Made by a program: the position numbers and the translations under genes. The notes under the pieces were generated by a model. The model was not told the origin of the DNA. It worked only from the letters and a program-made list of their open reading frames with translations, and searched no databases. Positions 1 through 50,698 of a stretch of DNA of 50,698 nt are shown here, in pieces. The DNA is taken from positions 1-50,698 of the forward strand of contig NZ_JABFVK010000003.1 in NCBI RefSeq assembly GCF_013362815.1. Direction: 5' to 3'. How positions within the stretch are numbered: the first letter of the stretch is position 1; each line of letters begins with the position of its first letter. Source of the stretch: Hamadaea sp. Its GTDB lineage: Bacteria > Actinomycetota > Actinomycetes > Mycobacteriales > Micromonosporaceae.

Positions 1-484
1 TGAACGACAACGACTCCCTGGCGCGCCGTACGCCATCGGCTTCGGCAAGCTGCCGCACGCTCGGGTTGAACACGTCGAAGACGAACCTCGCTCCCGGGGC
101 CAGATGCCGCCGAACCGAGCGGAAGCAACTCACGATGTCCTCGGCCGTATGCAGGTGCAGTAGGGAATTGGCTGCGATGAACACGAGGTCGAACGGGCGG
201 CCCAGATCGAAGGCTCGCATGTCGCCCGCCATCCACTCCACCGCGACACCGCGCTCGCTCGCCTTACGCCGAGCCTCGGCCAACATGCCGGCCGAGAATT
301 CCAGGCCGGTGCACGAGTGCCCGTCGGCCGCGATGGGGATCAGCTTGTGCCCGGTGCCGCACCCCAGTTCCAGGACGCGCCCACCTTGCCGAGCGGCTTG
401 GGCCCGATAGAAGTCGACGGGCGGCCCGCCACCAGGAAACAGCAGGTCGTACAGCCTCGCGTCGGCGTAGAACGCGTCACTCAT
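1..484 (-). CDS. SAM-dependent methyltransferase, 3' part outside window
   Basis: Class I SAM methyltransferase read on the minus strand, starting at the ATG at 484-482 and still open at position 1, so the C-terminus is missing. Translation begins MSDAFYADARLYDLLFPGG. Motif I (LELGCGTG) lies near residue 45 and an acidic motif II region (LEFSAGM) follows. The GDMRAFDL and FDLVFIAANSLLHL segments correspond to motifs III-IV. A strong Shine-Dalgarno (AAGGAGGTG on the minus strand) precedes the ATG and fixes the start. It is divergent from the methyltransferase at 542 with under 60 bp between them. The substrate cannot be deduced; small-molecule methylation is an inference from the family. Confidence 0.85.
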   Translation of the reverse strand, partial: MSDAFYADARLYDLLFPGGGPPVDFYRAQAARQGGRVLELGCGTGHKLIPIAADGHSCTGLEFSAGMLAEARRKASERGVAVEWMAGDMRAFDLGRPFDLVFIAANSLLHLHTAEDIVSCFRSVRRHLAPGARFVFDVFNPSVRQLAEADGVRRARESLSF

Positions 485-541
485 TCGACGGCACCTCCTT
501 CGGGCTTCACCAGCATCGGCGCCGGCAGCCAGTGTGGCAGC

Positions 542-1285
542 ATGGCCGCCGTGGCGACGACGGTTTTCGGTGAAGTAGCGGCGCAGTACGACGACATCCG
601 GCCGGGCTATCCGGCGATCATGGCTGAGGCGTTGAGCGCGTATCTCGGCGGGACTCCTGAGCTGATCGCGGAGATCGGCGCGGGCACGGGCAAGGGCACC
701 GAGTTGTTCAGCCGGTTGGGTGCGCCGATGCTCTGCGTCGAGCCGGATCCCCGGATGGCCGAGCATCTGCGGGCCAAGTTCCCCCAGGCCGAGGTCGTGA
801 GCGCAGACTTCGACAGCTGGACGCCGTCCCGGCCGCTGCCGGTGTTGGCAGGCACGCTGATCTGGCATCTGCTCGATCCGGCTACGCGGTGCGTACGCGC
901 GCATTCCCTGCTCGAAAACGGTGGGGTGATCGCCGTGATCGGCCGCAAACACGCGTTCGCCGACGACGAGCAGCGCCTGGCGCTCCATGCGGCGTTCGCG
1001 ACCGAGCGCTATCGAGAGGCCGAGCGGAACTCGGAGTGGATCGTCACGGACCTGCGCGACAGCGGGCTCTTCGACGATGCGATCACCCAGCGGTTCGACT
1101 CCGACTTGTCGCTCTCAGCGGACGAGTATGTGCGCATGCTGCAGACCTTCTCCTCGTTCCGGCTGCGGGCCGCGGACGCACAGGAGCGGCTGCTCGGCGC
1201 GATCCGGGAGGCGGTCGAGGCCACCGGTGGCGTGGTCCACATGCGCCTGGAGACGAGCCTGAACCTCGGGCGGCGGGCGCGCTGA
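542..1285 (+). CDS. class I SAM-dependent methyltransferase
   Basis: 247-residue methyltransferase. The N-terminus (FGEVAAQYDDIRPGYP) is typical of the methyltransferase type 11/25 group. Motif I is EIGAGTGKGTELF, followed by the acidic end of beta-2 (CVEPDPRMAEHL), then VVSADFDSW and LIWHLLDP for motifs II-IV. The reading frame is open further upstream, but that extension overlaps the divergent gene and lacks family sequence, so the ATG at 542 is preferred even though no good ribosome site precedes it. Substrate unknown. It may share a regulatory region with the divergent methyltransferase. Confidence 0.82.
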   Translation: MAAVATTVFGEVAAQYDDIRPGYPAIMAEALSAYLGGTPELIAEIGAGTGKGTELFSRLGAPMLCVEPDPRMAEHLRAKFPQAEVVSADFDSWTPSRPLPVLAGTLIWHLLDPATRCVRAHSLLENGGVIAVIGRKHAFADDEQRLALHAAFATERYREAERNSEWIVTDLRDSGLFDDAITQRFDSDLSLSADEYVRMLQTFSSFRLRAADAQERLLGAIREAVEATGGVVHMRLETSLNLGRRAR

Positions 1286-1337
1286 GCCAGCGAAGCCGGT
1301 CATTGCCAGGTCCGGCGAAAAATCGGCGACCGGCGAT

Positions 1338-1363
1338 GCAATACCGGTACATACAGGTATTGC
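1338..1363. promoter_or_regulatory. inverted repeat upstream of the Rhs toxin gene
   Basis: GCAATACC (1338-1345) and GGTATTGC (1356-1363) form a perfect 8-bp inverted repeat around a 10-nt spacer, in the 146-nt leader between the methyltransferase and the Rhs gene. It is locally A/T-rich and about 70 nt before the ATG, so an operator for a dimeric regulator is plausible. A hairpin terminator for the upstream gene is less likely because no T-run follows. Confidence 0.45.
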
Positions 1364-1431
1364 CAAAGAGAAATCCATGAAGGAGACTCCCAGTCAGCTC
1401 CCACCGGAGTTGTGCTCGAGAGGAGTCCACC

Positions 1432-4400
1432 ATGGATGGCCGTCGCCCTCGTTTCCTCGTCGGATTCTTCTTGACGGTGGTGATGCTGCTGGTCACAGCC
1501 ACACCACAACCCACGACGGTCTTCGGTCCGGTGGGCCTGAAGGTGAGCTGGTTGTGGTCGTGGCTGGCCGCGCCGTCGGCGTTCGCCGGGGGTAAGCCGA
1601 TCGGTCCCGTGCAGGAGAGCGGATCGGCGGCGGGGAAGGGCCACTACGTCGGGTACGCCGATACCAAGGCATCCGGTGGGGCGGGCCGGGCTCCGGACAA
1701 GGCACCCGCCGAACGCCGGGACGGTAAGGTTCAGCAACTGACTACTCCGGACATCAAGGGCTTCGAACCCGGCCGGAGCGTACGCAGCGCGAAGGACTCG
1801 ACGGCGGGCTCGGACCTGTTCGCCAACCCGGACGGCAGCTATACGCGCGAGGTGTCTCAGGGTGCGATCAACTACCGGGACGCCAAGGGTGCCTGGCAGA
1901 GGATCGATCCGCAGGTGACGTCGGCCGGGGATCGGCTGGGACAGCGGGCGAATCAGCTGGGGTTGCAGTTCGCCCGGCGCGGCGATGATCAGCGGCTGGT
2001 CTCGGCGGAGTTCGACGGCGTCGGGTTCGGCTATTCGCTCCTCGGCGCGGCTTCCGTCCCCGCACAGACGGGTGCGTACTCGGTCACCTATGCCGAGGTG
2101 CTGCCGAGAACGGATCTCGTGCTGGAGTCCCGGGCGAACGGCGTGAAGGAGTCGATCGTCCTGCGGGAACGGGGCACCACGTCGGAGTGGGTGTTCCCGT
2201 TGAAGCTCGACGGGCTGACCCCGAGCCTGGACGACAGCGGCGGCGTCATCCTTTCCGATGCCAACGGCACCGTGAAGGGCCGCATCCCGCCCGGCCTCAT
2301 GCACGACTCGAAGTTCGACCAGGCGAGCGGCGAGTTCACCAGCTCCAACGCGGTGAAGTACGACCTCGTCCAAACCAGCAGTGGCGTCGCCCTCCGGGTG
2401 GCCGCGGACGAGAAGTGGCTCGACGACCCGGCGCGCGTCTACCCGGTGACGGTGGACCCCACGGCCGACCTCACGGTGGACGGCGACACCTACGTGTACT
2501 ACGGGAACGACGTCGACCACTCGGCCGACGACGACATCGCCATCGGGACCTGGGATGCGGGCGGCCATCGTGGCAAGGGCTTGCTCTCGTCGACCGATTT
2601 CGCCGCGACCTTCACCGGCCTGCGGATCACCTCGGCCAGCCTCAAGCTGTTCCTGACCTGGCAGGGAAGTTGTTCGGCGCAGCCGTTCACCGTCCACCCG
2701 ATCACCGAGCCGTGGTCGTTCAGCACTGTCCGGTACGGCAGCGTGAGCTACACCGGCCCGGCGTTCGGTGCGCAGATCGGCACGGCGACTCCCACCAACT
2801 ACGCCGAAGCCTGTGGCAACACGGCGGGCAATCGCGCCGTCGGTTCGTGGGTGAGTGTGCCGTTGACGAAGGCGACGTTGGACGGGTGGTTGAGCGGGAC
2901 GCTGGCGAACAATGGTTTGGGGTTGGATGCGTCGCAGACGGCGACGACGGATTTCAAGCGGTTCACGTCGCGGAATGGTCCGTCGGGGGCGGTGTGTGAC
3001 AGTCATACGTGTGCGCCGTATCTGTCGGTGACGTATACGCCGAATGTTGCGCCGCAGATCGATTCGCAGTATCCGCCGCGGGATTATCAGGCGACGTCGT
3101 TGACGCCGGAGTTGCTGGCGCGGGGTCATGACCCGGATGTGTGGCCGAAGGCGGCGGTTCAGTACAACTACAAGGTCAATGATGCGTCGGGTGCTTTGGT
3201 GGCGACGTCGGGGTGGACGAGTTCGTCGAGCTGGACGGTGCCGGCGGGCAAGTTGCAGTGGTCGAAGACCTACTACTGGTGGGTGGTGTCGTACGACGGG
3301 TGGGCGACGAGCCCGGATCCGTTGAATGTGGCGTATTACTTCCCGTTGTCGACGCCACCACCGCAGCCTTTGGTGACCTCAGGCTTGTCGCAGGATGCCG
3401 GTGGGCGTGGGTTCGAGCCCAGCGCGGGCAACTATACGACGGAGGCGATGGACGCCCAGGTCGCCACGGTGGGTCCGGCGTTGGCGGTGCAGCGGTCGTA
3501 CAACAGTCGTGATCCGCGTACCGGGTTGGCGTTCGGCGCGGGCTGGTCCACGGTGGTCGATGCCAATGTGACCGAGCGGATGGCCAGCGCTAACGGCAAG
3601 ACTGCGGTGATCACGTATCCGACGGGTACCGAGGTGGCGTTCGGGCGGAACGCGGATGGGTCGTTCAATCCGCCGTCAGGCCGGTACGCGGTGTTCACCA
3701 CGGTGACGGGTGGTTATTCGCTGATCGACAAGGACGGCACGACCTATTTGTTCACCCGGCAGGTCGCGGGAACGCCCGGCATGGACGGGGTGTACGCGAT
3801 CACGTCGATCAAGGATGCGGCCGGGCGGACGCTGGCGCTGGCGTACAACGCGGCGGGGCAGGTCGAGACCATGACGTCCGCCTCCGGCCGGGCACTGCAT
3901 CTGACCTGGTCGACGCCGGCCGGGGCGAGCAAGGCGCATGTGGCCACGGTGTTCACCGATCCGGCGGTCGCCGGCGACTGGAACACTGCGTCCACGTGGC
4001 AGTACGCGTACAGCGGGGATCAGTTGACGAGAGTGTGCCCGCCGACGGATTACACGCATTGCACGACGTATGAGTATGGGACGGGGTCGCAGTATCCGAC
4101 GGCGTTGCTCGATGCGGGTCCGCACTCATATTGGCGGTTGTCGGAAGGCGCGGGTGCGGTCAAGGCCGCTAGTGATGTCCTGGACAACGGGGGCACGGAC
4201 GCGGCGACCTACGCCAACGTCACGTTGGGTCAGGCGGGTCCGTTGCCGGGGTCGGCGGCGACGGCTGCCGGGTTCAACGGCACCTCCTCCTACGTGGAGG
4301 TGCCGGGCAAGCTGGTCAGTGCGGCGAGTTACCAGTCGGTGAGCATGTGGTTCAAGACGACCACCCCCGACGCGGTGCTGTTCTCCTATCAGAAGGATCC

Positions 4401-7400
4401 GATCACCGGCGGCACGACGGCGGGTAACTACACCCCGGGTATCTACATCGGCAGCAGTGGGAAGTTGCGGGCGGCGTTTTGGACCAACGACGTCAGCGCG
4501 GGGATCGTGTCGGCGAACCCGGTGACCGATGGCGCGTGGCATCACCTGGTGCTGGCCGGGGCCGGCAACACCCAGACCTTGTACCTCGACGGGCAGGTCG
4601 TCGGTTCCCGGACGGGTTTGATCACGTTGATCGACGCGTACAGCGCGACCCACGAATACGTCGGGGCCGGGTTCTTGGGTGGGGCGTGGCCAGACCAGTC
4701 ACATCAGTCGGGCACCTCCAGCCAGGGGTTTGCGAACTACTTCACCGGGTCGATCTCGGATGTCGCCCTGTTCGACCGGACGCTGACCGCTGCGGATGTG
4801 GCGGGTTTGCGGGGGGCGGCTTCGGTGGCGGCGCATCCGTTGACGAAGATCGTGCGCCCGTCGGGGGCGACGGCGGCGCAGATCTCCTATGACCCGGTGA
4901 GCGGGGTCGTGACGCAGGTGGTCGATGAGCACAACGGCACGTGGAAGATCAGCTCGTCGACGGTGGCCGGGTCGTCGCAGGTGTATGCGGCGTCGGTGTT
5001 GTCCGGTGGCCCGGCTGATTATCTGCGGATGAACGAGACCGGTGTGTCGGAGGCGGTCAACGAGGTCAACGGCGGGACCGGGACGTACAGCACGGTGACG
5101 TTGGGTTCGCCGGGCCCGTTCGCGGACGCGACGGCGGGCAGGTTCGACGGCACGTCTTCCTATGTGGAGCTACCGGCGACCGACATCCCGACCACTGGCC
5201 CGAACTCCATCTCGATGTGGTTCAGCATGCCCTCGGGGTCGACCAAGGGCGGCGTGCTCTACGCGTACCAAGGCATGCCCTTGACTGATTTGACGGGAAG
5301 CTGGTGGACGCCCGCGCTGTATGTGGGCGTGGACGGCAAGCTGCGCGGCGGTCTGTGGACCGGGAGCGCAACCACCCGGATCACCAGTACTGCGTCGGTG
5401 GCCGATGGCAAGTGGCACCACGTGGTGCTCGCGGCCGGGACCGCCTCGCAGACGCTGTATCTCGACGGCGCGGTGGTCGGGACGTTGAATGCCGCGGTCG
5501 TGACCACCGGCGCGGCGTACGCGTATGTCGGCGCGGGGAGATGGGAGGGGAACTGGCCGTCCCACAGCACTGCGAGCATCGGCTACTTCCCGGGATCGAT
5601 CGGCGAGTTCGCCTTCTACAAGACGCAGCTGACCGCAGCGCAGGTCGCCGACCAGATGGCGGCGAGCAAGAAGGCGTCGGCGGACGCGGCGGGTGCGGCG
5701 CTGGCGAAGAAGATCGTGGTGACCGACCCGATGAACGCCACTACGACCTACCTGTATGACGTGGACAACGGCAACCGTCAGGTGGCGGAGATCTGGACCG
5801 ACGGTACGCAGGAACGGCAGACGACCTACGGTTACAAGGACGGCTATCTGCGTACGATGACCGACCCCAACGGCAACGTCACCACCAGCGAACATGACGC
5901 ACGTGGGAACACGATCTCGGAGCAGACCTGCCAGGACCGGTCGGCCGGGAAGTGCTCGACCGTCTATTACACCTACTATCTGAACGCCTCGTCGGTGGTC
6001 GATCCCCGCAACGACCAGCTGACCGAGGTCAGGGACGGACGGTCGGCCAGCGCGACGGACAACACGTATCTGACGAAGTTCGAGTACGACGCGCTGGGCA
6101 ACAAGACGAAGACGACCGACGCGTTGGGCCGCATTGCCAAGACCGAGTACACCGACGGTACGACGATCGCGGCAGCCGACGTCGGGTTCGCCCCGGCCGG
6201 ACTGCCGTGGCGTACGACGTCGCCGGGTGGTCAGGTGCAGACGACCACGTACTTCGCCAACGGTGACGTGGCACAGGTGACCGACCCCGCCGGGCTGGTG
6301 ACGAAACTCGCCTATGACGGCCAAGGTCGGGTGGTCACCAAGACCGAGATCTCCGACGGCTATCCGAACGGTGTCGTGACACAGGTCGTCTACGACAAGC
6401 TCGGCCGGATTACTCGGCAGACCGATCCGGCGACGACCAACCGGGTGACGGGCGCTGTGCATACCCCGGTCACGACGACGGTCTACAACTTCGACGGGCA
6501 GATCACCCAGCAGACCGTCAGCGACGCGACCGGCGGGGACGCCGCGCGTACGTTGCAGAACAGCTATGACGCGTTGGGGCATATTGCGACGGCGACGGAC
6601 GCCAGTGGCAAGGTGTCGACGTTCTCCTACGACCTCTACGGGAACATGACGCGGGAGGTCGACGAGACCGGGGTGGAGACGCGGTACGCGTACGACGCGA
6701 ACGGGCATCTGCTGACCTCCACGCTCATCGGGTACACCGGTGATCCGAACAATCCGATCACGGCGCGGGATCTGGTGACCGAGTCGCGGGCGTACGACCC
6801 GGCGGGCCGGTTGGCGTCGATCACCGATGCGATGGGGTTCGTGACGGCGTTCACCTACACCGACAACAACCTCCAGGTTGCGGTGATCAAGAAGAACGCC
6901 GACGGCAGCCAGTCGTATGTCGCCGAGCAGACCGAGTACGACGCGGCCGGCAACGTGATCCGGGAGCTGAGTAACAACAACGTCACCGAGACCAAGTACA
7001 CGGTGGACGCGGTGGGCCGGGTCACCGGTGAGACGCTCGACCCCAACGGGGTGGCTCGCAGGACCAGCTACACCTACAACAACGACGACCTCGTCACCGC
7101 CAAGTACTTCTCGGACAACACCGGCTATGTCACCGGGGTGGGCAGCACGTTCGACACCGCGGGCCGGGTGACCTCCGACTGGGCGCGTACGCTCGGCGCG
7201 GGCAAGCCCGACGGCTGGTGGCGGCTGGACGCCTCGGCCGGCTCGGCTGCGGTCGACAGCTCGGGTGGTGACAACACCGCCACTTTGACCAGCGGGGTGA
7301 CCTGGTCGGGCGGTGCCGCCGCCTTCAACGGGACGACGGGCTGGGCGACGGCAGCGGGCCCGGCGGTGGACACCACGAAGAGCTTCACGGTCTCGGCCTG

Positions 7401-10400
7401 GGTGAAACTCGCCGCGAACACCATCGGGCAGACTGCGGTGTCGCAGGACGCGTCGGTGAACTCCGGGTTCAACCTCATGTACATGAAGGGCTCGAACCGC
7501 TGGTCGTTCACCCGGAACCTGACCGACATCACGAACTCCGGCTCGGCGATGGCGTTGTCCACCGCCGCGCCCACGTTGAACACGTGGACGCATCTGGTAG
7601 GCGTCTTCAACTCGGGCAACGGCCAGATGACGTTGTACGCCAACGGAACCGCGCAAGGAACGGCGACCGACCCGACGCCCATCGCGGCGAACGGACCGTT
7701 GGTCATCGGCCGGGAGCGCTACAACGGAGCGAACGACCTGCCGTTCAACGGATCCGTCGCCAACGTGCAGCTGTACCAGCGCGCTTTGACGCCGAGCGAC
7801 GTGTCCACCCTGTACTCCAACGGTCAGTCGGGTCAGCCGCTCGGCAGCATCCGTAACACGACGACCTACGCGTATGACCAGCGCGGCTTGAAGCTCTCGG
7901 AGACCGATCCGCTCGGCAACACCGAGTACTACGAGTACGACGAGTCCGACAACCTCGTCGCCACGACGAGCGCAGCCGTCATGGCCGAGACCAACGGTGG
8001 TACGCCGGTCAGCTCGCGGCCGGTCACCACCACCGGATTCGACACTTTCGGCGACGAGGTCGAACTGCGGGACCCGGACGGCAACGTCACCGTCATCACC
8101 CGGGACGCGTCCGGCCGGCCGACCTCGACGAAGCTGCCGTCTTACACACCGCCCGGTGGTACGCCCATCACCGCGACGGTGTCGAAGACGTTCGACGGGT
8201 CCGGGAACGTCACTTCCACGACGGACGCGCTCGGGAAGGTCACCGGATACTCGTACGACCAGTTCGGGCGGTTGTCGAAGGCGGCCGCTCCCAACGGCGG
8301 AGTGACGACGTACGCGTACGACCTGAACGACGAGCTGCTGCGGACGGTGAATCCGCTGGGTGCGTACGCCGAGTCCACCTATGACTATCTCGGCCGCAAG
8401 ATCACCGACTCGTCGTTCGAGCGGTCCACGTCCAGCACCTTCACCACGTCGTACGCGTACAGCAGTGCCGGGTTCCTGCAGAAGGTGACGCAGCCGTCCG
8501 GGTCGTACCTGTCGTACACGAGTAATGCAGCCGGTGATGTGATCACGCAGACCGACGCGGCGGGCAACCTCACGAAGTTCGCCTATGACTACCTCGGTCG
8601 GCAGGTGGCGGTGACCGCCCCGGACGGGTCGAAGCGTACGGCGGTCTACGACGAGCCGGGCAACAACGTCATGACCAAGGCGTACGCCACGAACGGCGCG
8701 TTCATCTCGAAGATCTCGGCGGCGTACGACGGCAACGGAAACCGTGTCTCAGCCACGGATGCTTTCGGGCGTACGACGACGTTTGCGTATGACGCGACGG
8801 GGATGGTGACCGGGGAGACGCAGCCGATCTCGGCCACGGCGTCGATCACGACCTCGTTCGGGTATGACGTGGAGGGCCACCGGACTCGGTACACCGACGG
8901 GCGGGGCAACAAGCACCTGTCGACGTACAACTCGTGGGGGTTGCTGGAGTCGCAGATCGAGCCGGCGACGTCGGCGAACCCGAACGACCGGACGTGGACG
9001 ATCTCCTACGATGCGGCGGGGCGGGCGGTGAAGCAGACCCAGCCCGGTGGGGTGGTGGTCGCCAACACCTACGACACCGTCGGCAACCTCACGGCCCAGA
9101 CCGGGTCGGGGGCGGAGGTCGCCTCGGCCGACCGGACGTTCGGCTACGACCTGGCCGGGCAGTTGACGTCGATGAAGGCCGGGTCGGGCACGGACACGTT
9201 CGCCTACAACGACCGTGGTCTGCTCACGGCGACCACCGGTCCGTCGGGTGTCTCGTCGTTCGGTTACACGTCGGATGGTTTGGTCTCGTCGCGGACGGAT
9301 GCGTCGGGGACCAGCACGTACTCGTATGACACGGTGGATCGGTTGTCCGGGGTGACCGACGCTGCGACTGGTCAGAGCGTGTCGTACACCTATGACGGGT
9401 TGTCGCGGGTGACCAAGCAGACCTACGGCAGCGGTGACTCGCGGAACTTCGGGTATGACAGTGCCAGCCGGTTGGCGTCGGACACGTTGAAGACCTCCGC
9501 CGGGGCAACGGTCGCCTCGATCGTCTACGGGTATGACCTGGACGGGCGGGAGACGTCGAAGACCACGACCGGATTCGCCGGGTCGGCGGCGCACACCTAC
9601 AGCTATGACTGGGCCGGTCGGCTGACGTCGTGGAACAACGGCGCCACGACCACCACGTACGCGTATGACGCGTCGGGCAACCGCACGCAGCTCGGCGCGA
9701 AGGCGATGGTCTACGACGAACGCGACCAGCTCGTCGGGGACGGGTCGACGACCTACACCTACACCGCCCGGGGCACGTTGAAGTCGACGGTCACCGGGTC
9801 GACCACCCAAACCCTGGCCAGTGACGCCTACGGGCAGCAGACCGCGATCGGCGGGCAGGCGTACACCTACGACAGTCTCGGCCGGGTGCTGACCGCCGGG
9901 ACCACCAGCCTGTCCTATTCGGGGTTGGCCAACGATGTGGCCGGCGACGGGACGGCCACCTACAGCCGGGACCCCGACGGTGACGTCCTCGGCGTCAAAC
10001 CCACCTCTGGCACCGGGGTGTTCGCCTGGGCCGATCTGCACACCGACCTGGTCGGGCAGTTCACCGCGACCGGGGCGGCGCTGGCCGGATCGTCGACGTA
10101 CGACCCGTTCGGGACGGTCACCGCGACCGCGGGCAAGGTCGGCAACCTGGGTTATCAGTCGGAGTGGACCGACAGTGTCGCCAACCGGGTGAACATGCAC
10201 GCACGCTGGTACAACCCGGCGACCGGCCAGTTCGACAACCGCGACACCGTCGACAACGACCCGGTCCCGGACTCCATCGACGCCAACCACTACCAGTACG
10301 GCGACGGCAACCCGCTGCAGACCATCGACACGACCGGCCACTTCGGCTGGAACCCGATCAAGGCGATCAAGAAGGCCGTCTCCACGGTGGTGAACACCGT

Positions 10401-12051
10401 GTCCAGCTATGCCTCGTCGGCCTACAACTATGTGTCGTACTACGCGACGTCCACCTGGCACGCGGTGACGAGCGTCGCCCGGACCGTCGTGCATACGGTC
10501 AAGAAAGCCGCGCACACCGTACGCAAGGCGGTCCACCGGGTCACGCGGGCGATCAAACACACCGTCCACCGAGCGGTCCACTACGTCAAGAAGAAGTACA
10601 AGAAGGCCGTTCACGCGGTCAAGCGGACCGTCCACAGAGTCAAACATTCGGTGGCCAAGGCGATCAACCACGTCAAACACAAGGTCAAGACGACCTACCA
10701 CCGAATCAAGCAGGCCGGCCAGCGGGTCGTGCACAAGGTCACGAAGACCGTCAAACAGGTGGCCAACACGGTCAAGGACGCCTATCACGCAACCGCCACC
10801 TGGGTGAAGGAGCACAAGGACACCCTCATCCAGATCGGCGCGATCGTCGCCGGGGTGGCGGCCGGCCTGGCGTGCACCGCGGTAACCGCGGGAGCAGGTG
10901 CGGTGGCGTGTGCGGTGGGAGCCGCGGCGCTTATCAACCTCGGCAAGGACAGCGCCCAAGGCAACATCCACGGCTTCAAGGACGCGCTCGGCTCCCTCGG
11001 TCAGGGCGCCATTCAGGGCGGCGTCGGCGTCGTCACCGGCGGCGTCGGCGGGCTGGTCGCGGGCAAGGTGGCCGGAGCGATGGGCGGCTTCGCGGCGAAG
11101 GTCGGCGGGCGCATGATCGCCGGGTTCACCGACGGCGCGATCAGCGACACCGCATCCCAGCTGGTCACCACGGGCCGGGTGGATTGGACCGGGGTCGCGA
11201 TCTCGGGCGGCGTCGGCGCGATCACCGGCACCCGAGGCAGTCGCGACGGCCCGAGTTGCCACAGCTTCCAGCCCGCGACGCGGGTGGTGATGGCCGACGG
11301 GTCGACGAAGGCGATCAAGGACGTCAAGGTCGGCGACAAGGTGCTCGCCACCGACCCGGCAACGGGTAAGACCATGGCGAAGCCGGTGACGGTGCTGCAC
11401 AAGAACACCGACTCCGACCTGGCCGACGTGAGCGTACGCGACACGAAGACCGGCAAGGCGTCCACAGTGCACACGACGCAGCACCACCCGTTCTGGAGCG
11501 TCGCCGCGAAGGACTGGGTCGACGCGTCCGCCCTGAAACCAGGCGACCGTCTTCGGGACGTCGCCGGGCGTACCACCCAGATCGTCGTCGCCGTCAAGAC
11601 CTGGACCGGCCTCGCCGACATGCGCGACCTCACGGTCGCCGAAGTCCACACCTACTACGTCCTCGCCGGCGCCGCACCGGTCCTCGTCCACAACTGCGGC
11701 GGCGAGGTCACCGGTCACCCGGAGCGCTGTGACTGCGCCAATGGCGGAATCCCGAGGGTACGGAACGGGGCCCTCGCGGGCGGCGTACACCCGAGGACCG
11801 ACGTGCCGTTCGACGAGAACGGATTCCCCGACTTCTCGGCCTGGCGGCACCCGGATGTCCCCGATGTCCGCATCGAGCTCTCGGGTAATCGATCGACGGA
11901 CTTCGCCCGGGCGAACCGAGCGGCGGGTCTCGATGGCACGCCTGAGGGATATACGTGGCATCACCATCAAGAACCTGGGCTGATGCAGCTGATTGACTAT
12001 GATGTCCACCGTTTGACGGGCCACACCGGCGGCTTCTCGGGAGGGCGATGA
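1432..12051 (+). CDS. giant secreted Rhs/YD-repeat polymorphic toxin, LamG, Hint and WHH nuclease domains
   Basis: 3539 residues. A signal peptide is visible (hydrophobic 8-23, likely cleavage after AFA at 50-52). Next come a DNRLRE-like beta domain (about 342-535), an Ig/FN3-like region (540-650) and YD repeats from about 655. Three LamG-like modules interrupt the repeats (about 893-1128, 1186-1411, 1922-2133). The Rhs core motif (MHARWYNPATGQFDNRD) is near 2930. A Lys/His/Val-rich repeat (about 2979-3123) and a Gly/Ala hydrophobic stretch follow. A Hint autoprotease runs from Cys3276 to His3420-Asn3421-Cys3422. The last 115 residues carry TWHHH (W3509, H3510-3512) and DVHRLTGHTGG, the WHH group of HNH/Endo VII nucleases. 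GAGGAG precedes the ATG. By family precedent the Rhs shell encloses the toxin and Hint releases it. The SUKH gene follows directly. Confidence 0.92.
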   Translation: MDGRRPRFLVGFFLTVVMLLVTATPQPTTVFGPVGLKVSWLWSWLAAPSAFAGGKPIGPVQESGSAAGKGHYVGYADTKASGGAGRAPDKAPAERRDGKVQQLTTPDIKGFEPGRSVRSAKDSTAGSDLFANPDGSYTREVSQGAINYRDAKGAWQRIDPQVTSAGDRLGQRANQLGLQFARRGDDQRLVSAEFDGVGFGYSLLGAASVPAQTGAYSVTYAEVLPRTDLVLESRANGVKESIVLRERGTTSEWVFPLKLDGLTPSLDDSGGVILSDANGTVKGRIPPGLMHDSKFDQASGEFTSSNAVKYDLVQTSSGVALRVAADEKWLDDPARVYPVTVDPTADLTVDGDTYVYYGNDVDHSADDDIAIGTWDAGGHRGKGLLSSTDFAATFTGLRITSASLKLFLTWQGSCSAQPFTVHPITEPWSFSTVRYGSVSYTGPAFGAQIGTATPTNYAEACGNTAGNRAVGSWVSVPLTKATLDGWLSGTLANNGLGLDASQTATTDFKRFTSRNGPSGAVCDSHTCAPYLSVTYTPNVAPQIDSQYPPRDYQATSLTPELLARGHDPDVWPKAAVQYNYKVNDASGALVATSGWTSSSSWTVPAGKLQWSKTYYWWVVSYDGWATSPDPLNVAYYFPLSTPPPQPLVTSGLSQDAGGRGFEPSAGNYTTEAMDAQVATVGPALAVQRSYNSRDPRTGLAFGAGWSTVVDANVTERMASANGKTAVITYPTGTEVAFGRNADGSFNPPSGRYAVFTTVTGGYSLIDKDGTTYLFTRQVAGTPGMDGVYAITSIKDAAGRTLALAYNAAGQVETMTSASGRALHLTWSTPAGASKAHVATVFTDPAVAGDWNTASTWQYAYSGDQLTRVCPPTDYTHCTTYEYGTGSQYPTALLDAGPHSYWRLSEGAGAVKAASDVLDNGGTDAATYANVTLGQAGPLPGSAATAAGFNGTSSYVEVPGKLVSAASYQSVSMWFKTTTPDAVLFSYQKDPITGGTTAGNYTPGIYIGSSGKLRAAFWTNDVSAGIVSANPVTDGAWHHLVLAGAGNTQTLYLDGQVVGSRTGLITLIDAYSATHEYVGAGFLGGAWPDQSHQSGTSSQGFANYFTGSISDVALFDRTLTAADVAGLRGAASVAAHPLTKIVRPSGATAAQISYDPVSGVVTQVVDEHNGTWKISSSTVAGSSQVYAASVLSGGPADYLRMNETGVSEAVNEVNGGTGTYSTVTLGSPGPFADATAGRFDGTSSYVELPATDIPTTGPNSISMWFSMPSGSTKGGVLYAYQGMPLTDLTGSWWTPALYVGVDGKLRGGLWTGSATTRITSTASVADGKWHHVVLAAGTASQTLYLDGAVVGTLNAAVVTTGAAYAYVGAGRWEGNWPSHSTASIGYFPGSIGEFAFYKTQLTAAQVADQMAASKKASADAAGAALAKKIVVTDPMNATTTYLYDVDNGNRQVAEIWTDGTQERQTTYGYKDGYLRTMTDPNGNVTTSEHDARGNTISEQTCQDRSAGKCSTVYYTYYLNASSVVDPRNDQLTEVRDGRSASATDNTYLTKFEYDALGNKTKTTDALGRIAKTEYTDGTTIAAADVGFAPAGLPWRTTSPGGQVQTTTYFANGDVAQVTDPAGLVTKLAYDGQGRVVTKTEISDGYPNGVVTQVVYDKLGRITRQTDPATTNRVTGAVHTPVTTTVYNFDGQITQQTVSDATGGDAARTLQNSYDALGHIATATDASGKVSTFSYDLYGNMTREVDETGVETRYAYDANGHLLTSTLIGYTGDPNNPITARDLVTESRAYDPAGRLASITDAMGFVTAFTYTDNNLQVAVIKKNADGSQSYVAEQTEYDAAGNVIRELSNNNVTETKYTVDAVGRVTGETLDPNGVARRTSYTYNNDDLVTAKYFSDNTGYVTGVGSTFDTAGRVTSDWARTLGAGKPDGWWRLDASAGSAAVDSSGGDNTATLTSGVTWSGGAAAFNGTTGWATAAGPAVDTTKSFTVSAWVKLAANTIGQTAVSQDASVNSGFNLMYMKGSNRWSFTRNLTDITNSGSAMALSTAAPTLNTWTHLVGVFNSGNGQMTLYANGTAQGTATDPTPIAANGPLVIGRERYNGANDLPFNGSVANVQLYQRALTPSDVSTLYSNGQSGQPLGSIRNTTTYAYDQRGLKLSETDPLGNTEYYEYDESDNLVATTSAAVMAETNGGTPVSSRPVTTTGFDTFGDEVELRDPDGNVTVITRDASGRPTSTKLPSYTPPGGTPITATVSKTFDGSGNVTSTTDALGKVTGYSYDQFGRLSKAAAPNGGVTTYAYDLNDELLRTVNPLGAYAESTYDYLGRKITDSSFERSTSSTFTTSYAYSSAGFLQKVTQPSGSYLSYTSNAAGDVITQTDAAGNLTKFAYDYLGRQVAVTAPDGSKRTAVYDEPGNNVMTKAYATNGAFISKISAAYDGNGNRVSATDAFGRTTTFAYDATGMVTGETQPISATASITTSFGYDVEGHRTRYTDGRGNKHLSTYNSWGLLESQIEPATSANPNDRTWTISYDAAGRAVKQTQPGGVVVANTYDTVGNLTAQTGSGAEVASADRTFGYDLAGQLTSMKAGSGTDTFAYNDRGLLTATTGPSGVSSFGYTSDGLVSSRTDASGTSTYSYDTVDRLSGVTDAATGQSVSYTYDGLSRVTKQTYGSGDSRNFGYDSASRLASDTLKTSAGATVASIVYGYDLDGRETSKTTTGFAGSAAHTYSYDWAGRLTSWNNGATTTTYAYDASGNRTQLGAKAMVYDERDQLVGDGSTTYTYTARGTLKSTVTGSTTQTLASDAYGQQTAIGGQAYTYDSLGRVLTAGTTSLSYSGLANDVAGDGTATYSRDPDGDVLGVKPTSGTGVFAWADLHTDLVGQFTATGAALAGSSTYDPFGTVTATAGKVGNLGYQSEWTDSVANRVNMHARWYNPATGQFDNRDTVDNDPVPDSIDANHYQYGDGNPLQTIDTTGHFGWNPIKAIKKAVSTVVNTVSSYASSAYNYVSYYATSTWHAVTSVARTVVHTVKKAAHTVRKAVHRVTRAIKHTVHRAVHYVKKKYKKAVHAVKRTVHRVKHSVAKAINHVKHKVKTTYHRIKQAGQRVVHKVTKTVKQVANTVKDAYHATATWVKEHKDTLIQIGAIVAGVAAGLACTAVTAGAGAVACAVGAAALINLGKDSAQGNIHGFKDALGSLGQGAIQGGVGVVTGGVGGLVAGKVAGAMGGFAAKVGGRMIAGFTDGAISDTASQLVTTGRVDWTGVAISGGVGAITGTRGSRDGPSCHSFQPATRVVMADGSTKAIKDVKVGDKVLATDPATGKTMAKPVTVLHKNTDSDLADVSVRDTKTGKASTVHTTQHHPFWSVAAKDWVDASALKPGDRLRDVAGRTTQIVVAVKTWTGLADMRDLTVAEVHTYYVLAGAAPVLVHNCGGEVTGHPERCDCANGGIPRVRNGALAGGVHPRTDVPFDENGFPDFSAWRHPDVPDVRIELSGNRSTDFARANRAAGLDGTPEGYTWHHHQEPGLMQLIDYDVHRLTGHTGGFSGGR

Positions 12052-12052
12052 C

Positions 12053-12535
12053 GTGATGCTGTTGCAGGACAGCGCCTACTTCACCGGGCCGCCGCTCAGC
12101 GATGAGCTGATACGCCGGGCTGAGGAATCCCTCGGAGTCAAGCTGCCACGCAGCTACCTCGACGTGCTGCGAGAGCGCAACGGCGGCACACCGGTGAACC
12201 GTTGCTGTCCCACCCCATTCCCGACCTCGTGGGCACCCGATCATTTCGAGATCCATGCAGTGCTCGGAGTCGGCGGGAGCCGGGGAATCGATACGCCGGA
12301 CGGCAGCGCGTACCTGGTGGCGGAGTGGGGCTACCCGGAGGTCGGCGTCGTCGTCTGCGCGATGCCGTCCGGCGGTCATGACGCAGTCATGCTCGACTAC
12401 TCGGAATGTGGGCCCGTCGGCGAGCCGGCCGTGGCATACGTCGACGAGGATCGCGTACCTCGCCGGGTCGCCGCATCGTTTGCGGAGTTCCTCGGGATGT
12501 TGGTCGCCTGCGACGGAGAACCGCCCACCCGATGA
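12053..12535 (+). CDS. SUKH (SMI1/KNR4) family immunity protein
   Basis: About 160 residues, starting at GTG 12053 or ATG 12056, 1-4 nt after the toxin stop, with GGGAGGG upstream. The N-terminal pattern (ELIRRAEESLGVKLPRSYLDVL then RNGG) is the SUKH/SMI1-KNR4 signature. The C-terminal half ends in the usual helix (VAASFAEFLGML). SUKH proteins are the most common immunity proteins paired with HNH-type toxin tips. The position immediately behind the WHH toxin gene makes it the likely cytoplasmic inhibitor that protects the producer. The pairing is inferred from gene order and family knowledge. Confidence 0.88.
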   Translation: MMLLQDSAYFTGPPLSDELIRRAEESLGVKLPRSYLDVLRERNGGTPVNRCCPTPFPTSWAPDHFEIHAVLGVGGSRGIDTPDGSAYLVAEWGYPEVGVVVCAMPSGGHDAVMLDYSECGPVGEPAVAYVDEDRVPRRVAASFAEFLGMLVACDGEPPTR

Positions 12536-12543
12536 GGGAAGAT

Positions 12544-12591
12544 CCGCGGCGGACGGTGCTGCCCGCACCGCATGGTCACCGCCCGCCGCGG
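12544..12591. terminator. bidirectional hairpin between convergent genes
   Basis: CCGCGGCGGACGGTG (12544-12558) pairs with CACCGCCCGCCGCGG (12577-12591) in 14 of 15 positions. It sits between the convergent immunity gene (ends 12535) and kamA (ends 12600). No T-run is present, as is usual for GC-rich actinobacteria. Confidence 0.6.
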
Positions 12592-12599
12592 AGGCTCGG

Positions 12600-13961
12600 T
12601 CAGTCCTCCTGCTTGGCCCACCAGCGGCGGCCGGACTCCGGGAGGGTGTCGATCGGGTCGTAGTAGGCGTACCGCTTGGTGAGCGCGTCGGCCTCGGTGG
12701 CCTCGATCGAGGTGCGGTAGTTCTTGGTCCAGTACGAGATCCCGTGGTCGCGGTCGTACTCGGTGACCATGTGCACCCACCGCTTGCCGACGAACGGCAC
12801 GTCGCAGACGATCCGCGGGGTGGCGTAGCCGGGCAGGTAGCCCATGATGTCGTGCTGCAGCTGCTGGGCCTGCCAGACGGCGACGCGCCAGTGCTCGGCG
12901 TTGGGGATCATGTCGCACATGTAGAAGTAGTACGGCAGGATGTTCGCCTCGCCCTGGAGGGCGAAGCACAGGTCGAGCAGGTCGTGGCTGTGGGCGTTGA
13001 CGCCCCGCATGAGCACGCCCTGGTTGCGGACGTCGCGTACGCCGACTTCCAGCATGGTCCGGGCTGCCTTGGCGACGATCGGCGTAATCGAGTTCACGTG
13101 GTTGACGTGGGTGTGGATCGCCAGGTTGACGCCGCGGCGGCGGGCGGTGCGGGCGACCCGCTCGACGCCTTCGACCACGTCGGCCTGCAGCCAGTGCTGG
13201 GGCAGGCCCATGAGTGCCTTGGTGGCCAGCCGGATGTCGCGGATCGTCTCGATCTCCAGCAGCCGCATGAGGTACGCCTCGAGCTGCTTCCACGGCACGT
13301 TGGCCACGTCGCCGCCGGAGACCACGACGTCGCGTACGCCCGGGTGGTTCTTCAGGTACGCGATGTGCGCGTCGTACCGGTCGACCGGCTTCAGTTCCAG
13401 CTTCAGCTTGGCGACCGCCGGAGTGGAGTTGCCGACGAGGTCCATGCGGGTGCAGTGGCCGCAGTACTGGGGGCAGGTCGACAGGAGCTCGGCGAGAACC
13501 TTGGTCGGGTAGCGGTGGGTGAGGCCTTCGGCGACCCACATGTCGTGCTCGTGCAGCGAGTCCCGGGTGGCGTGCGGGTGTGACGTCCACTCGGGGAGCC
13601 GGTCGGAGGCGACCGGGAGCATGTAGCGGCGGACCGGGTCGGCGTAGAACGCCTCGGTGTACGCAGCGCCGGCGGCCGCTCCGGCCGGGACCATCGTGTT
13701 GAGCATCTGCGGCGGCAGCAGCATCGACATGGTCGCGGTGTGCTGCATGTCGGCTTCGAGGTCGGCGTAGAAGCGCTCGTCGAGCAGGTCGCCCATGACG
13801 GCGCGCAGCTGCTTGACGTTCTTGACGCAGTTCACCCGCTGCCACTGGGCGTTCTCCCACTGGGTGGCGGTGATGTCGCGCCAGCCGGGGAAGCGGGTCC
13901 AGTCGGGTTCGACGAGTTCCACGCGGCGGTACTCGTACGGCTGGCCTGCTTCGGTCGACAT
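12600..13961 (-). CDS. kamA: L-lysine 2,3-aminomutase (radical SAM, PLP)
   Basis: 453 residues from the ATG at 13961, chosen because GAGGAGGAG lies just upstream; the frame is open 12 codons further. KamA-family radical SAM enzyme with the cluster motif C163-x3-C167-x2-C170 (CPQYCGHCTR), followed by a VVSGGDV segment typical of the family. It interconverts L-lysine and L-beta-lysine using a [4Fe-4S] cluster, SAM and PLP. The divergent genes encode the next steps of beta-lysine catabolism (kamDE, kdd, kal), which supports lysine rather than another substrate. KamA homologues acting on glutamate or as EpmB exist, so the assignment rests partly on context. Confidence 0.9.
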   Translation of the reverse strand: MSTEAGQPYEYRRVELVEPDWTRFPGWRDITATQWENAQWQRVNCVKNVKQLRAVMGDLLDERFYADLEADMQHTATMSMLLPPQMLNTMVPAGAAAGAAYTEAFYADPVRRYMLPVASDRLPEWTSHPHATRDSLHEHDMWVAEGLTHRYPTKVLAELLSTCPQYCGHCTRMDLVGNSTPAVAKLKLELKPVDRYDAHIAYLKNHPGVRDVVVSGGDVANVPWKQLEAYLMRLLEIETIRDIRLATKALMGLPQHWLQADVVEGVERVARTARRRGVNLAIHTHVNHVNSITPIVAKAARTMLEVGVRDVRNQGVLMRGVNAHSHDLLDLCFALQGEANILPYYFYMCDMIPNAEHWRVAVWQAQQLQHDIMGYLPGYATPRIVCDVPFVGKRWVHMVTEYDRDHGISYWTKNYRTSIEATEADALTKRYAYYDPIDTLPESGRRWWAKQED

Positions 13962-14105
13962 CTGCTCCTCCTCGAGCGGTGGGGGTGACGGCGTCACACT
14001 ACTGGATTATTTTTTGTGTAGGAACTATTCTGCCGGAGAATTTCCGCCAGCGCTCGCCAAGCACCGGCTGTTGTACGTATCAAGGGCATGCAAGGAGATC
14101 TGACG
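13962..14105. promoter_or_regulatory. divergent kamA-kdd control region with palindromic operator candidate
   Basis: This 144-bp divergent intergenic region contains an A/T-rich core unusual for this DNA (ATTATTTTTTGTGTAGGAAC at 14005-14024). GGAACT ATTCT (14021-14031) and AGAAT TTCC (14037-14045) form an interrupted dyad around GCCGG. A shared regulator of both arms is plausible. A ribosome site AAGGAG (14092-14097) serves kdd. Confidence 0.5.
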
Positions 14106-15173
14106 ATGACGTCGCCCGTAGGTCTGCACCGGGTTCTCGAGCCGAACGGCGTGCTGCCGCAGGCGGCCCAGCGGCTGTCCACCGACCCGGCGATCGGCGC
14201 GGACGAGGTCCGGATCGCGGTCGAGAAGCTGAATCTGGACGCGGCGAGCTTCCGGCAGCTGTTCACCAAGCACGGCGGCGACGGCGACAAGGTGCGCGCG
14301 GAAGTTCTCGACATCATCGAAACCCGCGGAAAGATGCACAATCCGGTCACGGGCTCCGGCGGGATGCTGATCGGCACGGTCGAGGCGGTCGGCCCCGAAT
14401 CGCCGCTGGGCCTCAAGCCCGGTGATCGGGTGGCTACGCTCGTCAGCCTAACCCTCACTCCACTGAACATCATCGATGGTCTCGACCGGTGGGACGGGCT
14501 GTCGGAGCAAGTGCCCGCCGTCGGTTACGCGATCCTGTTCGGCCGCTCGATCGCCGCCAAACTGCCCGCCGACCTCGATCCCGAGCTGGCCCTGGCGGTC
14601 TTCGACGTCTGCGGTGCTCCGGCGCTGACCGAGCGCGTCGTGAAGAAGTACGCTGACCGCACTCCTGGCGGCTCGGGCAAGCCCTCCCCGGCGCCGACCG
14701 TCGCCGTCATCGGGGGAGCCGGCAAGTCCGGTTCGCTCGCACTGGCCGCCGCGCGACGGGCCGGCGCTGTGCGTACCACTGGGATCGTGCCGGTGGAAAG
14801 CGAGCGGGAGCGACTCGTGGCCGCGGAGCTCGCGGACGTCGTGGCCCTGGCCGACGCGCGCGACCCGGTGGCGCTGTCCGCAGCGGTGGAGACGGCGCTC
14901 GGGCGGCGCGCGGACGTCACGGTCGTGTGCGTCGACGTGCCGGGCTGCGAGCACGGCGCGATCCTGTCCACCGCGGACGGTGGCACGGTGATCTTCTTCT
15001 CGATGGCCACGAGCTTCGCCGCGGCCGCGCTCGGCGCGGAGGGTCTCGCCGCGGACGTCACCATGCTGATCGGCAACGGGTACGCCCCGGGGCACGCGGA
15101 CCTGGCGCTGGACCTGCTGCGCGAGGTTCCTGGCGTGCGGAGCCTCTTCGAGGCGCGACTAGCGGCAGACTGA
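14106..15173 (+). CDS. kdd: L-erythro-3,5-diaminohexanoate dehydrogenase
   Basis: 355 residues from ATG 14106, 8 nt after AAGGAG; an ATG at 14088 is in frame but has no such site. The sequence matches the Kdd family: N-terminal GLHRVLEPNGVLPQAAQRL, the segment GKMHNPVTGSGGMLIGTVEAVG and a Rossmann loop VIGGAGKSGSLALAAA near residue 200. It oxidises 3,5-diaminohexanoate to 3-keto-5-aminohexanoate with NAD+, directly downstream of the KamDE aminomutase reaction. It is the first gene of the rightward operon, with a 4-nt gap to the amidohydrolase gene. Confidence 0.9.
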   Translation: MTSPVGLHRVLEPNGVLPQAAQRLSTDPAIGADEVRIAVEKLNLDAASFRQLFTKHGGDGDKVRAEVLDIIETRGKMHNPVTGSGGMLIGTVEAVGPESPLGLKPGDRVATLVSLTLTPLNIIDGLDRWDGLSEQVPAVGYAILFGRSIAAKLPADLDPELALAVFDVCGAPALTERVVKKYADRTPGGSGKPSPAPTVAVIGGAGKSGSLALAAARRAGAVRTTGIVPVESERERLVAAELADVVALADARDPVALSAAVETALGRRADVTVVCVDVPGCEHGAILSTADGGTVIFFSMATSFAAAALGAEGLAADVTMLIGNGYAPGHADLALDLLREVPGVRSLFEARLAAD

Positions 15174-15177
15174 TCTC

Positions 15178-16770
15178 ATGTCGACCTCTCTGTACACGAA
15201 CGCCGTCATCCGGACCCCCGCCCTGCCGGTGCACGCCGGTCTGTCCGCCCTGCTCGTGGAGGACGGGATCGTCACCTGGCTGGGCCCGGTGGACGAGGCG
15301 CCGGCCGCCGACTCCGTCGTGGACGTCCAGGCGCTGGCGGGGGAGAACGCCCTGATCACCCCGGCGTTCGTGGACGCGCACGTGCACGCGACCGACAGCG
15401 GCCTGGCGCTGTCCGGGCTGGACCTCTCGGCGGCCCGCAGCGCTCGCGACGTGCTGGACGCGGTTGCGGCGTTCGCGGCGAGCCTGCCCGAGGGCGCCGT
15501 GCTGCTGGGACACGGATTCGACGAGTCCGCCTGGCCGCGCGAGTCCCAGGTCCCGCCGACCGCGGCTGAACTGGACCGCGCGGCTGGTGGGCGGGCCGTC
15601 TACCTGTCGCAGGCGTCGATCCACTCCGCGTTGGTCAGCACCGGACTGCTGAAGCTCGCCGAGGCGACGCCGGGCTACGACCCGTCCGGCTGGGTACGCC
15701 GAGACGCCCACCACGTCGTCCGCGAAGCGGCGTTCGCCGGGATCACGCCCGAGCAGCGGCAGTCGGCGCAACGGCGAGCGCTGGAGCACGCGGCGTCGCT
15801 GGGGATCGCGGCGATCCACGAGTGCGGCGGCCCCGGCACCTCCTCTGAGGACGACTTCACCGACGTCTTGGCCCTCGGGCGGTTGCCTGAGTTGCCCGAG
15901 GTCTACGGCTACTGGGGCGAACTGATGGGCGCGGCCAAGGCGGTCGACCTGGGCGCGGTCGGCGCAGGCGGCGACCTGTACGCCGACGGCGCTTTGGGAT
16001 CGCGTACGGCGCATCTGACCAGCGACTACCTCGACGGCGACGGCTGCGGGTTCGGCTACGTCACCGCCGAGCAGGTACGCGACCATCTGCTGGACTGCCA
16101 CCGGCACAGCTCCACCGGGCGCTTCGTGCAGGGCGGCTTCCACGCCATCGGCGACGCCGCCATCGCCACCGTCCTCGACGGGTTCGCCCTGGCGGCGGCC
16201 AAGCTCGGCGGCAACGGTGTCACCGGTGCGGAGGTGCTGCGGGAGTCCCGGCACCGCATCGAGCACGTGGAGATCGTGGACAAGGCGCTGATCGCCCGGT
16301 TCGTCGAGTACGGCATCGTGGCGAGCATGCAGCCGGCGTTCGACCGGCTGTGGGGCGGCGAGCATCAGATGTACGCCCAGCGCCTCGGGGTCGCCCGGTC
16401 GCTGGCGAGCAACCCTATGGGCCAGATGCACGCCGTCGGGGTGATGCTCGCCTTCGGCTCGGACTCCCCGGTGACTCCGCTCGACCCCTGGGGCTCCGTA
16501 CGCGCAGCGGCCAACCACTTCAACCCGGCCCAGCGGATGAGCCTGAAGTCGGCGTTCGCTGCGCATACGCGGGGCGGTTGGCGGGCCGCGCACCGGGATG
16601 ACGAAGGCGTGCTCGCTCCGGGCAAGCCCGCCACCTTCGCCGTCTGGCAGGCCCCGGCCGGGCTGGTCGGCACCCTGCCCGCACTGCTGCCCGCCCTGCC
16701 CGACGAGCCGTTGCCCGACCTGCCGGACTGCCGGTTGACCGTCCTTCGTGGAGAGAAGATCTATGGGTAA
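15178..16770 (+). CDS. YtcJ-type metal-dependent amidohydrolase
   Basis: 530 residues. Amidohydrolase-3/YtcJ-like fold with an N-terminal beta-sandwich, metal-binding DAHVHATDSG near residue 66, the later metal or substrate segments GGFHAIGDAAIA and HRIEHVE, and the SDSPVTPLDPW signature. The C-terminus ends in the usual small beta strand (LPDCRLTVLRGEKIYG). Such enzymes hydrolyse amides or N-acyl groups, but the substrate here is unknown. It lies inside the lysine operon between kdd and kamD and overlaps kamD by 8 nt, so a role tied to lysine-derived amides or N-acyl amino acids is an inference. It is not a standard member of the clostridial lysine fermentation cluster. Confidence 0.85.
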   Translation: MSTSLYTNAVIRTPALPVHAGLSALLVEDGIVTWLGPVDEAPAADSVVDVQALAGENALITPAFVDAHVHATDSGLALSGLDLSAARSARDVLDAVAAFAASLPEGAVLLGHGFDESAWPRESQVPPTAAELDRAAGGRAVYLSQASIHSALVSTGLLKLAEATPGYDPSGWVRRDAHHVVREAAFAGITPEQRQSAQRRALEHAASLGIAAIHECGGPGTSSEDDFTDVLALGRLPELPEVYGYWGELMGAAKAVDLGAVGAGGDLYADGALGSRTAHLTSDYLDGDGCGFGYVTAEQVRDHLLDCHRHSSTGRFVQGGFHAIGDAAIATVLDGFALAAAKLGGNGVTGAEVLRESRHRIEHVEIVDKALIARFVEYGIVASMQPAFDRLWGGEHQMYAQRLGVARSLASNPMGQMHAVGVMLAFGSDSPVTPLDPWGSVRAAANHFNPAQRMSLKSAFAAHTRGGWRAAHRDDEGVLAPGKPATFAVWQAPAGLVGTLPALLPALPDEPLPDLPDCRLTVLRGEKIYG

Positions 16771-18319
16771 GTTGCACCTCGACGACGACGTCGTGGCGAA
16801 GGCCCGGGAGCTGGCCCGCCGGGCCGGTGCGCCGGTGGTGGACCTGGCGCGCAGCCACACCACCGTCTCGGTGGAACGGGCGGTGCTCCGGCTGGCCGGG
16901 ATCACCGGAGCCGACGCGGAGGGCATTCCGTGGGCCAACCGCCTGGTGGACGCCGTACGCGCCGACGCCGGGCTCGGTCACGGAGTCGCGCTGCCCGTCT
17001 TCGACGCGATGCTCTCCGAGGGCGAGACCGACATAACGGTGCTGGCGCAGAAGGCGGCGGCCGGATCGGTGCGGTTCCGCGTACCGGAGGGCAAGGGGCG
17101 CACCGCTGCCCGGAAGGCGGCGGACCGGGCGGTGAAGGCCGGGATCAAGACGATCGACCGGAACCGGGCCGAGCGCGATCGCATGGTCAAGAAGTACGGC
17201 GATCCGAAGCAGCGCCCCTGGATCTACCTCATCGTCGCCACCGGGGACATCTACGAGGACATTCCGCAGGCGCAGGCGGCCGCCCGCGCCGGCGCGGACG
17301 TGATCGCGGTGATCCGCTCGACCGGGCAGTCCCTGCTGGACTACGTGCCCGAGGGCGCCACCCGCGAAGGCTTCGCCGGCACGTACGCCACTCAGGAGAA
17401 CTTCCGCCTGATGCGGGCGGCGCTGGACGAGTCTTCGAAGGAACTCGGCCGCTACGTACGCCTGACGAACTACGCGTCGGGCCTGTGCATGCCGGAGATC
17501 GCCACGCTGGCCGGTCTGCAGCGGCTGGACATGATGCTCAACGACTCGATGTACGGCATCCTGTTCCGCGACATCAACCCCATCCGCACCTTCGTCGACC
17601 AGCGCTTCTCCCGGCAGATCCACGCCCGCGCCGGGATCATCATCAACACCGGCGAGGACAACTACCTCACCACCGCCGACGCGGTCGACGAGGCGCATAC
17701 CGTCACGGTGTCGCAGCTGCTCAACGAGTACTTCGCGCACGAAGCGGGGCTGGCCGACGACCAGCTCGGCCTCGGTCACGCCTTCGAGATCAACCCGGAC
17801 ATCCCGGAGTCGTTCCGGCTCGAGCTCGCCCACGCGCTCCTGGCCCGGGAACTGTTCCCGGACGCGCCGCTGAAGTGGATGCCGCCGACCAAGCACATGA
17901 CCGGCGACGTGTTCCGGGGCAACCTGCTCGACGGCTTCTTCAACCTCGTCGGCACGCTGACCGGCCAGGGCATCCTGCTCGTCGGCATGATGACCGAGGC
18001 CGTGGTCACGCCGTGGCTCTCCGACCGCGACATCGCCCTGCAGAACGTCCGCTACGTGCTCAACGCCTGCGGCGGCCTGCACGAGGACTTCGTCCCGGCC
18101 GAGGGCGGCTTCATCCAGCGCCGCGCGCATCAGGTCCTCGACGAGGCCGTGGAGCTGCTCGAAGTGATCGAGAAGAAGGGGCTGCTCACCGCGATCGGCG
18201 AGGGCACCTTCGGGATCATGAAGCGGCCCGCCGACCGGGGCAAGGGCCTCGACGGCGTCGCGAAGCACGAGGACGGCTACTACAACCCCGCGACCGAGCT
18301 GCTGGAGGCCGCACAGTGA
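16763..18319 (+). CDS. kamD: lysine 5,6-aminomutase alpha subunit
   Basis: 518 residues from ATG 16763 (GGAGAG upstream), overlapping the amidohydrolase stop by 8 nt. It resembles the adenosylcobalamin/PLP-dependent D-lysine/beta-lysine 5,6-aminomutase large subunit along its length: MGKLHLDDDVVAKARELARR at the start, LIVATGDIYEDIPQAQAAA and the VIRSTGQSLLDYVPEG segment, then TMHxLP-like barrel residues. It forms the TIM-barrel catalytic subunit that moves the terminal amino group of beta-lysine to carbon 5. Its stop overlaps the GTG of kamE by 4 nt. Confidence 0.95.
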   Translation: MGKLHLDDDVVAKARELARRAGAPVVDLARSHTTVSVERAVLRLAGITGADAEGIPWANRLVDAVRADAGLGHGVALPVFDAMLSEGETDITVLAQKAAAGSVRFRVPEGKGRTAARKAADRAVKAGIKTIDRNRAERDRMVKKYGDPKQRPWIYLIVATGDIYEDIPQAQAAARAGADVIAVIRSTGQSLLDYVPEGATREGFAGTYATQENFRLMRAALDESSKELGRYVRLTNYASGLCMPEIATLAGLQRLDMMLNDSMYGILFRDINPIRTFVDQRFSRQIHARAGIIINTGEDNYLTTADAVDEAHTVTVSQLLNEYFAHEAGLADDQLGLGHAFEINPDIPESFRLELAHALLARELFPDAPLKWMPPTKHMTGDVFRGNLLDGFFNLVGTLTGQGILLVGMMTEAVVTPWLSDRDIALQNVRYVLNACGGLHEDFVPAEGGFIQRRAHQVLDEAVELLEVIEKKGLLTAIGEGTFGIMKRPADRGKGLDGVAKHEDGYYNPATELLEAAQ

Positions 18320-19065
18320 GTTCTGTAATCCGGCCGTATGGCGACACCACCGGCGACGGCATGGTGCAGATGTCGTTCACCCTCCCGATCGCGCACGACA
18401 AGAAGGCCGAAGGCGCGGCGCTGCAGCTCGCGGCGAAGATGGGGATGGACCCGGCGATGCTCGTGCACGCCAAGCAGATGGGCGACGGGTTCACCTTCTT
18501 CGTGGTCTACGGCAAGGTCAACCACCTGGTCGAGCTGGACAAGGTGCAGGTCGTCGAGCGTGACTTCCCGCTGCTGAGCGCCAAGGAAGTCAACACGGCG
18601 GTCAAGCAGAAGATGCGGCGCAAACTGTCGGTCGTCGGGGCCACCATCGGGACCGACGCGCATACCGTAGGTATCGACGCGATCCTCAACGTGAAGGGCA
18701 TCGCCGGGGAGAAGGGCCTGGAGTACTACCGGGAGCTCAAGGTGGTCAACCTCGGCGCCCAGGTCACCGTGCCCGACCTCGTGGAGGCCGCCCGGCAGGA
18801 GAAGGCCGACGCCGTACTGGTGTCGCAGGTGGTCACCCAGCGCGACGCGCACCTGCACAACACCCGCGAGATGTCGGCGGCGTTCCGCGAGGCGATGCCA
18901 GCGGCGAAGCGGCCGCTGCTCATCGTCGGCGGACCGCGGTTCGACGAGCTGATGGCCGCCGACCTCGGCGTCGACCGCGTCTTCGGCCGGGGCACCACCC
19001 CGAGCGAGGTCGCCTCCTACCTCGTCCACCGTCTCGTCACCCAGAAACCTGTAAGCCAGAAATGA
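18316..19065 (+). CDS. kamE: lysine 5,6-aminomutase beta (B12-binding) subunit
   Basis: 249 residues from GTG 18316, overlapping the kamD stop (GTGA). The cobalamin-binding motif DxHxxG is D114-A115-H116-T117-V118-G119. The following ILNVKG contains K127, which by comparison with the clostridial enzyme is the expected PLP Schiff-base lysine (inference from alignment by eye). A Rossmann B12 fold follows. The open frame extends far upstream only as a shadow of kamD. It partners KamD in the mutase and overlaps kal by ATGA. Confidence 0.94.
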   Translation: MSSVIRPYGDTTGDGMVQMSFTLPIAHDKKAEGAALQLAAKMGMDPAMLVHAKQMGDGFTFFVVYGKVNHLVELDKVQVVERDFPLLSAKEVNTAVKQKMRRKLSVVGATIGTDAHTVGIDAILNVKGIAGEKGLEYYRELKVVNLGAQVTVPDLVEAARQEKADAVLVSQVVTQRDAHLHNTREMSAAFREAMPAAKRPLLIVGGPRFDELMAADLGVDRVFGRGTTPSEVASYLVHRLVTQKPVSQK

Positions 19066-19454
19066 GCCGCGAAGTGAGCATCGGAACGATCGTCACCCAC
19101 CGCAAGTACGTCCCGTACAGCCACGCGCACTACGCGGGCAACCTCGTCGACGGGGCCTACGCCCTGGCCGCGTTCGGCGACGTGGCGACCGAGGTGTGCA
19201 TCCAGCTCGACGGCGACGAGGGGCTGTTCGCGTCCTACTCCGACGTCCAGTTCAAGGCCCCGATGCGGGCCGGTGACGTGCTGGAGATCGTCGCGACGGT
19301 CACGCGCATGGGCAACCGCAGCCGCACGATCGACTTCGAGGCGCGGGTGGTCTGCCGGGGCCGGCCCGATCTCAGCGAGTCCGCCGCCGAGGTGCTCGAC
19401 CCGCCGATCGTCGCGGTGACGGCGACCGGCACGGTGGTCGTGCCCGCCAAATGA
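19062..19454 (+). CDS. kal: 3-aminobutyryl-CoA ammonia-lyase
   Basis: 130 residues, hotdog fold. The N-terminus IVTHRKYVPYSHAHYAGNLVDGA and the core SYSDVQFKAPMRAGDVLEI are those of the Kal family, which removes ammonia from L-3-aminobutyryl-CoA to give crotonyl-CoA, a late step of lysine fermentation. It overlaps kamE by 4 nt. Generic hotdog thioesterases look similar, but the operon position supports Kal. Confidence 0.87.
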   Translation: MSREVSIGTIVTHRKYVPYSHAHYAGNLVDGAYALAAFGDVATEVCIQLDGDEGLFASYSDVQFKAPMRAGDVLEIVATVTRMGNRSRTIDFEARVVCRGRPDLSESAAEVLDPPIVAVTATGTVVVPAK

Positions 19455-19464
19455 TCGGCCGCAA

Positions 19465-20760
19465 GTGAAGATCGCGTGCGTGGACGTCGGGTCCACGTTC
19501 ACCAAGGCGGCCGTCGTCGACACGGACACCGGCGCGCTGCTCGCGACCGCGTCGCATCCGACCACAGTGGACTCCGATGTCCTGCGCGGTCTGGACGCGG
19601 CGGTCGCGGCGACGGGCGTACCGTGCGACGAGGTCCGCGTCTGTTCGTCCGCCGGTGGTGGGTTGCGGCTCGCCGTGGTCGGCTACGAAGCGCTGGTCAC
19701 CGCGCAAGCCGGGCACCGCGTCGGCCTTTCGGCGGGCGCGAAGGTGGTGCACGTCGCGGCGGGTCCGCTCGACACCGCCGGGCTCGGGGCGCTGCGCTCG
19801 GCGTACCCGGATGTGATTCTGCTGGTCGGCGGGACCGACGGCGGCGACGCGGAGGTCTTGACCCACAACGCCACCAAGCTGGCGCGGTCCCGGCTGTCCG
19901 CGGGCGGCCATCGCGTGCCGGTGGTCCTGGCCGGCAATCAAGTTGTACGCACAGAGCTGCGGACGTTGCTGGAGGATGCGGGAACGCCGGTCACCGCGAC
20001 CGAGAACGTGCTCCCGAGGATCGGGGTGCTCGAGCCGGGGCCGGCCCGGGCGGCGATCCGCGACGTGTTCCTGAAGCACGTGATCGGTGGCAAGCGGCTG
20101 TCGAAAGGCCCCCGATTCGCCGCCATGGTACGCATGGCGACCCCGGACGCGGTGCTGCGCGGCGTCGAGCTGCTCGGCGACGAACGAGGCCAGGATCTGC
20201 TGGTGGTCGACGTCGGCGGGGCGACCTGTGACGTGTACTCGGTGTTGACCCCGGACGCCGAGCGGGCCCACGTACGCGCGGAGGCGGCCGGGACGCTGTG
20301 GCGCAGCCGCACGGTCGAGGGCGATCTCGGGATGCGCTGGAGCGCGCCGGGTGTGGTGTCCGCGGCCGTCTCCGAACGACTGCTGTCCTCGCCCGAGGAG
20401 TTGGCGGCAGCCGCTGCCGTTCGAGCCGACGACCCCGGGATGGTGGCGGGTCCGGACGATCCGCTCGACGGCCGCATCGCGGCCCTCGCGGCCACCGTCG
20501 CGCTGCGCCGCCACGCCCGCAGCGGGCCCGACCTGCGCGACGTACGCCTCGTGATCGGCTCGGGCGGGGTGCTGCGGCACAACTCGCCGTCGTTCGGCCG
20601 CTCGGTTCTGCTCGCAGCGTTGTCGGACACCGCCGGCGGCTGGGCGTTGCCGCGCGCTCCCATGGTGGTGATCGATTCGGCGTACGTGCTGGCCGCGGCG
20701 GGCCTGCTGGCCGACGACCACCCGGCGGCGGCTCTCGCGCTGCTCGATTCGCTCCGCTGA
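19465..20760 (+). CDS. GlmL/MutL-family ASKHA ATPase, probable aminomutase reactivator
   Basis: 431 residues from GTG 19465. Actin-like ATPase of the GlmL/MutL family (glutamate mutase-associated, unrelated to mismatch repair). Phosphate-1 loop is DVGSTFTKAAVVDTDTG, phosphate-2 is VDVGGATCDVYSV, and LVGGTDGGDAEVL is a family hallmark. Homologues occur beside B12-dependent aminomutases and are thought to reactivate or load the cobalamin enzyme, so KamDE is the likely client. Only 10 nt separate it from kal, so it is probably the last gene of the operon. Confidence 0.85.
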   Translation: MKIACVDVGSTFTKAAVVDTDTGALLATASHPTTVDSDVLRGLDAAVAATGVPCDEVRVCSSAGGGLRLAVVGYEALVTAQAGHRVGLSAGAKVVHVAAGPLDTAGLGALRSAYPDVILLVGGTDGGDAEVLTHNATKLARSRLSAGGHRVPVVLAGNQVVRTELRTLLEDAGTPVTATENVLPRIGVLEPGPARAAIRDVFLKHVIGGKRLSKGPRFAAMVRMATPDAVLRGVELLGDERGQDLLVVDVGGATCDVYSVLTPDAERAHVRAEAAGTLWRSRTVEGDLGMRWSAPGVVSAAVSERLLSSPEELAAAAAVRADDPGMVAGPDDPLDGRIAALAATVALRRHARSGPDLRDVRLVIGSGGVLRHNSPSFGRSVLLAALSDTAGGWALPRAPMVVIDSAYVLAAAGLLADDHPAAALALLDSLR

Positions 20761-20767
20761 CCCCTCG

Positions 20768-20803
20768 TTTCTGCGGGGCTTTCTGCGGGGCTTTCTGCGG
20801 GCT
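20768..20803. repeat. three tandem 12-bp repeats after the lysine operon
   Basis: TTTCTGCGGGGC is present at 20768-20779 and 20780-20791, with a third imperfect copy at 20792-20803, starting 8 nt after the last stop of the lysine operon. The rest of this 229-bp intergenic gap holds GATC-rich short dyads and the promoter of the ABC operon. Function unknown; it could be slipped-strand expansion. Confidence 0.7.
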
Positions 20804-20909
20804 GGATCAGGGATCTCGGTCGAATCTCGGGCGGAATACGACCCGGATCCGTGATCCCGCCGGGCTGCCTTGATCTGATCGGGGGACGGCGCGGCCGGGC
20901 TTGATCCGT

Positions 20910-20942
20910 TAGGCTCGCTCGCTGGGTGTGGGAGCGCTCCCG
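20910..20942 (+). promoter_or_regulatory. -10 box and CebR-like palindromic operator of the ABC operon
   Basis: TAGGCT (20910-20915) is a TAnnnT -10 candidate. Fourteen nucleotides further on, TGGGAGCGCTCCCG (20929-20942) contains the perfect 12-bp palindrome GGGAGCGCTCCC and matches the Streptomyces CebR operator TGGGAGCGCTCCCA at 13 of 14 bases. The site would lie just downstream of the transcription start, suited to repression by a LacI-family protein. Confidence 0.6.
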
Positions 20943-20989
20943 GCGGCGGCGCGGGCGGCTCGTGTGGCTCGGGTGGCGAGAGGGTGGAC

Positions 20990-23980
20990 ATGTGGCGGAT
21001 GCTCCGGCGCGGCTTACGCGCCCACGCCGGTCAGGCGGCGATCTTGGCGACGCTGGGATTCCTGCTGGCCGCAGTCGCCACGGCGGCTCCGGCGTACGCC
21101 CGGGCGGCGGCCGGCCGGTTGCTCGTCGCGCACGTGACCGCGGCCGCGCCGCTCGAACGTACGCTCAGCCTGCGGGGCGAGGTCGTCTTCGACGCCGCCG
21201 GTGACCGCGGCAAAGTGGACGCCGCCCGCGCGGCCGCCGATCGGGCCACGGCCGGCAGCGGCTTGTCCGTGTACACGACGTTGCAGGTGCCGGCCCGGAT
21301 CAAGGCCGCGAGCGGGGAACTCGTCGCACCGGTCGTCAGCCGCGACGGCGCGTGCGAGCACCTGACGATCATCGGGAACTGCCCGGCTCGGCCCGGTGAC
21401 GTGCTGCTCGGCGCGGCCGCGGCGGCGGCGCTGGGCGTACAGCCCGGCCAGGAGCTCACGGCTGACGTGTCGACCACCGGTGGAGTGGCCGGCTATCGGC
21501 TGACCGTCGTCGGGGTCTACCAACCCGGCGGCGATCGGGCGTACTGGGCGGGGCGCGGGGACCTGACCGCCGATCCCCGGCGTACCGACACTCCCGTGCT
21601 GACCGGGGCGGACACCGTGCGCGCCATCGCCACCAGCGACGCCTCGTTGCGGCGTACGCCGATCGCCGCCGACGGCGTCACCGGCGTCAGCGTCACCGTC
21701 GTGGTGGACGCGACGGTCACCGATCCGGCCGCGTTGCCCGCCGACCTCGGCGGTCCCCGATCCGCCCTGACCGAGCTGCGGCAGGCGCCGCCTGACTCGT
21801 TCTTCGCCACCGGGCTGCTGCCCGAGTTGTTCGACCAGATCACCGCCGGACGGCGTGCGCTTGCGGCCGGCGTACTGGCGGCGGCGGGGGCATTGCTGCT
21901 GGTCGGCGTCTTCGTGCTGCTGCTCGCCGCGGCTGCGGCGGCCGACCGGCGGGCTCCGCAGACCGCGCTCGGCGTGCTGCGCGGCGCGCCCGTACGCACA
22001 CGGTTCCTCTTCGCAGTCGGCCCGTCGGCCCTGGCCGTCCTGGGTGGTGCCGTACTCGGTTCGGTCGCCGGGCTGCTGAGCGGCGGCTCGTCGGTGTCCA
22101 CAACGGATGGTGTGGCCGCCGCTGCGGTGCTGGTGACCGTGCTGGCGCTGGTCGCGGCGACAGAAACCCGCGTTCTGCGTACGCCGGTCCTGGACGCCGT
22201 GCGGCGCGCTCGACGAGCCGCGAAGCGGCTTCGGATTGCGCCGCTGGAGGCGCTCGTCGTTGTCGTGGCGCTGCTTCTGGCGTACCAAAATGTGACGGCG
22301 AGCGGAGACGCGGGCCTGGCGCCGCTGGCCCCGATGGTGAGTGTGCTGGCGGCGGCCCTGCTGGCCGGGCGTGCCGTGGCCTGGAGCCTGGCCCACCTGG
22401 GGGTGGGCCGGTTGCGCCGCGGTGACCTGGGGCTGGGGCTGGCGGCGATGCACTTGGCGCGACGGCCGCACACCGCTCGCGCGCTGGCGCTGGTCGCGGT
22501 GGCCGTCGCGACTCCGGCGCTGGCCGCGTCGGGCGTGCAGACCTCCTCGGACGCATTGCGCGAGCGCGCGGTCGCGGAGCTGGGGGCCGAACGGGTCATC
22601 TCGGTGGTCGGGCCGGATCACACCGCTGTCCGCGCGGCGGTGCACGCGGCCGATCCCGACGGGCGCTGGCTGCTCGCCGCGGCCCGGCAGCAATGGGGCA
22701 CGAGCAGCGTCCTCGCGGTCGAAGGCGATCGGCTCGCCCGCGTGGCGTCCGTCGCGGAGCCGCTCGCCCGCCGGATCGCGGCCGAGATCCGCCCGGCGGT
22801 CAACGCGCCAGTTCAGCTGACCGGGAGTCGGCTGATCCTGGACGTGTCGACGACCTCCAGCGCCGCAGCGGTCGTCCGCGTCGCGCTGGTCACGACGGCC
22901 GGCGAGCGGCTCATCCTGCCGATCTCGATCGCGCCGGAGACGGGTTCCCATGGCGTCGACGTTCCACAATGCACAGACGGCTGCCGGTTGGCCTGGATCG
23001 GCTTCGCCTCCTCGCCGGAAAGCCTGCGGCTGACCGCGATCCGGCAGGAGTCGCCCGCCAAGACGATCGTCGACGGGGCCGCGCTGGCGGCGGCCGGACG
23101 CTGGCGGGCCGGCTTCACGACGATTCCAGGCGACCTCACCGTGCTGCACGGCGACGGCTGGCTCAGCGCCCGCTACCAGCCGAGCGACCCGATGCACGTC
23201 TCGACCGACCTGCGCGTCCTGCTCGCCGACGCGCCGGTGCCGATGCCCGCGGCGATCGCCGGCGACGTCCGGCTGGCCCAGACCGACGAGGTCCGCGAGC
23301 TGCCCGTGCTCGACGGCGTTACCCGGCCGGTACGCATAGTGGACGCGGCGGCGACGTTGCCCGGTGCGGGCGACGACGGGTTCCTCATCGATCACGAGTA
23401 CGCCGACCGGCTCGCCGACGCCGGCGGCGACGTGCAGGCCGAAGTCTGGGCGCGCGGTGACACCCCGTCAGCAGTGCTCGCCGACCTACGGGGACGACTG
23501 CTGATCTCCGGTGAGGAGACGGTGGACGAACGGGTCGCCCGCATGGTGCGTACGGGTCCGGGGCAGGCGGCCCGCTTCCAGCTCGGTGCGGCCGCCCTCG
23601 GGGTGTTCCTGGGCGCGGCCGGACTGTCGGTGATCACCACGGGGGAGTACGGCCAACGACGCGCCGAGCTGCTCGACCTGCGGCGGCAAGGACTGCCGGC
23701 CCGAACTGCGGTACACGCAGTCAGCTGGTCGGCCTGGCTGCTGGTGGCGGTCGGCGTACTGCTCGGGGCGGGATTGGCGGTGGCCGCCGCGATCGGCTGG
23801 AGCGGCAGCGGCGTCGCCGTGTTCACCGACGGCTGGACCGCCACCGGGATCCCGTCGGTCTCGATGCTCGCCGTAGGGCTCGGGGTGATCGCGGCGGCGG
23901 TGCCGATCGCGGTCGCCGCATGGTTGGGCGCTCGCCGATTGGCCCGCGCTGCGTCGGCTTCGGGGGAGGGGGACCGGTGA
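20990..23980 (+). CDS. FtsX-like ABC transporter permease (first)
   Basis: 996 residues from ATG 20990, 5 nt after GAGAGGG (a GTG at 20984 is the alternative). One N-terminal TM (residues about 15-35) precedes a large extracytoplasmic domain. A cluster of helices follows around residues 290-490, and FtsX-type TM helices lie near 860-900 and at the C-terminus, ending in the basic WLGARRLARAAS. The duplicated layout resembles MacB/FtsX permeases of export or mechanotransmission ABC systems rather than importers. The stop overlaps the GTG of the second permease. Substrate unknown; the upstream CebR-like site hints at control by a sugar-responsive regulator. Confidence 0.82.
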   Translation: MWRMLRRGLRAHAGQAAILATLGFLLAAVATAAPAYARAAAGRLLVAHVTAAAPLERTLSLRGEVVFDAAGDRGKVDAARAAADRATAGSGLSVYTTLQVPARIKAASGELVAPVVSRDGACEHLTIIGNCPARPGDVLLGAAAAAALGVQPGQELTADVSTTGGVAGYRLTVVGVYQPGGDRAYWAGRGDLTADPRRTDTPVLTGADTVRAIATSDASLRRTPIAADGVTGVSVTVVVDATVTDPAALPADLGGPRSALTELRQAPPDSFFATGLLPELFDQITAGRRALAAGVLAAAGALLLVGVFVLLLAAAAAADRRAPQTALGVLRGAPVRTRFLFAVGPSALAVLGGAVLGSVAGLLSGGSSVSTTDGVAAAAVLVTVLALVAATETRVLRTPVLDAVRRARRAAKRLRIAPLEALVVVVALLLAYQNVTASGDAGLAPLAPMVSVLAAALLAGRAVAWSLAHLGVGRLRRGDLGLGLAAMHLARRPHTARALALVAVAVATPALAASGVQTSSDALRERAVAELGAERVISVVGPDHTAVRAAVHAADPDGRWLLAAARQQWGTSSVLAVEGDRLARVASVAEPLARRIAAEIRPAVNAPVQLTGSRLILDVSTTSSAAAVVRVALVTTAGERLILPISIAPETGSHGVDVPQCTDGCRLAWIGFASSPESLRLTAIRQESPAKTIVDGAALAAAGRWRAGFTTIPGDLTVLHGDGWLSARYQPSDPMHVSTDLRVLLADAPVPMPAAIAGDVRLAQTDEVRELPVLDGVTRPVRIVDAAATLPGAGDDGFLIDHEYADRLADAGGDVQAEVWARGDTPSAVLADLRGRLLISGEETVDERVARMVRTGPGQAARFQLGAAALGVFLGAAGLSVITTGEYGQRRAELLDLRRQGLPARTAVHAVSWSAWLLVAVGVLLGAGLAVAAAIGWSGSGVAVFTDGWTATGIPSVSMLAVGLGVIAAAVPIAVAAWLGARRLARAASASGEGDR

Positions 23981-26550
23981 TCCGGATCGTGCGGGTGATG
24001 CTGCGCCGTCGTCGCGGCACGGCGTTGCTGGTGCTGGCGTTGTCGGTGATCGCGTCGGCGACGGCTGCGGCCGTTCCGCTCTACACGGGGTCCGCGGCGC
24101 GGGCGGTGACGGCGGCGCAGGTGGCCGAGGCCGCGCCGGCCGAGCTGTCGATCGCCCGGACCGTGCTGCTGTCGCACGGCTTCGGGCCGCCGCAGCCCGA
24201 GGAGAAGCTCGCTCCGCAGCTGCCGTACCGGCCGGGCTTCACCACCGTCGGCGGCCTGCTGATCGGAGGGCTGCTCACCGTCCCTCCCGCGGCCCCTCCG
24301 GTCGCCGATGCGGTCTCCGATGTGGACCCTGTCGGCTCGCCGGCGTGGCTGGCGTACCGGTCGGGGGTGTGCGCCAACGTACGCATGGTGGCCGGTCGCT
24401 GCATCGCCGGAGCCGGTGAGGCGATCGTGCCCGAGTCGGCCGGGCGCAAGCCGGGCGCTGAGATCGGCTTCGTCGCCGGAACGGCTTCGGCCGGCGGTTT
24501 CCGGGCCGACGGGGATCCGGTCGGGCTCACCGTCGTCGGGGTGTACGCGATCGGCGACCTGACCGGGGCGTACGGGGCCGGGCGGTCGTTCACCGGGGTT
24601 CCGCAGCCGGGCGAGGAGCCGGAGGCGAACGTGCCCGCGGTGTTCACCACGCTCGAAACGGCCGCCGCGACGCCGTTCAGCACCGCGTTCCAGACCACCG
24701 ACCTGATCGCCGACGGCGTCGACTTCACCGACGACGCAGGGCTGCGCGCCGTCGTCGCCCAGGAGCAGACCTTGGGCGAGGAGGGCGGCTACAACGTCGA
24801 CACGACGCTGCCGGAACTGCTCGACCGGATCGCCGCCCAGCGCACCAGCCTCGAACGGTCGGTGCAAGTCGCTGCGGTGCCGTTGCTGCTGCTCACCCTG
24901 GTCGTGCTGTATCTCGCGGTCAGCTCCAGCACCGTGCGGCGGCGTACCGAGAGCGGACTTGCCGGGCTGCGCGGCGTACCGGGGTTCACGCAGTGGTGGC
25001 TGTCGGCGGCGGAGACGCTGCTGCCTGCCGTCGCCGCAGCACCCTTCGGGCTCGCGGTCGGGTGGCTCGGCGTACGCGTCCTGGCGGCGTGGACGCTGTC
25101 GCCGGGGATCAGCCCTCAGCTGACCTGGACGGTCGTCCTCACGGTGATCGCCGCGATCGTGACGGTGGCAGCGCTCGCCGGGGTGGCCGTCGCCCAGGCG
25201 AGCCGGGGTCCCATCGCGGCGCAGTTGCGCGGTACGCCGGCCCGCGCTCACAACGTCCTCATCGGGCTGGCCGAGGTATGCGCTGTGCTGGCGGCGGCAG
25301 CGGCCGGATATCAGATCACCGCCGAGGATCGCCCGGGCGGGCTGGCGCTGCTCACCCCGCTGCTGACGGCGGTGGCCGCCGGGCTGGTGGCGCGCCGGTT
25401 GACCGGGCCGGTCGCCGAGCGCCTGGGCCGCTGGGGACTGCGGCGCGGGCGGGTCAACCGGGCGATGGCCGCGTTCGTGATCGCCCGGCGGCCGACCCAT
25501 TCGCGGTTGCTCGCGCTGCTGGTGGTGCTGTTCGGCACCGGCGGCTTCGCGGTCGCCGCCACCACCGCCGGGGCGTGGGCGCGAACGGAACGAGCGCAGC
25601 TCGACGTCGGCGCGGCCGAGGTGTGGAGCCTGCCCACCACGACCGCGGGGGCGCTGCGCGACGCGGTCCGCACCGCCGACCCGTCCGGCCGGTACGCCAT
25701 GGCGGCGGCGATGCTGCCCGACAAGCGATTTCGCGTACTGGCGGTGGACGCCGGAAGGTTCTGCGGTATCGGCTATTGGGGCGCGGACTCCGAACTGCCG
25801 CAGGAGCAGGCGTGCGCGATGCTGCACGCCGAATCCGGGGTGGCGTTGCCGATGGTCACCACCCAAACCGCACCCGACCAGATCGCGGCCGGTTCGGCGG
25901 AATCGGTGGCGGTGACGACGGTCGCCCAGGTCTCGGCGTTGCCCCGGCTGGGCACCACGGGCGGTCTGGTCGACCTCGCCGGGCTGCCTGCCGCCACGCC
26001 GGTCCGGCAGGCTCAGGTGTGGTTCGCGGCCGAGGTGCCGGAGACCGTCCGCGCCGCGCTGCGAACGCAGGGACTGACGCCCGTCGCGATCGCCACTGCC
26101 GCTCGGGCGGCCGAACAGCTCGACCACTCCGGACCCGCGCTGGCCCTGCGGTTCTACCTCGTCGCCTGCCTCACGGCCGTCGTGCTCGGGGTGACCGGCG
26201 TACTGGTCGTGGGGGCGGCCGAACACGACGAGATCGGCCGGGTCATGCGGGCGCTGCGCATACAGGGCATGCGGTCGCGGTCGGTCCCGCGTCAGGTCGC
26301 CGGCGGGTACGCCGTCCTCGTGGTGGTCGCCGCCGTGATCGGCACTCTCGTGGCCGGATTGGCCTGGCGTACGGCGCGCGGGGTGGTGCCGATGGTGGCC
26401 GACGGGGGCTGGGTCCCGCGTACGCCGCTATTGCCGGAACGCCCCGGCTTGCTCGCGGTCGCCCTGCTGGGCCAGGTCGTGGTTCTGTTGCTGACGAGTC
26501 TCGTCGTGGCCACCGTGCTGCGACGGTCGGTGGAAGGGGAGACCCGGTGA
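23977..26550 (+). CDS. FtsX-like ABC transporter permease (second)
   Basis: 857 residues from GTG 23977, overlapping the previous stop by 4 nt (GTGA); the longer open frame runs back into the first permease and is rejected. It begins VIRIVRVMLRRRRGTALLVL, an N-terminal TM with a basic cytoplasmic start, then a large periplasm-side domain. TM clusters occur near residues 305-335, 350-420 and 425-480, and the last helices near 725-760 and 780-850. It is probably a heterodimer partner of the first permease. The pair and the ATPase form one transcription unit. Confidence 0.82.
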   Translation: MIRIVRVMLRRRRGTALLVLALSVIASATAAAVPLYTGSAARAVTAAQVAEAAPAELSIARTVLLSHGFGPPQPEEKLAPQLPYRPGFTTVGGLLIGGLLTVPPAAPPVADAVSDVDPVGSPAWLAYRSGVCANVRMVAGRCIAGAGEAIVPESAGRKPGAEIGFVAGTASAGGFRADGDPVGLTVVGVYAIGDLTGAYGAGRSFTGVPQPGEEPEANVPAVFTTLETAAATPFSTAFQTTDLIADGVDFTDDAGLRAVVAQEQTLGEEGGYNVDTTLPELLDRIAAQRTSLERSVQVAAVPLLLLTLVVLYLAVSSSTVRRRTESGLAGLRGVPGFTQWWLSAAETLLPAVAAAPFGLAVGWLGVRVLAAWTLSPGISPQLTWTVVLTVIAAIVTVAALAGVAVAQASRGPIAAQLRGTPARAHNVLIGLAEVCAVLAAAAAGYQITAEDRPGGLALLTPLLTAVAAGLVARRLTGPVAERLGRWGLRRGRVNRAMAAFVIARRPTHSRLLALLVVLFGTGGFAVAATTAGAWARTERAQLDVGAAEVWSLPTTTAGALRDAVRTADPSGRYAMAAAMLPDKRFRVLAVDAGRFCGIGYWGADSELPQEQACAMLHAESGVALPMVTTQTAPDQIAAGSAESVAVTTVAQVSALPRLGTTGGLVDLAGLPAATPVRQAQVWFAAEVPETVRAALRTQGLTPVAIATAARAAEQLDHSGPALALRFYLVACLTAVVLGVTGVLVVGAAEHDEIGRVMRALRIQGMRSRSVPRQVAGGYAVLVVVAAVIGTLVAGLAWRTARGVVPMVADGGWVPRTPLLPERPGLLAVALLGQVVVLLLTSLVVATVLRRSVEGETR

Positions 26551-27386
26551 ACGGAATGGCGGTGATCTGCCGTCGGGTGGTGCAGATCTACCGGGCCGAG
26601 GGCGGCGACGTGGTCGCCCTCGCCGGGGTGGACCTGGAGATCGCGCCGGGGGAGAAGGTCGCCCTCGTCGGGCCGAGCGGCTCGGGCAAGTCGACGCTGA
26701 TCGCGTTGCTGGCCGGGCTCATGCGGCCGAGCGCCGGAAGGGTCCATCTAGGACAGACCGACATCGGCAAGCTCACCGACGGCGAGCTGGCCCGATTGCG
26801 GGGCACGGATCTCGGCGTCGTGCTGCAGGGAGCCACCCGGAACCTCCTGCCGTACGCGACACTCGAGGACAACATCTGGCTGGCCCAGCGCCGGGTACGC
26901 AAAGTGCGCCCCGCCGACGTCGAACCGGCCGAGTCGGTCGCGGCCCTGGTCGGCCTGCTCGGCTACGGCGACCGCCGGATCGATCAGCTGCCCCCGGGTG
27001 CGCAGCAGCGGGCGGCGCTGGCGGTCGGACTGGCGGCGTCGCCCGGGTTGTTGCTGGTCGACGAGCCCACGAGCCGGCTCGACCCGGCCGCCCGGGACGA
27101 GGTGCTGGAGGCGCTCGACCGGGTCAACGCCGACCGCGGGACGACCATCGTCGCGGTGACCCACGACATGGCGGTCGGCGAGGCGTTCGGCCGGGTCGTG
27201 ACGATCCGCGACGGCCGCGTGGGCGCGGAGGGCCGCGGCGGGCGTGAGTTCGCGGTGGTCGCCGGGGACGGAACGGTGCAGTTGCCACCGGCCATGCTGG
27301 CCAGCTACCCGCCCGGCACCCTGTTCTCGGTCGACGACGTCGACGGCGCGGTCATGCTGGAGGCGGAGAAGCCCGCATCCCCGTAA
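26547..27386 (+). CDS. ABC transporter ATP-binding protein with degenerate signature motif
   Basis: 279 residues from GTG 26547 (GTGA overlap). LolD/MacB-type ATPase: Walker A GPSGSGKST, Q-loop VLQGATRNLLPY, Walker B LLLVDEPTSRLD and H-switch VTHD. The ABC signature is altered: where LSGGQQQR is expected, the protein has LPPGAQQRAALAVGLA. The replaced Ser and Gly would normally contact ATP across the dimer, so activity may be weak or regulatory. It energises the two FtsX-like permeases encoded just upstream. Confidence 0.9.
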   Translation: MNGMAVICRRVVQIYRAEGGDVVALAGVDLEIAPGEKVALVGPSGSGKSTLIALLAGLMRPSAGRVHLGQTDIGKLTDGELARLRGTDLGVVLQGATRNLLPYATLEDNIWLAQRRVRKVRPADVEPAESVAALVGLLGYGDRRIDQLPPGAQQRAALAVGLAASPGLLLVDEPTSRLDPAARDEVLEALDRVNADRGTTIVAVTHDMAVGEAFGRVVTIRDGRVGAEGRGGREFAVVAGDGTVQLPPAMLASYPPGTLFSVDDVDGAVMLEAEKPASP

Positions 27387-27405
27387 GGAGTGCGGGCGTA
27401 CGCGG

Positions 27406-27411
27406 TAGGGT
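27406..27411 (+). promoter_or_regulatory. -10 box TAGGGT for leaderless lnt mRNA
   Basis: TAGGGT ends 7 nt before the GTG at 27419, and no Shine-Dalgarno precedes that start. This fits the TAnnnT leaderless arrangement known in actinobacteria. Confidence 0.55.
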
Positions 27412-27418
27412 TTGCGCC

Positions 27419-29032
27419 GTGACCGCAGCCGTTGCCCCGCCTGACGCCCCGCCGACTCCGGTCGCCGAGGCCGATCCCGCGCCCGCCGGGAAGCCAGTAC
27501 CTTACTGGGCCGGGCTGCTGCTGTCGGCCGTCGCCGGAGTGGCGCTGCTGCTGTCGTTCCCGTCCTACAGCCTCTGGTGGCTCGCCCCGATCGGAGTCGC
27601 CGCCTCGGCGCTGGCCGTGCACCGGCGACGACCGCGTACGGGGGCTTTGTTCGGGTTCATCACCGGTGTCGTGTTCTTCGCACCGCTGCTCTCCTGGACC
27701 AGTACGCACGTCGGCCCCTGGCCCTGGGTGCTGCTCGTCGGCTTGCAAGCGGCGTACTTCGCCCTGCAGGGGCTGGCCCTGGCCGTGGTGAGCCCGGTCG
27801 TCGACCGCTGGCGGTGGAGCCGGCCGCTGGTCGTCGGCGTCCTGTGGGTCGGTCAGGAGGCGTTGCGCGGCCGGACGCCGTTCGGCGGCTTCCCCTGGGG
27901 CCGGCTGGCGTTCAGTCAGGCCGACGCTCCGACGCTGCGCCTCGCGGTGCTCGGCGGCGCGCCGCTCGTCACGTTCGCCGTCGCCGTCACCGGCGGCCTG
28001 CTCCTGCTCGCCCTGACCCGCCCGGCCGTTTCGGCGAAGCCGATGCGTCGCTGGGTCGGGGCGGCGACCTTGGCGCTCGGCGCGGTGGCGCTCACCGTGA
28101 TCGGGTACGCCGTCCCCCTGTCCACACCGTCCGGTCCCACCGTCACAGTGGCGATCGTCCAGGGCAACGTGCCGCGCATGGGGCTGGACTTCAACGCCCA
28201 GCGCCGGGCGGTACTCGACAACCATGTGACCGCGACCGAGGAACTCGCCGCCGATGTGGCCTCCGGCAAGCAGCCCAAGCCGGATCTGGTGATCTGGCCG
28301 GAGAACTCCTCCGACATCGACCCGCTGCGGAACGCCGACGCGGCCGACGCCATCGACCGGGCCGCTCGGGCGATCGGCGTACCGATCCTCGTGGGGGCGG
28401 TGCTGATCGGCCAGCAGGAGGGCCAGGTCTACAACGTCGGGCTCGTCTGGGAGAGCGGGCAGGGCGTGACCGCCCGGTACACCAAGCAGCATCCGGTGCC
28501 GTTCGCGGAGTACATGCCGCTACGGAAGTGGATCGAGCCGATCGCGAAGATCGTCACCGACAAAGCCGGTCTGCTGCGGTCGGACTTCCAGCCCGGGGAC
28601 GCTTCCGGCGTACTGAAGATGGGTCCGGCGACCGTCGGCGACGTGATCTGCTTCGAGATCGCGTATGACGGATTGGTGCGCGACACCGTCACCGACGGGG
28701 CGGGCCTGCTGGTCGTGCAGACCAACAACGCCACGTTCAACGTCGACGAGGCCCGTCAGCAGCTCGCCATGGTGCGGTTGCGGGCGGTCGAGCACGGCCG
28801 GGAATCGCTGATGTCGTCGACCGTCGGCATCTCCGGCTTCGTGGACGCCTCGGGACGGGTGCACCAGGCGAGCGGCTTCTTCACCCGGGACGTCGAGGTA
28901 CGCCAGCTGCACGAGGGCAGCGGGACGACGCCGGCGACGCGCTTGGCGTACTGGCCGGAGCTCGTGCTGAGCCTCGCGGCTGTGGCGTTGCTCGCCGGTG
29001 CCGTGGTGCTTCGGCGTCGATCGCGCGGGTAG
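27419..29032 (+). CDS. lnt: apolipoprotein N-acyltransferase
   Basis: 537 residues. Six or so N-terminal TM helices are followed by a carbon-nitrogen hydrolase domain and a final TM helix ending in a basic tail (LRRRSRG). The catalytic triad is visible: E295 in WPENSS, K356 in ARYTKQHPVPF and C411 in GDVICFEIAYD, corresponding to E267/K335/C387 of the E. coli enzyme. It adds the third acyl chain to the N-terminal cysteine of lipoproteins at the outer face of the membrane; two lipoprotein genes (32868 and 44616) lie in this window. The Pro/Ala-rich first 25 residues are disordered. Confidence 0.94.
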   Translation: MTAAVAPPDAPPTPVAEADPAPAGKPVPYWAGLLLSAVAGVALLLSFPSYSLWWLAPIGVAASALAVHRRRPRTGALFGFITGVVFFAPLLSWTSTHVGPWPWVLLVGLQAAYFALQGLALAVVSPVVDRWRWSRPLVVGVLWVGQEALRGRTPFGGFPWGRLAFSQADAPTLRLAVLGGAPLVTFAVAVTGGLLLLALTRPAVSAKPMRRWVGAATLALGAVALTVIGYAVPLSTPSGPTVTVAIVQGNVPRMGLDFNAQRRAVLDNHVTATEELAADVASGKQPKPDLVIWPENSSDIDPLRNADAADAIDRAARAIGVPILVGAVLIGQQEGQVYNVGLVWESGQGVTARYTKQHPVPFAEYMPLRKWIEPIAKIVTDKAGLLRSDFQPGDASGVLKMGPATVGDVICFEIAYDGLVRDTVTDGAGLLVVQTNNATFNVDEARQQLAMVRLRAVEHGRESLMSSTVGISGFVDASGRVHQASGFFTRDVEVRQLHEGSGTTPATRLAYWPELVLSLAAVALLAGAVVLRRRSRG

Positions 29033-29061
29033 GCTTGTAGCGCCGACTTCTGGAGGTGCTC

Positions 29062-29547
29062 TTGCGGTCTCGGTGGCGTTTCGTGCCGCTGGCGGTGCTG
29101 ATCCTCGCGATCGTCGAGATCGCCGTCTTCGTGGGCGTCGCTCAACTCATCGGCTTCGGCTGGGCCCTGCTGGCGGTCCTCGTCCTGAGCGCGGCCGGCA
29201 TGTTCGCGCTCGCCCGCGAAGGCAAGCGCGGCTGGCGGCGAGTACGCGAAGCAGCCCGCAGCAACAGTCCGGTCGGGCCCCAGGCGGCCGACGGGATCGC
29301 CGGTGCGGTCGGCGCGCTGCTGCTCTTCGTCCCGGGCTTCTTCACCGGCGTGATCGGGGCGCTCCTGCTCATCCCGCCCATCCGCAAGTTCGCGGCGCGC
29401 CGCGTCCAAGGCATCACCGAGAAGCGTGTTCCGTCCAACGTAGCGGGCGACCTGTTCGGGCCGCGTCAGGTGCGCGTTCAGCGTACGCCGAAGGCAGCCC
29501 AGCCCACGGAGACCGACGAGGTCATCGAGGGCGAAATCGTCGATTAG
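29062..29547 (+). CDS. fxsA: FxsA family membrane protein
   Basis: 161 residues if translation starts at TTG 29062, 5 nt after TGGAGG; a GTG at 29056 overlaps that ribosome site. FxsA family: two N-terminal TM helices (LAVLILAIVEIAVFVGVAQLIG, then WALLAVLVLSAAGMFAL), the conserved linker REGKRGWRRVREA and a third hydrophobic segment LLLFVPGFFTGVIGALLLIPPIR. In E. coli FxsA is linked to exclusion of phage T7 by the F plasmid, with no known enzyme activity. It lies 29 nt after lnt and is probably cotranscribed with it. Confidence 0.88.
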   Translation: MRSRWRFVPLAVLILAIVEIAVFVGVAQLIGFGWALLAVLVLSAAGMFALAREGKRGWRRVREAARSNSPVGPQAADGIAGAVGALLLFVPGFFTGVIGALLLIPPIRKFAARRVQGITEKRVPSNVAGDLFGPRQVRVQRTPKAAQPTETDEVIEGEIVD

Positions 29548-29581
29548 GTCATCGCCCAGGTCCGTCGGAGGTCAGACCGTC

Positions 29582-29634
29582 GCTCCCGTCAGGCACCGGT
29601 CGGGCCGCTTGGCGGCCCTCCCTGCCAGCTCCGC
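29582..29634. repeat. left copy of inverted duplication flanking the DivI1A gene
   Basis: 29611-29634 is a perfect 24-bp inverted match to 29882-29905, and 29582-29608 matches 29946-29972 in 25 of 27 positions. Here the two blocks are 2 nt apart. This copy lies in the 124-nt gap between fxsA and the DivI1A gene, where no gene is seen. Confidence 0.8.
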
Positions 29635-29659
29635 GAGCCGATGGGTTGCGCACCCCGCC

Positions 29660-29665
29660 TAGCGT
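29660..29665 (+). promoter_or_regulatory. -10 box TAGCGT for leaderless DivI1A mini-gene
   Basis: TAGCGT ends 6 nt before ATG 29672 with no Shine-Dalgarno, matching the leaderless pattern. Confidence 0.5.
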
Positions 29666-29671
29666 GAGCTG

Positions 29672-29908
29672 ATGGTCCACAGCTTCGTGATAGTGCTGCG
29701 CGGTTATGACCGGGAGTCGGTCGACAAGGTGATCCAGAAAGCCCAAGAGGCTCTGGCCCAGCCCACTCCGGAAGTGGTCGCAGCGGCGGTGCAGTCCATC
29801 GCAGATTTTCGCGCCAAACCGCCCGTGGTGCTGCGCGGTTACGACCGGGAACAGGTCTACGCGCACCTGGACCGGCTGTCAGCGGAGCTGGCAGGGAGGG
29901 CCGCCTGA
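29672..29908 (+). CDS. small protein with two DivIVA (DivI1A) repeats
   Basis: 78 residues made almost entirely of two copies of the DivIVA N-terminal motif: VLRGYDRESVDKVIQKAQEAL (about residues 8-28) and VLRGYDREQVYAHLDRLSAEL (about 53-73), joined by a helical linker. In DivIVA/Wag31 this motif binds curved membrane at the pole. The protein lacks the long coiled coil of true DivIVA, so it may be an accessory or competitor of polar assembly (inference). Its last codons lie inside the right arm of an inverted duplication, which suggests the C-terminus or its flank has been copied. Confidence 0.8.
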   Translation: MVHSFVIVLRGYDRESVDKVIQKAQEALAQPTPEVVAAAVQSIADFRAKPPVVLRGYDREQVYAHLDRLSAELAGRAA

Positions 29909-29972
29909 ATGCACTCCTGGCGGCTCGCGTAAGCACTCCCCGGCGGCGGCCCGACCGGTGCCCGGCGGGAGC
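29882..29972. repeat. right copy of inverted duplication flanking the DivI1A gene
   Basis: Inverted counterpart of 29582-29634. The two conserved blocks (29882-29905 and 29946-29972) are separated here by 40 nt instead of 2. The first block encodes the last eight codons of the DivI1A protein. Confidence 0.8.
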
Positions 29973-30016
29973 AGCGGTCCGCACCACCGCGGACCTGGGA
30001 AATAAAGGTCATGAAG

Positions 30017-30046
30017 AAGGCCCGCCAGGCGAACCTGGCGGGCCTT
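30017..30046 (-). terminator. strong hairpin terminator of rbpA
   Basis: Perfect 13-bp stem: AAGGCCCGCCAGG at 30017-30029 pairs with 30034-30046 around a CGAA loop. It sits 13 nt past the rbpA stop and reads into a T-rich stretch on the minus strand. It can also stop rightward transcription from the DivI1A gene. Confidence 0.85.
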
Positions 30047-30059
30047 GAAGCACGGGAGA

Positions 30060-30398
30060 TCAACGACCCCGGCGGGTCCTGACCTCATCCAGACGCTCGT
30101 TGAGGATCTCCTCGAGCTCCTCCAGCGACCGGCGCTCCAGCAGCATGTCCCAGTGGGTACGCGGCGGCTTGACCTTCTTCTGCTCCGGCTCGGAGCCGTC
30201 GACCAGGCGGGCCACCGTGCCGTCGAACTTGCACTCCCAGGTGATCGGCACCTCGGCGTCGACGGCGAACGGCACCTCGAACTGGTGGCCGTTGGCGCAC
30301 AAGTACTCACGGGTCTGACGCGGAGCCAGTTCGGTGTTGCGGTCCGACTCGTAGCTGACGGCGCCCAGTCGGCTTCCGCGCAGCATGCGCTCGCCCAT
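30060..30398 (-). CDS. rbpA: RNA polymerase-binding protein RbpA
   Basis: 112 residues from ATG 30398, preceded on the minus strand by GAGGGGTGAG. It matches RbpA throughout: MGERMLRGSRLGAVSYES, the core with YLCANGHQFEVPF and ITWECKFDGTVA, and the C-terminal sigma-interaction helix PRTHWDMLLERRS followed by LEEILNERLDEVR. RbpA binds RNA polymerase and group I/II sigma factors and stabilises open complexes in actinobacteria. The CxNGH and WECK residues correspond to the Zn-binding or core fold of the family. A sigma-R-like promoter lies upstream. Confidence 0.96.
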   Translation of the reverse strand: MGERMLRGSRLGAVSYESDRNTELAPRQTREYLCANGHQFEVPFAVDAEVPITWECKFDGTVARLVDGSEPEQKKVKPPRTHWDMLLERRSLEELEEILNERLDEVRTRRGR

Positions 30399-30460
30399 AT
30401 TCGGCTCACCCCTCGAGAAAAGTTTGCAAGGTCCCTGCTCAGTCCATGGACACACGGTGC

Positions 30461-30488
30461 AACGACCACGGCTGTGTCAGAGATTCCC
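30461..30488 (-). promoter_or_regulatory. sigma-R-like promoter of rbpA
   Basis: On the minus strand GGGAAT (30488-30483) is followed after 19 nt by GTT (30463-30461), close to the sigma-R consensus GGAAT-N18/19-GTT. Transcription would start about 55 nt before the rbpA ATG. rbpA is a known member of the sigma-R disulfide-stress regulon in Streptomyces coelicolor. Confidence 0.6.
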
Positions 30489-30590
30489 ACAAGGGTACCC
30501 GGCCCCGGAATCAGGTGACTGCCCTCACCCGCCCTGAGAGATCCGTTATGGTCCAGTTTAGGGCGTTAATCGCGAAAACGGAGGTCTGGG

Positions 30591-32060
<1,470 letters not shown>

Positions 32061-32075
32061 CGTCTTTCAGCTGCG

Positions 32076-32128
32076 GATCACGGGTACGCATGCCTCCCAC
32101 CGCCGTTTCAGCCTGCGTAACCGTGATC
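32076..32128. terminator. long hairpin between convergent genes
   Basis: GATCACGGGTACGCA (32076-32090) pairs with TGCGTAACCGTGATC (32114-32128) in 14 of 15 positions around a 23-nt loop. It sits between the convergent POT gene and the gene ending at 32144, so it likely terminates both. Confidence 0.6.
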
Positions 32129-32143
32129 TACACGTCTGACGGG

Positions 32144-32743
32144 TCAGCCGTCTTCGCAGCCGATACCATCATGATCACGGTCGAGGCGATACGGGTCGTC
32201 GCCGTAGACCGTCACCGGGCCCTGAACATACGCAGGTCCATCGCCCGTGCCGCCTGCGCAGTCGACGTCCGGCGCGATCGGTACGCAGCCCGAGTACCCC
32301 GGGTGGCAGGTGGGTTCGGGAGGCGCTACGGCGGGCGGCGAGGCAGTGGGGGGACCGATCGGCGGCTGGCTCGACGGGGACCGAGTCGGAGTAGCAGGCT
32401 TCGGCGACGCTGGAGCGGTCGACGCCGGCCGCGAAGAGTTGGAGCTGGGCGACGACGTAGGCCTCGTCGAGCTCGCCGACGGTGATGGCCCTGGTGCGGG
32501 ATCATGGTCGCGGCTAGACACGAATATGCCCACGCAGCAGAGCGCTACGAGACCGCTGGCCACAGCGACTATCGCCGCCGTGATGGAGAAGAACGGGCGT
32601 TTCGGCGCCGGTGCCGGTGCCGGGGCCGGCCGCCAGCGCGAACCGTCCCAAATCCAGCGCCGGTCCGGCGACAGCGGCTCCCACCGTGCGCCGTTCCATC
32701 GATACCTGCCATCGGGCGAGATCTGACCAGTCATCATGTGCAT
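32144..32743 (-). CDS. membrane-anchored protein with Pro/Ser linker and Excalibur-like calcium domain
   Basis: 199 residues. The cytoplasmic N-terminus has two short W-rich repeats (DGRYRWNGARWEPLSPDRRW, then IWDGSRWRPAP), like the SPDGRYxWDG repeats common in actinobacterial membrane proteins. One TM helix follows (about 55-77, ITAAIVAVASGLVALCCVGIFV), then a Ser/Pro/Thr-rich low-complexity linker of about 70 residues. The extracytoplasmic C-terminal domain has four Cys and ends DPYRLDRDHDGIGCEDG, the Excalibur DxDxDGxxCE calcium-binding motif. Three candidate ATGs lie close together (32743, 32737, 32734). A CTAGA/TCTAG dyad occurs at 32787-32805 upstream. Confidence 0.78.
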   Translation of the reverse strand: MHMMTGQISPDGRYRWNGARWEPLSPDRRWIWDGSRWRPAPAPAPAPKRPFFSITAAIVAVASGLVALCCVGIFVSSRDHDPAPGPSPSASSTRPTSSPSSNSSRPASTAPASPKPATPTRSPSSQPPIGPPTASPPAVAPPEPTCHPGYSGCVPIAPDVDCAGGTGDGPAYVQGPVTVYGDDPYRLDRDHDGIGCEDG

Positions 32744-32855
32744 CCCGAAGCAGCGTCAGCGCGGATCGAACGCCGAGCGCTTCGCACTAGATCCATCAAG
32801 TCTAGGCGCATGCGACGCTGGGCGCGGTTGCACGGGCGGATCGCGATCTCTCGGG

Positions 32856-32861
32856 TAGCCT
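32856..32861 (+). promoter_or_regulatory. -10 box TAGCCT for leaderless FKBP gene
   Basis: TAGCCT ends 6 nt before GTG 32868, with no Shine-Dalgarno between, consistent with a leaderless mRNA. Confidence 0.5.
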
Positions 32862-32867
32862 GCGCGG

Positions 32868-33380
32868 GTGCGAATCATTCAGCGAGTCGCGACCGTCCTC
32901 GCCCTTGGCGGGCTGCTGGCCGCGGGAGCGGCCGGTTGTGGCGGCGACAGCGGCTCTGAGACGAAAGGCAGCGGTGGCGTGAACGTCAGCACCGATACCA
33001 AGAGCAAGCCCACGATCACCTTCAGCGGTGACGCCCAGAAGCCGTCCAGCCTGCAGGTCACCGACATCGTCGAGGGCACCGGCGACGCGGCCAAGGCCGG
33101 CGACTCGGTGGCGGTGCAGTACGTCGGGGTCTCCTGGTCGACGCAGAAGCAGTTCGACGCCTCCTGGGACCGGGGCGCGCAGCCGTTCAGCGTCGCCCCG
33201 CTGGGCCAGGCCCGCGTCATCGAGGGCTGGAACCAGGGCCTCGTCGGGGCCAAGGTCGGTGGCCGTCGGCTGATCGTCATCCCGCCGGAGCTCGGCTACG
33301 GCGCGCAGGGCGCGGGCGGAGTCATCGGCCCGAACGAGACGCTGGTCTTCGCGGTGGACGTCGTCTCCATCAACGCCTGA
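32868..33380 (+). CDS. FKBP-type peptidyl-prolyl isomerase lipoprotein
   Basis: 170 residues from GTG 32868. A lipoprotein signal peptide (VRIIQRVATVLALGGLLAAG) ends in AAGC with Cys24 as the lipidation site. A Gly/Ser/Thr-rich spacer leads to one FKBP domain. Family residues visible are VAVQYVGVSW, FDASWDRG, VIEGWNQGLVGAKVGGRRLIVIPPELGYG and the final TLVFAVDVVSI. It probably catalyses proline isomerisation of exported proteins at the outer face of the membrane. A clear terminator follows. Confidence 0.93.
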   Translation: MRIIQRVATVLALGGLLAAGAAGCGGDSGSETKGSGGVNVSTDTKSKPTITFSGDAQKPSSLQVTDIVEGTGDAAKAGDSVAVQYVGVSWSTQKQFDASWDRGAQPFSVAPLGQARVIEGWNQGLVGAKVGGRRLIVIPPELGYGAQGAGGVIGPNETLVFAVDVVSINA

Positions 33381-33393
33381 CCTGGTCAGCTCA

Positions 33394-33430
33394 GCGACAC
33401 CGGGGCGGTATTCGCCCCGGTGTCGCTTTT
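33394..33430 (+). terminator. rho-independent terminator of FKBP gene
   Basis: A perfect 14-bp stem (GCGACACCGGGGCG at 33394-33407 with 33413-33426), a 5-nt loop and TTTT at 33427-33430, 13 nt after the FKBP stop. Confidence 0.9.
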
Positions 33431-33512
33431 CTGTCATTGGCTCCAGCTGATCGCTCCTCTGTGGAATCATGTGGATCTTTCCCGGCTCTCTTGGTCCTCG
33501 AGGTGACCCCGG

Positions 33513-36500
33513 ATGACCGCACGGCATGCCCTTCTCATCGGCGTACCTCATTACGATGCGAGCAGCTTCAGCGACATCGCCGACGTCGTGGAGTCCGATG
33601 TTCTGCGGATCAGCGAGTCGTTAGGCCAATCGGGGTACCAGATCGGCAACTGCGGTTACGGCGATCCCAGTGGGCAGGAGGCGACCGGAAGCCGGATCAG
33701 AGCCGCGATCTCCAGGGCTTGCAGTGAGGTCCCCGAGGGTGGCGTCCTGCTGATCTACTTCTCCGGGCACGGACTCACAGTCGATGGTGAGAGCTATCTC
33801 GCTCCGTGCGACACCTACCTTGAGCCAAACGGCATACCCGACGTGGCCAGCCTGGTCGCGCTCCTGCCGCGCCGTCTGGAGAACTGTCGTGCCGGCATGA
33901 TCGTTCTCGCTGTGGACGCGTGCCGCGACCAGTCGGCGGGCGCACCTTCCTCCGAGGTTCCGGCCGGTGCCCTCCGGCTTCCCGGTGGTGGAAGTCTGGT
34001 TCTCGTCAATGCCTGCCGACCGGGACAGCGCAGTCTCTACTCGGATACCGGAAGCTACTTCACCCAGGCACTGGCGGAGGCGCTGGACCGCCGTAATCCC
34101 GCTCGTACCCTTCAGGCGGTCCTGGACGAAGCCACTCGGCAGATGTCGCGCAAGGCGCGACGTGTGGAAGCGGAGCCGCAGGAGATCGACGTCGTCTGGG
34201 TGCGAACGGCCGAGGCCAGCGACCCGGCCACCATGGAGATCTGTGCCGGCGACCTCATGACCGACTTGTGGCGGCGCGCGGTGGAGGACTCGCCGCTGTG
34301 GACCCGGGCCGTCGGGTCCGACGCCGATCGCATGGCGGCACGGTCGGCAGTCATGAGGCTGCTGACCGTGTGCAGCAATCGATGGACTGCGGCGCAAGCG
34401 GCCCTGGCGGCCCGGGCCGACCTGTCGGACCCGTGGACGGATACCGACTATCCCATTCGGTTCATAGCCCGGCTCGGGGATCTGCTGTCGGACTGTTCGT
34501 TGCCAGCGGGAGAGGTCGCGACCTTGCTCGCCGTCCCGTTCCTCCGGGAGATCCTCTTCGCGGGCGGAGTCCGGGAGGCGGCCGCGATCGCGCCGGCGGA
34601 CTTCCGCCGGACCTACGCCGACGGCGCCCGGTCGGACCTGGAGCTTACCCATGCGATCCATGAGCACGTCTGCCGCCGAGCCGAGGGTCTGGCGAAGCGA
34701 GGCGCACGGGGATCTCATGACGCGGTCGCGATGTGGCTGGTCCATCGCTGGCTTGCGAACAGGCGCACGCTCTGGCGCTCGGAATCGGCTATGCAGCTGT
34801 GTAAGCAGTTTTCGTCATCGATCATCCAGGTTACGGACGGCCTGCGAACCGAGGCCGAGGTAGCGCAAGACCTCCGCAGTCTGCTCGGCTTGGCCGGCGG
34901 CGATGTGGATCCGGAGCGACTCGGGCGGCTCCGCCCTCGCGCTTCCGGACTTGCAGCAGTCCTCGCGACGGCGAACGTTCTCGCCTTCGATCCCCGCTGC
35001 CTGCCGCCGGTGATCGTCGACCACCTAGGTATCTCCGCCGAACTCTCCGTGCCCGCCGTACGCACGGCGCTGGCTCGGGCACGCTGGCGGCGCGCCGACG
35101 ATGGCTCGATGGATCTGCACGCCGTTTGTGATCATCCGGCGCTCCACGACGCTTTCCAGCATCTCGTCGAGGCCGCCAACCTGCTGCGGAAGAACTTGAG
35201 CGATGTCGAGATGGACGCCTCGCTTGCGGCGGCGCTGCCCGCAAAGGTTACGGCGAGCGGCCTGCGCCCGGAAATCCAGGACGAACGGCCCGCGTACAAG
35301 ATCCCCCTGTCACGCTTTCGCCTGTCGGACGACAAGGTACGCGAGTTGCTCATGGGGCGGCAGGTCTATGGCGACTCGTCTCTGGCGATCCGTGAGCTCT
35401 ATCAGAACGCGTTGGATGCCTGCCGCTACCGGCGTACGCGGCGGGAGTACGTGGTGAGGACAAGTGGATGCCTCTCACCTTGGCAGGGCGCAATCAAGTT
35501 CGTGCAGGGGGTTGAGAACGGCCGCGCTTACATCGATTGCGAGGACAACGGTGTGGGCATGGACGAATACACGCTGGCGCATACCTTTGCCACGGCGGGC
35601 GAGCGCTTCGTGTATCGGCCGGAGTTCCGGCAGGAGCAAGCCGGGTGGCAGGAGCTCGACCCGCCGCTCCGCATGATCCCGAACAGCCAGTTCGGCGTCG
35701 GTGTCTTCAGCTACTTCATGCTGGCCGACGAGATCGAGATCCACACTCGGCCGGTCGGTAGGGACGACATCATCGCGGGCCAGGCGTTTTCGGTGCGCAT
35801 CGCCAGCAGCGGAAGCCTGTTCCAGGTGACTCCCTCTCGGGAGATTCCAGCGGGCGGGACGCGCGTGCGGCTCTACCTCACTCAAGACGAACCAACGTCG
35901 GTCTTGCGAGCGCTGCGCAGCCTGCTATGGGTGTCAGAGTTCGCGGTGACCGCCAGCGAGGTGGATGTCGCTGCGGAGACGTGGGAACCCGAGCAGCTGA
36001 GGTACTCGGGCGGCGGCAGCGAACCGTTGCGCGTGGGCGATGACCTGTGGTGGGTCGACGGCGGTGGTGGTCTTGCGGCGGATGGTTTGCGGACAGGCGA
36101 TTCGACTTACGGCTCGATTCTGAACCTCCGCGGGCAGAACCGGCCTCAGCTGACGATCGACCGCAACAAGATCCGTAGCTGGAACGCAGACTGGGGCCGC
36201 GACCAGATGGAGCGTTCGCTCCCGGACTTGATGGCGTGGCCCGGACTGACACTCCACTGGCTTTGGCAGGTGACGAATAGCAGTCCGGTCACGGCTCAGA
36301 TGATCTTTGAGGAGGCCTGCCGACGGCGGCTTGATCTCACCATCGGTGGGCCCTGGGGCCAAGGCTTGACGGCATCGATAATGGACGTCGGCTGCCTTCC
36401 TGTCGATGAACAGCTCTTTCAGGATTCGCAGTATTCGCTCGCCGATCGGTGGTGGATGATCGTCTGGCGTTCGGCAGTGTGGAACAGAAAGCTACCTGGA

Positions 36501-38360
36501 CTGATACCTGCCTATGCCGAGATCCCATCCGTCGCGCGGCTGGACGGCTATCCGGTGGTGGAGCCCCGCGATGCGCTGGCGCTGACCGATCTGGACTCAG
36601 CCGTCAACTATCTATCGCGGGTCGGGCGTCCTGAGGCGGACGACTTGGTTGACTCCTACTCGGGAAATCGCGCACTTCCCTATGAAGATCTCCAGCGCCT
36701 TCGCCGCTTCGCGATCGCGGGACTCGACCTCAGGTCCGCTCGGGACCTGCCGTCCGTGCGGATTCCGGCTGATCTTGACGACGCCGAATCCACCGAGATG
36801 AGGATGCTGTTGAGAGCGTTACCGGCGGCGATTCCTGTCGGCTCGTCGAGACGAGCGCACGTTGCGCCGCTCCTCGCAGCTTCGGCGAGAGGCAACTGGG
36901 CCGTTCGTGAGGTGCATCAGCGTCTTGGTCGGCTCCTGCCGGACGGCTGGCAGGTCGAGGGCTTGCCGGCGCGACGTGCTCCCGGTGTCCTAGATGAAGT
37001 CGCCTCCGCGCGGGACGTCCGGCTGTTGAGCGTTCGCCTGAACGGGCGTGCTCCCTGGGTGGGCCCTGAAGTCTCACCGGCGCACGTCGTTGCGGCCAGT
37101 GACGCGCTGGGCTGGTCGATCGAGGAGGTGAGGAACCGAATCCGATCCTGGGGTTCTGAGGCCATCCAGGTCGTCGGGGATGAGCTCTACCCGGCCGTGC
37201 CCACGGTGATCGAGCGTGAGGCGCTCCGCCTGATGCCATCGGTGGGGGCGAAGCTGTCGGCATTCCAGATCTTCGCCATCGCCTGCCGCTCTCAGTCCAC
37301 CACAGGCGAGGTAGTACAGGGATTGAGCAGGCTCCATGACGCCCGGCTGATAGACCTTGACGATGTGCGAACGCTTCCGGACCTTCTGCCCACGCAGGCG
37401 GAACGCGAATCATTGCAGAGCCGCTTCGTCATCTTCGACAGCGCTGTCTTCCGGGGCGTCCTCGTGGATTCATGGCATGTGGTTGTGTCGATCTTCTATG
37501 CGCTGCTCGATCGCCCGCTGTTTGGACCCACGGGCAGGTTCCTGGAGTGCCGTAACCTGATCGCATTCGCTTGCCGTGGCCGACGGATCGGCGCACCCGA
37601 GCTGATTCTTGCCAGTTGGTATCTCGATCTGAGCATACGAGACACTGCGGCGGTTATCGCCCGACTCGATCTCGGGCTGGAGTTCGACGACGGTTTCGCA
37701 CATTGCGAAGAGTCTGTGCTGGACGCACTGCCGAATCCGACGCCTGAATTCATGCCTAAGGCATTACTCGGATCGTCGGTTGTGACGTGGCGGACTTCTC
37801 AACCGAAGTGGAACGTCACGGCGTACAGCTTGGTCTCCACGGCCTTGGAACAGCGTCGGCCGCTTGAAGAAGTTCTCTCGGCTGTTGAGCCCTACCGGGT
37901 ACTTGGCGCACCATTGCCGGTTCTCGACCCGGAACGGCACTCCAGCAGCGTGGGTGACGTCGATGCATGTGACGCGGCGATACTCGCCGATCCCGGCCCT
38001 ATGGGCATCGGAACCAACCCGGTCAGTACGATTACGCCACTCTCACTAGTTCGAGCGGCCGGTCGATTCGGCTGGACCGTCAAGCAGGCGCACCAGCGCT
38101 TCGAACGCCTCGCACCGCTTGGTCTGACGCTCGAATACGATCCATCCGCTTGTTCTGACGAAATCGTTCGCTGGCAGGATCTCTTGATCTTGACGGAGTT
38201 TCACGACGGGTTCGAGCCGGCGATCAGCGGGACACCTACGGAGGAGCACATCGCGGGAGCGATGGAGCACACGGATGAGTCTCCGGAATGGATTGTTGAC
38301 CGGCTACGCCACTATGCGGAGTTGTTCAGCCTGACAGTCGACGGGGAGAGGGCCGGATGA
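33513..38360 (+). CDS. caspase / HD-like / HSP90-type ATPase / wHTH-repeat conflict-system protein
   Basis: 1615 residues. Residues 1-235 are a caspase-like peptidase (metacaspase p20): LLIYFSGHG with H86 and LAVDACRD with C137 form the catalytic dyad. About 245-560 is all-helical and resembles the inactive HD-like (iHD) domains found in such proteins (tentative). About 600-800 is a GHKL/HSP90-type ATPase: N-box ELYQNALDACRYR (E628, N632, D635), G1 DNGVGM (D678) and G2 SQFGVGVFSYFM (G728). LNLRGQNRPQLTIDRNKIRSW fits the HSP90 middle domain. The last 700 residues hold repeated wHTH-like units. The family belongs to NTP-dependent conflict systems in which caspases act as effectors; defence against phage is inference. 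A weak GAGGTGA precedes the ATG, and the stop overlaps the next gene. Confidence 0.85.
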   Translation: MTARHALLIGVPHYDASSFSDIADVVESDVLRISESLGQSGYQIGNCGYGDPSGQEATGSRIRAAISRACSEVPEGGVLLIYFSGHGLTVDGESYLAPCDTYLEPNGIPDVASLVALLPRRLENCRAGMIVLAVDACRDQSAGAPSSEVPAGALRLPGGGSLVLVNACRPGQRSLYSDTGSYFTQALAEALDRRNPARTLQAVLDEATRQMSRKARRVEAEPQEIDVVWVRTAEASDPATMEICAGDLMTDLWRRAVEDSPLWTRAVGSDADRMAARSAVMRLLTVCSNRWTAAQAALAARADLSDPWTDTDYPIRFIARLGDLLSDCSLPAGEVATLLAVPFLREILFAGGVREAAAIAPADFRRTYADGARSDLELTHAIHEHVCRRAEGLAKRGARGSHDAVAMWLVHRWLANRRTLWRSESAMQLCKQFSSSIIQVTDGLRTEAEVAQDLRSLLGLAGGDVDPERLGRLRPRASGLAAVLATANVLAFDPRCLPPVIVDHLGISAELSVPAVRTALARARWRRADDGSMDLHAVCDHPALHDAFQHLVEAANLLRKNLSDVEMDASLAAALPAKVTASGLRPEIQDERPAYKIPLSRFRLSDDKVRELLMGRQVYGDSSLAIRELYQNALDACRYRRTRREYVVRTSGCLSPWQGAIKFVQGVENGRAYIDCEDNGVGMDEYTLAHTFATAGERFVYRPEFRQEQAGWQELDPPLRMIPNSQFGVGVFSYFMLADEIEIHTRPVGRDDIIAGQAFSVRIASSGSLFQVTPSREIPAGGTRVRLYLTQDEPTSVLRALRSLLWVSEFAVTASEVDVAAETWEPEQLRYSGGGSEPLRVGDDLWWVDGGGGLAADGLRTGDSTYGSILNLRGQNRPQLTIDRNKIRSWNADWGRDQMERSLPDLMAWPGLTLHWLWQVTNSSPVTAQMIFEEACRRRLDLTIGGPWGQGLTASIMDVGCLPVDEQLFQDSQYSLADRWWMIVWRSAVWNRKLPGLIPAYAEIPSVARLDGYPVVEPRDALALTDLDSAVNYLSRVGRPEADDLVDSYSGNRALPYEDLQRLRRFAIAGLDLRSARDLPSVRIPADLDDAESTEMRMLLRALPAAIPVGSSRRAHVAPLLAASARGNWAVREVHQRLGRLLPDGWQVEGLPARRAPGVLDEVASARDVRLLSVRLNGRAPWVGPEVSPAHVVAASDALGWSIEEVRNRIRSWGSEAIQVVGDELYPAVPTVIEREALRLMPSVGAKLSAFQIFAIACRSQSTTGEVVQGLSRLHDARLIDLDDVRTLPDLLPTQAERESLQSRFVIFDSAVFRGVLVDSWHVVVSIFYALLDRPLFGPTGRFLECRNLIAFACRGRRIGAPELILASWYLDLSIRDTAAVIARLDLGLEFDDGFAHCEESVLDALPNPTPEFMPKALLGSSVVTWRTSQPKWNVTAYSLVSTALEQRRPLEEVLSAVEPYRVLGAPLPVLDPERHSSSVGDVDACDAAILADPGPMGIGTNPVSTITPLSLVRAAGRFGWTVKQAHQRFERLAPLGLTLEYDPSACSDEIVRWQDLLILTEFHDGFEPAISGTPTEEHIAGAMEHTDESPEWIVDRLRHYAELFSLTVDGERAG

Positions 38361-38689
38361 CGCAGCGGAAAGGGCCCATCGAGAACCACCGTGCGGTGCC
38401 GTGGGCGCCGACGGAGTTCGGGCTGTTGGAGACCTTCAGCGTGATGACCGACCCGGAGGGGACGGGCTACGTGGTCGAAGGCTCATGCCCGACCTGCGGC
38501 GCTCATCTCAAGATTGATTGGCATTTCGGCAATCCCGGCTACAAGGGTGTGACCGTTTCGCCCGACGTCGTACGCCCGAAAGCTGGTCCGCGGACGATCA
38601 ACTGCGACTGCGGCCATGACCATGCAGGCCGCCCGGGCAGTGCATACGACGACGGGTGCGGTGCTTCGTGGAAGGTGATGCTCCCGTGA
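38357..38689 (+). CDS. small zinc-ribbon protein of the caspase-HSP90 operon
   Basis: 110 residues, overlapping the caspase-HSP90 gene by ATGA. A CPTCG knuckle near residue 45 and a CDCGHDH motif followed by DDGCGASW near the C-terminus look like a zinc ribbon with extra ligands. The rest (IENHRAVPWAPTEFGLLETF) resembles no enzyme I recognise. Coupling to the caspase-HSP90 gene suggests a partner, adaptor or sensor (inference). Confidence 0.72.
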   Translation: MTQRKGPIENHRAVPWAPTEFGLLETFSVMTDPEGTGYVVEGSCPTCGAHLKIDWHFGNPGYKGVTVSPDVVRPKAGPRTINCDCGHDHAGRPGSAYDDGCGASWKVMLP

Positions 38690-39294
38690 ACTCCGACGAC
38701 CGGCGATGGGCTGAACGCGCCCGGGAGTTGGGGTTCAACCAGCTGGAGGTCGCCCGCCGCCAGGCGGAGGCGTGGCGTAACGGGCTGACGGGAGTCACTG
38801 CCCTGCTCGGCACGGTGTTCATCGTCAAGGGTCGCGACGATGTCACGGAGCTCGCCTGGTGGCTTCAGTGGTGGATCGCCTTCCTCCTGGTCGTCGCGTT
38901 CGCGTCGTTGATCCGCGCGATCTTCCTCGCACTCGGCGCGGCGGCGGGGGAGACGAACGAGCGGATCCTGCTCACCGGGGAAGACCTGCGCGAATGGACT
39001 GAAGGCGAGGTGGACCGGGTTGGCCGGGACATCGGCGCGGCCAAGCGGTGGACCATCGCCGGGATGGCGCTCATCGCGATGGCGCTGCTCACCGCCTGGC
39101 TCTCGCCGACCGCCGAGACGACTCGGCCGATGATGAGGGTGGATTTCGAGGGCGGAGTGGCGTGCGGTCCGGTCACCTTCGAACGGGCCGGCTACATCGG
39201 TGTGACCAGCAAGTACGGGTCGCCGGTCGACACGAAGCTCTGGGTTCCGGTCGACAAGGTGAGCCTCCTGAGGGAGGTCCCGAGCTGTCCTTAA
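38686..39294 (+). CDS. three-TM membrane protein of the caspase-HSP90 operon
   Basis: 202 residues from GTG 38686, overlapping the zinc-ribbon gene by GTGA; a longer frame starting at 38656 is rejected. An amphipathic, charged N-terminal helix (about 5-31) precedes TM1 (33-49) and TM2 (58-84). A cytoplasmic acidic loop, TM3 (122-141) and a C-terminal beta-rich tail of about 60 residues follow. The helix plus TM hairpin recalls SLATT-like membrane modules of conflict systems, but I cannot assign the family. It may be the membrane effector or anchor of the operon (inference). Confidence 0.72.
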   Translation: MNSDDRRWAERARELGFNQLEVARRQAEAWRNGLTGVTALLGTVFIVKGRDDVTELAWWLQWWIAFLLVVAFASLIRAIFLALGAAAGETNERILLTGEDLREWTEGEVDRVGRDIGAAKRWTIAGMALIAMALLTAWLSPTAETTRPMMRVDFEGGVACGPVTFERAGYIGVTSKYGSPVDTKLWVPVDKVSLLREVPSCP

Positions 39295-39316
39295 CGATCA
39301 CCACGTTGTGGGAAGG

Positions 39317-39371
39317 ATCAGGGCCCCAGGGGCACGACACGCCGGTCGAGCACGACCGATAGTTCATGATC
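39317..39371. repeat. dispersed 55-bp intergenic repeat, copy A
   Basis: Matches the reverse complement of 45858-45912 at 48 of 55 positions counted by eye, with the shared ends ATCAGGGC and TAGTTCATGATC and the core CGAGCACGACCG. It lies in the 103-nt gap between the TM-protein gene and the helicase stop. Confidence 0.85.
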
Positions 39372-39397
39372 AACGGGGAGAGGCGGGGATCAACGGG

Positions 39398-41917
39398 TCA
39401 GTCGAGGCGGGACAGGTCCAGCACTGTGACGACAGCCGTGCCGGCCTCGTCGGAGGCGGCGAGGTCGACTTCGGCGGTGATCGCCCAGTCGTGGTCGCCG
39501 TCGGGGTCGTCGAGGATCTGCCGGCACTGCCAGCGGTCCTTCTCCTCGGTGATCAGCAACAGGCCGGCACTGCGGGCCTCACCGTCCACGCCGATCTCGT
39601 CGTGATCCTCGAAGTACGCGTCGAGGGGCGTACGCCAGTCGAAGTCGGGGTCGAGTTCGGCGAGGGTGTCGTAGCGCTCGAAGGCGGCCAGCTCCACCCG
39701 GCGGAACAAGGCGTTGCGCACCAGTACGCGGAAGGCCCGCACGTTCGCGGTGACGCCCCGCGTCTTCTCCTCCAGCACGACGGGAGCCGTCGGATCAGTC
39801 GGGTTCCGCAGCTGCTCCCATTCGTCGAGCAGGCTGGAGTCGACCTGGCGGACGAGCTCGCCGAGCCATTCGATGAGGTCTTCCAGGTCCTCGGTACGCG
39901 CGTCCGGCGGGATCGTCTGCCGCAGCGCGCGGTAGGCGTCGGCGAGATATCGCAGGACGATGCCTTCCGAGCGGGCCAGCCCGTAGAAGGCGACGTACTC
40001 GGTGAACGTCATGGCGCGCTCGAACATGTCGCGTACCACGGATTTGGGGGCGACCTCGTGCTCGCTCACCCACGGATGACCACGCCGATACATCTCGTAC
40101 GCCGCTTCGAGCAGTTCGGCGAGCGGCTTGGGATACGTGACCTCGTCCAGCAGCGCCATGCGCTCGTCGTATTCGAGCCCGTCCGCCTTCATCTGGGCGA
40201 CGGCCTCTCCCTTCGCCTTGAACTGCTGAGCCGACAGCACCTGGCGGGGGTTCTCCAGGGTCGCCTCCATGATCGACAACGCGTCGAGGGCGTACGTGGG
40301 CGACGAGCGGTCGAGCAACTCCAGCGCTGCCAGAGCGAACGGCGACAGCGGCTGGTTGAGGGCGAAGTTGAGCTGCAGATCCTCGACCACGCGCAGGCGA
40401 AGCGGCTCACCGGGTCCGGAGACGCGCTCGACGACTCCGGCGGCCAGCAGCGCGCGATAGATCGCGAACGCCCGGCGGACGAGCTTGAGCTGGGCGGACC
40501 GCGGCTCGTGGTTGTCGGTCAGGAGTTTGCGCAGATCTGCGAAGACATCGCCGCCGCGCTCGATGACGTTGAGGATCATCGAGTGAGTCACCGTGAAGCT
40601 GGAGGTCAGCGGCTCGGGGTCGGCTGCGACCAACTTGTCGAAGGTGGGCTGGCCCCACGAGACCATGCCCTCGGGCGGCTTCTTCTTCACGTAGCTCTTG
40701 AGTTTGCGCTGGTCGCCGGCGAACTTCGTGATCGCCTTCTCGTTGGCGATCACGTGCTCCGGGGCCTGCACGATGACCCGGCCGAGAGTGTCGAACCCGG
40801 CTCGGCCGGCCCGCCCGGCGATCTGGTGGAACTCCCGGGCCTTCAGGTGGCGCATCTTGGTGCCGTCGAACTTCGACAGCGCAGTGAACAGCACCGTCCG
40901 GATCGGCACGTTGATTCCGACGCCCAGGGTGTCAGTCCCGCAGATGACCTTCAGTAGACCCGCCTGGGCCAGCAGCTCGACCAGACGGCGGTACTTCGGC
41001 AGCATCCCGGCGTGGTGTACGCCGATGCCGTGCTTCACCAGCCGGGAAAGCTGCTTGCCGAAGCCCGCGGCGAACCGGAAATTGCCGATCATCTCGGCGA
41101 TCGCGTCCTTCTCCGCCCGCGTACACATGTTGACGCTCATCAGGGCTTGTGCCTGTTCCATCGCGGCGGCCTGGGTGAAGTGCACGATGTAGACCGGCGC
41201 CTGATGGGTCTGGAGCAGCTCCTCGACGGTCTCCTGCAACGGCGTCAGCGAGAACGCGTGCACCAGCGGCACCGGCCGGGTCGCCGACGTGACCACCGCG
41301 GTGTTCCGCCCGGTACGCCGGGTCAGGTCGTCTTGGAATCGGGTGACGTCACCGAGCGTGGCCGACATCAGGACGAACTGCGTGTTCGGCAGCTCCAGCA
41401 GCGGCACCTGCCAGGCCCAGCCCCGGTCGGGTTCGGCGTAGAAGTGGAACTCGTCCATCACGACCTGGCCCGCGTCGGCCTTCGCGCCCTCACGCAGGGC
41501 GAGGTTGGCCAGGATTTCCGCGGTGCAGCAGATGATCTGTGCGGACTCGTTGACCGCCGCGTCCCCGGTGAGCATGCCGACGTTCTTCGCCCCGAACTGC
41601 TCGCACAGCGCGAAGAACTTCTCGCTGACCAGCGCCTTGATCGGCGCGGTGTAGAAGGTCCGCTCGCCGGAGGCCAGCGCGGAGAAGTGCGCGCCCGCCG
41701 CGACCAGACTCTTGCCCGACCCGGTCGGGGTCGCCAAGATCACGTTGGAGCCGGTCACGACCTCCAGCAACGCCTCGGACTGCGCGGGGTAGAGGCTCAG
41801 CCCGCGGCTTCCGGCCCACTCCTCGAAGGCGAGCAGGACTTCCTCAGGCTCGCTGGGCCCGCCACCCTCGGCGGGCGGCGGCAGCAGATCGATGAGGGTA
41901 CGCGAGGCGGAGGTCAC
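39398..41917 (-). CDS. DEAD/DEAH-box RNA helicase, Mtr4/Ski2-like with DUF3516
   Basis: 839 residues from GTG 41917. Helicase motifs in order: Q-like LYPAQSEALL, motif I ATPTGSGKS (62-70), Ia TAPIKALVSEKF, Ib CCTAEILAN, II MDEFHFY, III MSATLGD and VI HQIAGRAGRAGFD. The C-terminal half matches the actinobacterial DUF3516 domain. The overall form is that of the Ski2-like group, so RNA unwinding in RNA turnover is likely. TAACCT lies 7 nt before the GTG, suggesting a leaderless mRNA. Confidence 0.92.
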   Translation of the reverse strand: MTSASRTLIDLLPPPAEGGGPSEPEEVLLAFEEWAGSRGLSLYPAQSEALLEVVTGSNVILATPTGSGKSLVAAGAHFSALASGERTFYTAPIKALVSEKFFALCEQFGAKNVGMLTGDAAVNESAQIICCTAEILANLALREGAKADAGQVVMDEFHFYAEPDRGWAWQVPLLELPNTQFVLMSATLGDVTRFQDDLTRRTGRNTAVVTSATRPVPLVHAFSLTPLQETVEELLQTHQAPVYIVHFTQAAAMEQAQALMSVNMCTRAEKDAIAEMIGNFRFAAGFGKQLSRLVKHGIGVHHAGMLPKYRRLVELLAQAGLLKVICGTDTLGVGINVPIRTVLFTALSKFDGTKMRHLKAREFHQIAGRAGRAGFDTLGRVIVQAPEHVIANEKAITKFAGDQRKLKSYVKKKPPEGMVSWGQPTFDKLVAADPEPLTSSFTVTHSMILNVIERGGDVFADLRKLLTDNHEPRSAQLKLVRRAFAIYRALLAAGVVERVSGPGEPLRLRVVEDLQLNFALNQPLSPFALAALELLDRSSPTYALDALSIMEATLENPRQVLSAQQFKAKGEAVAQMKADGLEYDERMALLDEVTYPKPLAELLEAAYEMYRRGHPWVSEHEVAPKSVVRDMFERAMTFTEYVAFYGLARSEGIVLRYLADAYRALRQTIPPDARTEDLEDLIEWLGELVRQVDSSLLDEWEQLRNPTDPTAPVVLEEKTRGVTANVRAFRVLVRNALFRRVELAAFERYDTLAELDPDFDWRTPLDAYFEDHDEIGVDGEARSAGLLLITEEKDRWQCRQILDDPDGDHDWAITAEVDLAASDEAGTAVVTVLDLSRLD

Positions 41918-41924
41918 CGGCGCA

Positions 41925-41930
41925 AGGTTA
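41925..41930 (-). promoter_or_regulatory. -10 box TAACCT for leaderless helicase gene
   Basis: On the minus strand TAACCT is followed by 7 nt and then the GTG at 41917. Confidence 0.55.
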
Positions 41931-41970
41931 CTGTGCCGTCACCTGAACCGTTCACTCCGGGCGCGCGTCG

Positions 41971-42759
41971 TCAGCGGTAACGGTCGAACCGCTCGTCGGC
42001 GTACTCATCGTCATCGTCGTCTTCGTCGGACCGGCGGCGCAGGACGAGCCAGAGGAGGAACCCGCCGACCACGACGAGCGCGCCCGCGCCACCGAAGATC
42101 ACCACGGGCAGGGCGCTGGAGTCGTCGTTCCCTGCGGTCGACACCGCTGAGATCTCCGTCGCCGAGCCGCTGTCGGTCGGGGTGCCCTCGGTCGGTGCTC
42201 CGGCGTCGGTCTCTTCCGTCGTCGGGCTCGCCGTCGCGCTGCGCTTCGAGGCTTTCGGCGTCGGCGTGGCGGACGGCTTCTTCGACGCCGTCGGCGACGC
42301 CGAGGTGGCGGCGGTCCGCTTCAACGTCAGGGACCCGGTGTTATTCGCTGTATTTGGATCTGTGTATCCCTGTGCGATGAGCAGCAGGTGCGCCGTGCCC
42401 TTGGTCGATGGCGTGTCAGGCATTGTGACCTGGAGCTTCACTTCATGGCGGCCCGCTTCGATCGAATCCCACGAGCAGTAGGCCTGAAACGGACCCCAAT
42501 AGTGGCACGCGGGCGAGGGAACCATCTTGATGGTGACGGTCGACGGGAACTTGATGTCGAGCCGGATCGCGGGCGGCCCGGGGATCGCAGTCGGTACCTC
42601 GAAGGCGATCGTCACGGCGACGGTCTGCCCGGCAGCTCCGGAGGCCTCCGCCGGGAAGGCTTTGAGGTCGACGTCTTCGGCGTACGCCGGTGTGGCGGTG
42701 AGCCCCACGGTGAGCAGGACACCCGTCGCCACTGCTGCGGCGGCTCGGCGTACGTTCAT
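41971..42759 (-). CDS. secreted surface protein with Ig-like domain and C-terminal TM anchor
   Basis: 262 residues. A signal peptide (MNVRRAAAAVATGVLLTVGL, cleavage near AYA) leads to a beta-rich domain of about 120 residues with one Cys pair (PACHYWG, YCSWD) and a DPNTANNTG pattern typical of CARDB/DUF11 repeats. A Ser/Thr/Pro/Lys linker of about 70 residues, one TM helix (about 219-242) and a stop-transfer RRR followed by a very acidic tail complete it. GGAGAGG precedes the ATG, with TAACCT about 30 nt upstream as a -10 candidate. Function unknown; probably a cell-surface binding or scaffold protein. Confidence 0.8.
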   Translation of the reverse strand: MNVRRAAAAVATGVLLTVGLTATPAYAEDVDLKAFPAEASGAAGQTVAVTIAFEVPTAIPGPPAIRLDIKFPSTVTIKMVPSPACHYWGPFQAYCSWDSIEAGRHEVKLQVTMPDTPSTKGTAHLLLIAQGYTDPNTANNTGSLTLKRTAATSASPTASKKPSATPTPKASKRSATASPTTEETDAGAPTEGTPTDSGSATEISAVSTAGNDDSSALPVVIFGGAGALVVVGGFLLWLVLRRRSDEDDDDDEYADERFDRYR

Positions 42760-42798
42760 CGACCTCTCCGATCGTCGGCGACGCCGGAGGTTAGCACC

Positions 42799-44616
42799 TC
42801 AGTAGGGCAGCCAGCTGACCCGTTTCCCGTTCGCCAGCGTGCTGGCCATGAGGCCGGAGTCGGAGACCGTCCAGAGCTCGTCGCCGATGACGAGGCTGCG
42901 GCGGATCGCCGTCGGGTAGTAGCTGTTCTTGGGCTGCTGCGGATGACTGATCCAGCCGGCCTCGGTCAGGCCGCCATCGCCGACCTTGATCAGCAGCGCT
43001 CCCGCGTCGCCCTTGTCGTCGTTCCACTTCTGCACCGGCACCACAAGCAGTTTCGTGTCCGGCCAGTAGAGGAAGGCGTGCGGGTCGAACTCTGCCTCGC
43101 TGTAGCCGTGGTCGCCGACCTCGTGATTGGCCAGCCGCTTCGGGTTCGCCGGATCGGCGACGTCGAACAGCGAGATCTGGGTGCCCTGCACGCGGCCATT
43201 GTCATCGGCCGCCTGGCCGACGCCGAGCAGCCGATCGCCGCCCACCGGATGCAGGTACGCGCTGTAGCCCGGGATCTTCAGCTGACCGGCGACGACGGGC
43301 TTGGCCGGGTCACGCAGGTCGACCACGTACAGCGGATCGGTCCGCCGGAAGGTCACCACGTACGCCGTCGGGCCGACGAAGCGTACGGCGTAGATCTGCT
43401 CGCCTTTGCCGAGTCCGCCGATGCTGCCGACGACACGTAACGAGCCTCCGTCGCTGCGCAACGCGTACACGGTGGAAGTGCTTTTGGTGTTCTGGGCCCA
43501 CGGATGCCCGGTGGTGGTCGCGACCCGCAGGACACCGTCGCTTTCGGACATCGAGTACTGGCTGAGCAGCCAGCCGCCGACGGTGCCTGCGGCGACGTAG
43601 CGCGGCTGGCGGCCGGTGATGTCGAACATGTACAGCTCGGTCTTGCCCGTGGTGCCGAGGCCGCGCCAGCGTTCGTCGTTGGCCAGGTAGAGGTGTGCCC
43701 CGGAGCCGTAGACCGTGTCGGCGTCGGCGAACACCGCGGACGGTACGCCGTCGGCCAGCTGGGCGGCGGCTAGATCGAAGCTCAGCACGGTGACCAGCGA
43801 CGCGCCGCTGAACGTCGCGGGGTGGCGGACGTCGCCGCAGTCCACAGTGCCCGAGGTGCCGTCACTCGTGTACGCCGGAAGCCAAGCGTCGATCGGCGAC
43901 TTGTCGATGACCTTCCGGTTGTTCGCGATCAGCGTCTTCTGATCGCCCCGCGCGTCCTGCTTGAAGACGATCTTCGGGGTGGACCGCACGACGACGCGGG
44001 CGACCGAGCCGATCTGACGCGCGTCGGTCAGCGAACCGTCGATGGTGTAGGTGGACAGCACCTTCGCGGTCGGCAGGTCCACCAGCCAGATCGTCGTACG
44101 CTGATGCTGCGGGATGCCGCGGTACACGAAGTTGGGACTCCCGAAGACCAGCGCGTGATCGCCCGACAGCAGCAGCTGATCGCCCGCCTCTGGCAGCTCC
44201 ACCACCCCGGCAAGTTTGTGCTGGGCGGCGTCGACGATTCGCAGCGCGCTCCGGCTCAGCGTCACGATGCGTTTGCCGTCGGTCTTGACCAGGTCGGGCT
44301 CGTCCACGCCCACTTCGTGGGTGTTGGTCCCCGAGTACGCCGGGCCGGCCGCGTCGGGCACCGTGTTCTTGCCGCCGGTCGCCCGTTCCATCCCGCCACT
44401 GGCGAAGTCGCGCCACAGCATCTCGTTGCCGAAGCCCCAGGGCTGGACGCTGGCCTTGGCCGCCGTGCGTACGTCGGCGAGCAGTTTGTCGCAGGAGTCG
44501 TAGGACACGAGCTGCAACGCCGGCGCCGCCACCTGGGTGGGTGCCGGCGCGGGATCCTCCGTGCACGCCGTCAACGCCAGCAACGCCGCAACCGTGGCCA
44601 CGAGCTTCGTCTTCAT
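42799..44616 (-). CDS. beta-propeller domain lipoprotein
   Basis: 605 residues from ATG 44616, chosen because it places the signal peptide MKTKLVATVAALLALTAC with lipobox Cys18 at the N-terminus; eight extra upstream codons are open. The mature part has about seven repeats of propeller blades with pattern D-x-x-x-P-x-x-V (for example LYVVDLRDPAKPVVAGQLK and ISLFDVADPANPKRLANHEV), as in secreted beta-propeller (C-terminal propeller) proteins of actinobacteria. Likely located on the outer face of the membrane. Ligand unknown. Confidence 0.85.
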   Translation of the reverse strand: MKTKLVATVAALLALTACTEDPAPAPTQVAAPALQLVSYDSCDKLLADVRTAAKASVQPWGFGNEMLWRDFASGGMERATGGKNTVPDAAGPAYSGTNTHEVGVDEPDLVKTDGKRIVTLSRSALRIVDAAQHKLAGVVELPEAGDQLLLSGDHALVFGSPNFVYRGIPQHQRTTIWLVDLPTAKVLSTYTIDGSLTDARQIGSVARVVVRSTPKIVFKQDARGDQKTLIANNRKVIDKSPIDAWLPAYTSDGTSGTVDCGDVRHPATFSGASLVTVLSFDLAAAQLADGVPSAVFADADTVYGSGAHLYLANDERWRGLGTTGKTELYMFDITGRQPRYVAAGTVGGWLLSQYSMSESDGVLRVATTTGHPWAQNTKSTSTVYALRSDGGSLRVVGSIGGLGKGEQIYAVRFVGPTAYVVTFRRTDPLYVVDLRDPAKPVVAGQLKIPGYSAYLHPVGGDRLLGVGQAADDNGRVQGTQISLFDVADPANPKRLANHEVGDHGYSEAEFDPHAFLYWPDTKLLVVPVQKWNDDKGDAGALLIKVGDGGLTEAGWISHPQQPKNSYYPTAIRRSLVIGDELWTVSDSGLMASTLANGKRVSWLPY

Positions 44617-44653
44617 GAGGCCTGTGACGCAGGCTGACAACAGGTGGTTCCCA

Positions 44654-44705
44654 TGATCAGCGGAGTGAACGTGGGGTTATGGCACCGCGGAGTTTCCGCT
44701 GATCA
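44654..44705. repeat. 11-bp inverted repeat between coiled-coil and lipoprotein genes
   Basis: TGATCAGCGGA (44654-44664) and TCCGCTGATCA (44695-44705) are perfect inverted copies with a 30-nt spacer. The right arm contains the stop codon of the coiled-coil gene. It may be a terminator hairpin or an operator for the lipoprotein gene. Confidence 0.6.
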
Positions 44706-45827
44706 AGAAGGCGTAGGGGCGCCGAGCCGCGCCACGGCGGCGATGAGCTGGCTGACCTGCTCGGCGAGCTGAGCTGCCTGCGCCTGGGCGGCCTGCGCGT
44801 CCCGTCGGGCGACGTCGAGGTCACGGTGGGCGATCTCAAGGTCGCGCTGAGCGACGTCGATGCCCCGCTGGGCTTCGTCGGCGTCCCGTCGGGCGGCGTC
44901 ACGCTCCCGGGTCGCGGTGCCCAGGTCCGCGGTTGCGGCGGCGAGGTCGGCGGTCAGGCCGGTCACCTGGGTGTCGAGGGCCGACAGCCGGGCCGTGGCC
45001 CGGTCCAGCTCGCCGGTCAGGCGGCGCTGCTCGTTCTCGGTCGCGGCCAGGGCGGTCTGCGTTTCGGCGACGGCTGCGCGCGCTTGATCCCTCTGCTGGT
45101 ACGCGTCATCGCGCAGAGCCTTGGCCGCCGCGACGGCGTTGTCGGCTTCCTTGGCGATCCGGTCCCGTTCGGCCCGGGCGGCGTCCGCCTCTGCCCGAGC
45201 GGTGGCCGCGTCCGCCTCCGACGAGGCGACGGCTGCGAGCGCGGTGGCGACCTCCGCCGCGGCCTGCTCCTTCGCGGCCTGTGCTTCGGCGTGCGCCTGC
45301 TCGACGGCGGTCGCCGCCTCTTCCCGGGCCGCGGCCGCGTTCGCATCAGCCGCCGCGACTGCTGCGTTCGCAGCCTCCAATGTGGCTGCTGCTTCATCGC
45401 GTACTCGTTGAAGAGTGGCCGCGGTCTCCTCTTCCAGGCGGCGCATCGCGGACTGGAGCTGAGCGGCCTGGGCGTCTGCGGTGGTGACCTCGCTGCGGGC
45501 GGCCGCGACGTCGGCAGCGGCCTGGGCCCGCACTTCGGCGAGCTGCCGCTCGACCCCGGCGGGGGAGAGTTCGGCGTGCAGCGCCTCCGTCAGCGTCTCC
45601 ACGACCTGGTCCAGCCGGTCGACGACCTCGTACGCCTTCGCGACCTGACCGGCGAGCCCCGGCGACGTGCGGTGGCGCATCCGGGTGTTGCGGGCGGCCC
45701 GCTGGCACTCGCCGTCGTTGTCGCGGCAGTAGCGGAACGGGCGGCCGGCACCGGCGCGCTGCGGTACCGGTTTGCCGCAGTGCAGGCAGGGCCGGGTCTC
45801 GGTCTCGGGTTCGGCGGCGGCGGTCAC
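44703..45827 (-). CDS. zinc-finger and long coiled-coil protein
   Basis: About 374 residues from GTG 45827, which has AAGGTG 6 nt upstream; a longer frame from ATG 45863 is open but that ATG lies inside a dispersed repeat. The N-terminus has a zinc-finger motif CLHCGKPVPQRAGAGRPFRY then CRDNDGEC (C-x2-C-x16-C-x6-C). The rest, about 300 residues, is an uninterrupted Ala/Glu/Arg/Gln-rich coiled coil with late DVARRD/DIAHRD-like repeats. It resembles KfrA- or structural-maintenance-type DNA-associated coiled coils in overall form. A chromosome or plasmid structuring role is a guess. Confidence 0.78.
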   Translation of the reverse strand: MTAAAEPETETRPCLHCGKPVPQRAGAGRPFRYCRDNDGECQRAARNTRMRHRTSPGLAGQVAKAYEVVDRLDQVVETLTEALHAELSPAGVERQLAEVRAQAAADVAAARSEVTTADAQAAQLQSAMRRLEEETAATLQRVRDEAAATLEAANAAVAAADANAAAAREEAATAVEQAHAEAQAAKEQAAAEVATALAAVASSEADAATARAEADAARAERDRIAKEADNAVAAAKALRDDAYQQRDQARAAVAETQTALAATENEQRRLTGELDRATARLSALDTQVTGLTADLAAATADLGTATRERDAARRDADEAQRGIDVAQRDLEIAHRDLDVARRDAQAAQAQAAQLAEQVSQLIAAVARLGAPTPS

Positions 45828-45857
45828 GGGGTTCACCTTAATGCGCTTCGTTCGCAC

Positions 45858-45912
45858 GATCATGAACTAGCGGTCGTGCTCGGCCGGTGTGTCGTGTCCC
45901 CAGCGCCCTGAT
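45858..45912. repeat. dispersed 55-bp intergenic repeat, copy B (inverted)
   Basis: Inverted counterpart of 39317-39371. It occupies most of the gap between the coiled-coil gene start and the DUF2063-like gene stop at 45932. Confidence 0.85.
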
Positions 45913-45931
45913 CACTTCCGCAAGCGCATGA

Positions 45932-46312
45932 TCAACGTGCAGGCCGGAGGAGGCGGGCGAGGCGCGACCGCCGCCGAGGAGGCGTACGCCCGTCGTAAGC
46001 CCAGTGAGCGTCGCGAGCGCGCAGCTCGGCAGCGGCCGACGGGTCCAGTGTGGACAAGGTTCGGGCGAAGTCCCAGCCGTCCCGCAAGGACCCCTGAGGA
46101 GGTCGCCCGACTGCCCAGGTGCGGAAGGTGGCGTACCAGGAGGGGCCGAGCGAGGCGGCCAACGCAGGCCACACCCGGGCGACCTCCCCGGCGCGTTTGC
46201 GGAGGAGCTGTTCGCGTACGGCATCGACTCGCGCGGGGTCGAAGCCCGGTGGCGGAGATCCGTCGGCCACGAGCGCTGCGACCAGGGCGGCTTGCCGTTC
46301 GGCGAGGCTCAC
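45932..46312 (-). CDS. DUF2063-like partner protein of the MNIO enzyme
   Basis: 126 residues from GTG 46312, overlapping the MNIO stop (GTGA). The helical N-terminus LAERQAALVAALVADGSPPP then GFDPARVDAVREQLLRKRAG and VWPALAASLGPSWYATFRTWA resembles the N-terminal half of DUF2063 proteins, the usual partners of DUF692/MNIO enzymes that present the substrate peptide. It is shorter than typical DUF2063 proteins and ends in a basic tail (RRRSRLARLLRPAR). The assignment is by pattern and gene order. Confidence 0.65.
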   Translation of the reverse strand: MSLAERQAALVAALVADGSPPPGFDPARVDAVREQLLRKRAGEVARVWPALAASLGPSWYATFRTWAVGRPPQGSLRDGWDFARTLSTLDPSAAAELRARDAHWAYDGRTPPRRRSRLARLLRPAR

Positions 46313-47127
46313 ACCGTCACCCGGTCCAGGCCCGCGGCGTCGGCGATCGCGTCCAGCTCCGCCGACAGCTCGGCCGCCGGGGGATATCGGCCGTCGCGTT
46401 CCAGCATGACCGCGGGCAGCCGCCCGGCGAGATGCGCCACCAGCTGCAGCACATCATCGGGTACGCGATCAGTGTGCGTGTCCTGGTAGAGCCCGTCGAC
46501 TTCGGCGCCCCCGGCGACGTGGCAGTACGCCACCCGCTCCCACGGCAGCGCGTCGAGCAGGGCGTACGCGTCTTCGCCCCGGTTGACGGCGTTGGCGTAC
46601 ACGTTGGCGACGTCGAGCAGCAGCAGCGCGCCGGTCCGGTCGAGGATCTCGGTGAGGAACTGGGGTTCGGTCAGCTCGTCGTCCGGCCAGTCCACGAGGG
46701 TGGCGATCGGTTCCAGCGCCAACGGAACGTCCAGTGTGGACTGCACGACCGCGGCGTTGGCGGCGATCGCGTCCACTGCTTCCCGCGACCGCGGAACGGG
46801 CAGCAGGTGACCGGCCTCGTGCCCGCCCGCCCGGACGAACGCGATGTGCTCGCTGACGAGTGGAGCCTCGGTGAGGCGGGCGACGGCCGCGAAGTGCTCG
46901 ACTCGATGCGGGTCCACCGGTTCGGCCCCGCCGAGCGAGAGTTTGACGCCGTGCGGGACGACCGGCACGCCGCGTCCGCGCAGCCGGGCCAGCCCGTCGG
47001 GCAGCGGGCCGTGATGTGGGACCGATTCGGCGATGACCTCGGCGAACGCCAGTCCCGGCAGGGCGGTGACGTAGCCGGAGATCTCCGGCCGCCAGCCGAT
47101 GCCGACTCCGGCGAGCGGCGCGGTCAC
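46309..47127 (-). CDS. DUF692/MNIO family iron-dependent oxidative enzyme
   Basis: 272 residues from GTG 47127, overlapping the upstream gene (GTGA). TIM-barrel DUF692 family, the multinuclear non-heme iron enzymes (MbnB, TglH, ChrH) that modify Cys residues of peptides. Ligand-type residues are visible in family positions: VPHGV (H59), SEHIAF (E93, H94), LALEP (E139), LLLDVANVYANA (D172, N175), CHVAGG (H203), DTHTD (D216, H218) and LERDGRYPP (E243, D245). The adjacent gene encodes a Cys-rich tail and the downstream gene a DUF2063-like partner, the standard set for ribosomal peptide modification. Confidence 0.9.
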   Translation of the reverse strand: MTAPLAGVGIGWRPEISGYVTALPGLAFAEVIAESVPHHGPLPDGLARLRGRGVPVVPHGVKLSLGGAEPVDPHRVEHFAAVARLTEAPLVSEHIAFVRAGGHEAGHLLPVPRSREAVDAIAANAAVVQSTLDVPLALEPIATLVDWPDDELTEPQFLTEILDRTGALLLLDVANVYANAVNRGEDAYALLDALPWERVAYCHVAGGAEVDGLYQDTHTDRVPDDVLQLVAHLAGRLPAVMLERDGRYPPAAELSAELDAIADAAGLDRVTV

Positions 47128-47915
47128 GAACCGCCTCCGCAGCCGCCGCCCCCGCCGCCCCCGCCGCAGGAGCTTCCGCCACCGCAGCTCGAACCACTAC
47201 CACCGCAGCTCGATCCGCTGCCACCGCAGCTGGACGATCCGCAGTTCGACCCGCCGTCCGAGGAACTCCCGCTGTCCACCGGGCTACCGCACGACGTCCC
47301 CGAGCCGCCACACGAGTACGCGCTCGACGTCGCGTTGTTCGTGGCGGCGGTCCGCAGCGGGAAGAAGCCGAGCAGATCCGGGCTGATGCCGGCGAACGCG
47401 GCGGTCCCGTACAGCCCGACGCCGAGTCCGGCCGCCGCGGGCCCGTACGTCATCCAGGCCGGCTGCTGCGCAGGGGCGAGGTAGGCGTACTCCTGGCGAT
47501 GCTGGCGCAGCAGCGCGTTGCCGGTCGGCGTACGCCGGTCAGATGCGCTCAGCACCCCTTTGAGCTGTAAAGACTGCCGGATGGCGAGGAGGGCGCTGTC
47601 GACGGCGGGACTTGCGACGATGGCCCGCCCGGTACGCCCGAGCGCCAGTTCGGCCGCGACCGCCCGTTGCAGGGGAGTGGCGCCGGGGATCTCGTGCATC
47701 GGCCGGAGGTGGACCTGACCGGCGACCCACAACGAGGCCAATGCCGACTGGACCGCCCGGGGACGTCCGCCCGCCAAGTAGGCCACCTCTTCCGGACTCG
47801 GCCGGGGTCCGGTGTAGACGGCGTTGCTCTGCCGCACTGCCCGCACGACCACGATGATGATGATCAGGCCGCCGATCGCGAACGGAGCGAAGGCGAGGAG
47901 CGGGAAATCGCGCAT
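47124..47915 (-). CDS. TIGR04222-type membrane protein with Cys/Gly/Ser tail, candidate MNIO substrate
   Basis: 263 residues from ATG 47915. TM1 is about 8-25 (FAPFAIGGLIIIIVVVRAV). A soluble domain of about 120 residues contains PSPEEVAYLAGGRPRAVQSA and the HLRP/ALGRTGRA segments of the TIGR04222 family. A second hydrophobic segment (about 156-176) is followed by a low-complexity tail (193-263) with eight Cys (202, 209, 225, 230, 237, 244, 250, 259) in repeated SSCGG units. Such tails next to a DUF692 gene suggest Cys modification, for instance to oxazolone-thioamide or other heterocycles (inference). First gene of the MNIO operon, 32 nt after the LysR stop. Confidence 0.8.
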   Translation of the reverse strand: MRDFPLLAFAPFAIGGLIIIIVVVRAVRQSNAVYTGPRPSPEEVAYLAGGRPRAVQSALASLWVAGQVHLRPMHEIPGATPLQRAVAAELALGRTGRAIVASPAVDSALLAIRQSLQLKGVLSASDRRTPTGNALLRQHRQEYAYLAPAQQPAWMTYGPAAAGLGVGLYGTAAFAGISPDLLGFFPLRTAATNNATSSAYSCGGSGTSCGSPVDSGSSSDGGSNCGSSSCGGSGSSCGGSGSSCGGGSSCGGGGGGGGCGGGS

Positions 47916-47947
47916 GCCGACAGTGTGCGTACTGGGCGCAACAGCGC

Positions 47948-48877
47948 TCAGAGGGGGTCGACTCCGGGGGGCAGGGTGCTCCACGCCGACGCCTCGGTCA
48001 GGTACGCCAGCAGCGTGTCCCGTAGCGCCCGGGCGGCGTGCGTAGGTGTCACGTCACGGCGGTGCGCCAACGCGACGGTACGCTGCACGCCCGGCTTGGC
48101 CAGGGTGGTGATCCGGAGCCGGTCGCGCCCGGCCACCGCCATCGACGGGACCAGTGCGACGCCGAGGCCCGCCTCGACGAAGCCGAGGACGGCGTCCAGT
48201 TCGCCGCCCTCGACCGCGAACGACGGGGTGAACCCGGCCCGCTCGCACGCCGCCACGGTGGCGTCGCGCAGGTCGTAGCCGGTACGGAACATGACGAGCG
48301 GCTGGTCGCGCAGTTCGGTGATCCGCAGCGGCGGCTTCTCCGTCGGCGGCGGCATGGTCAGCGACGACACCACCACCAGACTCTCGCGCAGGATCGGTTC
48401 GGTTCGCAGCGAGGGATCGGTGCCGGCGTCAGGCAGCACGATGATCGCCATGTCGAGCGCGCCCTGCACCAGGTGACGCACGAGATCCTGGGAGCCACTC
48501 TCCTCCACCTGCAGGCGTACGCGCGGATAGGCGTCGGCGTAGCGGCGCAGAATGGGGGCGACCAGACTGACACAGAGGCTCGGCGTCGCACCCAGGCGCA
48601 GCCGTCCCCGCCGCAGTCCGACGAGCTCCTGGACCTCGACGCGGGCGGTGTCGGCGTCGGCGATGATCCGGCGGGCCAACGGCAGCAGGGCCTCCCCGGC
48701 CGGGGTCAGCGCGATGGCGCCCCGCGTACGCGTGAACAGCTCCGCGCCGAGGTCGGTTTCCAGGGCGTGAATCTGCTTACTCAGTGAGGGTTGGGTCACA
48801 CCGACCTGGTCGGCCGCCTGGGTGAAATGCCGGGTTTCGGCGACCGCGACGAAGTACCGGAGCTGTTGGAGCTGCAC
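47948..48877 (-). CDS. LysR-family transcriptional regulator
   Basis: 309 residues from GTG 48877. An N-terminal winged HTH (LQQLRYFVAVAETRHFTQAA then VGVTQPSLSKQIHALE) is followed by the two-lobed effector domain (LRLGATPSLCVSLVAPILRRY, MAIIVLP, GLGVALVPSMAV). It is divergent from sdhC. Its promoter and a LysR-type palindrome overlap its own start, so autoregulation is likely. The effector ligand is unknown; whether it also controls sdh or the downstream MNIO operon cannot be read from sequence. Confidence 0.92.
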   Translation of the reverse strand: MQLQQLRYFVAVAETRHFTQAADQVGVTQPSLSKQIHALETDLGAELFTRTRGAIALTPAGEALLPLARRIIADADTARVEVQELVGLRRGRLRLGATPSLCVSLVAPILRRYADAYPRVRLQVEESGSQDLVRHLVQGALDMAIIVLPDAGTDPSLRTEPILRESLVVVSSLTMPPPTEKPPLRITELRDQPLVMFRTGYDLRDATVAACERAGFTPSFAVEGGELDAVLGFVEAGLGVALVPSMAVAGRDRLRITTLAKPGVQRTVALAHRRDVTPTHAARALRDTLLAYLTEASAWSTLPPGVDPL

Positions 48878-48879
48878 GA

Positions 48880-48898
48880 CGATAGTCTACGGCTATCG
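48880..48898. promoter_or_regulatory. LysR-type box and leaderless -10 of the LysR gene
   Basis: CGATAG (48880-48885) and CTATCG (48893-48898) form a perfect dyad around 7 nt, with the T-N11-A LysR pattern. On the minus strand TAGACT (48889-48884) is a TAnnnT -10 box ending 6 nt before the GTG at 48877. Confidence 0.65.
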
Positions 48899-48917
48899 GA
48901 AAACGGGCAGGCATGCA

Positions 48918-48948
48918 TTGGACGCGGGGTTCAGCTCGTTCCTAGCGT
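48918..48948 (+). promoter_or_regulatory. promoter of sdhC (leaderless)
   Basis: TTGGAC (48918-48923) and TAGCGT (48943-48948) with a 19-nt spacer; the -10 ends 7 nt before GTG 48956. It lies next to the LysR box, within reach of LysR control. Confidence 0.55.
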
Positions 48949-48955
48949 CAGTCCC

Positions 48956-49735
48956 GTGGCAGTAGCTTCTCCTCCCCGCAACGCGAGTCCCGGCAGCAAG
49001 GCGAGTCCCAGCGGCACGGCGTCCGGCAGCGTGACGTCGGGCGGCGCGACGTCCCGTAAAGCGCCGGTCGGCAAGCGCAGCTCCATCGCGCTCAAGGCGA
49101 TCATGGCGTCGACCGGCGCGCTCCTGGTCGCGTTCCTCGTCGTGCACATGATCGGCAACCTGAAGGTGTTCGTCGGCGCCGAGGCGTTCGACCACTACGC
49201 GCACTGGTTGCGGACGATCCTCACGCCGGTCGTGCCGTACGAGGGGTACCTCTGGATCCAGCGCGCGGTCCTGCTCGTCGCGGTGATCGCGCACATCTGG
49301 TCCGCGACCGTGCTGACCATCCGCGCGAAGCGGGCCCGCCCGGTGAAGTACGCCCACCGCCCGCCGGTGCAGGGCAGCTACGCCGCCCGGACGATGCGCT
49401 GGGGCGGTGTGATCGTCCTGGCCTTCATCGTCTGGCACATCCTCGACCTCACCACGCGCACGGTGAACCCGGTCGGCGACCGGAGCAAGGCGTACGACGC
49501 GGTCGTGCAGGACTTCGCGCCGGAGCGCTGGTGGGTGACCCTGTTCTACGTCGTGGCGATGGTGATGATCGGCTTCCACCTGCGCCACGGCCTGTGGTCG
49601 GCGTTGCAGACCCTCGGCGTCAGCAACGCCAAGCGGCAGCGCGTCCTCAAGGCGGCCGCGCTGGTCGTCTCGGTCGGCCTGAGCGCCGGCTTCCTCCTCG
49701 TCCCGCTCGCTGTGACCTTCGGATTGGTGGGCTGA
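48956..49735 (+). CDS. sdhC: succinate dehydrogenase cytochrome b subunit
   Basis: 259 residues from GTG 48956; the open frame runs further upstream across the LysR start and is rejected. A Ser/Gly/Ala/Thr-rich N-terminus of about 35 residues precedes five TM helices with the conserved haem-ligand histidines (LVVHMIGNLKVFVG, VIAHIWSATVL, FIVWHILDLTTRT, MIGFHLRHGLW). This is the single-polypeptide diheme b-type subunit of actinobacterial/Bacillus-type succinate dehydrogenase, which passes electrons to menaquinone. sdhA follows after 3 nt. Confidence 0.93.
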   Translation: MAVASPPRNASPGSKASPSGTASGSVTSGGATSRKAPVGKRSSIALKAIMASTGALLVAFLVVHMIGNLKVFVGAEAFDHYAHWLRTILTPVVPYEGYLWIQRAVLLVAVIAHIWSATVLTIRAKRARPVKYAHRPPVQGSYAARTMRWGGVIVLAFIVWHILDLTTRTVNPVGDRSKAYDAVVQDFAPERWWVTLFYVVAMVMIGFHLRHGLWSALQTLGVSNAKRQRVLKAAALVVSVGLSAGFLLVPLAVTFGLVG

Positions 49736-49738
49736 GCA

Positions 49739-50698
<960 letters not shown>

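Follow-up and report, generated by a model that had tools for sequence, protein, structure and literature searches.

A caspase–HSP90 chain and its zinc-ribbon/membrane-protein partners in Hamadaea sp.: a candidate protease-based conflict system with a membrane module found beside several peptidases

What does a bacterial gene that joins a caspase to an HSP90-type ATPase do, and what part do the two small genes behind it play? Bacterial protease-based immunity and suicide systems are known mostly as gene lists, and how the protease is switched on is an open question; a caspase fused ahead of an HSP90 clamp would make ATP-gated protease release directly testable. In the window (the whole stretch of Hamadaea sp. 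DNA that was analysed, 50,698 nucleotides of contig NZ_JABFVK010000003.1), three open reading frames on the plus strand, which carries all features given below, fill positions 33513–39294: a chain of 1615 aa (33513–38360), a zinc-ribbon protein of 110 aa (ZnR; 38357–38689) and a membrane protein of 202 aa read from a GTG start (TM; 38686–39294). They lie where a sequence-only reading of this DNA had placed a translationally coupled operon, and both couplings are visible as overlaps, ATGA at 38357 between chain and ZnR and GTGA at 38686 between ZnR and TM. The same-strand 5' neighbour of the chain gene encodes an FKBP isomerase (32868–33380).

The chain runs from a caspase through an iHD-CE region and HSP90 N and M domains to a wHTH array. 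The caspase (Peptidase_C14, PF00656; residues 4–222, 33522–34178) is predicted from sequence at 59.4 bits against a Pfam cut-off of 21.4 (E 5.4e-16; 3.6e-17 in the genome search), with H86 (codon 33768–33770) and C137 (33921–33923) as its His and Cys and Asp135 two residues before the latter; among solved structures its closest relative by sequence, a plant metacaspase, reaches an E-value of just 0.0076. The region that follows, first described as HD-like, belongs to the iHD-CE family (PF24401; residues 253–586, 34269–35270; 195.8 bits versus a curated cut-off of 27, E 1.6e-57). The HD-CE family (PF24391) also matches it at 7.8e-17; unlike HD-CE, however, its alignment has no common HD dyad at the place examined. 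NCBIfam HSP90/HtpG models match the N-terminal ATPase domain (residues 613–793, 35349–35891) at E 3.3e-12 and 5.8e-12, under their full-length cut-offs, and HSP90 chains in the PDB match it with a best E of 4.1e-7. The HSP90 middle domain (approximately residues 811–993, 35943–36491) is drawn from an AlphaFold2 model (pLDDT 86.4) and from Foldseek, which returns TRAP1/HSP90 matches with E-values down to 2e-10; these mostly cover ~350–500 columns of the 1025-residue chain model, and the part beyond is mainly helical. Finally, the wHTH-like repeats seen at first are recognized by wHTH-HSP90_Na-assoc (PF24410) in three stretches (E 7.6e-21; 74.6 bits versus a curated cut-off of 23), the best at residues 1164–1214 (37002–37154).

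The enzyme residues of the chain family look intact. In an alignment of 80 chains (78 loci, minimum length 1200 aa), retained as the best-scoring 80 of 357 relatives, a selection that favours caspase-bearing chains, the caspase residues H86, Asp135 and C137 are invariant (80/80). The same holds (80/80) for E628, N632, D635, D678, G680, G682, G728, G730 and T783 of the HSP90 N domain, of which E628, N632 and G728–G730 are partly selected for, the two search patterns behind most loci sitting in the HSP90 part. R884 of the middle domain (codon 36162–36164), whose position we equate by motif with that of the catalytic Arg in HSP90 middle domains, is likewise invariant (80/80); H86, C137 and R884 are absent from the search patterns. 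By its residues, then, the chain carries both the N-domain motifs of HSP90 and, on this presumed equivalence, the middle-domain Arg, and the intact caspase dyad and HSP90-type nucleotide motifs first noticed in the single sequence extend to the aligned family.

The two small proteins have no family at usable score in Pfam, NCBIfam or PADLOC. In ZnR, C83, C85, H89 and C101 are kept in 61/61 members and C44 and C47 in 60/61. Because Pfam Zn_ribbon_3 stays under its cut-off (14.1 versus 27), the zinc-ribbon call, a prediction made before from one protein, rests on the Cys and His residues conserved across these members. A likeness of ZnR to the RNA polymerase I subunit RPA12, from a single PDB match (E 0.074), was set aside. 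The AlphaFold2 model of the TM protein (mean pLDDT 89) has three long membrane helices followed by five strands, and family hydropathy agrees with the three membrane helices originally proposed. C160 and C201 are conserved; the TM2–TM3 loop (residues 88–117, 38947–39036) is predicted to be cytosolic, and near-invariant basic residues occur in predicted cytosolic segments (R7 in 56/61, R24 in 59/61 and R31 in 59/61 members). Pfam over 54 TM members returned two families, one member apiece (E 5e-5 and 3e-4). A PDB search gave no look-alike of the TM protein at or below 0.001; the best, Hfq (Sm-like, E 0.05), is at most a hint of a small beta-barrel.

The small genes travel with the chain. Among 80 distinct chain loci, again from the best-scoring 80 of 357 relatives, ZnR is present in 62 and TM in 61; a 4-nt overlap links the two in 58 of the 61 loci, and they stay together even when they lie divergently upstream of the chain (L058 and L060). 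The sequence-only reading had named two findings that would count against it, homologues always lacking the small genes and catalytic residues that are not conserved; neither is seen in these loci or in the 80 aligned chains. Judged by gene order and overlap, chain, ZnR and TM are a conserved three-gene unit. The partner can nevertheless be exchanged: in 14/80 chain loci a Pepco gene, identified by profile in all 14 and by Pfam in three, lies directly upstream and replaces ZnR–TM. Pepco and ZnR never occur together in the 80 loci, and four loci carry neither ZnR–TM nor Pepco. The Hamadaea sp. locus is absent from the 14 Pepco-profile loci and is not a Pepco-coupled peptidase by that measure. 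On a midpoint-rooted tree, in which direction is not polarised, there is one change between Pepco and ZnR–TM partners, and at one locus (L125) an EACC1 partner stands beside a chain of the same caspase–iHD-CE–HSP90–wHTH family. Pepco, EACC1 and ZnR–TM may thus be alternative regulators of one chain family.

Kaur et al. 2020 (PMC7159879) describe the EACC1 conflict system, which has two genes and is membrane-associated. It resembles the present locus in two respects: a small membrane-inserted protein stands beside a caspase that carries a large module at its C-terminal end, and the systems are prevalent in actinobacteria. It differs in that EACC1 is a 5' gene product with one TM helix, whereas here a 3' pair consists of ZnR and a three-helix TM protein with a five-strand domain. 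The Hamadaea sp. caspase scores 58.7 bits on the EACC1-type caspase model NF047832 (cut-off 140), Pfam finds no EACC1 match among four window proteins and none is placed 5' of the caspase gene, and 'Hsp90' occurs 0 times in PMC7159879. Pepco–caspase–iHD-CE–HSP90 chains (PF24393, PF24401, PF24410) share the domain order and the invariant catalytic residues, but their loci have an upstream Pepco gene where the Hamadaea sp. locus has 3' ZnR–TM. In VcSduA, a GHKL-ATPase-gated Shedu nuclease, a GHKL ATPase is likewise proposed to control an effector within one chain; that effector is a nuclease, however, and the accessible description mentions neither a caspase nor a wHTH array nor a membrane module (PMC12137116). 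MoxR and vWA genes, which would mark a MoxR–vWA ternary system, were not found among nine window genes scanned with NCBIfam, and in the literature that was searched no relevant paper came up for the Pfam names iHD-CE, HD-CE and Pepco. By domain family, the building blocks (iHD-CE, with EACC1 and EAD1 among the relatives) belong to the conflict-system repertoire. On this footing we consider the chances about even that the locus is a stand-alone protease-based conflict system, of suicide or abortive-infection type, of the EACC1/Pepco kind, working as set out below through an HSP90 clamp and a membrane module.

How might such a protease be controlled? The chain could be a latent caspase restrained by its HSP90 clamp, with iHD-CE as scaffold and the C-terminal wHTH array taking the input. 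Once the array or the clamp binds a trigger, this, together with ATP binding and hydrolysis, would change the clamp and free the caspase, for which the invariant Asp two positions ahead of the catalytic Cys predicts cleavage after Arg or Lys. Infection sensing through the wHTH repeats, gating by ATP and killing are steps that we infer, as the sequence-only reading did. One competing account is that HSP90 chaperones the caspase, or clients, with the small genes as passengers of no consequence, retained through operon inertia. The intact HSP90 N and M domains would suit it; yet the recurrence of ZnR–TM near unrelated peptidases, the conserved overlap and the correlation with the loop described below are not passenger behaviour, and we regard this account as highly improbable.

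New here is the finding, read from gene neighbourhoods, that the ZnR–TM pair is not private to the caspase–HSP90 chain. A peptidase was detected by profiles within 5 kb of 43/53 loop-bearing TM places; without the six chain loci, another peptidase lies within 5 kb at 37/47. Near chain-free TM genes these are CHAT, trypsin and one caspase–STAND–WD40 protein, and the CHAT (TPR) and EAD1–trypsin proteins have other peptidase domains and no HSP90. CHAT lies within 5 kb of 15/27 TM places versus 0.21 expected, and 10 of 12 EAD1 matches in 11 genomes lie within 8 kb of a TM gene, both in genomes picked after some neighbours had been seen. EAD1–trypsin and several CHAT partners are encoded on the strand opposite to ZnR–TM, so adjacency there is not that of an operon. 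Pfam confirmed part of the peptidase neighbours; most Streptomyces partners (except those at L227 and L233) are called by profiles built from nine CHAT and five trypsin proteins, and one of the 41 neighbours in the 57-place set, a trypsin-like protein ~5 kb away at L180, is counted without a Pfam scan.

The TM2–TM3 loop follows the same pattern. All 15 TM homologues that lack it (11 from one genus, two from the window's own genus and one each from two more) have neither ZnR nor a detected peptidase. No peptidase was found at 10 of the 47 chain-free loop-bearing places, two of which (L163 and L240) are truncated by the end of a contig, and at L251 the loop is present without ZnR and without a detected peptidase. 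The count covers 57 places plus others added at a laxer threshold. It leaves out three fragmentary TM matches (L247, L248 and L249), two that on reading were no match (L250 and L255), and 15 of the 35 TM-profile rows of one search; 14 of these rows adjoin an iHD-CE match on the same contig, two of them (L129 and L006) having been read earlier, and for the remaining one (G491) the iHD-CE match is on a different contig. A small membrane module that stands beside several peptidase kinds, and whose loop is absent from its orphans, offers a concrete candidate docking surface and a handle for finding further systems.

Based on these neighbourhoods, ZnR–TM is a membrane module, so far undescribed, whose probable task is to dock the peptidase or to gate it. 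It would hold the peptidase at the inner membrane face through its N-tail and TM2–TM3 loop and set the activation threshold, while its C-terminal five-strand domain, predicted to lie outside the cell, is a possible sensor of envelope state. ZnR–TM may also serve the CHAT, EAD1–trypsin and caspase–STAND peptidases. A broader proposal, which we put forward only tentatively, is that actinobacterial suicide peptidases in general use the pair as their transmembrane receptor or gate, and that it is exchanged among caspase–HSP90, caspase–STAND–WD40, CHAT–TPR and EAD1–trypsin systems, sensing the state of the envelope with its extracytoplasmic five-strand domain and releasing a cytosolic protease through its loop; such a device might be likened, just as tentatively, to receptor-coupled caspase activation, of which it would be a bacterial counterpart.

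The same evidence can be turned round. Trypsins, and caspases with Asp at the position two before the Cys, would favour a basic P1. Cleavage by orthocaspases follows positively charged residues (PMC6426788). The TM protein could then be the effector, the peptidase clipping its N-tail or loop after a conserved Arg to yield a fragment that permeabilizes the membrane, as in caspase–gasdermin logic, with ZnR as chaperone or inhibitor. The near-invariant R7, R24 and R31 would fit, two neighbouring peptidase kinds would both prefer basic P1, and one TM protein near several peptidase kinds suits a shared substrate. Against this, the replacement of ZnR–TM by Pepco at 14 chain loci implies that the chain can do without this membrane protein; TM genes without the loop are kept at dN/dS ~0.4–0.5 in two peptidase-free congeners; and a well-modelled five-strand domain with conserved Cys is unexpected for a simple pore former. 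We therefore hold the effector role to be rather unlikely, and a part for the TM protein in membrane damage is now less favoured because the pair adjoins other peptidase kinds.

Distribution and surroundings bear on a possible role in defence. iHD-CE exceeds the cut-off in 3/396 genomes of a phylum sample, in 33/199 genomes of one genus and in 18/150 genomes of the window's own family, and in none of the three congeners within that family sample. Because presence is patchy and the three sampled congeners lack iHD-CE, the distribution is not housekeeping-like. The sequence-only reading had asked whether a housekeeping distribution with no link to defence would emerge; patchiness speaks against it, and the many Streptomyces copies, which occupy recurrent sites among apparent core genes, speak for it. 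The latter recall a different function altogether, a protease switch for development or envelope stress in filamentous actinobacteria, with the membrane module reading the state of the envelope and the caspase used for programmed hyphal lysis or differentiation. In keeping with such a switch, all ZnR–TM loci found are actinobacterial (the TM profile was searched in two actinobacterial groups and viral contigs), chromosomal sites recur in Streptomyces and an extracytoplasmic domain is predicted. However, a developmental core gene would not usually be patchy or missing from congeners, the chain family also extends to cyanobacteria, Planctomycetota, Acidobacteriota and a Methanosarcinales MAG, and EACC1 and EAD1 belong to the same network. 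A developmental role seems to us rather unlikely as well, and a defence role for the operon is what we infer from these sequences.

Flanking genes were compared with PADLOC (E ≤ 1e-12), using 110 of the 148 representative proteins from the near flanks and 110 of the 234 from the far ones. Matches fall in 47 families near the loci versus three far from them; these are family counts, with several models per protein and the number of distinct proteins not given, so that enrichment in defence genes is not clear, which is in keeping with a developmental switch. Among the 25 near-flank families listed (of 47), each is matched by one member. The near-flank models include mad3 and mad6 (MADS), MzaA, SoFic, PDC-S48, MkoA and PD-T4-6 kinase models. 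HamB and PDC-M23B also match in the near flanks, with E-values identical to those of the window's helicase.

Regarding mobility, nothing in the phage set matches the chain, and its plasmid matches are only partial, none of the records exceeding 80 percent of the query. For the TM protein there is no plasmid match and no confirmed relative in viral contigs. Two congeners (G644 and G663) keep the TM gene alone at this site, and in the third (G622) neither iHD-CE nor TM is matched. We do not favour a recent insertion into a previously empty site, as the first two congeners keep the TM gene there; partial loss, or a separate orphan state of the TM gene, appears likelier from these sequences.

The operon at 33513–39294 is read from the window's ORFs and sequence as three overlapping plus-strand genes, encoding a 1615-aa chain (33513–38360), a 110-aa zinc-ribbon protein (38357–38689; hereafter ZnR) and a 202-aa three-helix membrane protein (38686–39294; hereafter TM). 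Its neighbours are an FKBP isomerase gene on one side and, on the other, a helicase gene in the opposite orientation, in a genome of 7.45 Mb and 124 contigs. According to Pfam and NCBIfam, the chain contains a caspase, an iHD-CE domain, an HSP90 N-terminal ATPase and three wHTH-HSP90_Na-assoc stretches, so the overlapping genes, caspase, HSP90 ATPase and wHTH stretches proposed in the sequence-only reading are all present. The chain's domains are already catalogued in Pfam. An AlphaFold2 model of residues 591–1615 (52 sequences; mean pLDDT 86.4, pTM 0.87) resembles TRAP1 and other HSP90 structures in Foldseek (best E 2e-10), with most of the 50 matches listed covering about 350–500 columns. 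Because of these matches, the chain ATPase looks like a genuine HSP90 unit made of N-terminal and middle domains, after which comes a mostly helical array.

We compared the chain with its relatives. A scan of named species genomes gave 357, of which the best 80 represent 79 distinct loci. Scan loci, the window and two further loci make up 80 distinct loci with a recovered chain, once L006 and L047 are counted as one (a single contig, judging by its length and match) and L030 is set aside, its locus stopping at a contig end and giving no chain. Every one of the 80 aligned chains (1200 aa or longer, from 78 loci) keeps H86, D135, C137, R884 and the residues of the HSP90 motifs, although the HSP90 region is partly selected for because both search patterns sit in it. 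The catalytic dyad H86 and C137, earlier called intact, is thus kept throughout this set. The ranking favours caspase-bearing chains, and chains without a caspase match exist (L126, L127 and L130 by Pfam; L128 by profile). Five chains scanned together with Pfam have 3 to 9 wHTH stretches each. Two loci (L048 and L055) contain two chain genes. The caspase-less iHD-CE chains of L127 (4494–8435) and L128 (4676–8611) start with a short VVQAG-containing motif, which we take to be reminiscent of bacterial amyloid signalling motifs. A Streptomyces collinus plasmid (NC_022001.1, 43305–44066; match H2) matches only chain residues 576–828, in the HSP90 part, with 43 percent identity.

The iHD-CE domain is found in 4/396 of a phylum sample (3 above the cut-off, the operon's own genome among them), in 33 of 199 genomes of one genus and in 18 of 150 of the operon's own family. 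Chain loci in Streptomyces have two recurrent neighbourhoods, with arginine-synthesis genes and with a SURF1-like gene (11 loci each; both names are our reading of the gene sequences).

The three genes form a conserved unit. With iterated profiles, ZnR is detected at 62 and TM at 61 of the 80 chain loci; most homologues in this set retain the two small genes that the sequence-only reading had joined to the chain. The ZnR and TM genes overlap by 4 nt in 58/61 loci, and the chain and ZnR genes by 4, 8, 11 or 17 nt in 51/61. The ZnR-TM pair is kept together upstream of the chain at two Actinoplanes loci, where it is divergent, and lies upstream on the same strand at L045. At 14 of the 80 loci, a small upstream gene replaces ZnR-TM (profile built from four of the 14), with a Pfam Pepco match in all three of these genes scanned (E 1.6e-17 to 5.4e-17); the remaining four loci lack both. 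A tree of the 80 chains shows a single switch of the partner label between Pepco and ZnR-TM. All rows with ZnR-TM and a named origin come from actinobacteria, and among the Pepco rows are cyanobacteria, a planctomycete and a Methanosarcinales MAG. At L125 (1826–7170, minus strand), an EACC1 gene (E 2.5e-23) lies immediately upstream of a caspase-iHD-CE-HSP90-wHTH chain.

The ZnR-TM module is common to several peptidase kinds. The TM profile matches 43/150 own-family genomes, against 18/150 for iHD-CE, and 29/150 in the genus of genome G352. All own-family TM places were read (four chain loci, the window, two congeners, 31 places and 14 more), together with 20 rows from the genus of G352 (18 plus two) and the Streptomyces chain locus L129; 68 places were counted, leaving out L247–L250 and L255, which lack a usable TM match. 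The TM2–TM3 loop (residues 88–117, predicted cytosolic) is present at 53 of the 68, with ZnR at 47/53 and a peptidase within 5 kb at 43/53. Six of the 53 have the HSP90 chain, five of them fetched through the chain itself. Among the 47 chain-free loop-bearing places, 37 have a peptidase (29 CHAT, 7 trypsin-like and 1 other caspase). No peptidase was found within 5 kb at L162, L163, L171, L173, L222, L223, L239, L240, L251 and L254, with L163 and L240 cut by contig ends. Partners named by Pfam include CHAT proteins, some with TPR or AAA/nSTAND1-like parts, and EAD1-trypsin at five loci; the L161 partner combines STAND- and WD40-like parts with a caspase match of 18.9 bits, just below the Pfam cut-off. 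CHAT lies within 5 kb at 15 of 27 TM places, against 0.21 expected from CHAT density in 22 genomes, and of the 12 EAD1 matches found in 11 genomes, 10 have a TM gene within 8 kb, contrasts that serve as a guide rather than a clean test because genomes were chosen after some neighbours were known. At L223 (around 7500–8220), the ZnR-TM pair, with no peptidase found, lies upstream of gltBD-like genes; the complete cassette L077 likewise adjoins gltBD-like genes. At L173, where the TM gene is loop-bearing but neither ZnR nor peptidase was detected, a protein with a sacsin-like HATPase match (protein at 9780–12347, minus strand) is encoded ∼1.1 kb from that gene.

The loop is absent or much shortened in 15 TM homologues, with ZnR and a detected peptidase at 0/15 each. 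For the first 57 places (9 loop-less), Fisher's test gives 2e-7 for ZnR and 1e-6 for peptidase; six loop-less homologues (L243–L246, L252 and L253) were added afterwards. Two of the 15 come from congeners, 11 from one other genus and one each from two more genera. In the congeners G644 and G663, the window's own site, next to a helicase 96–97 percent identical, keeps the TM gene, and chain and ZnR are missing; their TM protein is 9 residues short in the N-tail and 18–19 in the loop, with an overall dN/dS of 0.4–0.5. The joint absence of loop, ZnR and peptidase suggests that the N-tail and loop form a surface whose upkeep may depend on ZnR and peptidase; independent losses are few. The reverse is incomplete, as L251 is loop-bearing yet lacks both. 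Seven loop-less places without either partner (L181–L183, L185, L186, L190 and L191) belong to one genus, and several of them share their neighbouring genes.

The AlphaFold2 model of TM (pLDDT 89) has helices at 3–48, 58–87 and 98–139, followed by five strands within 149–198; a search for solved structural relatives found none. The N-tail and TM2–TM3 loop are more basic (means of 6.3 and 6.0 basic residues) than the shorter TM1–TM2 loop (1.9), which fits a putative N-in, C-out topology. With that topology, C160 and C201 (conserved in 60/61 each) would be exposed on the outside, where they might pair.

We suggest that the chain looks like a latent protease that would be gated by ATP. In metacaspases, the Asp at Cys-2 is part of the S1 pocket. 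Because the chain has this Asp (D135) and orthocaspases cleave after positive residues (PMC6426788), Arg/Lys specificity is predicted for its caspase. Kaur et al. 2020 (PMC7159879) suggested EACC1 as a membrane sensor activating its caspase, and ZnR-TM occupies a similar place for this chain. This place, and its occurrence beside CHAT and trypsin partners, favours docking or gating by ZnR-TM rather than a dedicated pore. Phage defence by the operon is plausible from family logic only.

Pfam, NCBIfam and PADLOC give no family above cut-off for the window's ZnR or TM, and Pfam gives none for four ZnR relatives and only two single weak matches among 54 TM members. In PMC7159879, 'zinc ribbon' occurs twice, about GTPases and kinases, so that paper does not describe the pair by this name; a literature search, largely without reach into subscription papers, found no paper on it.

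Elsewhere in the window, 1432–12535 encodes, as read by eye, an RHS/YD-repeat-like protein of 3539 aa that carries a Hint-like segment and ends in a WHHH-type C-terminus; an ORF of 160 aa comes after it, and the two look like a polymorphic toxin and an immunity gene. An MNIO-type RiPP maturase homologue (46309–47984; NCBIfam E 3.8e-53, below the cut-off) adjoins a TIGR04222 membrane protein.
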